Assembly (NCBI RefSeq): GCF_008831285.2 | Contig: NC_045148.1 | Span: forward strand, 15,540,802 to 15,604,801 | Origin: Nymphaea colorata | Lineage: Eukaryota > Streptophyta > Magnoliopsida > Nymphaeales > Nymphaeaceae | Length of the DNA: 64,000 bases | Reading direction: 5' to 3' | Shown: piece after piece, positions 1-64,000 of the stretch | Numbering within the stretch: position 1 is the stretch's first letter | Layout of the letters: every line of letters begins with the position of its first letter | Translations under genes and position numbers: made by a program | The notes under the pieces: model-generated | Told to the model about the DNA's origin: nothing | Databases searched by the model: none | What the model saw: the letters and a program-made list of their open reading frames with translations, nothing else

Positions 1-79
1 ATTCCATAAATAGTGCACCATTTCCGATTAACATCACAAAATGTCAAAAAACTCGTACAATAATGGGGTTGGCCGACCG

Positions 80-117
<38 letters not shown>

Positions 118-1352
118 GATAGGTTCGACCTATTTGACAAAGATTGGAGGGTGCGTCATGGTGGTGACGGGTGTTGATTGATGGATGGTCTTGACAAAGA
201 GGATCGTATATTTCCAATAGGCCAAATTTTCAGAAATGTTGACGGACACACCTATGCTTCTTCTATCGGCCAAATCTTCATACTAATCAAGAAAATGCGA
301 ACATCATGTGTGTTATGTAGACGCCACGGACCTCCAACCAGGTTATATTTTAACCATTGAGAATGGTAAATGAAGAGCCTTTATGTAATGCTAGTCCAAA
401 TCTTGCATATGGCTGTGGGAGAAATTATTCCACAAACTATTTAAGATAAACTTCAAGATGTCGTGATTTAACGTCTCTCCCCTTCCATTGAAGAACATCG
501 TATCTCTCATCCGCATCCATTTGATGATTCTGGAAGCTCTCCTTGATGAACTAACTGCAACAAGTCCCTATCCGAATTAGTGTTTGTTCACTTGGAAAAC
601 AGTAGATCATAAGGTGGGGAACTTAATTCAAGGGGGAGTGAGTAGGACCCCACCACCCAATGTCGCCTCTAATCACTTTCTTAATGGATATGGATGGACT
701 TTTGTCCCCTATATTTCATTTGTGCTCTCTCTCTCAGTCTCCAAATCTTCATCCAATCACCGCCACCGCCCGCAGACATGATTAGACTCATCGTTTGGCC
801 AATGCAATGTGTGTTGTGAGAGGTTGGGTTATCATTTACTGAGAACCTGTCATTTAGTATCGTGCTGCAATTGCATGTGGAATTTCAGTCGGTACTCAAA
901 TGCAGCAAAAGAGTTTAAAGTTAAACGTGTTAAGCTTGAGCTCGACACCATCTATCTGGATCACCTTGAGCTGACCTCATCAAACCGAATCAAGCTCGAG
1001 TTGAGTTTAAGCTGGCCGATTTCGAGCTTAACTTGGTTCAAACAAATATGACAAGAACTCCTCAAATGTAGGCGTATTTATTTTAGGAATGTTGCTCACC
1101 TTACTTATTGGCAGAACCAACATACAATCTACTATGTATTTATTAGAAGAAAACCTAGTTGAGGTTATGAGATTGAACTTTTTCATGTGACTTGACGTTG
1201 CATGAATATTCATATGAGTAGACATATTTTCAAGAAGCGATAAATTGTTACAAGCTGAACATATGCAAGGTTTCCATATGCAATTGCAGAAAATACTGCC
1301 CTTACCTAGTGAACAACCTATGGTGCTACTGACATAACACCAACAAGTTCTG
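1..1352. other. Intergenic, no gene recognised
   Basis: Only short open frames without recognisable similarity. It holds an AT dinucleotide tract at about 84-112. At about 930-1045 there is a stretch rich in GAGCTC/CTCGAG-type words (for example TTAAGCTTGAGCTCGACACC), the same repeat type that recurs at 16885-17050 and 18545-18870. These words are typical of decayed plant transposable-element termini. Confidence 0.5.
84..112. repeat. (AT)n microsatellite
   Basis: Uninterrupted AT dinucleotide run read directly from the sequence. Confidence 0.9.
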
Positions 1353-2130
1353 ATAAGCAATGTTATCCATATCGTATGATATATATCGTATAAGTCTAAA
1401 CGACCTATACGATATGCTTGCGATACGCGATATGCTTGTGTATGGCCTGTATCGTGCGATATGGGCACTGTATCATATCATACGGGTGCCGTATCGTACG
1501 ATACTGGAGAAAAATGAAAAAGGGGCCCGACGGCCCCTTTTTTGTGTTCTTTTAAAAGCTACGCTCCTCTCTCTCTCTTTTCGTGTTTCTAAACACTGCA
1601 AGAGACGTGGGAGGGAGAGATTTTCTCCATTTGCATCAAGCTTTGCCACCGAAGAAACTTTCATTACGAGCCTCGTAATGGGAAGTGGGCAAGGTGGGAA
1701 GCATGGAGAAAAACGATTTTTTTGTTTCCAACACCAAAAATGTGAGAAATAACTCGTTTTCGCCAATGAATCGTTCATTTCTCTTATTTCATACATTTGT
1801 TTGTATGTTTTTACTTGTTTTGTGAAGATACCATGTCGGACTGTGCATGGCAGTGGGGACGGTGGGAAGCTTTCTTATTTTGGAATGTGTTGTTTATACT
1901 TCATACTTCATATTCATGAATGTTTCCTTAAATACATTTTTCTTTATTTTTTTCTTGTTTTTTTGGATTTTTTGTGAATTTTTATGATTTTTTGGAACTT
2001 GTTCGATTTTTTAAAAAATAAAAAATTAATTTTATGATATGCTACGCTACGTTTATAATGTGTTACGATATGGCATATAGGTCGGCCCAACTGATACACG
2101 ATACGCTACGCCTTTTATAACATTGCTTAT
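1353..2130. mobile_element. Candidate non-autonomous TIR element, 778 bp
   Basis: The ends are a perfect 14-bp inverted repeat: ATAAGCAATGTTAT at 1353-1366 and its exact reverse complement at 2117-2130. Inside each end lie clusters of CGATAY/ATATCG-type words (1368-1505 and 2036-2110). The middle has no transposase; a small hairpin, GGGGCC..GGCCCC, sits near 1522-1541. A clear target-site duplication was not found (at most TA), so the superfamily is uncertain. The closed inverted ends are seen directly; mobility is inferred. Confidence 0.5.
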
Positions 2131-2269
2131 AAATATGGCCATTTTCTGTTAATGACTAAGGGGTAGTAAAACTTATTCATAAATTGTAGGCAGCAGATAA
2201 CGGTTGCTCTTTGACAAATTTATCTTACTCAACTACTAATGCTTCAAATTAAGTCAAATTTGTCAATAA

Positions 2270-2694
2270 AGTGTTTTTCTTACCGTTTGACGGCCTTGAA
2301 TTTTGATTCTAGAATTAAAGTTTCAAAGCAAAATTCCACCCCAAATCAGAACTGAAAGGAAAATTTAAGTTTTAGTTTTCCCTAGTGTTTGATAGTTTGG
2401 AATTTCGCTCCCAAATTGAACATAATGTATTTGATAAAACAGGAACTAAAACTATATGATTGATAGAATTGAAAACCCTTGGTGCTCTAAAGAGAGATGA
2501 AAAAAATTTAAAATTCTGAAGTCATAATTTCACTGCTTAAGATAGAATCGCCGTTCTGAAATTTGATTCAAGAACGAATGAATCTATAATTCTAGAAACA
2601 AAAAATTTTATTTGATAACACCAATTCTTATTTTATCAAAAATGAGAATTTTATTTTTTTAAATTCCACAATTTCGACCTCATGAAACACGCAC
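2270..2694. mobile_element. Tourist-like MITE candidate, AATTCC-rich
   Basis: Bounded by the trinucleotide TAA on both sides (2267-2269 and 2695-2697), as expected for PIF/Harbinger-type insertion. The interior is rich in AATTCC/GGAATT words and aligns by eye with the better-defined element at 58893-59298: both share GCTCTAAAGAGAGATGAAA (2490-2508 and 59096-59114) followed by a similar AT-rich tail. The terminal repeats are decayed, so the boundaries are tentative. Confidence 0.42.
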
Positions 2695-2945
2695 TAAATT
2701 TAGAATGGTGGGAGAAAATTTTCTTTTCCACCCATCGTAGACTTCCTTGCAGATACGGGTTTGGTCTTCCTTCTTTGCTCAAATAAGGATGATTTTTTCT
2801 CCGAATCCGGAAAGGATCTGAGAAAAGCTTCAACGATTAGGAAAAAAAATTAAACTAAACTTTCTGTAGAGAAAACATCTGGCGACTCTTCTCGATCGAC
2901 TATTTGTAGGCTTGCTGCGCCTCCTCTCCATCTGCCTCTCTCTCC

Positions 2946-2953
2946 CCGTGCAC
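2946..2953. repeat. Left 8-bp target-site duplication of hAT element
   Basis: CCGTGCAC immediately before the CAGTAGCGGAGCCA end. The identical octamer follows the right end at 5390-5397. Eight base pairs is the hallmark length for hAT elements. Confidence 0.88.
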
Positions 2954-3310
2954 CAGTAGCGGAGCCATTGTGGGGCATGCGTGGGCGCCTGCCCACGCCA
3001 GCCAAAGAAAGCTCCACAGTTAAGTGGAGGCTCATCTGCCTCATGCCCGTGTGTTGACGCCGTGCTGCCCACGCCAAAAATGGATTGGGTCCAAGCCCAG
3101 CAGTCCAATTGATCCAGCTCCAGAAAACATAAAGCATTTTGCCCGCAGCCCCCCCAAATTCACCCGAAAGTCGAAACCGAAAGTAGAAGGCGACGAAGGG
3201 GCGAACCGGCGAGCGAAGGGCAAGGCTGCAGCCTGTAGAGGGCAGGCCCACAACCGCGCAGGCTCGCAGCAGCGCAAGCAGCAAGGGTCAAGCCGGTAGT
3301 TGGTAGGGTG

Positions 3311-3334
3311 CTTCTTCTTCTTCTTCTTCTTCTT
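3311..3334. repeat. (CTT)n microsatellite inside the hAT element
   Basis: Run of about eight CTT/TTC triplets read directly. Confidence 0.85.
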
Positions 3335-3918
3335 GAATCATGAATGAATTGTTTCTTCTTCAATGGTGTTGGCCCTTTCATTTGTTTTCCATCTTTTCAA
3401 TGCTTTTGAGTTTTGCCTCATGCGTCTCATTTTTGTGCTAGAGATAGAAGAAGCGGCTGAAGCGCCCGGAGAATCAAAGATCCACGGACCCAACTCCCAC
3501 GGTGGTTGCTTTGTGACAACAAGCTACTGCTACCCTCCCTTTCTGAAAAGGTAACCTACCCTCCTTTTCTGAACACCGTTGTAAATCTATAGATGTGGTC
3601 TGCCCATCGCCAGTTGAAAATAAGATTAGATTTGTTTGTTTAAATGTTGGATTGAGATAAGACCTTGATTGCGATTAGAAGCTGGTATAGGTTTTCTTAT
3701 GATTATATTTGATCCACATATCTGACCATCCAAAAGATCAATTATGGTAAATGAGATTCGATATGATTTGTTGAATTGAATGTGATGCAATTGAACTAAT
3801 TTCACTCTAGAAATATATTTTAACTATTTTATGAACTCTTCCATGTGATAAGGTGAAAAGCGGTGATGGATTTGCAAAATTTTCAATTGAACACATCGTG
3901 ACCATGTACACAACATAA

Positions 3919-5062
3919 TTATCCAGATTGTCAAATTTTTTCTCTACTTCTTGCAAAAGGTCTGAGCTTATTCAGAAAGCAGAATGCATGAGAATTGCTG
4001 AAGCACTGGAGTTAAGTAAACTTTAAACATGACGCGGATTAAATCAAGAGATGAGTCTCAAACGACCTAGTGATACTCGCTGGAGTTCTCACTATGATGC
4101 CTCAGTCAATTTAGTCAACTTGTATCCTTCTGTGATTAAGGCATTAGATTTTATTGCAGAAAATATAAGTAAAGGAAAATGGGAGGCACTTGAATTGATA
4201 CGTTCCTTGCGAAATTTTAAATTAATATTTGGCTTACATTTGATGTATAAATTTTTGGGGATCACTGACATGCTTTCACAAGCACTCCAATGGAAAGATC
4301 AAGATATTGTAAATGCTATGAATTTAGTTATTGTATCAAAAACATGCCTTCAAGATTTGAGAGATAAAGGTTGGGACTCTTTTATGAGTGAGATTTCTAT
4401 ATTTTGCAACAAATTTGATATATATGTGCCTGATTTAGAGGAGAACTATACACCTGAAGGACGACCCAAACGTGGACATGAAAGGATTACATTTTTGCAT
4501 CATTATCGTGTTGAAGTATTTCATGCTGTTATTTGATATGCAACTTCAAGAGTTGAATAGTCGTTTCACTGAGGCAAATACAGAGCTTCTTCTTTCAGTA
4601 GCATGTTTAAGTCCAAAGAATAGTTTTTCTGCTTTTGACAAGCACAAATTGATTCGTCTTGCTGAGTTTTATCCTAAAGATTTCAATGGAGCAGACTTCT
4701 ATAGACTTGAAAGTCAATTAGATGTATATCTTGAAGACATGAAAACCACTGAAGAGTTTTCAAATTTGAAATCTTTGACTGAGCTATCTGAAATGATGGT
4801 AACAACTGGAAAGCACATAATATTTTCTCTGGTGTATTTGTTGATTAAATTGGCACTAACTTTACCAGTTGCAAGTGCAAGTGTTGAGAGAGCATTTTCA
4901 GCTATGAACATTATCAAAACTAGGCTTCGTAACAAGATGGGAGATGAATGGGTTAATGATGCTTTAGTCACTTACATTGGGAGGAACACATTTGATAATA
5001 TCAGTGACCAAGCAATCATGCATCGTTTTCAGAATATGAAAAACAGACGAGGCCACATGTAA
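3919..5062 (+). pseudogene. hAT transposase pseudogene (ZMYM1/TTF-type)
   Basis: The reading frame begins recognisably near 3919. It is broken by two in-frame stops at 4024-4026 and 4030-4032, within a segment otherwise reading SELIQKAECMRIAEALEL and then RGLNQEMSLKRPSDTRWSS. It continues to 4536, where one extra T in the TTT run at 4532-4534 shifts the frame; the next frame then reads on to the stop at 5060-5062. Family landmarks are the TRWSSHY motif (about 4072-4092) and the C-terminal hAT dimerisation block with ASVERAFSAMNIIKTRLRN (about 4876-4932). These match the plant ZMYM1-like group of domesticated or mobile hAT transposases. The N-terminal TTF zinc finger is absent. With two stops, one frameshift and a lost N-terminus, no functional transposase is possible. 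Confidence 0.88.
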
Positions 5063-5389
5063 TTTTGTACATGACTATAGTTTTTTTGACTTGCTTGTTG
5101 AGGCCAACTGTAAATTTGTTTATAACTATAATCATTTGATTTATTTTTTATGCTAATTGTAAATTTCTTCATATTCAGTCATTTAATTGACTATTTTGAT
5201 GTCATTGGCCAATTGTAATTTTGTCCATAACACTAATGATATGATTTGCTTGTTGGAACTCATTGTAAGTTTGTTCATAACTATGTTTATTTTGCTTTAT
5301 TTTTAAAATAACATATATTTTAGTTTGAAATTTTTTTCACTTACTATGTACTAGTGCCCTATAGTTAAAAATTTCTGGCTCTACCACTG

Positions 5390-5397
5390 CCGTGCAC
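5390..5397. repeat. Right 8-bp target-site duplication of hAT element
   Basis: CCGTGCAC directly after the terminal CACTG. Identical to 2946-2953. Confidence 0.88.
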
Positions 5398-6108
5398 CAA
5401 AGACTCGATGAGAAGAATACCAACTGGTGCAGTTCCTTTTCAAGATCTGTCAGCTGGCTCCAAGAATCCGCCGCCATTTTCTTCAGGTGTGGTACATTCA
5501 CGTACTTCATCATCACTTTGTCATGAAATCATCTTATTAATTCCCATTACTTGTCATGTTCCTCTTCTTTCTACTTTAATTTTCCGTCTTCCCCCTCCCT
5601 CCCTCCCGTTGCACGGCTGAAATTCCTAGCTCTCTCAATTGTCCTGTCACACCCCTGGTTACACCGACCATGCACATCAAGTGTTTGCTGCAATAACTTA
5701 GACGCATTTCATAGTGCCATAGCATGTTGTCTGACTGGCCTAAGCATTTGCCTTGACCCATTGAAGCAATGTGCTTCTTCCTACCAAGCTATCCGGTAAT
5801 GCTGATAGCAAAAAATCTGCTGGAAAAAGTGATGCAGGTTCATGTAGCCTTATGAATCTGTTAATGTCTGACTGGCAAAAGTGATGCTCAATCGGATGCA
5901 GAAACCTCTGATTTTGAACCTTCATTATGGCAGCCTTGTATGATATTCCTGCCTACATTATCAAAGATATTCTCCTTCTAGAAATCTGCTCACTTTCGTT
6001 TGTCTCGATGATCAGGGCTCATGGTATGTCGAGAAATATCTTGTAGTTTGTGATTTTAATTTTCTTCAAACATAATATGTCGGTGCATGCATCTATTTCA
6101 CATCTTAA
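5398..6108. other. Intergenic, no gene recognised
   Basis: Short frames only, none with recognisable domains. It contains pyrimidine-rich tracts around 5580-5610. Confidence 0.5.
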
Positions 6109-6357
6109 GGGGTGTCTTTTAGAAGAAGATTTTGTTATTGGAACTCATGTTCCTATAGCACAGCTTTCAGAAATCTTGTGTTCTTGTTAGGGAACATGCA
6201 TGTAATTGTTATGAATATTGTTTTTGAAATCCAAAAATCAAATGATGGACATATTGAATGCATCATGTTTTCTAGAATAAGAACATGGTGTTTGTAGAAG
6301 ATATATTTCGGGAACATGTATTCAAGGAATGCAATATTCTTCTTACCAAATGGCCTC
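6109..6357. mobile_element. MITE-like element with decayed inverted ends
   Basis: The left end GGGGTGTCTTTTAGAAGAAG and the reverse complement of the right end, GAGGCCATTTGGTAAGAAGA, are similar over about 25 bp. This is the style of Tourist-like MITEs. The left flank has TAA, but the right flank lacks a matching copy. No coding capacity. Confidence 0.33.
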
Positions 6358-6559
6358 GAGTGTGACTTGTTTGTTGGACAACTCTGATTCATTTTAGCGT
6401 TATGCATGGTTCCTCGGTGAGTTTTTATTTGGTCATGAAAACTACTAGAAATGAGTTTGCTGAAGAAGGTTACAAATATAGTCAAGAGGGAGAAGCCTAT
6501 AATGTTTCGGCTGCTCATAAAATTATGCCGGCTGTTAATCTTTTCATATGCTAAATAGG

Positions 6560-6640
6560 TCACTCTCATAGCTAGTTGGTAAGGCTGTTCATAGTGTGTG
6601 TTTCAGGTTTGATTCCTCTTAGTGTTAGATTCTGGTAACT
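6560..6640 (+). repeat. tRNA-related SINE-like fragment
   Basis: Contains a polymerase III A-box-like string (TAGCTAGTTGGTAAGG, about 6569-6584) and, about 20 bp downstream, a B-box-like string (GGTTTGATTCC, 6607-6617). The spacing resembles the internal promoter of tRNA-derived SINEs. The sequence does not fold into a cloverleaf and no target duplication was identified, so it is not called a tRNA gene. Confidence 0.35.
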
Positions 6641-7032
6641 GTTAGATGTAAAGGCTGAGGGCGAAGTCACGCAAGATTTCAGGACAAGGGTTATACTTGT
6701 TGTGCCCCTTCCCAACACATCTTTACTTCTCTTGGATGAAAATTGATCAGTATATTTTTCATAGTAGAATATTTATAGTAGTGGTAGCATATTACATGTA
6801 GCTATAGAAGGCGTGAAGTGAAGGCAAAATCAAACAGCATAAGGTAATTAGTTATTAAGTGGAAGATAAAATAATTGCATTTCTCAGTTCATGAGAAATT
6901 ATCTTCTTAGCTTTACTAGGTAAGTTTCTCCATGTTTGTAGTTCTTAATTGAAGAATTCGGTATTCTTTCACTACCCAAAGCATGTTTTCGGAGAACTGA
7001 ACTTTTTCAAGCTTCAGCAACTATATCTAAAC

Positions 7033-7275
7033 ATGGGCACTGGGTCGGGTACCCCGGACCCAGCCTGACTTGGGCGTGGGCTTAGCACTAAAAAAACAGC
7101 ATGTGTTGAGCCTGATTCAACTCCATAATTTTTTTATTAATATATATAAATATATAATCATATATATTATTACAATTTGTTGTATTTATATATTATTATA
7201 TATATATATATATATTTAATATAATATAATCGAACTGGCCCAAGTCAGGCTCGAGTTTCAGGTTTTGGGCTGAGA
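7033..7275. mobile_element. Hairpin MITE-like element with AT-rich core
   Basis: A perfect 14-bp inverted repeat (AGCCTGACTTGGGC at 7062-7075 and its complement at 7238-7251) flanks an almost pure A/T core at about 7130-7230. The outer arms carry GGGTCGGGTACCC and GGTTTTGGGC words typical of plant GGGCC-rich MITE-like repeats. Exact ends and target duplication are unclear. Confidence 0.45.
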
Positions 7276-7409
7276 TCAAGAGGTATGGCAGACCTCAACG
7301 TGACTCTTGTCAAGCGGGGCTTAACCATATCAAAGTGGTGGCTTGAACATCAGAATGCTGCATTCATATGTTTGGGCTCTGTTCCGTTGTTCCCCTAAAT
7401 TAACGAAAG

Positions 7410-7668
7410 CGAGTAAGGGTCGGTATCGGGCCGGGCCGGCCCGGCTCGGCCCATTTAAATTAAAAAAATATTTTTAATTATAAAATAACATTTTTTAAAT
7501 ATATAATATATTTATTAAGAATAAAAAATATTATTAAAAATAAAAAAATTTAAAAATATATATATATATTTTTAACTTACTGGGCCTAAACGGGCCGACC
7601 CGAGCCTAGCTGTCAGGCCTGGCCCAAACCCGGCCCATACCGAGCGGCCCGATGCCCAACCTCCCTTC
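7410..7668. mobile_element. GGCCCGG-rich hairpin MITE-like element
   Basis: Left arm with GGGCCGGGCCGGCCCGG (about 7428-7444) and right arm with GGGCCGACCCGAGCC and GGCCCAAACCCGGCCC words (about 7592-7640) are roughly complementary. They enclose an A/T-only core (about 7455-7575). No coding content. Confidence 0.42.
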
Positions 7669-7954
7669 TGTGCAGTGCTGGTCGTCCCATTGGGGATTGT
7701 GTCAAGGATGCTCAAAAAAAAAAAAAAATACAGCAGGCATTCGTTCTATTTGCTTGTCTTGCACACATCAAAAACCTTTGTTTATTGTACCCATTTATCT
7801 AATTACATCTTGAAACGTGACAGCATGAAATAGCATCATTACTATCTATAGTCTCCTTTATGGTAGCGGTTTGATCAATATATATCAACTCTTATCTTGT
7901 CTCCATACTGTAGCAGTTTTGTCAATACATATTGCTCTGATCCCTTTAAGAAGT

Positions 7955-8020
7955 ATAATGCAAGCTGGTGGTGTTGGTGTTAAGGCCGTTCACACTAAAG
8001 AAGTTAGCATTTCGAATCCC
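7955..8020 (+). repeat. tRNA-related SINE-like fragment
   Basis: GTTGGTGTTAAGGCCGTTC (A-box-like, about 7973-7991) is followed by ATTTCGAATCCC (B-box-like, about 8010-8021). It resembles the tRNA-like string at 6560-6640 in order and wording. No cloverleaf is evident. Confidence 0.33.
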
Positions 8021-8510
8021 ATCGGCACTCTCATGATCCAGTACTCGTATGCTTTTACGCTGGCTCCTCCTATAAGGTTATGAAAAAGAAAAAATGATAT
8101 TTGAATGTGTTGAATTGTTGGTCCCACCTCTACTTTGAAGGAACTTTGCTTTCCCGCTGGCCGAGGCACGAGATTCCCAAGAAAGCAGAGGACGACCAAC
8201 TTGACTGCCTGAGGGTCCCAGCCTGACCACCAAGGGCCAAGGCTGGGTTCGGGCTCCGGTTCGGACTAGGCTGTTTGAAAGGCCGTCCCAAATACTTACA
8301 CCATTTGGCGGCACACTGTCGGTCCAGATCGCAAACCTGGCAGAGGAAAAAGTTAGAAATTTTCTTGGGCATCGGAAGATCATCAGAAGATATTGCCAGA
8401 TTCCGCATTATAAATAAATTGAAATCACGAGTCAAAGCCCGAACTGGACGTGTTTGAAAATGGACAAGTCGTTCTGCCATACAATTTCAAACCGAGAACT
8501 TGTTCCTTTA

Positions 8511-8641
8511 AGGGATGTTTAACAACAGTAACATAATGTTGTTAATGAGTCAGGTTTATTAAACACTTATCGTGTTATTTTGCCAATATAAATATTTTCT
8601 AGGACATGTCCATGAAACAGTAATAGATGCCGAACGGCCTC
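8511..8641. mobile_element. Small MITE-like element, about 131 bp
   Basis: Flanked by TTA on both sides (8508-8510 and 8642-8644), with weakly similar ends (AGGGATGTTT and, reversed, GAGGCCGTTC). The core string CAGTAACATAATGTT recurs in the element at 16140-16440, suggesting the same family. Confidence 0.35.
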
Positions 8642-8649
8642 TTAAAAGT

Positions 8650-11600
8650 TCAACTTTTTGTTGTCTAGAATTCCCTTTCTTTTTGAATTGTATGCTTTAT
8701 AAGCTCCATATGAAACTCAACTAAGCTGACAAACGACATCTTGATAATGCATAGTGATGTAATAATGTCAGTGTTAGCGATGGCAACTGAACACTTCTCA
8801 ACTTGGATAGCAAGTCTCCACTATTGGTGTACGGAACTTGATTCATACTGCACACTCATATGCAATACCATGGATCCACTGAGATTTTTTCCTTTGTGAT
8901 GGCATTTATGTCATTTTGTACAAATATGGGTTTCGCACTAATCCTTATATTGAGAGGAGGGCCGCAATTGTATTTAGTCTTCTCTGAGAGTGTCTGTTTT
9001 TCATCTGTGAGTGAATAGTAAAAGATCTGTGCGACCGTGGACATAGGAGATTTTTTGATCCAAACCATGTAAATATTTGTCTTCTTCCTTGTTGTTTCTA
9101 ACTCCCTCTTGAGAGTGCGAGAAAAGAGTTTCGTGTTGTTCCTAACATCCACCACTTAAATTAATTAATTGTCCTCACATAAGGTCGCCATAAGGTTTGT
9201 AACTAAACCGATCGGAATTACTTCTTTCCCTTCTTTAACCCTCCTTGCATTGTCCAAGCTGCATTGCATGCGTGTGTATCAGATCCTAGTAAATACCAAA
9301 CTCTATAACTTCTGGCCTCATATGTTCACCACCTCATCTGATCGGAACATTGTGCAAAATCAGCTTCAGTTCAGTTTGTATGGCTCCTGTTAATCATCAA
9401 CATCCAAAAATTCCGGTCATTAACTTTCAGGGTAGCTCTAAGCTCTTGAATCAATCAGCTCATTTCCAGATAAATGTTACCAATATTCTCTTCATCCTAT
9501 GCGAAGTTTACATAGACATAAATTAAAAATACAGGGTGAGCGTCAGAGTGGCAGATGCCCTCAACGCATCACATCATGACATGAAAGGAAAATGGAGGCA
9601 GCAGGTCCCAAGACCCTTCCCTCCCCTTGTGAAATTCAGAGCCCAAGCGGCAGTACTCTGTCGCTGGGACCTGAAAATCTGGGGCAGGGGAAGGCGCTCT
9701 ACCATATTGAGTTCTCAACGTGTTTGATGGCATTGTGAAGTGAAATAATATGGGCAGGTATCGATATATTTTTAAAAACAAGAAGCCCTTTCCAGAAATC
9801 AAGAGCAAAATCGATGTATCTAAGAGGTAAAAGGAGAAGGGAAGAAGATGACAAAAGGTGAAAGATTAAAATGCAAAAAATCTTTGGCACTTAATATTTA
9901 AAATATGAACTTGGTTACTACTATAATGTAGCAATTTACAAAGGAAAAGAGACAAGCAAACGCTTTTTGCTTTCCCTCAGTGGACAAAGGCCTAGTGTAC
10001 TGCAACAACCATTAGGGCATCTGGCTTTGTAGTTTTCCTGATTTCAAGAACGAGGCAAGTAGTAAAAGCTTTGGGTCCACATTCCTCTTCTCCTAAATTT
10101 AAAATAAGTCACTATTCAGTATTCACGGACGGTCAAAGCAACAAAAGTGGAAGTGAAAAGACCAAAAAATGGGTCCGCGGAGTTCTTTTTGCCTTGAATT
10201 GGCCCATTCGAATCGAATTGGTGGCAAACTGATTTGATACTTTGGTTGATTTGAGGATACATGCATCACATTTTGTGAGAGTTTAATCGAATGTTAAAGG
10301 AGGAATCATTGGGAACACATAAGTTTGCCGGTTTTGAGATTGATTGTCATGGTCCTTAACCCTTTTGCAGAAGAACCATAGCTATCACGGGTGGTCTGGT
10401 GTGACATTTTAGTATAAAAAACGATTCAATGTTCGGGCTTTAGACCTACACATCCAAGTTGAATGGTGCTCCTGTGTTTTAAGGTGGTAGAACGTGACAT
10501 TTAAGTTGAATGGTACACCGTTCTATCACTGATATCGACGCTGCTCAGGACCTCGAAGGTAGGAGGAATGAGGGACCTTTGTGCCTCGCTTCGGGCGGCG
10601 GTAGGATGATCCTCTCGCTCACCCAATTAACACAAATACAATAAATTGGGTTAATGATCTCCTTCAAAAGTTTAGAGAACAAGAATCGTAAATGCGCGAT
10701 CCTGATCAGATCGGTCAATGAATGCTACTGACCTATGGTGCACCGATTATTCTCATCGTACAGTATTCTCTTATTTGAGGTTGCGATTCAAACAGTTATG
10801 GCACCTGGATTTGGATATGGACCTTTATTCCCTTTGTCTGGATCCATGATCTTACATGGGAACCTCGGATCCACATAAGATTGGATCTCAAAGGGTCCAT
10901 CCGTCGTTCGACTTTGGGGATGTAGCAAACCAAGATCCAGGATTTGAATCCAATAATTTGAATCCTGGTCCACTGGCGCTCACTTATATCCGGGTCCGGC
11001 AACGAAAATTTAAAGTCCGAACGTCAATCAATAAAGTTTTATGGCAAGACACAACACACAAGGCTGGCGTGATCGTGTCCTGCAAACATTCTTGATCTGG
11101 ATTTGTGAACCGACCCGGATCCATTTAATACAAAGCCAGCTGACCTCTCCAGTTTCGTACCATCAAGCTCAGATGCCGACCCGTCCCATCCCTATCAAGC
11201 GGGGGCATTTTCGACTTCCCCGAGAGAAAGGAGCTTTCCACTGGTAGCGTTGCACCCCGGCCAAAAGGCTAAGAATAAACGCTCGCCACGTGAAGGAAAG
11301 AAAGAAAATAGATGTCCGGGAAAGAAATGGCTTGATTTCAGGATGACAAGCGGGTTAAGCACCTTGTAGAGAGAAAAAGCGGGACGCTCTCGATCGTGTC
11401 AGTAAAGAGGCGCCTGCGCCTGCGGTGAGATTTCTGCATGCACGGACGAGCCAGTGCTCGCATTTAACACACCTCCTTTGGTTCACAGATTTCCAGAAAA
11501 GGGCTTCACCCGGAGAAAATTTTGCAAAACAAATCTTTAGGAATTTATTGACAGCCTGGAAAATGATTTTTTTTTTAATTTTTAATCTAAAAATTTTATT

Positions 11601-12224
11601 TCTATAAATGTTGGCAGAGGTGGAGCCACATAATGTGGAGTTTGCTTATCAATTCTATTCGATTTAAACAAGCGATACTTTAATTGACAGCTTCATTACA
11701 TGCCTTTCATATCCTTATGCAACTCTACACAACATTTTAATTGGTATTCTTAGTTCGTTTTTCAAGTAATCCCCATATTATCGGTCTGCTTAATCTTTAA
11801 ATGAATAGCAAAAAAGCTTATTGATTTGTTAAGATTGGAAGTAAGTACGATTCATATGACTACACTAAACGCATTAAACGAGTTTGCGGTGAAACACGCA
11901 AGGTATAGCCAGGAATTTTTTTAGGAGCGGGGGTCAAGAGGAGCGAACGCCAAACTAAACAAAATTTATTTTTTCAATATAAATAAAAAACGGGTGGGCC
12001 ATTTTCAAAATTTTTTTTCCTTTTTTTTTTGTCTTCCAAAGGTCTGGCGTGATCAGAATTTTAAAAATATACAAAAACCTGGAGTAGGATGCATACCCGG
12101 TTCGATTTTATGAGGGGGACCGATCCGAAACCGGGTCCGATCCAGACCCGGGAAAGGGGGGCAACAGTGTTAATTGACAAGAAGGGGAGGGTCTTTCTCG
12201 CTGTTACTGCACCGATCTTCGCTC
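8650..12224. other. Intergenic desert with transposon fragments
   Basis: No frame longer than about 100 codons and none with recognisable domains. It holds hAT-end-like fragments (CAGAGGTGGAGCCACA at 11615, and 11903-12010, listed separately) and a GGATCC/GGATTT-rich patch at about 10800-11000. A CACGTG G-box core lies at 11287-11292. Confidence 0.5.
11903..12010. repeat. hAT-MITE terminal fragment
   Basis: AGCCAGGAATTTTTTTAGGA matches the inner left end of the 18146-18338 MITE (AGCCAGGATTTTCTTCAGGA) and the fragment at 23595. The string GTGGGCC followed by a T-rich run resembles the right half of the same family. The outer end is lost. Confidence 0.4.
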
Positions 12225-12230
12225 CACGTG
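12225..12230. promoter_or_regulatory. G-box core upstream of the receptor kinase
   Basis: Palindromic CACGTG about 250 bp upstream of the chosen ATG at 12480. G-boxes bind plant bHLH and bZIP factors. Function here is inferred from position only. Confidence 0.35.
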
Positions 12231-12310
12231 AAATGTCAAAAATAAACAAAAGAAAAAATGCCAAATGAATCCCACAATAAAACATTTATTAAAAAAAACC
12301 CGTTAGCCAA

Positions 12311-12353
12311 CTTCCTCTCTCTCTTTCTCGCTCTCTCTCTCTCTCTCTCTCTG
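12311..12353 (+). repeat. CT-rich tract in the receptor-kinase leader
   Basis: Nearly continuous CTCTCT run ending about 130 bp before the start codon. Pyrimidine tracts of this kind are common in plant core promoters and 5' leaders. Confidence 0.7.
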
Positions 12354-12479
12354 AGCAAACTGTCGCTCACGCTGTCCCAGACTCTGCAGCAACCTCCCTT
12401 TCTCCTTCTCTTTCTCCCTCAAACGGGTGGGTGCTCAAGAAAAAGAGAAGGGGAAAAGGAAGAGCAAGAAGAAGAAGAA

Positions 12480-15180
12480 ATGGGAGCTCCGAAAGCCTTC
12501 TTCCATCACTGGCTTCCCCTCTTCTTTTTGCTTCTTCATGCCGTCAATGGCTTCTCTTCCTCTTCCCACTCTCTCGGCCCCGACCTTAGAGCCCTCGTCT
12601 CTTTCAAGGCCACTGCTGACCCGTCCAGCAAGGGACTCCCTTCCTGGAACCTGGAGAACCACCCCTGCAACTGGACGGGCGTCACCTGCAATGCCCGGGG
12701 TGACCGCGTCTTCCGCCTCGTTCTCGAGGAGATGAACCTCACCGGCAGCATTCTTCCCCTGGCCTCCCTCTCCGGCCTCCGTGTCCTCAGCCTCAAGGGC
12801 AACGCTCTCGCCGGCCCCATCCCCGACCTCTCCAACCTCACCTCTCTCAAGCTCCTCTTCCTCTCCCACAACCGCTTCTCCGGCCCCCTTCCCTCGTCCC
12901 TCTCTCTCCTCACCCGCCTTTTCCGTCTCGACCTCTCGTTTAACAGACTCTCCGGAAACGTCCCGCCGTCCCTCAATGCCCTCTCCCACCTCCTCACCCT
13001 CCGCCTCGAGGGCAACCTTTTGTCCGGCACCATCTCCTCCCTCAACATTACCACCCTACGCGACCTCAACGTCTCCGGCAACCACCTCGCTGGTCCCATC
13101 CCGCAGTCCCTCTCCGGCTTCCCGGCCTCCGCTTTCGCCCTAAACTCCGCCCTCTGCGGCGCACCGCTCCCTCGCTGCAAGGCCATCGTCAGCGACCCGC
13201 TCTCTCCCTCAGCAGCTGGCCAGATCCCGGCCATCGTCTCGTCCATGCCGAGCACCAAGCCTGCCGGCGCAGGTTCCGGGGCCGAGGCCGGGGCCACATC
13301 CGGTGAGGCGACGCCGCCGAAGCGAAGTGGGCGTATGAGCAGAGCGGCATTGGCGGCGATCGTAGCGGCGGACCTGGTGGTGCTGCTGGCCGTCGCTGGC
13401 GGAGTTGTGTGCTTCATGTGGCGGAGTTACGCCGGGCGGCGGGCAGGCAGGAGGGTACGTGAAGGGGAGAAGATCGTGTACTCATCGTCGAGCCCGTGTG
13501 GCCGGCCGGGTCCGGCTGGCGCCGGCGGTGGGTTCGATAGAGGGAGGATGGTGTTCCTGGAAGGAGAGAGGCGTTTCGAGCTGGAGGACCTGCTGAGGGC
13601 CTCGGCGGAGATGCTGGGGAAGGGTGGTCTGGGCACGTCGTACAAGGCGGTGCTGGACGACGGCAGGGCGGTGGCGGTGAAGCGGCTCCGGGAGGTGCAG
13701 GTTGGGTCGAGGCGGGAGTTCGAGGAGCGGATGGAGGCCATCGGGCGCATCCACCACCCCAACCTTGTGGGACTCACTGCCTACTACTACGCTCGCGACG
13801 AGAAGTTGCTCGTTTCCGACTACCTCCCCAACGGTTCCCTCTTCTCCCTTCTGCACGGTAAAGCCACAAGCGGTTTTCCGGTCACCGGTTAAATCCGCTC
13901 TCCGCCTCCTCTTTTCCGTTACCTTTTTCTCGTTTCTTGTGCTCTTTCTGGTCCAAGTCCAGAGAATTTTTTTTTTCCCCTGCAAGGATTTGGACCAAAA
14001 CAGCCTCGCTTGTGACTTTTTTATGACGGAAACGTCCTCGTCACGTGTCCGCTCCCTGCGCTAGTCGTTCACTCTCTCAACAGTCCTCGTTTTATTGGCC
14101 GAGAGAGACAGTACACTTTTTAAAATCCGCTCTAAGTCGGGTAAATATCAGGTTAAATATCAGACTAGAAACAGGACATGCGGATTAAAAAAAGATTAAA
14201 AACTAGTGTATTTAAAGTATAATAGTTAATTGAATTTAAGTATAATAGAACATGTCCTAACCACATGGTATGAAAAATTCATAAGATAAAAAGTAATGAC
14301 GAGATTTTCTACATATAATTGTAATCCAGATATACATGTGAGAAGTGTATATGTAAAAGCTGATGTCGTAAGGTAAATTATTTCAGTTATGTTCATATGA
14401 AAAGTGTGCTAAGTCGTCTCGGTGACGGAGTTGCATGCAGGGTTATGTTGAATATGATGATTTTCTTCCGATGTTTTGAACTTGTCAAGTATATTTGTTG
14501 TTGACCGATTCTGTAATGCCGATTTGCATTTTCCGGCAGGAAACCGCGGGCCTGGTCGGACGCCACTGGACTGGACGAGCCGGATGAAGATCGCTATCGG
14601 CGCCGCCCGCGGCCTAGCCTACCTCCACCACACCTGCCGCTCCCCCCGCATCTACCACGGCAACGTGAAGTCCACCAACGTCCTCCTCGACCGCTCCGGC
14701 AACGCCTGCGTCGTGGACTTCGGCCTTGCCAGCCTCGCCTCGCCAGCGGTCGCGGCTCGACCGACCGGATACCGCGCACCGGAGGTATCCGACGGCCGAA
14801 AGGCCTCCCACAAGGCGGACGTGTACAGCTTCGGCGTGCTTCTACTCGAGCTCCTCACCGGGAAGTCGCCGGCCGCCCCGCCGGAGGAAGGCGGCGTCGA
14901 CCTGCCGCGGTGGGTCCAGTCGGTCGTCCGGGAAGAGTGGACGTCGGAAGTGTTCGACCTCGAGCTCATGCGCTACAAGAACATCGAGGAGGAGATGGTG
15001 GGGATGCTGCAGATCGCCTTGTCATGTACGTCGATCTCCCCAGATCAACGGCCCAAAATGGCCCACGTCGTCCGAATGATAGAGGAGATAAGAGGAGGAG
15101 AGCAGTCGCCGTCGCACGAATCCTTCGACTCCGTCTCGTACTCGCCCTCCGTATCGGAAGATAACACGAGTCAGGAGTGA
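12480..15180 (+). CDS. LRR receptor-like kinase, subfamily III (At1g68400-like)
   Basis: Two exons, 12480-13857 and 14540-15180, join across a 682-bp GT-AG intron (donor GGTAAAGC, acceptor TTCCGGCAG) in phase 1, giving 672 aa. The start is the ATG that opens a signal peptide (about residues 1-24). Then come an LRR N-terminal cap (about 34-90, with CNWTGVTC), five to six leucine-rich repeats (about 98-215), a Ser/Pro/Gly-rich juxtamembrane stretch, one membrane span (about 290-314) and a kinase domain (about 366-645). Kinase motifs are GKGGLGTSYKAVL (380-392), Lys401 in VAVK, HGN at 499-501 in place of HRD, DFG at 519-521 and APE at 539-541. Subfamily III members commonly have HGN and are regarded as weak or dead kinases that signal as scaffolds at the plasma membrane. 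Ligand and partner cannot be read from sequence. The exons are much more GC-rich than the flanks. Confidence 0.93.
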
Positions 15181-16136
15181 TCAATCGGGCCGGCTCGACT
15201 CGGCACGTCCCTTGTTTCTTGTTTTCCTCCGTTTTGGTAGTGAAGAGATAATGCTGTATGATACTGCAGATTATGGGTTGGTTTCTTGTGGAATTTGTGG
15301 TCATGGTTTTTTTTTTTTCTTGGGTTTTTAGGTTTTTATTTTTATTGTGTAAATCTCTTTCGTTCCATGATTTAGAAGTGAAAATGTATGATGATCATTC
15401 CCGAAGTTTGTCAATTAACATGATAGCAATGAAAGCATTAAGGCATTTATCATTTTCTATTTTATCCTCGAATTGTTCTTCGGATTTGAGTCAGAGCTCT
15501 AGCGTGGATCTGACCCAATTCCATGTAAATCTTGAATCGGAATTTGTTTCCAAAATCTCGCCTCTAGTGAATATCATCCAATTGATTCGGACGCAGTAAA
15601 ACTTTGCGGCTTCCGAGGCATTTTCATCATGGTCGGCAGCCGCCGGAATAACAACCGGCGGCTGCCTTTTGAGAAGGCGTCGCGTGACCGGACTATGAGT
15701 AAGTCTTGCCTGTGAGTTTAATGAGTAGCTGTTGGTGCGTGCTATTAGAACTCAAGGAAAGGAAAAAGGTTCTATTCTAGCGGCGCTGTTCAATTGGTGC
15801 AGTTCTTCATGAATAAACAATTTGACCTCAAAGAAAGTGTTAGAAATCATTTACTAGGCCTTTAACTAAGCACTATTTATCACTCCACCTAATTTAGAGG
15901 AGGCATTGGAGCAAGAAAATAACATAGTAATGGGACATTTATAAGACATTCATAAACCACAGTTGCCATTCTTTACAGGGTTCTATTTTTTTTACACTTT
16001 TTTCCGACAAGTTGAGGTTTGGCCGATCCCCACAACATTTATGAAGAAAGATGCACCATGAACTATTCTTCTTGCTTTTTTCCTCAACATGGAGGACATA
16101 ATGTGATCTACTATTCAAGTTCGAAACCTAAAACCT
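15181..16136. other. 3' flank and intergenic, no gene recognised
   Basis: AT-rich 3' region of the receptor kinase followed by anonymous sequence. A GCCGCCGG..CCGGCGGC hairpin lies at about 15640-15665. Confidence 0.5.
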
Positions 16137-16139
16137 TTA

Positions 16140-16440
16140 GGTGTTGTTTGACGATAATAACATATTATTACTGTCTGGTGAATCTGGTGAAAAAAAAAAA
16201 TGAAGCAGATGCACAAAGCATTTGTTACGGTATTTGAGACAAGTTTTTGTTACGGTATTTGAGACAAGTTTATGAGACAGTAACATAATGTTACTATTGC
16301 AAAACAACTTCAAAGGTGATCTACAATCCGTTTTATATGGAACCCACAATATAAACAAGCACTAGAAAGGTGTATGAAAACTGAGATTCCCTATTATCTC
16401 AAATCACCTTGAATATCATACACCAGATAAAAAAAGCCCC
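16140..16440. mobile_element. Tourist-like MITE candidate
   Basis: Flanked by TTA on both sides (16137-16139 and 16441-16443). Ends GGTGTTGTTTGACGAT and, reversed, GGGGCTTTTTTTATC are loosely inverted. It shares the string ACAGTAACATAATGTTA with the 8511-8641 element. Contains a 25-bp direct tandem duplication at 16222-16271. No coding capacity. Confidence 0.4.
16222..16271. repeat. 25-bp tandem duplication
   Basis: TTGTTACGGTATTTGAGACA plus five further bases occurs twice with an exact 25-bp offset. Confidence 0.8.
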
Positions 16441-16820
16441 TTAAGAGTAATGTTGTTAATATTAGTTTGCTTGTGAATACAAAAAAAGTTGATCGATATA
16501 CATCAAGTATTTAAAACAGGCCGTATCGAATTTTTCTAATTTTAAAAAGAAATTTAGAATATTTTAGATTGATTTTAAGACATTAAAAATGTAGATCACG
16601 AATAAAATCAGCAAGGGGTCAACACCCTCCCATTTTAACGACATTGTTTAAGAGACAAGAAGCTGTATTTAATAGTTGCAAGTACAGGAGGAAGAGCTTC
16701 TCACCAACTCTAGAACCCTTAAAAGTTTTCATCAAATAGTTTAGCCAGGCTTCTTCCTTCACATCAGGGCCATCACATGTCCCTTATTAGACATGAAGAA
16801 TATGTGCTTCCATAAATTAA

Positions 16821-17245
16821 TTCCTCGTGTTTCGGCCGATGCATCGGGAAGGTCGTGGCTCGACCTGGTTCGTCACCTCATACTAGGGCTGCACACGAGC
16901 CGAGTTCAGCTCGAGAAGCTCGACTCGACTCAAAGAGCTTGAACTCGAGTCGAGCTCCCTGACACAAGCTCGAGCTCGACTCGATTATACAGCATTGAGC
17001 TCGACTCGAATAACTCGTTTATGTTTTAACTTGTTTTTTTAAGTTTGCAACTCGTTTAACTCGTTTAATAACAAAACTGCACATCAACAAGAACAGTACA
17101 ACCATGAAAACAAGGAGTTCAACATAAAAAATGCAAACAAGATTGGGGAACAGTTTAACAAGCAAACTATTCCTCGTGCATCGGCCGATGCATCGGGAAG
17201 TGGTGCTTCAGTAGGTCGTGGCTCGAGCTGGTTCATCACCTCATG
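16821..17245. repeat. Direct repeats flanking a CTCGAG-rich insertion
   Basis: A block beginning TTCCTCGTG and containing TCGGCCGATGCATCGGGAAG, GGTCGTGGCTCGA and CACCTCAT occurs at about 16821-16882 and again at about 17170-17245. The second copy has about 12 extra bases. Between them lies a CTCGAG/GAGCTC-rich repeat (about 16885-17050) with an AT-rich tail. Confidence 0.7.
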
Positions 17246-17250
17246 CCAAC

Positions 17251-18137
17251 CAACCTTGTCTATAAAAATATTGATCCATACACGATCTAACTAAGTTGGT
17301 AGGCAACATTGACTCGCCGATTAACATTCTTGTTCGTGGTCGCTTAGTTGGTTTCTAGTTTTTTTTATGTACCGTGTGCTGATATGAATCGAGCTGCATC
17401 GAAATCATGATTTTATTCATAAATCATGAATGATGAATTAATTTTATAGGTAGGGATGTGAATGGGTTGGATTCTTGGATTCCAACCAGATGTACAGGTT
17501 ACCATATTTGATTTATTAAGTCTTCCACATATTAGGCTTGGAATATTAATAAAAGAAGTCCACACCATATATCCACATCCAATTTTTAGATTCATAATCA
17601 AAGTCCAACTTTGGGATTCACATCTAAATCTGAAAATGTCTTGTAAATAATACATAATTGAATCTGAAGTACTTTATGATATGCAAAAGATTGTCTCTCT
17701 CAAAATATAGTGATATTGGATATAGGGTATTTATATAACATAGAAATCAAATCCACATCGAAATTCTTTTGTGATTAGATATTCATTTACACGTGGATTT
17801 CATTCCAAATACTATGAGATGTCATTTTTTAAATCCAAATCCAATCCAGTTCTTTAATTGGGTTATATTTTATTTTGATGACCAAGGAGATTGTCTAAGT
17901 TAATGTCTGCATTGGATTCATAGATATATAAAAGTCGAGAATCACTTTACAACAGTCATGCTGCTCCTAGCAACGATTTGTTTTCTGTTAACTTTTATTG
18001 GACATGATTGACTAGTTCTGGGCCTGGTCAGACCCGTTTCCGAACCTATAAAAGGGTTTTCTTTACCTGGAATAGACGATGAGAGATAATTTGATATCAA
18101 TGAGAAACTCATATTTGAGGATTTGTGGTCAAACTCT
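17251..18137. other. Intergenic, no gene recognised
   Basis: AT-rich sequence with many ATCC/GGAT words and no supported coding frame. Confidence 0.5.
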
Positions 18138-18145
18138 CATCCAAG

Positions 18146-18338
18146 CAGGGGCGGAGCCAGGATTTTCTTCAGGAACGGGCCGACAGTCCAACCTCTGGAT
18201 CTGGGTAGGGTCAAATTGAATTCAAATTCAAAAAATACATTGCGCAATTAAAAAATTTTATTTTTTTCAATGTAATTTTTTTTTTCATTAGTCAAGGTGG
18301 GGCCACGGCCTAGGCGGCCCCCCCTCCCTCCGCCCCTG
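18146..18338. mobile_element. hAT-type MITE, 193 bp
   Basis: Left end CAGGGGCGGAGCCAGGA and right end (reverse complement) CAGGGGCGGAGGGAGGG are inverted repeats. The flanks CATCCAAG (18138-18145) and CTCCCAAG (18339-18346) are an 8-bp target duplication with two changes. The CAGNGGCGGAGCC end belongs to the same terminal family as the 2954-5389 element. No coding content. Fragments of the left half recur at 23595 and 11903. Confidence 0.75.
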
Positions 18339-18346
18339 CTCCCAAG

Positions 18347-21300
18347 TGACCTCAAATTTGATGTTTTGGCTATATACTACTGATTCCAAATCATCTTTTT
18401 TACTTAGTTGTGAAATCTAGTGTTTGTTTACTCTTTGGGTCCTAAATAAAAGGAGATCGTAGACATCTTATCTTAAATCCAAGGCTATCAAACACATAAA
18501 TAGTATAGAATGATCTTAATCTAGACCCGCGCACCTAAAGCTGCATATGGGTTGAGTTGAGCTCCATAGAAGAGGTTCGAGCTCAACTCGATGATATAAC
18601 ATCTAGTTCAAGCTCCACTTCGTTTGAATAGTTTACTTTAATCCACTATGAATGTGCAACTGACAAAAAAAAAATGCAATGAAAGAATGCACATGTACAG
18701 CATCCAAATATCTCCTAAATAAAAGTTTAGCATCTCATTTTCATATGTAGTCGAGCTCAGCTAAGTTTAAACTAGTCGAGTTCTTACAACTTGAACTAAC
18801 TCGTTTAACATTTCAACTTGAACTCTCGTTTACAAGCATTTACAAGCGAATTTGAAGCCAGTCCCAATTGGCTTGATTCGTTCTAGGTGCAAATAATTAT
18901 GCCTTAAGAAACTAATATTCTAATTTTTTTTATGATATATAAGGAAGCAAACAAACGGACAAACAGTATTTTTAGCCAATAAACTCTATAAGAGTACGTT
19001 GCCTCATAAAAACTACTTTTCTATTTTTTATTTTTTTCGATTGACATGAAAAATTTTACTTGCCTCCTATATTTATAGAGAAGTAAGATGATTGTCCCCT
19101 TGGATTCTTGCTGTTGTCTCATGCATGAGACAAAATGTACCACGTCCGATCTGCGAGATCCAACGGCTGCGGACTGCTGCACTCGCTGCCCTCGGGTTGC
19201 CCGCCATGTACGGGCAGCCAGCAAGTGCAGAAACCCGACCTTGTCCAGCTCCAACTGGACATATCATGTGTGGGTCCCACAATCCCGTTGCCTTGGGCAT
19301 GTGAAACTTTTTTTTTTTTTTTTTTTAAATCCCATGAACTCAGTTTTCTTTCTCAGTCGTGAGAAATAAAACGGGCGAGTGTGTACGATTCCACATCGGC
19401 TTGACTTATATGAAGTTTCATAAGAGCATCGTATTTTTGGTTTTAGAAAATATGATCTCGTTATCTCTAGAGTTTGTTTATTATATTTACCAAGAATGTT
19501 CATAATCATTATGATTTCTGAAAATAAGCACTAGGTCATGACTAGTCTTAAAACATGTGTTTGAAAATTTTATTTTGATTGCCCTCTATTAAGTTTAATT
19601 TGATCTTGGGTTGTGAATGATCTAGATGTTAACAACCTATCGCCCGGAAAAAGAGCCACCAAGAACCAATATTTCTTTTGTGTCGAGCCTCTCGGGTTAA
19701 ATCAACAATGCACCCTTCCCCTTAGATATTAAGCGCAAGAATCAAACTAGAAATATGTCATTTCATATGCTCTCGACCAGTTATATTTTGCCCCGAAGCA
19801 ATTTGTTCCTGGGTTATTTAAAAAAAGAAAAGAAAAAAAAAAGGGTGAGTTGTGATTCCGATTGGCTCACAAAGGCTAAAATGTCGCTCATGAAATTTAT
19901 TTGAGAAAGGAGACAATCCATGTGTTGCCAGTGCAAAGGGCACCACTGCAGCCTGAATGATGTTGGACCCTGAATTTAATAAAAACGCTACACATGAATC
20001 ATAAATCCAGAATCCGTACTTACTTGATCTGAAAAGACTGAGTTGAGTCTTTTGAGTATAGAACATGCAGTACAGTGTCGACTCCATTAAAATGTGGTTA
20101 AACCATGCTACCTACATGTGAATGGCAGTTTAAATAATTGAGCTTTCTTCTCTCTTCACAGTAAATCCGACAAATTACAGGACATGGGCAAAGCAAATCG
20201 ACGTTCAACTTGAATGTATTTTTGGTTCCTATTCACGAACTTCCATGCAAGGCAGAATCAGTCAATGAACTTTTCTGATAAGCATGAAAATTTACACCAC
20301 GAAAATGCCAGAGAAAAGCTTGATAAGAATTTTTCACCCCCTTCTGTCAGTAAGTCCAACGCATTCGGAAAACTTGGTGGTTTCCGTCGTCGTCCATGGG
20401 AAAATGACACAGCTCTGGACCACTGTCCTACACATGTCTGAGGTTTCTTAGATCCAAACAAGTGAAGGGACATTTCCTCTGTGCAAGGGGAAGTGCAGTT
20501 TGAGCGTTTTACACCAAGAAACAACTGAAGCAAGGCATGGGAGGCTTATTCACCTCCTAAGTTAGCAATCTGACACCTTCAAAGGACTTGGCAGTTTCTC
20601 ATCATCTAACAAAAGAAGGCGGACAATTAAACATGAACCGCCATCTCTTCTGTCTCCTGTTTGGATCGATGTGAAATGTAATTGGCAACTTATGGTTAGC
20701 GGAGTTCACAGTTCAGGTCTTACCCTTGTGGAAGATAAAGTACCCATGTTCTCAAATGCCCTAAAAGATGTTCTTCAACTTAAGTAGTCCCTTTGTGGGA
20801 CCTATGTGCAGTCCTAAGGCCATGTGGTGCTGCTGTGTAGGGCACTGCTACTTGCTTCCTTTTCCATCTTCTCATTTATTAGGTTTGGTGCCTTTGTCTA
20901 TACCAAAGGAAGGAACATGCTTTCTGTCTTTGTGTTGTCCATGGCCTTAGATGTCAAAATTCTTTGCCCTTGCAATACAACCATTTTAGAGGATGTGAAA
21001 GACCCAAGATCCACCTGAGTGTAGAAAAGTCCTAAATCTTTTGATAAACTTAAATTTCCAAGGCAAGAACAATATCCTTTGAGGAAGATGCTTCCTTTCC
21101 AGGGCCATTTCGTTTGAATGCTTGAAGAAAATGCTCATTGGAACTTCATTGGGACTGTCAAAAGAAAATCAATGACAAATAGAAAATATGTTTCTTCATT
21201 AATGTAAACCATGTTTCTACAGCTAGCACTTGCAGAATTCAAAGTTTACAAACCACTTTCCTTCATTATAGCAGAAGGATGTTACGAAAGTTAATTATGA

Positions 21301-22005
21301 AAACAGTCCACGGCTTTGGGTTAATCAACAGCACTATGAGTGAGACATTCTTGATGTTGGGCATCAACATGATCAACGTCCTTCAACAAGCTTTGAATTA
21401 CCAACTAAAAGGGTTCAGAGTGAGACGGCAAACATTTGGGCCTTCATGTTGGTGTTTGTAACATGGAGCAATTTTGAAGCAGTACTATCTCCCTCATGGT
21501 CTAGAAGTCGACCAATTGTTCAAACAAGTTGCACTCAATTCGGTGAAGAACAACAACACGCAACAATTTGCCCTTCATGGCCTACATGTCCGGTTGATCC
21601 CTTGCAAGTCACGTCCAATTAATTCAAGCAACAGCTGGACTGATCAGTTGAATCCGGTAGCAGAGAAATGGTAAAAAAAAAAACCATAGTAAACTCACAG
21701 AAATGAGCTGGAAACGAAAGATGGTAGGATTTAGATGTTAGTCCCTTGTTCTCATCTTACTGCAAAGTAAATGTGGTGAGATAGAAAGTAGGATCTGTTT
21801 CACCTGCCAGAGTGAAACTTGTCTTCATAAAAATTTTGATGATTACATAAGTCTGGGTTTCCAGACTAACAGTCAAAATCACAATCTCTCCCTCTCTCTC
21901 TTTGATCTTAGGTCATTTCTTTATGTACAATCCTTACTGCAACGAATGCGGTAAGTGAATCTTCTGTTAGCTTTTTTCAGATCAATACAAAAAGAATCAA
22001 TCTCT
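18347..22005. other. Intergenic, repeat debris, no gene recognised
   Basis: Contains CTCGAG/GAGTTC-type repeat at about 18545-18870, a T-rich run at 19309-19326, and anonymous AT-rich sequence. The last few hundred bases are the probable 3' UTR side of the first glycosyltransferase (reverse strand). No supported frame. Confidence 0.5.
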
Positions 22006-25000
22006 CTAAAATCCAAGGACCTTGTGTCCCAAATTCATCAGTCTATCCAAAGCATCAGGGTGGAACTTCCTAGCAAACAGGTAGCAGACAGATGTCAATT
22101 CCCCATTATAAATGCACTGGCTTCCACCTCTCAGTCTCTTCATCAAGTCAGCGGTCACGTCCCACCGCTTAAACGTGGCTGGGTGAGCCTTGTCCGCAGA
22201 CCAGTCCACATAGGTCACGCTCCTGTTCGAATTCCAGGCCCCGAACTCTATGTTCACCATCGTCGGAATGTAATGCTCGTCCGGGCAACGATGCCGGCGT
22301 CCCTTGATCTTAACAAACTCCCTGAAATACTTCCTGTCTCCGACGATCTCCACGGCGAGCTTCCGATCCATCTCGAACCACTGCGACCCTTTTCGCCATT
22401 GCCGGCGCTTGATGACGGGGTACATTCGATCGCTGTACCGGCTGCGGCCGGACAGACTCGGATCATCGTATATCTCAACAAAGGACTGGCTCGAGTTGAT
22501 GAGGTAGTCGTAGACGACGAAGAACGGGAAGATGGGGATGCACGACTCGGACACGAGCACGAACCTCTGGTTCGAGAAGTCGAGCAGCGCGTTCGCGAGT
22601 AGGCGGCGCTCCGCTTCTACCATGTTGAGATTTCCCCACGTTACTTTCTGCGTCGCCACATGAAATTGATCTCAATCAAGACCGACCACTGGGGAAGAGG
22701 TCGAGTCACAATAGTGTTATCATGTGAAAATCGAATTTTAATGCCTAAGAAAAAAAAAATTGGCAGCGTAAATGTGACTTAAATGGTCCGGAACCCAAAA
22801 TCTGGCGTGTAAATTATCTCATTAAATCTTATAACTAGGACTTTATAATACAAACCCAACGATTCAAAATTTGTGAAATTTTGTGCAAGTTATAAAATGC
22901 TCTTTTGTACGTTGAAAGAATCATTAATTGGTGTGCTTTTTTTTCATGTTATTAGTGTTTGTTTATTACTACATGATTGAAATGTTTCATGACCTCATAT
23001 TGTCAATTTGATTCTTTCAGGCGTACGGTTTCCACATGCACTAGACACATCAATCCTAAACCCTTGGAGGGTTTCGATCCTTTTTTTTTTAAGAACCGTG
23101 TGGTAGTAGAAACACGATTGTATCAATCTACCAAAAAGATTAAATTAGACACATAAAATACTAAAACGATAAAATACTAAAACTATCGTTTTAGTATAAA
23201 CACTTTGTAAGTATTGTATCAATCTACCAAGAAGATTAAATTAGACACCTAAAATACTAAAACTATCGTTTCATCATGAACATACTTTAAAAAGATAAAT
23301 TCATCAAACACCTATAAAAGCGTTCTTAGAAGTCATGTCGAAGTGAAATGAAAAGAAAGACGTGCATCCAATTGAGAGGGATGATTACATATGCATGATC
23401 ATGGAGAGCATGTAGCATTTAGCAGAATGGGGTGCCAGACACCAAACATGGTCTACATTTCTTGGGACCTCATCTTTTAAAAGGCAAGTAAACCTTATTT
23501 ACGTGCCAAAACGTGGGGATATATACCATCAATATAATATGTTTTCATACTTTTGAAGGTCTAACTCTGTTAGATGGACAACTGAAGCAGATATAGGCAG
23601 AGCCAGGATTTTTTTCAGGAACGAGCTAAATAGGGGCAGCGTTTTGTGGGTTGGATTTGGGTAGGGCCATACTTGTGCGTTGGGTTCCTCGTGTGACGCA
23701 TGTCTCCTATCACCAAGTCCTATCACCGTTAGTGACCCTTAATAAATCTTTCCGAGCACCCAATTACTTCATTAAAGTCCTAGAACAGGAATAAAGCATT
23801 GCAGCAATTGGTGTTTTTTCATGTTACCTCACAAGGGAGCCCAAGCGTCACGAATACGAAAGGATCATGATCAAAGAAGTGATGCCTAGGTTTTTATGAG
23901 CCACATATACTTAGGTCACGACAAATTATTGATGAACAAGATAAGTACCTCCTTGTCCCATTTAAATTATTTAATGTGTTACTTTGTCGTATACCTATGC
24001 TCATCGAAAAAAGCCTATTTAATATATAAATTTTCGTAAAGTAATCAACGACAATTGCATCTTGTAATTTGCAACCAGTAATATATATATATATATATAT
24101 ATATATATTGCTACCACTGTATCTTGAATGACTCCTTTTTATTTTGTATCGTGTCTGGTACCTAAAAACAGTGATCAAATAATTCGTTGCAAATGCACTT
24201 TCGTGATAGTTTTTTCAGCACATAATAAAAAATAATCATCTTGATAACCAGCCCTCTAATATACACCGTCTGATCTAATGGACAATTAAAGAAAGAAAAA
24301 AAACATGATGGACATTTTCGTTATCTAAAGTTTATACATTAATTTTTTCTCAACGATCAATTTGACAGCTTTGATTAGATGGTTAGGTTTGTCTGTAATA
24401 CTACAGCAGAAATAAAAGAATTTCTTTCCGTGGTTTTCAAGAAACTATGGTACGTACCTTGCTTGGTATTCTTCTTCCATGGAAAACCGATTGCTGAGAG
24501 GCTGATCCATTGTAGGAGGGTCTGGTATGAATATAAATTGAGTACTTACCATCATTTCCCTTGAAGAATCTCTCCCACAGAGGTGCTAAGGGAAGAGGTC
24601 CCCTTGTCAAGAAGAGGAAGGCAACCTTGGGGACCCTCTTAAATGGATACTCTTCCACCTTGGGAACCATGGACGCCCTCCACAAAAGTTGCTCATCACT
24701 CATTCCATGCATCACAGAAGGAGGCCGTATCCATTCCCTGAGTTCACCTGCGCCCACTTCTGTGTTCATGCTATCCGAATGCCTCGAAGAATTCGTGTGC
24801 TCTGAATCATTAACACAGGCAGTGTGATCAAGTCTGGTTCGAGAAGATCTGCACTGTTGTTCATCTAACGAGGGCTGTGATCTTGTGGCGCTGCAATTGG
24901 GTCTGCTAATTGTTACGTTACAAACATGACAGGGAGGAGAACGTGAAGAGTTTTTGCCGTGAATCTGATCGCAGAGGGGGGGATTATTTGCAGAAACGTT

Positions 25001-25204
25001 GAGAGGAAATAGGTTAGAAGCTGTTACTGCTCGATTCAAAATGGGAAGGTAGGTAGGGATCTGAAAGCTGGCAAGGACACCAAGAGTGATGCCAAAGGCG
25101 AAGAGAACAAAGTGGGGGATGAGATTAGACGGGTAGCACCTGAATTTCAAGAAATGAATCGGCTCACCCGCCCGAGGATGTTGCTGATCAAGCTTCCGCT
25201 CCAT
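22006..25204 (-). CDS. GT14/DUF266 glycosyltransferase, tandem copy A
   Basis: Exon 1 is 25204-24458 and exon 2 is 22647-22006 on the reverse strand. They join in phase 0 (donor AAG|GTACGT, acceptor ACGCAG) across a 1810-bp intron containing an AT microsatellite, giving 462 aa. It is a type II membrane protein: short N-terminal tail, one span at about 29-48, then a long stem. The stem (about 55-170) is Cys/Ser/Asn-rich with several N-glycosylation sequons and is the longest of the four copies. The core-2/I-branching (PF02485) domain starts at [16 protein letters not shown]. It continues with [40 protein letters not shown] and PDEHY, the last holding the glutamate that corresponds to the catalytic base of C2GnT. 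Plant members are Golgi enzymes linked to wall or glycoprotein glycans; the acceptor is unknown. Confidence 0.9.
23595..23690. repeat. hAT-MITE fragment in intron of copy A
   Basis: GGCAGAGCCAGGATTTTTTT followed by CAGGAACGAGCT and GGATTTGGGTAGGG matches the left half of the 18146-18338 MITE. No right end or target duplication is visible. Confidence 0.55.
24081..24108. repeat. (AT)n microsatellite
   Basis: Uninterrupted AT run within the intron of glycosyltransferase copy A. Confidence 0.9.
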
Positions 25205-26603
25205 GGTCAGTGTGCTGGTTTCCGGTGCAACTCAAGCTTCTACTTCATCTGGTTGGTGGTGCAGTTCCATAGTCTGAAGACGACAAGTTGGAATATTTTA
25301 GTAGCAGGGAAAGGAAGACCAGGCCAATTCATTTATTCTACTTGGAAATTAAACAGCTCAGGAGATCTGGTCGTCGTGAAGGCATCACCTTTGCGTATCA
25401 TTCCAACAACATACCTGCGCTTGGCAAAATTGAGAGCCATAGAAACAGAGATTACAAGGCGTGGACCGCAAAGCGACTAAATAAAATCTGTGAACATTTT
25501 TTACAGGGTCACGGTATTTCTGTTCAAATTAATCTTTTGTAAATTTTATTTTATCAAAATCTGGTGGCTCCGCTCTCGGAAGTGTATATCTCATGTGCAG
25601 AAGTATAGATCATATATGACGTTCATTACAGGACCTTGATGGGAAAGTTAGTAGTTATTTTTCTTTCTTGTGAGGGCCAACCAAAGGCTTATTCAAATAA
25701 AATATGCAGTTTTTGATAGGGACCAATTAAATTGACCTTTTTGAAAATTTTAACACGTAAAAATTTTATTTTTCAAAATCTTAGGGGCCGGACCCGCAGG
25801 CATAACGTCAGCGCAATAACAAAATATTAGGGACTTAGGGGAGGCCTGAAATCAAATCCATGGGCATCTATAAGAGGCTCATGCATTGCTCAGCAATCTC
25901 ATTCATAACTTGTCAAAGGAGATAAAGAATGCAGGAAGATAACATTGTTTGTGGTCATCCTTCTTCCAGGAAGCTCAGCTGAAGTTGAAAGTGTCAAATA
26001 TGGCGGAAAGTCCTTTGTTGTTAGACTTAAAAGGTAAGAAATGGCCCCTTGATATGGTCATATGCGAAGGGGACGAGTGCCACGCGCGGATGGTAGAACG
26101 AGTTGCGTGCACGCAATAATTATACACCAAAAGGATTTGAAGGTATTGCAAACATTTTTGAAGAGAAATAAATGGTTTGGGAATTCTGCTTTTTATTTTT
26201 TTCAATGTTTAAAGCTAGATCCAACCCGTTTAGGTTGAATTTGCCCAAGTCTACATTTAATTACAGAGGAAAACAAGCAAATAATTGGTCACCATATCCT
26301 TTGTTACATAACATACGCAACGCGTTCATTTATGCCTTAATCTGTGGAATTCAACTCCATTAATCAGATTCGAAAAAGGATAATCCAGCCATTTCTTTTG
26401 AAGAGTGATTCATAATCCACTTATATATTGGGAAGAATAGATAAACAGAGTTACCAAACTCATAACATGCACAAGACGGGACACAAAGAACAGAACAGAA
26501 CAAACACAACGATCGATCCAGCACGAACGACTGAATCATTCAAGTTGATGACCGCCGTTCGCAACTTGATGTTGCTCTCTCTCTCCCCCTCTTTCTCAAC
26601 TTT
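25205..26603. other. Spacer between glycosyltransferase copies A and B
   Basis: Upstream region of copy A and downstream region of copy B. Short frames only. GGTGGCTCCGCTCTCG near 25562 resembles a hAT terminal sequence in reverse orientation. Confidence 0.45.
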
Positions 26604-29232
26604 CTAGAATCCTAAGGCTTGGGATGCCATGTCTAGTAATGTATCTAATGAATCAGGGAAAAATTTTCTAGCAAACAGGGTGCAAAGAGATGTCTCATGC
26701 CCATTATACACGCACCTATTTCCATGCCTCATTTTCCACAGCAAGTCGTATGTGATATCTAGCCTACCAAAGCCAGCTGGGTGAGGCCCACCCTTAGACC
26801 AATCGACATACGTTAAGCTCCTATTGGCGCCCCACGGGCCGAACCTTATGTTCATGAGAGTGGGAAAATAGTGCTCATCAGGAACTGGAACCGGGAACTT
26901 GTCAAACAGAGGAAAGTAAGTATTATCTGAAACTATCTCCACTGCAATTCTTCTATCCACCTCGAACCACGCCAGCCCTTTCCTCCATTGCCCGAGTCTG
27001 ATGAGAGGAGCCATGCGACTATCGTATCGGCCCCGGCCGAAAGGCCGTGGATCATCATATACATCTACAAAAGACTGCGTGGAGTTGATGAGGTAGTCGT
27101 AGATGGTGGTGAAGGGGAAGAGGGGGATGCAAGATTCTGACAAGATCATGAACCTCTGGTTCGATGGATCGAGCAGCGCATTTGCGAGAAGCCGGCGCTC
27201 AGCTTGCACTAGGCTAATATGTCCCCATTTAACTTCCTGCTCCATCAGCAAAAGAATTCTGTTAGCAATGTTCATGCATTTGGGTGGCACATAAATATAT
27301 TCGGCTGCACAAGTTAGTGCTGCTATCAAAAGATAGCCACATACAGATGCATAATACAATCACTAATTGAAAGTATCCATGTAATTTAGGCCCTGTATGC
27401 TTATATTTTGGTTGGATGCAGGTGTTCAACATAGTGAAACTATGGTCGTCCAGTTTTCTTGATTTCTTTCAATTTCTGTCGTAATGTTCACGGAGGTGAT
27501 AAGATAAGGTTATTAACATCTTTGTATATATAAAGAGCAATCCCCAAGTAAGAGGACATTGGCCTGGCTACTGTATTTGAAAAGGATGTTCTAGATCACA
27601 TGCCATGGTTGAAGGCAGAAGAGGGGTGCATGTCTTGTTGACCAGATGCTACCAAGTATAAAATATGTAGGACGTGTCATTTATATGCCTCAAGGCATGG
27701 CTGGGTATAATTTATTGCATGATCTATGCACCTGTTGGCTCATGGGATTATCTTATCTTGACCTTGACCTAGCCAATAACTTACAACAACCAAAAAAACA
27801 AAAAGAATATGCCATGAGGGTGGTTCTCATGCAATTACGTGGGACTCATTTAATTTAGAACAGAGGGGAGTTGATGTGAAAGCCAGTTCGCCATCAAATT
27901 GTAATAACCCTATGAATGATGTGTATACAATATTGGTTGATGATTTGACCATTGATACGTAGTGCATTTTCAACAAAATAGTACAAGTTTTAATTAAAAG
28001 AAATGCAACCTGTAGTATGTTTGGAATCTATGGAAGTTAAAGTACGATTCCCTTTTTTTTTTCTTACTTCTTTATGAAATAGAGATCTTGGCATCTTAAA
28101 TATATCCAAGGTCAGGTTAGATGAAGCAGGGCCAAACATAGAGCATCTGGTAGCTATTAGCTTGTCATTCATTTTCAACACCACTTTCCAAACTTGGTTA
28201 CAGATTTCCAAATTTTGGAAAATTTGCAGGCTCGGATGAAATTCCAAAAGCAAAGAGACAAAAAAAAAAAAAAAGGTCAATCGTCGACATTGTTTCCCTG
28301 TGCTACACGACTTTAGACCATAACTTCAGCGCATCCTTGAAAATACTGTGGTCTTGTTACAAGATCTATCAAGGACAATTTAATCAGAGAAAAGAGCAAC
28401 ATGGTTGAAGCTTCTCTTAATTTGAAAATTCCATGCTTTTAACGAGTTAGTATATATATAACAAGATAGACAAAGAATCCTTGTTCATATTTATTTTACG
28501 TATCTTATAATGTGCTGAACTTTCCCAAGAAAGGGCGAGCTTTCAACAATTTCACGAAATTCTCCAACTATTACAAGATTAATTGTGATCATTCAACAAT
28601 ACCAGTTGCCAAACATGTTGTGAGTAAGTTCATTCCGAGAAATTAAAGTATGAAAAAGAGAGTTTGATTCCTCCACTTACCCTGCTTGGTATTCGTCTTC
28701 CATAAAAGATTGATTGCATTGGCACAGCAACTTTGTAGGAGGGATCGGTGTGGACATAAATCGAGTACTTATCATCATGTCCCTTGAAGAACCTCTCCCA
28801 CAAGGGTGCCAAGGGAAGGGATCCCCTTGTTAGGAAGAGGAAGGCCACCTTGGGGACTCGCCTGTGGGACTGCCTGCTGTGGATCTTCGAAACCATGGCT
28901 GCCCTCCAAAATAACTCATCGTCTTCCATGCCATGATTGACAGTGTGATGCTCTGTATCTCCCTCCGTCTCAGTTCCGGCCTTCTCCCTTGTCGGATTGA
29001 GGCCGGCGGAAGCATTTGCTGCACTCTGAAGTGGAAGGAGGAAGAAGCTGAATCCTGAGGGATTGAATATGGAGAGGTGTCTGCTGATATGGAAGCTGGC
29101 AATGAAACAGAAGGTGATTCCAAGGGCAAAGAGGAGACAGTTGGGGATGAGGTTGGTCGGGTAAAACTGAGACCTAAAGGGATGAATACCAGCTTGGACG
29201 TGTTGGTGATCATCAGGTTTCTTCTTCTCCAT
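26604..29232 (-). CDS. GT14/DUF266 glycosyltransferase, tandem copy B
   Basis: Exon 1 is 29232-28681 and exon 2 is 27236-26604, joined in phase 0 (donor AGG|GTAAGT, acceptor GAGCAG) across a 1444-bp intron, giving 394 aa. N-terminal membrane span at about 28-48, then a short stem without the Cys-rich insert of copy A. Domain landmarks are [64 protein letters not shown] and PDEHYFPT. The conserved glutamate in DEHY is present. The intron falls at the same codon (after IPSR) as in the neighbours, which indicates tandem duplication of a two-exon ancestor. Predicted type II Golgi enzyme; acceptor unknown. Confidence 0.9.
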
Positions 29233-29680
29233 AACAATGGCGACTCTGTTAGAAAGTTCTTTGCTGATGTTTCTACGTCTGACCTTCCCTGTTCAATAAG
29301 GGGCGGGGGGAAGAACCAGGTCTGATGCCATAACAAACGCCTTTCTGAAAATCAATATCCAAAGGACCTTGAATTTAAAACCACAAATTACTAACTCTTG
29401 GAGTGATGTAGTAGCTAGTACCGTTTAATATCTATGGCTGGGTCCAGAGATGAGCATATAAAATGCTCATCGTGCTCGGATGACCTTGTTCTGGATCAAC
29501 AAAATGAATATTGGACCTTCCAACTCATTTTAGTTTTATATTGTTTATGAGAATTTTTCTGTTTGGACCATATTTCCTATAATAGTTTCAAGGAAAGGCC
29601 TCGAAGCAAGCCTTAGAACTTCCTGGTATGAGATTCAGTATCTAGCAACTGTTACTATTTCTAAGGATGGGTCTGATTAA

Positions 29681-29862
29681 TATATTGTCCCGGCCCCGGC
29701 CCACTCTCAAAGCAAGCTTGGGTTCTTAGTCTAACGGATTCCGATGGCGCCCTAGCAATTTTTGTTTGAGACCCAAAAAGGATAGGAACGAAAACAACGA
29801 ACCACTTAACAACCCTGTTTATAAGTCCCATAATATTTTTTCCAATCTAAAATACAAGACTA
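29681..29862. repeat. TRIM-like LTR-related copy (decayed)
   Basis: Order of words GGGTTCTTAGTCTAACGGATTCC, then CCCTAGCAATTTTTGTTTGA, AAAAGGATAGGAAC and TGTTTATAAGTCCC parallels the 190-bp unit at 62336-62525. Ends are eroded. Confidence 0.5.
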
Positions 29863-29954
29863 AATTTTTTAGATGCTCTAATTCGTCTTCTTAAGGCACA
29901 CACATCCAGACTTGTGGAACCCTAGGTTCAAGTGTTGAATCGACTCTGTAACAG

Positions 29955-30118
29955 TATAACAACTCAGTTTACTCCTCATACTTGGCTGGAGCCCCTAGTC
30001 CGATGTATTCCAACTTGCCCCTAGCAGTTTTGGTTTCAAACTAATCAGATCAACCTATTACTTAACAACTCTCTTTATAAGTTCCTTAAGATTTTTCATA
30101 ACTTAGATACATGTCACA
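29955..30118. repeat. TRIM-like LTR-related copy
   Basis: Begins TATAACAACTCAG and ends ATGTCACA, close to the TATAACAACCCG..TGTTACA ends of the unit at 62336-62525. Shares CCCCTAGCAGTTTTGGTTTC and CTCTTTATAAG in the same order. No matching target duplication. Confidence 0.5.
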
Positions 30119-31312
30119 ACTAAAAATAAATAAAGAAATAAAGAAAGAAGGGGCCTCAGTTGTCTGAGGTGTGTGTGCTTATGATGCTCCTCTCAATGGG
30201 GCTAGGTGCTGGGGCTCCAACCGTGGTTCTGATTTCCGTTGTATTTGATTTAGTCTAATAACAGAGAGGAAAAATGAAGGGAAGTCCCTGTGATTATTAA
30301 TCGCTACCCTGTCCACATTTCTTTTATACAATCCATATATTTGTTTAAAAGGTTCGAAATACCAATAGCTGTACAAAGTAGAGGATGGCCTCCTCCTCTG
30401 GACTGCCAACGAAACCAATGTTGTAGCCAATTTCTTTTGTATTAAGATGACAAATGCTTCTTCTTCGAAAAATAAGAAAACCCTTTTCATTAATGGAAAA
30501 GGAAAACCGTAGTGCTTGGTGTTCGTGAATTTGCATAAACTGAACTCTCTCCCATGCGACAGCTTCTTTCTTAGCTTGATGCAAATGTCAAAGGAAGTTA
30601 TGATGCCAACTATAATCATGCTGTAGATGAGGGTACAACAGAAGGATATCAATCTCACCACAATTCGTGAGATTCTTCACAATAGCAAGTGTGATGTTGT
30701 AGATAGGTGACGTTCACAATAAGAACAGACAAAATCAAGATCGGTTAAAAGAGCAAATAGGAAACAAGACCCGGTTGGTGATCACTTGAGCAACAGTTAA
30801 AAGGAGAGCTGTTACAAGGAAGGCACAATCACCAAGATGAATTCAAATTATAATGTAACTGAAAGCAATAAAGCTGGACATTCGAATTTGAATTCTTCCC
30901 TTGTAAAAGATGTAGTTTTAACGAACCTCTATATGTTTCGGTGGCTATCCTCTTTTAAGTCTTAACTAAATTTCCCTATTCCATTTAGTTTTCTAAACTT
31001 AATAGCAAAAAACTGGTGAAATTTTTCTGCACAATGAGGATTGAGACCGCAGAATAAATGAGCCTGATCATGAGAAGAAGTTTCATTTTTCTATTAAAAA
31101 ATAAATTGATGCATGGCTGTTCAAGTCATCGCTTCGCGTAGTTGTGAAGGTACTTCATTTCGATCAATTATATCGAATACATTTTCCTAAAAAGAAGCTC
31201 ATCTACGGAACTAGTTTCGTGTATGTGCAACTAAGCTGCGTTTCAAGCAAAATATATTTGCTGCAATCCCACTGAACATCAACACAATATGACATGATTC
31301 TCTCTCTCTCTC

Positions 31313-33344
31313 TTAAAATCCTACAGCGTCACGCCCCCATTTGAGCAACACATCTAACGCATCAGGAACAAACTTCCTAGCAAATAAGTTGCAGAGAGTA
31401 GTCTCCTTCCCATTGTACTTGCACCCATTTCCTCCCCTCATTTTCCCCAACAACTCCAGTGTGAGATTTGACTTGCCAAATCTATTTGGGTAAACAGGGC
31501 CGTGCCAATCCACATATGTCAAGCTCCTGTTTGCACACCAAGCCCCGAATTTCATGTATACAAGCGTTTGAAAGTAGTGCTCATCAGAACAGCAGATGCT
31601 TCCAAACAGAGGAAGGTAGGTCTGGTCTGAGATCATCCCCACCGCTGTTTTCCTGTTCACCTGAAACCACAAGGACCCTTTTCGCCATTGATCGATTTTG
31701 ATGTGCGGCACCATGTGATCCTTGTACCTTATCCTCGAATTGGCACTCGGTTCTTCTATATCTAGGAACGACAAGTTGGATTTCATGAGGTAGTCATATA
31801 CTGTGCTGAAGGGGACCAGAGGGACGCAAGCTTCTGACAGAATCACGAACCATTCGTTCGAGAAATCGAGCAGTGCATTCGCGAGGAGGCGCCGCTCTGC
31901 ATGTACCACGCTGATCGCTCCCCACCTCACATCCTGCCTCAGATCAGAAACAAGTGTTTGAATAAAACTGAAATAATTATGTCCTTGGTTGATAGCTGAG
32001 AACTAATTAAAAGAAAATAAGATCCAAAGTGGATAATGATCTTTGAGGTTATTTAGAGTAATTCTTCGAGTATTTACCATCTAATATTGCAATTGATGAG
32101 AGCAAAACTCTCTTAAATAGAGAGCCCTGAAGATCAGTGGATGTCTGGCAACACAAACTGAAACTACTCTATAGCATTATCTACTGCTTCTCTATCTGAT
32201 AAGAAGTTTTGAGCTTTAGGACATCGCTTTCATTTTCCCCTTAATTTTCACGGTTCATGTTTGAAGGCAAAATCCTTAGCTTCCTATAGTCTGCAGTATG
32301 CACCTCTCTGATGAAATCAATGCCGCAAGACTGTTGACAGCCTTAAATTGCTAGGAACCAGCTATATAAATTCAGGGTCCCAGCACTCTTTCGTCGGTAA
32401 TCTCAAAAACGAGTCTTCTGCCTTTGCTTTAGCATTATTTGTCTCAGTTTTGCTAATAACTGCCAAATGGACGATCTCACATTAAAATTTATCAGTATGG
32501 GCCAAATTTTCCACCTTTTTATCTTTTTGACATTGAAAAAATCCTTTTTCTTTGACTGTTGTTCGGCTTAATAGCTTTAACTAACCTGAACTATCAAACA
32601 ATACTATACGCAAACTCTCATTTGGCAGTTGTCAACAAAAGCGAAGCCTGTATTAGGAACATTCACACGTACAAAGACAAGGCTTTGTGACACAAACATG
32701 ACGACTAGGATCAGTATGTATATTATGTGAGTGATCTGCCATATTTGAAGCAATTCCTTCAAAGCTGTTGGCATATCAAAATATGATTTCTTAAAATGAA
32801 GCAACGTGAGGCATGGCAAATCATATATGAATTCTGTAGTTATATTGCACCAAAGTACCTTGCTTGGTATGCGTCTCCCATAAAAGACTGACTGTTCGGG
32901 GACCGATTCATTGTAAGTGGGGTGAGGATGCACGTAGATTGAGAAGTTGCCATCATATCCCTTGAAGAACTTCTCCCACAAGGGCGCGAAGGGAAGGGGT
33001 CCTCTTACCATGAAGAGGAAGGCGATTTTGGGGACTCTTTTGTTGGGGTATTTCTCAATGTTGGGGATCATGGAAGCCTTCCACAGCAATTCTTCATCTG
33101 TCATGTTATGATATGCAGCGCTCGCGCTGGCGCCTTTCTGCTCCTGTAATCTCAAGTTCATGGCCTCTGGATTGAGTATGAAGGTCAGGTTGCCGGAGGC
33201 ATGGAAGCCGGCAATGAGACCGATCGTGATGCCGAAGGCCAAGAGAAGAAAGTGGGAGGAAAGTTGGTAGAAATGAAACTTCAAGAAACTGTGAATTAGC
33301 CCTTGAGCTTCATGATGCTGGTGATCAGGCTTTTTCCTTTCCAT
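31313..33344 (-). CDS. GT14/DUF266 glycosyltransferase, tandem copy C
   Basis: Exon 1 is 33344-32859 and exon 2 is 31933-31313, joined in phase 0 (donor AAG|GTACTT, acceptor GAGGCAG) across a 925-bp intron, giving 368 aa, the shortest of the four. Membrane span at about 30-48, very short stem. Domain landmarks are [35 protein letters not shown] and DEHYFQT. The block that reads [13 protein letters not shown] in its neighbours reads [13 protein letters not shown] here, so three acidic residues are lost (E to Q, D to N, E to G). The catalytic-type glutamate in DEHY is kept. The frame is intact from ATG to stop, so this is a divergent gene rather than an obvious pseudogene; activity or acceptor may have changed. 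Confidence 0.87.
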
Positions 33345-35092
33345 GTTGCTGGCAGCAGCAGTGAACTGGGGATGGTGTTGATCATGGCATTGTAGTCTTC
33401 TTTATAAACAAGGGGAGGAGGGAAGCAGGAACACGGAAGTAGTTTTTCAAATTGTTTTTTTGTTTTCCAAAGTGATTCCAACTGGTGACAGATACTTCAA
33501 ACGCTGCTTATTTCCACCAAATTTTACCAATTAGCTTCAGTTTTCTCCAAAAAAAGGGCAACGGCCATCGAGATATTCTCACCCCATGTAAATGGTATAT
33601 ATATCTTTATCAAAGGGCAATTGGAAAATACTAATAAAAACTCTCATATTCCAATGTCTATTATACTCGTGAATTGGTATAATAATCTAAGGATAAACAT
33701 TAAACTTGTTAATTTCTTGACTGCTGATAATTAAACAAAGCCCTCAGAGGAGGATCAGTCCTTCTACAACACAATCTAAAACCCGAAGGTTGTCGTCATT
33801 TTGAAGAACCCACAAAACGAAGACGTTCTTTTGCAATTTAGTGCAAGCAATATACACAGTTCTCGCCAATGAAGAAACTGGGGAAGTAACGTAGTCTCAC
33901 AACTTAGTTGCAAGCTAAGGAAACATGTATTGTAATCAAGGACTTCATTTAGAAGCCATCTCGATCCTACGAGTCAATGAAAGTTGAAGATGCCAATTGA
34001 AGAAACAGGTTGGAAAGCTCAATTAACTTGCGTCCACTAGCCTTCATCGGCCAGCCAAATCTAAAGCAGTGGCTACGTTTCTCGTATATCGTGTAGCTTT
34101 TACGTTTCTATTGATTCTTTTCGTAAAAATGAAATTAATATATATATATACATATATATATATATAGTTATTGTTGTTATTGATAATCAAATGTTTGATC
34201 CATCATGATGAATAATTAAGAGTAAAACAAGAAGTAAAAAGTAATATTCATTATCAAATATTACTTTATTTTTCATTGTTTTTCTTTCAACCGTCATCAT
34301 AATGGATAAGTGAGCTGAATCACCCGCCATTCACTTTATATATATATATATAGCATGATTGGTTTGGAAAAAATGAAAATTATACCCATTAATTGTCACA
34401 TAAAAATGGCATCATTATGCTTTCAGTCATATTCCCGCGGTTCTCTTTAGCAGATTTGGTGATTCATACAAGATTTTTTTCTTGCATATAATGACTATGT
34501 TGAGATGTGCGAAAATCATGGAAGTTTTTTGTTTTTGTACGTTTAGTTGACAGTTTACAAGGAGAAATGGAGAGACTATTTGCATTAAAAGTCAAGAAAC
34601 AGAAACGCTGAACATCTTTTGACTCTTATTTAAAAAATGAGGTCCACTTTTATTCTTTGTTTAGGCAAACTGGGTGCCAGCTGCGAAAAGTTTTCATAGT
34701 TTTCGTTTTTCAGATTCTTTTCAAATTCATCAAATTTGCAGATAAAGTCACAAATTCACATGATATTCGATTTTGAAGAACTGAGTGATGAACTTCAATA
34801 AAACAAAAAAGGGGGATTTTTCGTTTTTGCTTGCAACAATTTACTATTTGCATCCGTCAGGTTGAGTTTCTATTGTATTTTTCTTCATTTTTATATTTAC
34901 GGATTTGAAGCATTGATGTTTTCATCACCTAATTATCAAATCTATTTAAGATGCTGGTCGCTTTATTTCAAGAAAGTTTAATTTTCTGGACACGTGTCAA
35001 ATCCCCAAGTCACTCTCAACATTCAAATCAGCACTCTGGATGAAAGAACAACGATTTGATTCGGGGTAAGAAAGACATAGATGCAAATAATA
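33345..35092. other. Spacer between copies C and D
   Basis: AT-rich, with interrupted AT microsatellites at about 34138-34166 and 34337-34351. No supported frame. Confidence 0.5.
34138..34166. repeat. (TA)n microsatellite
   Basis: TA run interrupted once by a C, read directly. Confidence 0.85.
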
Positions 35093-36999
35093 TCATGGAT
35101 CAAAGGCCATGAGAAGTGGCCCGATCCGCATCAAAGGTGCAAGTGCAGTGGGAGAAAATTTCCTAGCGAAGAGAAAACAAACGGATCTGCTGTTGAGACT
35201 GTACCCGCACCGACCCGTGGACCTCATCCGCCTCAGCAACCTGACCGTCGTATCCTTGCGCCCGAACGTCGCCGGGTGCGACCCGCCCCTGGACCAGTCA
35301 ACGAAAGTCAGGCTCCGGTTGGCGTTGACCGAGCCATAATGTTTGCTCACGAGTGTGGGCAGGTAGTGCTCGTCGACGTAACAGGGCGGTGTGCAATGGT
35401 CTCTAAACAGGGCGTAGTATTTCCGGTCGGAGACAATCTCTACGGCCAGTTTCCGGTCGACTTCGAACCACTGCGAGCCCTTCCGCCAGTCGGAAAGCCT
35501 AACGTCCGGCCACATTCGTTGGCTGTAGCGCCCCCGGCCGGCTTTGCTTGGGTCGTCAAGGACTCCGACGAAGGAGTGGTTCGAGCCCATAAGGTAGTCG
35601 TAGATCGTCGAGAAATTGAACAACGGGATGCAGGATTCGGACACCAGCACGAACCGTTGGTTGGAGAAGTCGAGCAGCGCGTTGGCTAGCAGGCGCCGCT
35701 CCGCGTCGAGCATCGATGACCGTCCCCAGTGCACGGCCTGCAAGTTAGCCACCGCTCACTCAGCACCACTCGATGCATTTAAAATATCGAAATGTGCATG
35801 GCTATAAGAAATTTGGAAGAAATTAATGAAACTTTGGAAACCAAAAATGTGCTCGTGAGATCACATCATTATGTAAATGGATTTTTTTCCATATTCTTGC
35901 TCCAATCTTGAAAAGATTCAGCTTAGTCCTTGAGGTCAAATTTCTCAACAATGTAAATTAATGACGTGAACAATCATAATTTTTGGCATAAAATTGTCCT
36001 TATGAATGTCATCTATATGCTTCCATTATATGCCAGTTCATTTCTGAATTGGTTTTCTCTTTTGTTGTAAATGTGCTTCTCAAGTCACCATTTTTTTTTT
36101 TTTGCATGTTGATTGTGATTCTTAATCTTTAAGTAGGTGTCTAATTACTTAGGGTTTTGGCTTCATGGATTCAACATGGGAGGCTTTCACATGCAAAAGC
36201 AAAAGATCCATGGTTTATCAAACCTAAAATGCATGCTTTAAAATCTTCATTTTAATTTTTCAATTGACAAAATGTCTGAAGGCCCTAAATCTATACATCT
36301 CAAGCCCTGAGAATCCTAGATCAGCATACACAAGGGGAATCAAACGCCTCTTGAATGCCATTAAAACTTGTATCTTATATGCATGTCTACTTCCTACTTT
36401 TGAAGATCTATTTCATTCACTTGAAACATAAAAGTAATTGGTTCCACCATTTTGAGGTTAAGTGAAGAATGCAAACAAACCTGGCTAGGGATCCTCCTCC
36501 GGCAAAAAACCGAGCAATCAGAAGCCTCCACGTCATACAAGGGCGGGCCGTGAACGTAAATGGAAAAAAGACCATCATGTCCCTTGAAGAACTTCTCCCA
36601 AAATGGCCCCAGTGGAATGGGGCCTCTTGTCAAGAACATGAATGCCACCTTTGGAACTCTTTTGTGTGGGTAGTCCGCAACACGTGGCACCATCGAAGCG
36701 CGCCACATCAGCTCTTCATCAGTCATCGAGTGCATCAGCTGTGAGGGAGCAATCCACTCTTTGAGTAGGGCTGGTGATGAACTTGAAGAAGCAGGACAAG
36801 GAGGAGGAATGGCTGGTGTTAGGGCCAAATATGTTGTGGGCAGATACTCATAATCAGCAGGCCCAACATATGGCTTCATATAGAAGCCAATGATCATCCC
36901 TACTATCATTCCTGATCCACATAGTAAGCAGCACAGCATGATGGTCTCTACCTGGAAGTTCAATTCCTTCCCTTGCTTCATTTCTTCTGCAGATGGCAT
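35093..36999 (-). CDS. GT14/DUF266 glycosyltransferase, tandem copy D
   Basis: Exon 1 is 36999-36481 and exon 2 is 35737-35093, joined in phase 0 (donor CAG|GTTTGT, acceptor ACTTGCAG) across a 743-bp intron, giving 387 aa. The ATG at 36999 is chosen; the codon before it is TTG. The N-terminus differs from copies A-C (MPSAEEMKQGKELNFQ in place of MERK-type), with a Cys/Met-rich span at about 20-41 and a Pro/Ser-rich stem. Domain landmarks are [61 protein letters not shown] and VDEHYLPT. The exon 2 coding region is markedly GC-rich compared with that of copies B and C. It is the 5'-most gene of the array and the most divergent N-terminally; type II Golgi enzyme by family, acceptor unknown. Confidence 0.9.
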
Positions 37000-39900
37000 C
37001 AAAGATCACAGATCTCTTGACAAATGTTCAAAAACATTCAAAATCTCATATCTTAGCAGTAGAATTGTGCACCCCCATGAAGTTTTGGACATCTAAAATC
37101 AATGATCTCAATTTTACCACTCTTTTTCCACAAACTTTACTGCACAAGTGTTTATGTTTGGTATCTATACGCCAAAAAAATTGTAATACAACGATCTGTA
37201 AGAAGAAGCACGCGTCGACCCCACTTTCTGCACGTTATGCTACTCCTTAACACATGGTCAAAAGTGTAACTCACGAGCTCATAGCTCATTGAGAACAAGT
37301 AGTCCCAAAGGGGTGGCTGTAATTGTTTACAGGCTTTTAGTTTGTCATGCCAAGATTAGAAAAAAGTGTCCTTTAATGACACTACTGAAACAAAGTAGGA
37401 ATGAAAGTAGGAAAGGTCAAGCCGAGCATTAATAATAGTCGTCTGTGTAGGCCGAAGGTTTTCCAAAATGCTCTCAGTTGTCTTTTCTTTTTTAAGGACG
37501 CGCACATATTCAGTCCTTACATCTTATTCCTTAATTTGTTATCCTGTGACAGGAATTCCGACTCTCGTTGTCGTAAAATTTATACATGCAGATGCCCAGT
37601 AAAACATGGGAAACAACAAATAGTACATAATGTTTAGAACTTCGTGCAATCTAATTTATACATCTGAAACTATTTTGTGTTGATCGATTATTAGGTCTTA
37701 TAGACGTGTTGATCATGATCTCGATCACTGGTCAGATTTGTGGGAGAAAAATATACAGTAAAGGCAGATGGTAAGTGCCACAGAATGCATATTTTCACAC
37801 ATATATTATTATTATTACTATATGGTTTTATCGTATTGTATATATGGTACATTAAGCGGTTTACATATGTTGAGAAAGAAATAAACGCACAAAAAATGTT
37901 CCTGGCGCGTCCCTACTTCTAGAAAACTGTCCATGCATTTGCATGTAGTTTCCCTGCCAGAATCTGGGGGAAGCTAAGGAGTCATTTGAAGGGCAATATG
38001 AATTTGGAGGCACGAAGGGATCTGCATGACAGTTTAAAGTTGCCCTCTTCGGAATTCTAGAGTTTCAGTCGACGGCGTACCTAGTTAACTTGGTATTCTT
38101 TCCGGGACATGAAGTTGCGCGTAAATGCGTTTTATCAGTTGATCAAACGAGTGACCGGAGAACCGATCGCCCGGTGACATCGTCCTCCGACCGATTCCAT
38201 TCACGCTTCTGGTCCGTTCAACCATGTGAAGGTCCCGTGGTCTATGACTCCGTCGACACTGGACGGAAACCAAACTTAGTCGCCGGCCCCTTTAACCGCC
38301 GGAAACTGCACTAAAAGAAATGGAGACAGGGCAGGGGGGTGTGGGGAGGGAGGAAAGGGGGAGGAACTCTTACCAGCTCCGTTCCGATTATTTTCCAGTT
38401 CAAGAAAGAAATCAAGCTCCCATGGAAAACCAAGTTTGTTTGATCTCCTCCAACCTGAAAAGGGAGGAAAAACTTCGTCAGATGTTTTCACCAAAAAAGA
38501 AAAGGGAGAGAAAGTGTGTGGTATGTGTGTTTTCGTGTTTGTGTGTCAAATTGAAAAGACGCCATCATCAACCTAAGTAAGTTTATATTCCCACAAGATT
38601 TGCACGTAATTAAGTTCATTTCCATCTCGTCGATCAAGGGGAAATTTAACTCCCCCTCTCTCTCTTGATCCCTTGGCCTTGGTACCATCAACCATTTAAA
38701 GCAAGAGACAGATAAAATAATGAAAATAATCTTCTAATAATGATAAAATCAACCAGCACCTCTGGACTAGTGTCTGCAAGGATTTGAGTTTTCGAGCAGT
38801 GTAGGAATAGCAGGTAGATGGTGGTGTGCAAATGGGGAGGAGGAAGACGAAGAGGGGCTTCCTTAAAATGTGAGGAGCTGGGCGAAAGAAGGGTGGCAGG
38901 AAAAAGATCTTCCTCCATGGCACACCCGTCCTCCCGCTTTCCCCTTCCATTAGAAGCATGAAACTGATGTGGTCTCTCAATCTCTCATTAATTATCCAGT
39001 AGCCTTGGTTTCACTTCTTTCTTTTTCCTTGTTTCCTCTCCTGCTTTTTTACTTTAACCCCTTCCTCCTTCTGGGGAGGAGGGCTTTTTGTGCGCTTGAG
39101 TTTTGTGGTATGCGTTGTATGGGGGACGGCCTCATGGAATATGTTGGCTTGCCAAAGTAACGCAGCCATGGCAAGCCGGAAAACGATGGCACTTTCATGC
39201 TTGTTCGTTATTATATATCTCTTTTTACTAAGTTGTAAGAAGAGCTGTTACCTAAAAATTAGGCTTTGTGAAAACCTGGTCTCTGGTTTTTGGAACTTGA
39301 CTTGCCAGCGACTGACAAAAAACACTATTTTCTATGGAAATTATTTGCACCCTTTTTAGAGTGTCCCCAAACACTCTTAAGACTACTAATCTCCCTTTAT
39401 ACCCAATATATACACTGGACACCATTCTTTTAGGATTGTGGATCTGGACCCATATCAGTTCTCTCTTCCCAGCATCTGATCCAAAACCAATATCTTGTCA
39501 ATTTGGGTGGGTCTAGATCCACCTCCTTGATCATGTCCTCCTGGTCGTTTGCATTCATATCCTATCCTGACCTTTTATTCGTTGTGGAAGATGGGATTCC
39601 AAGTGGTTGAAGGTCTTCACCAAACCCAGCTGCGATTGCAGGGCTAAAAGCAGCATATCTCCAGCTGCTTCATCTCCTAATGAAGGCATCAAGTCGACCC
39701 AAATAACCAAACACGAGAAGTCCCCACTTAACTGAGCCCGGTCTGCACACTTCTTTTCTCGGCAAAGGCATTATTAGTACAAGATGCAAAAAAGACGAAC
39801 ATTATTCTCCAACCCACTTCCTTTACCATCTTTAAAGGATTATTAGGTCGCATCATGAGTCAACCAGTTCTAAGTGGTTGCCAGTTCTACAGATAAATCG

Positions 39901-40349
39901 GGCAATGCAGAAACTAGGCCAGCGTGACAAATGGTGCATATTGTCTTAAGGTCATTTTCTCACTAGGAACATTTTCGGGTGATTCATGAGCATGAAATGG
40001 GAAAATTATTGCAGGTAACATTTTCGGGAATTATACCGTCACTCAAGGCACAGGCAGGGCCACGGTCATTGATATATTTTTCTTCTAACGCAAATATGCC
40101 CCATGACATATTATCAGTTCTACACCATGGTGCCCTCTTTCCATATTCAACCTATAAGTTAAAAGAGGACACTCTCGTTCACCACAATAAGAAAAGATTA
40201 ACATAAAAGTATAAAAAACATTTAACTACAACAGTTACATCCTCAGATGGTTGAAAAAGTCTGCCCGTCGAACCATTTCCATTGAGTATTTGAGATTCCA
40301 AATCTTCAAGGACTCGATACGAACACTTCCTTGGGCAAGCGACTGCAGA
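37000..40349. other. Intergenic between copy D and the hydrolase gene
   Basis: Short frames only, none recognised. Contains purine-rich patches around 38320-38370 and 38490-38520. This is the upstream side of copy D and the downstream side of the hydrolase, both on the reverse strand. Confidence 0.5.
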
Positions 40350-43300
40350 TTAGTGGCGAGCAACGAGCATTGCGATTCCGACCGCCGCAATTGCCAACGA
40401 AATCGCAGCAATGTGTTTTACCTTTATCTCTCTTCTCACGATCCTCCAAATACATGGAACCAGAAACATCAGCCCGCAACTTGCCCGGAATTTTGCCACA
40501 GAGAACCCCTGAGCACGCACAGAAAATTTAACGAACATTTTCTTGGGAGTTTCCAAACGCAAATGAATACATGCACTGAGATGGCTCCGATTCATAGAGA
40601 AAACACGGTGCACAAGCTTTATAATCGTTCACGAAAAGAGAAGCTTAAGGCCTTTGATATGCCTAGAACCATGGAATTTTAAAATCAGCATGCTCAATTT
40701 TTCATAGTTTGGAACTATTAAACAAACAAGGTATTTTGTTTCCAGAATTAGGAAACTCAAACTTGGAATTTTGATTTCATTCCAACTTAAGCAGGAATCA
40801 TGATTCTGGAGTTTTCATTCTTGAACCAAAATTCCAAACCATCAAACGCCCCCATTCCATGGTGTAATCAGGAATTTTGAGATGAGGGTCATTAGTTCAA
40901 TAACTTTCACAGTTTTAGGGGCACCACTATATATAAATGAGTAAATCAAATTTAAGGCAACAATATATAAAACTAAAGGATGTTTGTGGGGCACGTGTGG
41001 GCAAATCACCGCTACTGTCCTATTAATACATCGCAAGGAGAAGTAAGGTTGCGAATAGCTGGTATACGGTTCACTGAATACACTTACTAATAGCTGGATT
41101 GGATTCGGCTGTGCGGAATACCTTTACCATATCCAACCCACTTTTAATGCTAATGAAACGTCCCATTATCCAATTTTTCAAATGACATATTTTGTTATCA
41201 GGTGAGCAGGGTGAGTATTTGATTACACTAATAAAGATGAGAGCCGAAGTCTCTCCCCCTCTCCCAATGCCTCTCTCCTGCCCCAAAGTTTAGAGATGGA
41301 CCAGCGCGTCAGTTGAAGACTGCACTGCAGCCACCTCGCTCATCGCTTCCCCGAATTGGGCATCCATGTCATTCGTATCAACGACCAGCCACTAAATGGT
41401 TACTGACCGGAGCCAATTGTTCAAATCCCCTGGGGCCAAATAACATGCTTGGTTTCTTCCCCAGTTTCAAAGGCTATGGATACAAAGACCACTTAGGGTC
41501 ACCTGGGGTCGTTTGGCAGGAAGGACTGCCAAACGCCTTTGATGACACTCAAAAAGAACTGGGTCACATCTTAGTCCAAGTATACTAATAAAACGAGATT
41601 TTGATACTCATACTGGAGGATTATCCACATCTATCTGAGATTAAGAGCACACGGTACACAGAGAATATGACAACCGTTTGTCCATGCACTTCCTCACCCG
41701 TATGGACGTACTTGTTGATGGAAAAGAAGATGAGTGAAGATCGGCCTTGAAAATGGTGGCACATCTCTATTATGTGGCCTCATCCGGAAACAACTAAAAG
41801 AAACTCGGACTGTTGACAGTTATAATTTTAATAGGATGCTCAAAGATCACCTTTATCTGTATATTTCTTATAGGTTAATGCAGATGCTCAGAGAGAGAGA
41901 GAGAGAGAGCATGTGCGGCCGTTTTGCGCTTGATGGTGAGGAAGAAATCACATCGTTCCTGAATTCGTCTCTACTGAATATAGCAAGTTGAGCATGGCTT
42001 GCCAAATCAAACCCAACCATCAAGTTTTGATCTTTCAGCTGTCCCGACTCCTAACAAGGACATGCTGCTCATCTGGCTACTCTGAAAGAGACAAGCCACT
42101 GACACTGCTTGAGGACAGGGACCAGTCAGTAAACACATTAGTTAGCAGATCTACCTGTTCAGATAGTATACTGAGTCAGCCAAAATGATGAGAAATTACT
42201 ACGGATTTTCAGCTGACCAGAATGCCGCTGGCAAAATTACTTCTAAAAGTTCCTATATGAACACAATTTTGGACAGAGAACTGCAGTCACTTCACCTTTT
42301 GAGACCACCAATCAAAATATCTTCTCGCAGACACCATTTTCATGGAAAGATGAAAGTAAGATGGAGTTTTCTTGCCACTGGTAAATAGAAGGACGCAAGA
42401 AAGTGGAAAGTTTCTGCATCTAAATCCATGTATGGGTGAAACAACACAAATAGTCTGTTCTAGTAGAATTAAAACTTAGACGACAATAGCAGACGCCACG
42501 TGATCACAGGTCCTTCTCAGGTGTGACCCTCAACTACACTCATCTTCAGGAGAAAAGGTTGGTAGCTGGAATGGAATCTTTCCAAGGAAAAACCCTGCAT
42601 CACATCGGATCAAGTCCATGTTCAGATAAATTCAGTTAAATAAATATAGTGGGAAAACTGGTCATTTCGTTCCTGATCCCCAGTAAGCGTAACTCTATTT
42701 TCCTAAAACAACTCAAATGGTCTTCAAGATCTGGAGTTTCCATATGATTAGTAAATTCCTAGGTTCAAGCATTTGGTAGACAAATAGGTAGTATGTGCAG
42801 CAATAATAGCACCGCCCACCTGGCTAGGGCTCAAAGTTGGAGAACAAGAAAATAGCGTCCCCGTCGGGTCTCTTCCATGTTCTGGTACGTTCTGCAAACC
42901 TCCAGCTTACCCACACTCACCCACATCCTAAACTCCTCCCACCACCTTTTCTTTTTCCTTCATGAAATTATTTTGCCCTTAAAAGGCATCCATTAGCTGC
43001 TCCATTGTGCATTGAACACTTTCAACAGCTAGTAAGCCCTCCTTTGTGCATGTATATGAGGACCAGCCCTGTTCCGTATGGTTTTTCATAGTGAATTAAC
43101 ACAAGCCTCACTGTTTGTGTGTGGCCTTTGAGAGATTACTCCTCATTATGAGAGTGACCTTCGTTAACTGTGAACCTTTCTTTGCTTTCTCGTGAAAGCG
43201 TCTTTGATATCATAATACAGAAGGTCTCCAACCTTATTGTACCCCAGCAGAGAAAAATTTAAAGAACCTCAGAACATAAAAGTAAATTAATGCATCATGT

Positions 43301-46300
43301 TCAAAACTTAAAATACCTTGGGCAGCTTCCCTTGAAGTGCTAGGTGGTCAACGTGCAGTCTTACATTTGAGGAGGCATGCACCCATAAGATTGGATCTAC
43401 ATCGGCATAACATTTTGCCACGATGTCATATAGTGTTTCTGCTCCATCCTCAACTACTTTCAAGATACTGTTTTCTCGGTCTCTGCGATGACTGTAAGAC
43501 AATGCATTGTCATTATTAACAAATCTAGTTCAAAAGGAAAGTTGGGAAAGTTCATCACCCTCTTGTCCTCACAAACACGTGTTTGAGTGTGCATTCATTT
43601 TGCACGGACTATTTGAAACGATCTTGATATTATCAAAATTTTAGGCATGGATGTTCACAATTATGTCTGGGGGCCTGGGCTGCGGGCATGCCTCGGACCG
43701 ACCCTGCCCAGCCTGACCTGATTGCCCCAGCCCTACTGTCAATTGTGCACATGTGTGTGTACGTGTGGTGGGGGTTGGAAGACGTAGTTAATAGGTTGCC
43801 TTCAAAAGTTTCTTTTCCAGTCAAGATAACTCTCAACGGATCTTAAGTAGCACTAACATGCGACTAACTCATACCACCACAATGACGGCATCAAGACCAA
43901 TGGATATAGGAGGAAATGCCAAACATAAGACAAATCTTTTATTTGAAATTTGGAAAATCAGAATATATAAAGCTTTGCACCAAGAAAAAAGGATGTGACT
44001 CTAAGCTTATCAATGACGGCTGGAAAAAAATGAGACAACAGGTGGCATGACATAACATCATTGTAATCCAAAAGTAAATCATGATAAATTGTCTACGTTT
44101 TCTCATTTGAACACAAAAATTGAAAGAAGGCATCAAAACAAGGTTCATCTCACTTGAGATAACTGCAAAGCATCTGCATAGGCCAAACATTAATCCTTCC
44201 GTGCATAGGGAGAAGTGCATGTGGTTGTATCCCTAAGAATTTGTATGTCGTCTGGAAATAATCCTGCAGATAATAAATCCTCCAACACTAAATTAAATGA
44301 AATTAGAAATTGGAACATCTGGCACACTTTAGTCAAAGCTTTTCAAAGATTGAAATCGTGAACAGAAACAAATATGTATCCCTTCAACTAAATGACTTCA
44401 GAATGGAAAGCAAGCCCATGGCCCAGGATGTTATTCATGCATATATCGAGAAAAAATTGTGTAGCGACACTAACTTTATATTCACTAATGCATGAAGGAC
44501 AGGATAATAACAAGATAAAGCCATGTTTCAACTATTTATGAGAATTGTTTTCCATCTGAGTTCCAAAGTGGTGGTTCCATGTACTTAAAAAATTACAATA
44601 TCTAATATAAAAGCATTGCCAAAAAATAACATTTCAGGTTTTTACCGCCAAGATTTCTTTGGCATTGGCTCAGAAGCTTGTTTTCCATTGAAAGATCTTG
44701 AACATTAGAAATAAAAAAAAAATATGAGACTTTGATCAAAATATAATCATTAAAATATCAAAATAAACATCAAATTGATAACCTTTGTTTGAAAAAACAA
44801 GGCAATAAAAGTGCAAAACTATATCATATTCTTTTCCTTTTTTAGTTTTTTTTTTATTTTCCCACTTTTTGCCTTTTTTTTTAAAAAAAAAGAAGGTAAC
44901 ACTTTGTTCCAATGACGCAAAGAAAGGGCCATTTAAATTGGTTCCTACTTAGATTGTAAAAATGGCACCTCTGATGCTTATGTCTTTATGAACTGTGTTG
45001 CTATCAAAGGTTCGGCAGCTTTTAACGGGAAGTACTGCTACCCATTCAAGGTACGTCCATCATGAACCCCACCCAGAAACACCCTTTCACATCTATGAAC
45101 CGTCAAGGAAACTATTGTAAGTTAAGAACTTGAAATTCTAAGCTTTAAATGAAAATAGTCAGATGCCAGCTCCTTTCTGCAGATGTAAGAACTCGCTTCT
45201 AGTATAATTTTGCAGCTATCACAAAATAGCTGTGTTTAATAACGTGTGGAGGAATGTAAAAACTAAATAAGATATGCAATGGAATTCTGTCTTTAAAGAA
45301 TTTAGTGATAATAATGACAAGGTCCTAGAAAATTGTAGCCTATGGTGAGGCATTTTTTCAAAATAACATGGATAGGGGTATGGCAAGGATATAAGCATAT
45401 ATGTAGTTCACAAACAACAAAAAGTAATATTTAACAATTAACAAACTATGACTCTAGCAATGATTTAACAAAAAAAAAAAAAAACGCATATTGTCCATTG
45501 CAGCACCCCCCACCTGCACCCGCACCGCACCCAAGTCCTGTCGATTCAGGTGCAGCACTCTCCCAAAGAGTTCACGTTACTTAGGTTATAGGAGAGAGGA
45601 ACAGCAAAAATTGAGCCCTAAGTGATACTTACCCTCATGTTTCCACCAGATCGTATATCAAGAACTGCACTCCCATGTCTAAAGGCAAAAATGACTTATT
45701 AAAACCAATTGAAGCACACAATATTTCAAAAGTTAAGCAAAATGTTCATAACAAAATTTCATGGTATCACAATACAGATGCAATAGTTCATTCTAAGCTA
45801 TTGATTGACGCTGCAAAAAATGAACGAGAATTACACAGACAGAGTTGCAATTTGTTTTTGACCAATATTTTTAAGACAACAAACGCCTTGCAGAGTACAA
45901 TGCTGCTTTGAGTACACATGCGCAAACATGTCCTCCTGTGATATTTATGCTTATTAGAAGCCCGGAAATTAATAAGTCATAATGAACACGCCCAAAGAGA
46001 AAAAACTAAGATCACAATAACTTCAAAAGTAACAGCTCCTTGAAAAGAATGGTGAAGGCCTTTTCATTGAATAAATGCAAAATACACTGACATCGACTTC
46101 TCAGGCATCAAGGAGAATTACTTAACACACGAAAAATGGAGATAGTGCAACCTTTTGTATGAACGTCACCAAAACAACAGAAGATTAAAAACCACGAGCT
46201 AGAGAAGAATTTAGATTTTTATAGAATACAGATTTTCCTGTGGGCCAAAAGAGAATGAAAAAACAGAAGCCACAAGGCACTAGGTGTGCATGGTGAACCG

Positions 46301-47845
46301 CATTTTAAACGTCTAACTGACCATTGGCTTACTTGAAGTTACTGTAGACTACCTAATGGCCTCAGAGAAAAGGAACTCACCCAACACAATGGTCACCAAC
46401 AATTAGTAAGCGTGTATTTGTGTGCAAAAGTGCCATGTGGCCATCAGTATGCCCCTGCAAAGTGGAAAATCCACTGACAAGGCACTAGGTGTGCATGGTG
46501 AACCGCATTTTAAACGTCTAACTGACCATTGGCTTACTTGAAGTTACTGTAGACTACCTAATGGCCTCAGAGAAAAGGAACTCACCCAACACAATGGTCA
46601 CCAACAATTAGTAAGCGTCTATTTGTGTGCAAAAGTGCCATGTGGCCATCAGTATGCCCCTGCAAAGTGGAAAATCCACTGAGAACTGAATGAAGGACAC
46701 GTAAATCATCAGAACATTATAAATAGTAGATGAAAATTAAATAATGTCAAGCCAATGCTTCTTGCATAATGCAACAGATTTTTATCGTTAGACGCTGATG
46801 AAGCCAAAATGTTTACAAGATTAAACCTTATAAAAACATGATTTTCTCAAGTATACTTCTCAGACAATCAGCAAAACTAAATTGAAAGCAATCAGCAAGA
46901 GAAGAACCATTATGGAAAATCAGGCATTCAAGTATCGAAGGAAAGGAATTTGTATACGCACCATTCTACATTACACGCCTTTGCTTCAAAAAATTTCAAA
47001 AATAAAATCATCTAAAAATTTGTCATAAAATAGCATCGAAGTAACATATTTTTCCACTATAAATTTCATGGAAACAGCCGCAACGAAAGGAACAATGTGC
47101 CAAAATATCATCTCCACAAGTTGACATTCAAAGAAATTATTATTGAAAAAGAGCCAAGTTCAACAATCAGTCGAGTCAAGTTCAAGCATGCAGAAGAACT
47201 AATGCTAACTAAGCTTCTCCTTCCCCAACTTTGTTGGGGGACTTTTCTTAGTCCTCTAAGTCAACAAGCCCGAGTGGGGGACTCACAAAATCAGCCATAA
47301 CTGCATTATTCAACTTATCCGAGTGGTTATTTTTTGTCAACTTTAGACCGTAATGGAACATACATTTGGTGTCTTTATCTAGAAGAGAAATCAAAGTGTG
47401 GCTAATGCAGCATCAAGATGCTACACCTAGGTTTTCCTCACTTACCCTCTAAAAGTACATTCTGTGTGCTATCGATTTTTTTTTTTTTGCACTTAATGCA
47501 CTTCTACTTTTTCCTAATGCCCTTCACTACTATATTAGAATTAATATTTAGCTCTAGGAACATAAAAACAGCTAGTATCTCTCTGACTGTTTCAAGAAGG
47601 TAACACAGGAAGTCTAGAACATGTGCATAGAACCTTTAAGCTGGGAGCCCTTCAGCGTATAGAAATTGAAGGTTAAGTGGACATGACAGGCCACAGAAAT
47701 TAAACAGAACCATGACAATATGAAATTTAGATAAAATCCAAATGAACCAATAGAAGATGAATCAAGTGGTAAGAACTTAATTGAATAAACAGGAAATGCA
47801 CTTCTTCCTCATATAGGACGCAGGTGCAAAAATAAGTGCAGGACC

Positions 47846-47878
<33 letters not shown>

Positions 47879-50800
47879 AGAGAGAGAGAGAGAGAGAGAG
47901 AGGAGGGGAAGGAAGGGAGTAGGGGAGAGAGAGAATTGATGATGAAGAGCACTGGAATCATTGTGAACAAATAGTCAATAGTCATAAGACTCATAACAAT
48001 AAGTTAGTTTCTTTTCATTTTTATTAATCAATATAAGCAGAAAAATTAGCATATTCAATCAAATTAAGAAAAGTATCATTATTCACATTTTATAACCATA
48101 ACAAATTTACAAAAAGGAATCATGAAACAAGAAACAAATCAAATAAAAAAGAACTATACTTGATGTATTATCTTTATAAACTAATAATGTGTACTAAAAT
48201 GGCTTAAAAACTTTTTACTTCATTTTTTTGATATACATCGACTTCATCCAGTCTGGCAGATCCTCCTTAAAATGAACACTCAAACATACAAGATGAACAT
48301 ATGGACCAAGACACTTGGAGATATGAAAATTTTTATGGCAAAGATAAAAATATTTTTTGTGTGGCAGAAGTTTTTGCTGGACATCAGTGCATATCAGCTA
48401 AAGGAAGCCACAGATACTGCTAGTCATGCATGCAAAGCCAACCGCCTTTGCTACACCAAAACTCTGTATGCATGTTCAACAAGTTCAATCTACAGCAAAA
48501 TGTTCAGAGTGCACTGTAATTACTGGAGCAGCAATAACTTCCAGTTCATGTCCAGCAATGCATATCCTTTCATCACCACATACAGGAGTATAAGGTAGAT
48601 GCCACAGATCTGCCAAACAGTTAAGAAAAATATGAGAGAGAGAGGCAGAGAATACAAAAGAGAGAAAGCAATCTAGATTACAGGGAAGGACAGTATGTTG
48701 GAGCAACATCATCCTAGATCTGAGAGAAGTGGAATTGTAATGAGAACACAGAATATTGAAAAAAACTCTCCACCAAAAAGTATTCTTAAATATCCAAAAT
48801 CAGAACCTTACTGATGATACATTTGATTTTTCCTTCTCATGCTGAGACCTAGATGGAACAGCAATTTCTTACAACTTACCAGTATTGACAACATCCAGGT
48901 GTGGCCAACGCCATATTTAGCTTATTAATCACTGATATTTTCCTGATTCTTCTGCTTTATTGGCTTTTATGCTAGAGAAATTAAACTTCAAATGATTGAC
49001 TCATCTATAAAGCTTAAGCATATGAAAAGTACATCTTTCAATGTCCATGAACTATAACTGCATGTTCATTGTGCAGACATTGATCAATCAAGATATTGAC
49101 AAATCATGACATGGAACTGAAGACAAGTTTGAACCATTTAATAGAACCCATTTCTACTGCCAAACTATGAACAAATTGCAGATTACTGTGCCCCTTTTTT
49201 TCATCCTTGGAAGGAGCATTACCATGACATCAAGAAAATTATTCTTTGCTCTGGAATCAGCAAAATATCAGAGAAGCAACTTTTTAACTAAAATTAAGAT
49301 CCAACATAGCCTTCTCTACAGTTAATTGAGATCCAACATAGTCTTCTGTACAGGCACATGTTCAAGTACCTCTGAAGTAAATTGTCTCAAATTTGATCAT
49401 ATTTATGAATTACATGATTGACTTAATATGAATAGATCTTTGATTCGACAAAATTTTGCTTGCATACAGGATTACCTGGCATTTCGACAACAGAAAAGAA
49501 AAAGAAAGCAGTTATGAGAACTCCAAACTTGTGGTTCAAAAACATATATCTGTCCACATCGGATAAACACAATTCAGAACAATGTTTATCAAATAAACCA
49601 TGCAGATGACATCCACAGCCAAATTAGGGAGCCAGTAGAAATTAAAAATTAAGATCAGAAAGGCAGTTGACAATCTTTGTGAATCGCTTTGTTGCAAATC
49701 AGCTCTTTAGATTCTCACGTAATATTTCTGCTGTGGAACTGCTCAGGTCATCACATCCTTTATAAAGCCTCAGTGTATCAATGGGTCGGACAAGTGCCTG
49801 AAGAGGTTTAACTGATGAGAAGTGTCCAGGATTACAGTTATGCTACTTTTCCAGTTGTTGCTCTGAAATTCAAGGTTGTATGTTGGTCAGCTTTCTTTTT
49901 TGTATTTAATGTCAAGTCTCACAACTATATCATTCGGACCATCAGCATGAAATCCTTCAGCGATGGTTCAACTCAGATACCTGAGATAATGAAACCCACT
50001 GATAGCTCCACAAGAAATATTCTCGACGCTTCATCATATGTCTCAGACTATATGTCAACTCAGAAGAAAGGTTCTGGATGCTTCATCATATATTTGAATA
50101 TTGCAGGCCTATCACGATGGAGATACAAGGAGGCCGTTTGCCTATCTGGCTCATCCAGCAATTTCCCCCATCTCTCATTCTTATCAATCCAGCAGAATTG
50201 AAAAGAGTCAAAAGACTCCAAGCGGTTATATGCTCACAATGATATCTACCTGCACTTTGCTTCATGTAAGACTATACATAAATGACAAATGAACAAGAGC
50301 CAAAGAACACATATATCAGTACAATGGTCTGCACTCTGCAGTATAATTATTGAAAAATAAAATCAAGTGAATGAAAATTGGAAAGAAGACAATGCATCCA
50401 CATTATTAACACAGATAACAGTACAATTTTCATTTCAATAACCAAATCGTTAAAAAACTTACTTTGTGCACTTGTATAGACATCATATAGATATCTTTAG
50501 GATGATGAAAAACCCCTCGAAATAACTTGACTTGCATGTAAATTCTAGCATATTAACTATAAACTATCAAATAAATGAACCTTTTCCAATCCGAGACATA
50601 GTTCTTTCATGTGCAATAAGAACAGCATCAGGGTTGCACCGCTGGATGACTGATAGACCTGAAAGCAAATTCAGCACATGGACTTGATACTTCAAGAAAC
50701 ATCAATATGTCATATTCAATACATGTCAAAGAGGAAACCTGAGTCCTGACATCCATCAATTTTTTCCAGATTTTAGTGAGAGGCTGGTTACTTGTTCATC

Positions 50801-53800
50801 CTATCTAGAAAATTACCAATCAAAGTTTGTGCAAAATTGCCATTTGTTATCATGATTTCCATGTAAATTTTTTGTTTTTATTTTTTCATAAAAAGAGTTG
50901 CCGGCTCGCATCTACTACGCATCCACTCATGGACCATATTTTATATAGACTTTGACCCAAAAGCAGAATCCAACAACTTCAACGTGATCAGCCTAGTCTA
51001 TGTATTGTGTTTGGCTTAACCATCACCAGATAATCAGTGAAAATCACATATGAAAACATGAAAAAAAAAAAAAACCATTGTCAGATGTAGATGTAACCTT
51101 ACTGTCATAATTTAGTGTAAAACAATATACATGCAATCATAAACATGGTCCAGATGTTAATCTTGGCTTTTCTTGATTGAGCAGGAAATAGGACAAGAAT
51201 ATCTGGATCTAAGACACCACCAATTTGGTATCAATAGATACGTCAACATTCAGCTTGCAACTGACCAACCAACATAAGAAGCAAATTTAACCGGATCTCT
51301 CTAACAACTGACCCATTGTGAAGTTATAGCATATCACATACAAGTGGACTGCATCTTGGCTTCTTTGAATGTTATCTTCAAAATTCACAATATCATTCCT
51401 TAATTCATTATGTTTCAACTGTATGTTCAAGTTCAATATCAGCAGCTGCGTTCATGCTCCTGTTGTGGCTTTTTGCTGATTGATGCTAATCATTAAATCC
51501 TTTGTACATATTATGTCTTGTTTTCATGATAAGTTTGGAGTCTAACTCCCCGCAGGTTTTGATTGAAAGTTCAATGTCTGCCACTAAGAGAATAAGAATG
51601 CATTCACGAGCTTCATGAAGTGAACATAGAAAAGCATCGCAGAAGAGACCATTTATCTACCCACTAACATCAAGTCTCTTCAATATATGTCAGAATTGGG
51701 TTCACTATTGAAAAAGCACTATCTGTACATTAATTATTGCCAACAAAAAAAAAATTGCAATTTGATCATTATTATAAGAAGTTTGCACTTATAAACAATG
51801 GACAACAGCATTGACAATTGCAAAGTCAAACGTGAAGAACAAGAAGCCAAGCACATCCCTCATCACATCAGTTCTCGAACACATTAATGTAATGGCAACA
51901 ATTTTAAAGTTATATGTTATCTATAGTTTACATGAGTACATCAAGCTTAGGAATACAGATCCAAAGGAACTAGAGTAGCTCAGGAACAGCTAAGGTAAAC
52001 ATTACCGTCAACATGATCATGATGATGATGAGTAACAAAAACCACTAGTTTTCTCGGCAATGCAGTCACAATCTCCTCCAGCTGTTCCATAAGGTCATGT
52101 GTTAATGAATACATCACACATTAAACTATCTATAGATAAAAAATTTCAAGGTAAATGTGCATAATTTACCATAGGATGCAGTGCTGAATGGCAACCAGGA
52201 TCAACTATAAGAGCATCTCCATAGACAGAAAAGCCTGAATTTGCAAAATTATGGGCACAAGTATCTGGTGCAATAACAACTAGGTTTGTGGTACGAAATG
52301 GCCTTCCTGTTCTACTGCCCATAGGTAAAGCAATAACTCCTAGAGGATATTCCTGAATACAGCATAAAAACATGCATTTAAGTAATGGTGAGGAGTTGTT
52401 TCAGCCAAACAAGAAGAAGATTGCAAAAGCATTTTTCATGGTATTTTTTGTGCCAAATGACTAATATAATCCCAAACATGTAGAGGCCTTTTTGGTTCAA
52501 GACATGTCAGACGAGGGTCAAAAAGCAATGAGCAACTTACAACCCACTGCCAGGATAAATATTTTAGAAACGATCACAATTTCATCAAAGAAAGAGCATA
52601 TTGTCTCTCTCTCAAATATAGAGTCCCAATTATGGTTCTTATACTTATTATTACAAAAATTTGTTGAAATATTTACTACACATCAAAGGGCACTTCAAGT
52701 ATCATCCCATATGTATTTAATACAATAGACAGGGGAAGCCTTCCAACACAAAGTTATATCTTGCACTTCTCTCAAAGAAGGAAACAAGTAATGACTAACT
52801 TGAACATCAGCATAGGGAAATCTGTATCAGCAATATGGGACATGCTTTCAGATATAAAGAACAACCTATGCAGCTAAGGCTTGTGAATATACTAAATAAT
52901 GAGAGAAAAACAAAAAATGGTAGAAGATTTTATGACAAAAAAGAAGAAGACTAGATAACTGCATCCACAGTTCCAAATGTTCAACCGTACTTATTGATCT
53001 GTAATACCAGATCATAAACCATCTTGAGTATACAACAGAGTGCCCAAATACCAGGAAGAAACTTAAACAGTATGCACGAAATATTATTGCAATCAGAAAA
53101 ATATTTCTATTCTGAATTTTTTCTGATGCGTTATCAAGTTTTGTTCCTGAATATAAATATTTTCAGTTAACCAACTTACTTGGTAAAGAAACTTCTTGTT
53201 GATTTTGAATTTCGACAAAATGGATGAATCGGCTAAAAGACCAGAAACCACCAGAGGCCCCAGCCGACCATTTTTCCGTTCCACTTGAACAAGCATGGTT
53301 TTCAAGCTCAAGATACTCATCCATTTGAGCCCTACAATACCGAAGCTTGAGAAAATTAGATGCCTATAACAATAAAGGCTTATTAAGTTCATGCGCGACC
53401 AAAAAATGGAATAGTTATGGCTGGACAAGTTTAAAATAGAGCCATACACCCATGGCATTACAATCAGAAGCCTAAAATCGATCATAGACCAGTTTATTTT
53501 CCCAAACAGAAGTCAGGGAACCATTCAGATTATATTGCAAAACCAGTTTCCATACATTTAATTCTGGATCTAACAGTAGCATGCAAGATAATGTGTTCAA
53601 ATCAGAGTCGCTAAGTTAATCCCACCCAGAAACAGGTTTTCATTGTGAAATCATTGAAACTTAATGGAATATACAGATCTTACAAGGAAGCAATAGATTA
53701 GGTAGAAAGAGAAAAAGGAAGTCTTTGAAGTAAAAGAACAAGGGAATCAGGATTTCATTGGTTGGGAATCAGGCTCGTGCTTGGTAATCGGTTGCCTAAC

Positions 53801-55239
53801 GGATTCCACTACCAGATTAGGAGGCAAGATTCTTTTTTCTTACTCTGAGTGATTCCAGTAACTATGTCTATTATCACAAACATGCCCTTTTTTTTCATAG
53901 TTAATTAACACGGGAACCTTGGAAGTAACTGCAGATGGTCTCACAGACTTTCATTGGGTGCAGCTTAGTCGCTGCATATTATTATTGTTCTTAATTTTCT
54001 AGCATTCATCTATGCTTCATATCATCAAATTGGCAGTTTAGCAACGATAAAATCACAAAAATTTATACTAAAAGACCTTGACGCTGAATGCCACTACTAA
54101 CTTTTACTGATTACTGACTATATCTGAAAAGCTGTATCTTAACAAAATTTATAGCCACATTTACGAAGTCCAACCTGATGAAACTGAGCAGTTGTGCACT
54201 AAGCTTCCATGTATAAACAGAGTATGAACACGATGATCTGGTCCAAATTCAGGTTCTTCAACATGCTTCAGAAACTTCCAATGCCGGAAACTTGATTTTT
54301 CCATGCCTGCTGCAGCAAGAACCTAGAATAACACTTGTATGACCATTACAGAAATGCAAGAGCAATAAATTTTTCATCACAATCATTTATAATAATAATA
54401 TAGTCTTGGACTAGGTAGTCAAAAGCTAAGTTATCAAAATAGGCACTAGTGGTCGGACTAGTCACCCATTCTGGCTAGGCACTGGTCAGCAGTCTATGGA
54501 GCCCGCCCTTTCAGTCTGCTAGGCTCACATAGCGGCCTAGCCGATAGTCATGGACTTGACCGACTAATCAATGACTACTGACTAGTCATCCACCGCCGGT
54601 AATGAACTTTCTTTCCTTTTTCCTTTTTAAATAGATTACCTAGATTAACTTAGAAATAACATTAAAACGTTAACTTAGAAAATGTAACATTAAACAAGCG
54701 AAAGCCATTAAAAACAAAAAATAAACAGCGTCTAATAGCAAGAAAAATTTCCTCCCATAGGAAGGTGAATATTGTTGAAATTTAGCCTTCTCAAACAGAA
54801 ATCCTAAATTGCTAACGTAATTATTTCCTCGCTAAGGTGTTATAAACACGTTCCTGCATTCGCACTGTCTCTCAATGTAACAAAGAACATTCCACTTCGT
54901 CTATGTTCCCTGTTCAGCAAAATCACAATCCGCACAGTCGAAATCAGAAAATCTAGGTTCAAAAGATACCTGAGCGACCGCTGATTCAACATTGAATTTT
55001 CGGAGATCGATGCTATCCACGTAAGCATCCCAGCTTTCAACAAGGAAACTCGACTCTGACTCTCCTTCCAAAAAGTTGAGTGCAGCAGAAGGCAGATCCC
55101 AGAGGTCGGAGTCAAGGTAACTCTGGTATTCTTCTCCGACCGGCATGTCCGGTGGTAGCTGCTTGGCGACGAGAAACTCCTCATCCGAAGGAGACCTGAT
55201 TACCACGGCGAGCCTGTGAACCACCGGAAAGGCAGCCAT
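40350..55239 (-). CDS. Metallo-beta-lactamase hydrolase, LACTB2/At4g33540-like
   Basis: Twelve exons reconstructed on the reverse strand: 55239-54970, 54322-54175, 53331-53180, 52352-52170, 52081-52006, 50658-50581, 48609-48524, one of 46659-46586 or 46454-46381, 45678-45633, 44263-44154, 43491-43317, 40508-40350. All junctions are GT-AG and phases match, giving 518 aa. Residues 1-190 resemble the plant Nudix-like leader (DLWDLPSAALNFLEGE). The metallo-beta-lactamase core carries HHHHDH at 269-274, GHTDGH at 332-337 (His333), Asp352 in VGD and His392 in MHGRI, so all expected metal ligands are present. A LACTB2-type winged-helix follows (about 408-466, ASSNVRLHVDHLA). The C-terminus ends in a hydrophobic run (about 497-516) after a basic patch, a possible membrane tail. 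Human LACTB2 is an RNA endonuclease; the plant substrate is not known to me. Introns hold only anonymous AT-rich sequence and the repeats listed. Confidence 0.9.
40690..40853. mobile_element. Truncated Tourist-like MITE in hydrolase intron 11
   Basis: Rich in GGAATT/AATTCC words and ends CCATCAAACGCCCCC, the complement of the GGGGGCxTTTGATGG end typical of the 58893-59298 family. The left end is missing. Confidence 0.38.
41891..41909. repeat. (GA)n microsatellite
   Basis: Short GA run read directly, inside hydrolase intron 11. Confidence 0.8.
46272..46681. repeat. 205-bp tandem duplication containing hydrolase exon 8
   Basis: Units 46272-46476 and 46477-46681 are each exactly 205 bp and differ at a single base: G at 46413 in CGTGTATTTG versus C at 46618 in CGTCTATTTG. 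Each unit contains a complete 74-nt exon 8 (46381-46454 and 46586-46659) with its own acceptor TTTGCAG and donor GGGTGAGT. The one difference is nonsynonymous (Thr in the 46272 unit, Arg in the 46477 unit). Such high identity indicates a very recent event, or an assembly artefact. Confidence 0.95.
47846..47903. repeat. Compound (AT)n(AG)n microsatellite
   Basis: AT run at 47846-47873 followed by an AG run at 47877-47903, in hydrolase intron 7. Confidence 0.9.
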
Positions 55240-58200
55240 GGAGACGGCCGAGTGAGTCAAGTGAGCGGGCGCGCGCGCGAGAGAGAGAGGGAGAAATGGT
55301 TGTTGTCCCTTGGTGGTCACTTCAGTCCGTCGCCTTGTGGATCATCTACCATTCTACCTGCCGCTTCGGTCTGAACTTTATAAGTGTTGGTGGGACCCGG
55401 GCGTTTCCGTCCCTACCCAATAGAACCTGAGGACTTCGTGGGCCCACCTTGATCGATTTTCATCAACATCCCCCTAGTTGTGGAACATTTTTTCATATTT
55501 TTTATTTCTACATTTTATTTTTGTATATTTCACCTTTTATTTTTTAGAAGTTTTGTAATTGTTTAAAAAATTGCCGAAACTTTTCTGACATTTTCAACTT
55601 TATATTATTGTATTTGAAAAAAAAAATATCAACATGGACGGCATCCTTCACGCTCCTTCCTCTCATCCCCTCATATTTTATTTTCTCCTAATTAGAATCA
55701 GTGAAAAAATCTCTTTTCATTTTTATTTTATGCACTAAACACAGTTAAATATGTGCATCAAACACAATTAATTCTACCCTGCAAAAAACTTATTTGTAAT
55801 TAAACATGACCTCAAATCGGAAGAAGGTTAAATTTCATCTTGTATTTTTTTTCATGAAAATTTACCTACGTTAAATTCTTCATTGCAATCAAACGCAGCC
55901 TAAGTGAATATTTTTAGGAATTTTAATGGCGGAGGGATCGAAGTATAGCCACACGAATAGAAATTTTTAACAAGACGAAGCAACCAAGATACCAAAAAAA
56001 CATACATAATCTGTGATAGATATCAAGTTGAATTCCCTTGGTCAAGTCTCAATCCCGTCGTTCTGTTGTCTGAGTTTTTCAACGGGGTTGTCTTCCCTAC
56101 TTCTTCATAATTAGAAGAAGAAGAGTTTTATTTATACTCTATGCTAACGTATATTCTTCTTTCAGTCAGTGCACTATCCCGCCGTTTGTTAGAGAGTTGA
56201 ACGTATAGAACCTCCAGATTGAAGAAAACCAAGTTTTTTATATTGGCAAGCGTCTCTGTTGGCATAGTACAGGGAGAACTTTCTCCTCCTCTTTGAGATA
56301 GTTGCAGTCTGCGATCTGATAGAGGGATTTGATGTCTTATGCTATCAAACACGAGGAGGCCTTAGAACCCTGTCCTTGAAACGTCAGAAACTTACAAAGG
56401 TTAGTGAATCAAACAATGTCGCCAAACATGCCTTGTGTCCCTGGCCCAGCCTTTAACCACTGTTACAAATGTACAGGTTTTAAATGGTGCGCTTTTCTTT
56501 CTCAAGTATAATATGGCAAAATTGTTTTTCTTGGAAAAATCTCGGCAAGTTTTAAACACATTTTAAAAAACAATCAAAGTAACATGAAAAAAAATGCGAA
56601 AATAAAATGATGTAATAAAAAATGTGAAAAAAATCAATAAATGCAAAAAAAAAAAAAGTGTTTAAAACGTGTGAAGACGGGTTTTTTAAGATCCATATCA
56701 GTGTGTCTGGTGCCAGCCGGGGTCTGACCACGGAGAAGGAGAGCTAAACAAGCTGAACTGGTAGCCAATTTCTCAAGCAGATGCCTTTGTTCTGAGAAAT
56801 ATATGATCATGAACTGAAATTAATTAAAAAAACGTGTATAACATACATCTTATTAAATCTGTAATCCATATTACAGTGTATAATTTACATATATAATTGC
56901 CTAACTGACATTGTGCATACATGAAAGATATAAGTTTATATGTCGCATCTACATATAACATGCCACTTTAGCTGTGACAGATTGATTACCATGCTTCTAT
57001 ATTAACAAAAGATTACTATATTCGAAAAATACAAAGGCGATTGAGAAACTAAGAATGATATTATTGCAGAGGATGATTACTTAAGACCTCCCTTCTATGC
57101 CATATTGGTCATGAGCTGGACCTTCTTCCAGGGCATGTTTAATATTTCCAGATCTTTGAGATCCGACTGATATCCACATAGAAATATTGACATAAATCCC
57201 TCAAGAAGAAAAGGCTGTCTGCTTAAGCAGATTCGATCCGACAGTCCATCGGATTGAACTCAATCAGCAGGTCAAAAAAGCCCCATAAAAGCGTTAACAA
57301 AAATCCAAATGAAAAATTTACCTTGATAAAATGAAGGATATCTAAACTAAAAGAAATATTATATATATATATATATATATACGGATCAGGAAAGTTTGAC
57401 AAGGTCGTGGTTGGTTTTGTTTCCAATTTGATTATAATAATTTATTTTCAGATGCAAAATCTGATTTTAAAAGGATTGGGGTTTGCCCAGCTATCTAAAA
57501 TACCATTTAGCTTTGATTTAGAATTAAACAATCAAAATTGGTTAGACAATCCATTTTTTTGCAGTTCTTATGGGATTTTTGAGAAAAGAAACAAAGATTG
57601 AACGAAACGAAGCTGGTTGTATGCCCGGTGCATAGATTAATGGAGTGGCTGTGCGTTCTAAATTCATCAAGTTCAGCTTCCTGTAACTTTGTACAATTCC
57701 AGAGCATCCATTCAAAGAATGTGCATGGGAGGAAGAGGCTGGCCATTCTGGCCCATTACTAGAACACAGAAGACAGAGAGAACAGGTTGTTTTACAGTTC
57801 AGGAACAAAAACCGAACACCCTCTTAGTTTTTAACGAATGAACGATCAGAAAAAGGCATGGCAAACATAGATGGTTGCATGAAGATGTCGATCGATGCCT
57901 GATGTTAACCATGTCAATGCCTATGATCACAGCTTGATCAGTACGCACGTTGACAAGGTGATAGCTTGGTCACCGACATTAATACCAACATGGTGGATGA
58001 TAGATGATCATGACGATGTTAATGTTGATGATGTAAATGAACCAGATGCCGATCCTGATGAAGACAGTGTTGCTCTTAAATTGATCAAACGGCTATATCA
58101 CATAGTGCCAGTGTATAGTCCTGCGGCTTTGAAGATATAGGCCAAAAACCAATACATATTTCTTGACAATGGTGATATTGTTGACGATGATAGACATGAA

Positions 58201-58892
58201 GGCGACGCATTTGGTGATGATTTTCACAAACTAAGTGAAGCTATTATATAAACATATACTTGGGCCGATCTTTGGCATCAGATTCTTCTTCAGGTCATTA
58301 TTTGACGCATTGAATGATGTTCTGTGTTGTGAGGCAACAAAACAATAATATCTGTGTATTCACAATGTAAGCTATCGTAACTTCAAACAATTCTCACCAT
58401 CTTTATTATTTCAATCGTTTTTCGTGATTGCAAACTCATTTCACCATTCCGTTTGGTGGAATGGTGGAACAGAACGCTGCATCCTGTGAATTCTGCCTTC
58501 TGCTCCGTGCATCAAAGCAACTCTAAGAGGATGCTTGTTCTGCCGTTTGCAGAACGCACAGAATGCATGCTTTTCACTGGCAGCAAAGCGTCGCAAACGT
58601 CGAACATGCAGAATGCACCCGCACCGCACATTCTGCAAAAGCAAATATGGCGTTCCACTGTGTTCCGAGACCAGGACGGCCTACTCATGGCGTCCCAAGA
58701 ACGTGTAGTCAAGCATCTTCTAATGTCCCTCTCTTGTAATGAGTCAGCCATGACACCAACTCATCGGATTAATTCAGGAGGATCGAGTTATAGATGTAAT
58801 GGTGGATTACCATAATATATGTACAGTATGCCGTCGTTCAGTTCACATAGGCACCACTATTTTTTATGAGCTAATTCAAGCATTTCTGTTAA
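55240..58892. other. Upstream of hydrolase and intergenic, no gene recognised
   Basis: The first ~100 bases are the probable leader/promoter of the hydrolase, with a GCGCGCGC-GAGAGAGA tract at about 55266-55290. Beyond it are anonymous AT-rich sequence, an AT microsatellite at 57359-57381, and short frames. One acidic frame at 57895-58140 (81 codons, Asp/Val/Asn-rich) has no recognisable domain. 58450-58700 is rich in GCAGAATGC/TTCTGC words, probably repeat-derived. Confidence 0.45.
57359..57381. repeat. (AT)n microsatellite
   Basis: Uninterrupted AT run read directly. Confidence 0.88.
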
Positions 58893-59298
58893 GGGGCTTT
58901 TGATGTCTGAGAGTTGGAATCAGAATTCCATAATCAAATTTCTACCTGAACCTGGAATTGGAATGATAATTCCTGCTCCAATTTTCCTTTTCGTTAACAG
59001 TATGGAATTGTCATTCTTGAATAAAAATGACTTGTTTGATCCAACGGGAATTAAAATTCTGGAACTCATGAATTAAAGCCTTCATGTCTTGTGCTCTAAA
59101 GAGAGATGAAAGTATTTCTAAATTCCATAATAATAATTTCACCTCCTAGGGTAGGATCATAATTCAGTAATTTTGATTGCGGAATAAGCCTATAATTCCA
59201 GAATCAAAACTCTTTGTTTGATAACTCAGTTCTCATTTTTGAAGAACGAGAATAACGATTCTAAAATTCCATTGGTTCCAAGTGAATCAAATGCCCCC
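58893..59298. mobile_element. Tourist-like (PIF/Harbinger-type) MITE, 406 bp
   Basis: Left end GGGGCTTTTGATG and the reverse complement of the right end, GGGGGCATTTGATTC, are inverted repeats. Both sides carry the trinucleotide TAA (58890-58892 and 59299-59301), the target duplication expected for this superfamily. The interior is full of GGAATT/AATTCC words and has no coding capacity. It is related to 2270-2694 and 40690-40853. Confidence 0.68.
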
Positions 59299-59301
59299 TA
59301 A

Positions 59302-62300
59302 TGCTCTTATATGAGTTTCAGGTCTAGCCTTCTAGGTTCCCTTCTGAATTCAATCAAAAGAGGAAAGAAGGTTTTGCTTCAGTGTGACTGACTGCTAGTC
59401 TTGCTGCTCTTGAAATGTTGAGAATAGAACCTTGTGACGAGAACAAATTGCGGAGAAAGTAGACACGAAATTTGATAAAGAAAGTACAACAGGTCACTGC
59501 AACAGCCTACTAAAGCATCTTCATCACACTCGGATAGCACCAGTTCTCCAACCTAAAACAAAATAGCACTGTTCCTGAATGGACCTAAAAGCATCGATGG
59601 TGGCCTCTGCTTGCCACTAAAGACGCAATGGCTCATCCACCACTCTGGCTGTGCTTTGTTTTTATTCAACCAACAAATTCCCCTCCTCCACTTCTTCTAC
59701 GTTTGGAGATGTTCCTCATGAATCATGATCTCTTGTTGCTCGGCTAGAACTTCCATCTTTTCTTTGTGTGCTTCTTTCCACTATTATCTCTAGCTGTGCC
59801 CTATACTTCATCCCATGGCTAAGCTCTCATTAGTTTACAGTGTTCTTGTTGGTCCATTTCTTCTTGAACACCGAATGGCATCTTCTTTTATCCCAAGGGA
59901 GTTGGTCCAACGGAATTGAATAGGGCTGGCAGGCGACCAGTGTTCACTGCGATTCCCCGAAGGCCAACTCTTTATGCTGCAAACGAGGGGCCACCGACAC
60001 CCAAGTTGAATCATGGATAAGGCAGCAACTCAAGGCACCAACGCAGGCCCTGTACCCTGAGAGATGAATGGTTGGGTGGAGACTTCAGTCTTCTTCGAGC
60101 TGTGGGTCAAATCCCGCTCACCCAAATAGCGTCTTGTTTTGAAACTCATAGCTAATTCTCAACCTTACTTAGCCAATTTCATAAAAACAACTTGATATTA
60201 ATGTTTTAAGGGCACTTTTATGTAAGCTTGTACATAAATCTTGCATTGGATCATCATGCTTCATACTTTTTGCATGACATTAATTGTCACATTGTTACAT
60301 TTTTTGGACAAAAAACTCAACACTTCATGAATGAAAAAGGCATAACCTTTTCTCTAATATAACTTGTATTATTGAAGTATGTGGGTCCGTTGCTTCAATG
60401 AAGTAGAGCTCATCCCTTTGCTAAATCAATCAGCTGTTCTTGACCGCCATTATGATCCCGCAACTATTGATCAAATGGGCTTTTGGCCCTTAGAAAGGAC
60501 ATACCAAATTGAGGATCAGATAGGGATCATAAACGTAAGGTGTGTTGGCTTTTGAAGCTCCTTTTTCTACTTTGTACGATTTTCATGAGGGAAATCTAAA
60601 AGCTAAAGTTTGTTTTGACAACCAAGTATGACAAGATAAAGGAAAGTGAATTGTTAAAGCTTTAAAATGTGGAATCTACGTATAGAATAATAGATGAACT
60701 TCTATATTTAGTGTTATGAAGAATAATGCTTTCCATCATATCTTCAATATATAATCTCATCTCTTATGGGAAGCGGAACAGCTGAACTAAGCTCCCTTGT
60801 TTTTTAAATTTTGACATTAATTGGTACCGAAGAATAAGAAATGAAATCAAAAGCAGATGCTAGCTTTAGAAATTTATCAACTTCAAATCGCATGCTTTGT
60901 ATCCACACACTAATATAATAGCCCTAGTGCTTAAACTTTCAGTAAAAAATACAAATGTTCGTTAACATATATCCTTAGATCCAAGCATGGAGTACAAATA
61001 TAAAAGTATATCCTGTATGTCATACACATTGCCTCGATTCTCATCATCCTTCACTTAAAAACATGAAAAGACTTTTCCACTTACCATCTTTCACATCAAA
61101 CACGAAAAACTTTGTAAATTGTTTTTGAAACTTCCACCTTACAATTACAATAAGTTGGTGGAATGACTAGTGGCTTTTTTTCTTCGTTTTAAATATCTTA
61201 ATCAAGCATTTGCCATGCTCCCTAATCTGTTATTAAGTAAAAATGTTCCATATGCTGTTTACTCCAATGCCCATTAACATATGAATAGCAGAATTTTTTT
61301 TAGTTATTATTACAAAAAAATAAAATAATGCTGAAAAATCTCGACATAAAGCTGAGGTGTGCCACTGGAACGCAACTTTCCATTATTGTCAAAGCTACCT
61401 CCGACTCAAAAGGAGATGAGATGTTCCTCTCTTTCTCATTCTCTCTCTCAAAAGATAGGCACAGAAGGTGTAGTGTCAAATTTAATAATTGTATGATTCA
61501 TGACTTTAATGGAACAATCGACCACATTCATGTGGGAGTTTTTTTACATTTACTTGTGTTGCCTGAACTGGACAATAAAAAGCAATTGAATAAACATTTT
61601 TCAAATCTTTCTGTTGAATAATCTTCTGTAAACTTTTTCCTTAATATAATGAACTATGATAGCTTCCCCCACCATCTCAAAAGGAAACATAAAAGAAAAA
61701 TATCCAGTATATAAAGAATAGTCAACTAAACATAAGATATCATAAACACAAGAAGGATGACTCTAAATTAACCATGCTGCATTGCATTAATAGATCTTTC
61801 CACTTATCGCGCTTACATCATATGTGTTCCTGTCAAAGAACAAAAACAAAGAAATTAAGCTCATACCAAAAAAAAAAAACACTTTAATTCTAAATTGGCT
61901 ACCGAAGAACTTGGTGAATTCGTCATTTAATGCTTAACTACACTCCCAAATCACGAATCACCAAAAAATTGAGTCGCGCAGATGGCACTTCTATGCATTG
62001 AGTTCTTATATTTCTGCAATTGACTCCTACTTCCGGTATCATATCAGCACACAACAAAACGATTTGTTACATGAATGTAACTTTTTTTGGGTGGCGTTGA
62101 AATGGGAAGTCACCTTGTAATTGAGACTGAGGTTTCAACTTAGTGGTAAAAATTTGCCTCGTTCATTTGTTAAACTGAGGGAAGGAAAATTAGAATTTTC
62201 ATTACTGTTGCTATTCTTATCACTTTTAATTGAGCTAAAACCAAAATTTTTCTTCCAATAATAGCGGGACAAGGGACCTTGCCACATACTTGATATATTT

Positions 62301-62330
62301 GACCAACTTCTTATCCCCTCGCCAACAATA
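59302..62330. other. Intergenic, no gene recognised
   Basis: Short frames only. A tRNA-like B-box string (GGTCAAATCCCG, about 60104-60116) preceded by GATGAATGGTTGGGTGGAGA near 60064 may be a decayed SINE. A 97-codon frame at 61328-61621 has no recognisable domain. Confidence 0.45.
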
Positions 62331-62335
62331 TATAA

Positions 62336-62525
62336 TATAACAACCCGACCCATTTCTGGGCTTGGGCCCCTGGTTCGACGGATCCCAACCCGCCTCCTAG
62401 CAGTTTCGGTTTCAATCCTAAAAAGAATAGGAACCAGGACAATCATCTCATTAATAGTCTTCCTTTATAAGCCCTTGAAGATCCCTCACAATCTTCGACA
62501 TAAACTAAACTTCTGGGGTGTTACA
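62336..62525. mobile_element. Probable 190-bp solo LTR of a TRIM-like element
   Basis: Begins TATAACAACCCGACCC and ends GGGGTGTTACA, so the ends are near-perfect inverted TGTAACA/TGTTACA with one base changed at the 5' end. The 5-bp flank TATAA occurs on both sides (62331-62335 and 62526-62530), the length expected for an LTR element. A TATA-like CTTTATAAG lies at about 62462-62470, as in a promoter-bearing LTR. Related copies lie at 29681-29862 and 29955-30118. The AT-rich flank makes the target duplication less decisive. Confidence 0.6.
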
Positions 62526-62569
62526 TATAATGGACACAAATTCACTATGCATTAGGCAACGATGCATGC

Positions 62570-62649
62570 AAAAAATTATCGATTACAATGTGATCTATGA
62601 GCAATATCAAAAAAATTATCGATTACAATGTGATCTATGAGCAATGTGA
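62570..62649. repeat. 40-bp tandem duplication
   Basis: AAAAATTATCGATTACAATG with its following TGATCTATGAGCAAT recurs at an exact 40-bp offset (62571 and 62611). Confidence 0.85.
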
Positions 62650-63333
62650 TAAGAAGAAAGTGTGGCAACTAGGCGAAAAAAGTTGAGGACCTTCCTTTAC
62701 TGATTTAGGCAGCTAGCATATAGTACTCGAAAAGGCTAAACCACATACAGTTGTCCCCAACAGAGTGCGCAGCCAAAAAAGAAGGTGTGCCATGACAATA
62801 AATAAAGGCTTTCGAAGCTGGTGGGCTACAACGTTGCAACCAATTGGCTCGCTCATGGCAAAGCACTAGCTTCAGATGTGACATAATCGAATTGTATTCG
62901 GGTGCAATGTTAGATGCGATTATCTGAATCTTGTTTCAGTGTTCTACCATCGTTTCACAGATGAAGAGACAGTGAAGGTTCAGTTTCTTTAATTTGGTGT
63001 TGCATGTATGCTCTGAGGAAAAAATTGATCCCTTGGGACATTGTTTGAGCAGGCTTTCGTGTTTGCTTCGGCAGAATCTGATCAACGGAGCACTGGTACA
63101 GAAGAGACAGAAAAGAAACAGTTTAAGTTCTCAACCAAACACCTCAACGAAAGAAAGAAGAGCTAATTTGTTCATGTCCTGTTCTTCAAAAAGGAAAGGC
63201 ACGAGACCAGATCAGTATTTTATTTGGGGAGCGGCTGTGACTAGTTCTTGACTGGAGGAGACACCAAGGAGAAACGCTCTGCCTCTTCATGACTTGAATA
63301 GCAAGAGACAGAGGGGAGCCCTTTGGTGTTTAC
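62650..63333. other. Intergenic, no gene recognised
   Basis: Anonymous sequence with one 85-codon frame at 62994-63251 lacking recognisable similarity. Confidence 0.45.
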
Positions 63334-64000
63334 CAGTGGCCGAGCCAAGAATTTGGGCTGAGCGGCACCAATTAGAAAACCTTGTGGCAGCACAATGAGC
63401 AACTTTTAAAATTATCATTACAGGAATAAAGAGTTTTTGTAAAGAATAGTGTGGGCAACTGCCCACAGCCGCCTATATACATGTCGTATGGTATTGGGCA
63501 ATAAAGAATGTACTTGTGGCTGGCCTTTTACATCTTTGTGGCGGCTAGTGTGGTTAAGATTGGAAGGAATCAGCTTTACTCAAATCTGATGTTTGAATCA
63601 CTGGCTGACTTAAAGGTGTTATGTGCTATGCAGTATTTATTCTTATTATTAATTTTTATATTTTTGAAATTTTTATTTTTTATCATAACACTGTTCACAA
63701 TCCAAGACTGCGCAAAACTTTGCCATGGAGAAAGAAATTATTATTTTTATTCTTCTTTTGCTGGTAGACTTATTCCGCATGGTTGTCCTAGTTGGACTTA
63801 ATTTTGAAGGATGTCAATACCTAAACCCAGAAAAGAGGAAAAAAAAACCCATTTGTGTAGATATTCTTCATACAAAAGAGAGAGAGAAATAGAGATGGGA
63901 ATGTATATCAAAATTTAGGAACAAAAAGTTTCCTAGATACAAAAATTAGAGACAAGAAGTCCCTTAGTTATAGTAACAAATCGTAAAATAGAACCAAAAG
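63334..64000 (+). mobile_element. hAT-like element, left end only (may run off window)
   Basis: CAGTGGCCGAGCCAAGAA at 63334 matches the terminal family of the 2954-5389 element (CAGTGGTAGAGCCAGAAA in the reverse complement of its right end). About 115 bp in, GTGGGCAACTGCCCACAGCC resembles the GTGGGCGCCTGCCCACGCC hairpin found just inside the left end at 2954. A matching right end was not found before the window ends. No transposase domain was recognised in the frames that follow. Confidence 0.45.

Follow-up and report, generated by a model that had tools for sequence, protein, structure and literature searches.

A near-perfect tandem duplication of a frame-breaking internal exon in a metallo-beta-lactamase-fold gene of Nymphaea colorata

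A gene of Nymphaea colorata carries one internal exon, exon 8, in two nearly identical tandem copies of 74 nt each. The locus raises the question of whether these copies are a natural pair of mutually exclusive exons or a new lesion, and of what the duplication would do to the messages of its host gene. We addressed this with an analysis of the window, by which we mean the whole 64-kb stretch of DNA examined, which sits in a 24.3-Mb contig of a 408-Mb assembly.

The duplicated unit and its host gene

A repeat finder and TRF agreed on two abutting, head-to-tail units of 205 nt on the minus strand, unit A at 46477-46681 (upstream in gene order) and unit B at 46272-46476 (the downstream copy). 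Aligned without a gap, the units were identical at 204 of 205 positions, and the sole difference was a minus-strand G at 46619 in unit A against a C at 46414 in unit B, giving AGA (Arg) in A and ACA (Thr) in B. In unit A, exon 8A is preceded by 22 nt of intron 7 and followed by 109 nt of intron 8. Exon 8A (46586-46659, minus strand) reads GHTDGHMALLHTNRRLLIVGDHCV plus 2 nt, and exon 8B (46381-46454, minus strand) reads GHTDGHMALLHTNTRLLIVGDHCV plus 2 nt; the acceptor of each copy is ...TTTGCAG, the donor is GTGAGT, and the encoded peptide is GHTDGHMALLHTN(R/T)RLLIVGDHCV. The repeat finder, TRF, and the alignment thus confirmed a preliminary description of this DNA, which had reported two 205-bp units one base apart, each with a whole 74-nt exon 8 and its splice sites. 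Between the exon copies lies a spacer of 131 nt with GT-AG ends (46455-46585, minus strand), whose A+T content (0.56) is below that of every other intron among the 11 listed for the gene, a count that includes the spacer. With a TRF score of 815, the 205-bp pair was the strongest of 19 tandem-repeat rows in the window, the other 18 scoring at most 152, and the repeat is not a chance match. We note that the intron end copied in each unit, AGTGGATTTTCCACT (46666-46680 and 46461-46475, minus strand), could fold into a 6-bp hairpin immediately upstream of the acceptor. The boundary of the duplication falls 1 base outside this potential hairpin.

The host gene (42517-55239, minus strand) was modelled with 12 exons and encodes a metallo-beta-lactamase (MBL)-fold protein of 491 residues when one exon 8 is used. 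All 12 modelled exons are open, and GT donors and AG acceptors were found at every modelled intron. Exons 4-11 are supported by domain matches and by alignment to solved relatives, and exons 1-3 and 12 only by open frame and splice sites. Exon 7 (48524-48609, minus strand; 86 nt, donor gtaatt) ends at 48524 and exon 9 (45633-45678, minus strand; 46 nt, acceptor gcctttag) starts at 45678 in the gene model, as had been described. In a Pfam search with a 270-residue draft translation, the MBL domain (PF00753, Lactamase_B) scored 40.1 bits against a cut-off of 22.7, and the BLACT winged helix (PF17778) scored 27.4 bits against a cut-off of 22.8; Pfam returned no family for exon 8 alone or exon 1 alone. 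None of the 8 NCBIfam families listed reached its cut-off, the best being GloB with 56 bits against 200.8. The best structure matches were GloB (PDB 6rz0) and human LACTB2 (PDB 4ad9).

The host protein contains HHHHDH (motif II), GHTDGH (motif III), and VGD (motif IV). That exon 8 holds the metal-ligand motif GHTDGH and the aspartate of VGD was borne out by alignment to human LACTB2 (4ad9), in which the exon covers the motif III His and the motif IV Asp. The aligned LACTB2 residues are His145 and Asp164 in the numbering of PMC4770246, where, in the part of that paper available to us, endoribonuclease activity is demonstrated for the human enzyme. Judged from its sequence, the host is an MBL-fold hydrolase related to LACTB2 and glyoxalase II: it shares motifs II-IV, the MBL domain, and the BLACT winged helix with that branch but differs from it in the ∼230 residues that the model places N-terminal to the MBL domain (the match begins at residue 235-236). 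We take Arabidopsis AT4G33540 to be its probable counterpart. The host and LACTB2 differ in the part of their alignment that contains the Arg/Thr site, so either residue may be tolerated. The 33 MBL relatives found in prokaryotes (23-48% identity) were too remote to show which of the two residues is ancestral. The host gene was found once in the assembly: a DNA search gave a single match, its own locus, and a protein search gave 8 matches, all inside the gene. In neither search did the assembly yield a single-unit paralogue or haplotig, a missing match being no proof of absence.

Elsewhere in the window, four minus-strand open reading frames (22006-22671, 26604-27359, 31313-32002, and 35093-35755) matched Core-2/I-branching enzymes (Pfam Branch, 163.6-208.7 bits), a tandem cluster that we presume to consist of BC10-like glycosyltransferase genes. 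A leucine-rich-repeat receptor-like kinase gene (12246-15180, plus strand) lies in a G+C-rich stretch; G+C is 0.586 over 12001-14000 and 0.339-0.466 in the other 2-kb steps of the window. The open reading frame at 4439-5062 (plus strand) matched the hAT transposase C-terminal dimerisation region (PF05699, 26.7 bits).

Reading frames of the possible messages

We determined how each combination of the standard exon 8 sites would be read. Messages with A only or B only are open and stop after 491 residues. Joining A and B led to a stop after 372 residues, at a TAA within copy B, skipping both copies led to a stop after 337 residues, in exon 9, and retention of the 131-nt spacer led to a stop after 356 residues. 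Two earlier claims therefore stood, namely, that double inclusion shifts the frame to a TAA in the second copy, which is true with the standard sites, and that skipping both copies breaks the frame. The A+B message stops 25 nt short of the end of exon 8B, and the later modelled junctions are 71 and 181 nt downstream of the stop. As stops upstream of later exon junctions generally trigger nonsense-mediated decay (NMD), decay of this message would be expected.

A scan of alternative sites, covering every AG and GT between 46720 and 46230, widened this picture. With a single exon, three solutions preserved the frame together with both motifs, namely, A, B, and a form of B that is 30 nt longer. 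The same was true of 25 two-exon combinations, 16 of which were listed after a site filter; one of these 16 has GTGAGT as the donor of both copies and takes an alternative CAG acceptor for exon 8B. This CAG (46474-46476, minus strand) is the opening triplet of unit B, 19 nt upstream of the standard exon 8B acceptor. Exon 8A joined to the 93-nt exon 8B that begins after this CAG is in frame and encodes 522 residues, with the metal-binding segment repeated. The preliminary description had held that the exon must be used exactly once; this is correct for the four standard sites but not when exon 8B is entered through the CAG at 46474-46476, so the rule holds for the standard acceptor only. Modelled lengths between exons 7 and 9 are accordingly 74 nt with one copy, 148 nt with both copies out of frame, or 167 nt with both in frame through 46474-46476. 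We also observed a CTAG at 46485-46488, to which A would be joined out of frame by length (74+104 nt).

Exclusive exons, buffering, or artefact

An established mutually exclusive pair would offer an Arg and a Thr version of one loop. The copies have the form that such a pair needs, as they are equal in length, 74 nt, not divisible by three, and compatible in frame, the CAG and GTGAGT sites are intact in both, and the standard protein needs a single copy. Plant mutually exclusive exons are treated in PMC3266260, PMC6243048, and PMC6829547, of which we draw on the parts available, and the routes to exclusivity given in the available portion of PMC6071210, which cites plant cases, include NMD of double inclusion and competing structures born of the duplication itself. 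Like Dscam, 14-3-3zeta, and MRP (as presented in that portion of PMC6071210) and MAF1/FLM of Arabidopsis (in the accessible text of PMC3266260), all of them mutually exclusive pairs, the locus has two alternative exons in a row. It differs from these systems in that the units diverge at 1 of 205 positions, no short spacer separates the exons, both copies have GT-AG introns, and no competing structure was detectable; it further differs from MAF1/FLM, a plant example whose two exons of 19 and 15 residues carry distinct interaction motifs (PMC3266260, same text), in that the exon 8 copies differ by a single residue. The 204/205 identity includes the intron, and intron copies as alike as the exon copies point to youth or recent conversion rather than to a long-kept pair. 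The spacer is longer than the shortest modelled intron of the gene (131 against 88 nt), so joint inclusion is not blocked by its length, and no other block of the kinds looked for at the locus (U2/U12 conflict or competing RNA structure) was found either. The longest helix between the unit and intron 7 was equalled by 62 of 100 shuffles and that between the unit and intron 8 by 9 of 100, the latter being the closest to a signal among the structure tests. Duplex energies were likewise at shuffle level (whole unit, 10/60 and 37/60; intron part, 13/60 and 43/60), in a test that allows very large bulges and is cruder than the helix test, and the local fold was ordinary (z 0.62). The competing-structure model of Ivanov and Pervouchine (PMC6071210, in the part available) was therefore set aside, as duplexes, helices, and fold were not clearly above shuffles. 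An NMD filter against double inclusion is possible, but double inclusion is not always frame-breaking here, the A+B message through 46474-46476 being open. Of the two alternatives in the preliminary description, the natural exclusive pair thus found no support in the identity of the units, the spacer, the GT-AG ends, or the complementarity, and the new lesion is favored; a regulated exon switch is unlikely, and an established pair is very improbable indeed. A related reading, to which we give a small chance, is that of a newborn exon pair before divergence. It would have several usable outputs, among them the protein from A, that from B with the other residue, and a protein in which the motifs occur twice in frame, made by way of the CAG that the duplication has placed next to new upstream sequence; splicing and NMD would filter the rest.

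If the lesion is new, splicing might still buffer it fully, such that copy B is skipped, nearly all messages contain copy A, and the allele is near neutral. Only 22 nt of intron 7 were duplicated, and the original branch-point region is therefore lost at the acceptor of copy B. We counted branch-point-like YTNAY motifs in the 60 intron nt upstream of each exon copy. Copy A keeps the old end of intron 7 and has three of them, whereas copy B, preceded by donor-side sequence of intron 8, has a single one, at -45. The last 50 nt upstream of copy B have the lowest A+T (0.50) and T (0.32) of the 11 introns, the next lowest values being 0.60 and 0.34, which favors skipping of copy B and hence buffering. 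On these predicted features, the upstream context tilts usage to copy A. An acceptor scan from the motif at -45 would meet the CAG at 46474-46476 before the standard site; the CTAG at 46485-46488 would be met earlier still in such a scan. Against full buffering, introns 1 and 5 of the host gene likewise end in 60 nt with just one YTNAY, intron 4 is almost as poor in T as the sequence upstream of copy B, and counts of consensus motifs predict splicing poorly. Both exon copies moreover share the same acceptor, the same donor, and the same final 22 nt of intron, and the spacer is long enough to be spliced. In the human CFTR exon 22 duplication, both copies are found in tandem in the mRNA (PMC12110946, in the part available), and joint inclusion is for this reason a fair default, though the case comes from another kingdom. 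Full buffering is therefore possible but in our view rather unlikely. A quite different account is that of an assembly or polishing artefact, in which one genomic unit is represented by two overlapping or heterozygous sequences joined end to end. The copies are almost identical, and the lone mismatch, which is nonsynonymous, might reflect either heterozygosity at that site or an error. The breakpoints are sharp, though, neither the window nor a 200-kb sample of the same genome contains a single N, so no gap join lies nearby, and the 24.3-Mb contig suggests long reads. We regard an artefact as an outside chance.

Origin of the duplication and its significance

Taken together, these data lead us to consider it probable that a recent, repair-type duplication arose in one step and gave a leaky or null allele. 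At the junction, the units have one contiguous T in common with the flanks (left flank ...TTCT against unit end ...TTGT; right flank GGCT against unit start CAGT). An overlap of 1 nt argues against slippage, unequal crossing-over, and homology-driven exchange. We propose that patch-mediated repair, in which a double-strand break is closed by end-joining with fill-in, duplicated the 205 bp in this nuclear gene; the segment copied would have been the whole of exon 8 with 22 nt of intron 7 on one side and 109 nt of intron 8 on the other. We took a plant substitution rate of 2.6e-9 to 6.5e-9 per site per year. Dividing the one difference in 205 by twice this rate gives an age of ∼0.4-0.9 million years, with a Poisson range of about ten thousand to five million years; if gene conversion has acted, the copies may be older than they seem.

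Small tandem duplications in plants have reportedly been ascribed to patch-mediated double-strand-break repair by Vaughn and Bennetzen in 2014. For comparison, we searched 200 kb of the same genome with TRF, in 20 pieces of 10 kb (18 spread over the genome and the two flanks of the window; 200,000 bases). Six arrays with a unit of at least 25 bp and a match of at least 97% were found, with units of 34, 35, 47, 50, 79, and 84 bp, the 84-bp array having three copies and the 47-bp array lying in a window flank. The window itself has three such arrays, with units of 25, 40, and 205 bp. The 205-bp unit is the longest of these nine, and no unit of at least 100 bp occurred in the 200-kb sample. The window's 40-bp and 25-bp arrays, at 62570-62645 and 16221-16271, have a 100% match and are perhaps the outcome of the same kind of event as the exon duplication.

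In rice, small tandem duplications are the main source of insertions and are attributed to patch repair of adjacent nicks, their share of events falling from 70% to 5% by 200 bp, with some events above 1 kb (PMC7971508, in the sections available). The locus resembles that class in being a near-perfect, head-to-tail duplication with sharp ends and a 1-nt overlap in a genome that holds smaller events. It differs in that 205 bp is beyond the dominant size of the rice class as described in those sections, and its putative mechanism is read from the junctions. The duplications of CFTR exon 22 (PMC12110946, in the part available) and DMD exon 2 likewise repeat a whole internal exon with flanking intron in tandem, but in CFTR, according to the same part of that paper, the reading frame survives the duplication, whereas both copies with the standard sites break it here. 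Among the papers listed by a literature search, none described a plant exon duplication like this one, which is not a claim that none is in print. With hundreds of megabases exposed, some duplications of whole small exons would be expected, by reasoning rather than by count, and as a feature of the genome the duplication is ordinary.

Under this origin by repair, the output would probably be mixed. Some messages would contain both exon copies and the premature stop and be degraded by NMD, while some messages with one copy would yield normal protein, more probably from copy A, where the original branch-point region is still in place. Other messages may join the two copies in frame by way of the CAG that opens unit B. 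The outcome would be a leaky or null allele and a loss of dose rather than a regulated exon switch. The 12 open exons fit a working gene, which speaks against a damaged allele, yet so soon after the duplication decay need not have set in. A leaky or null allele is the most probable consequence, with full buffering possible.

Automatic annotation could hide this duplication by picking one copy. If the duplication is real and expressed, the locus may be a hypomorphic allele of a gene found once in the assembly, and should the copies be a newborn exon pair, it would be a natural experiment on the survival of an exon duplication. A real and expressed duplication would also offer a clean test of how the plant spliceosome treats near-identical, frame-breaking exons, in which the splice sites are identical, the exons are one base apart, and the branch-point context differs.
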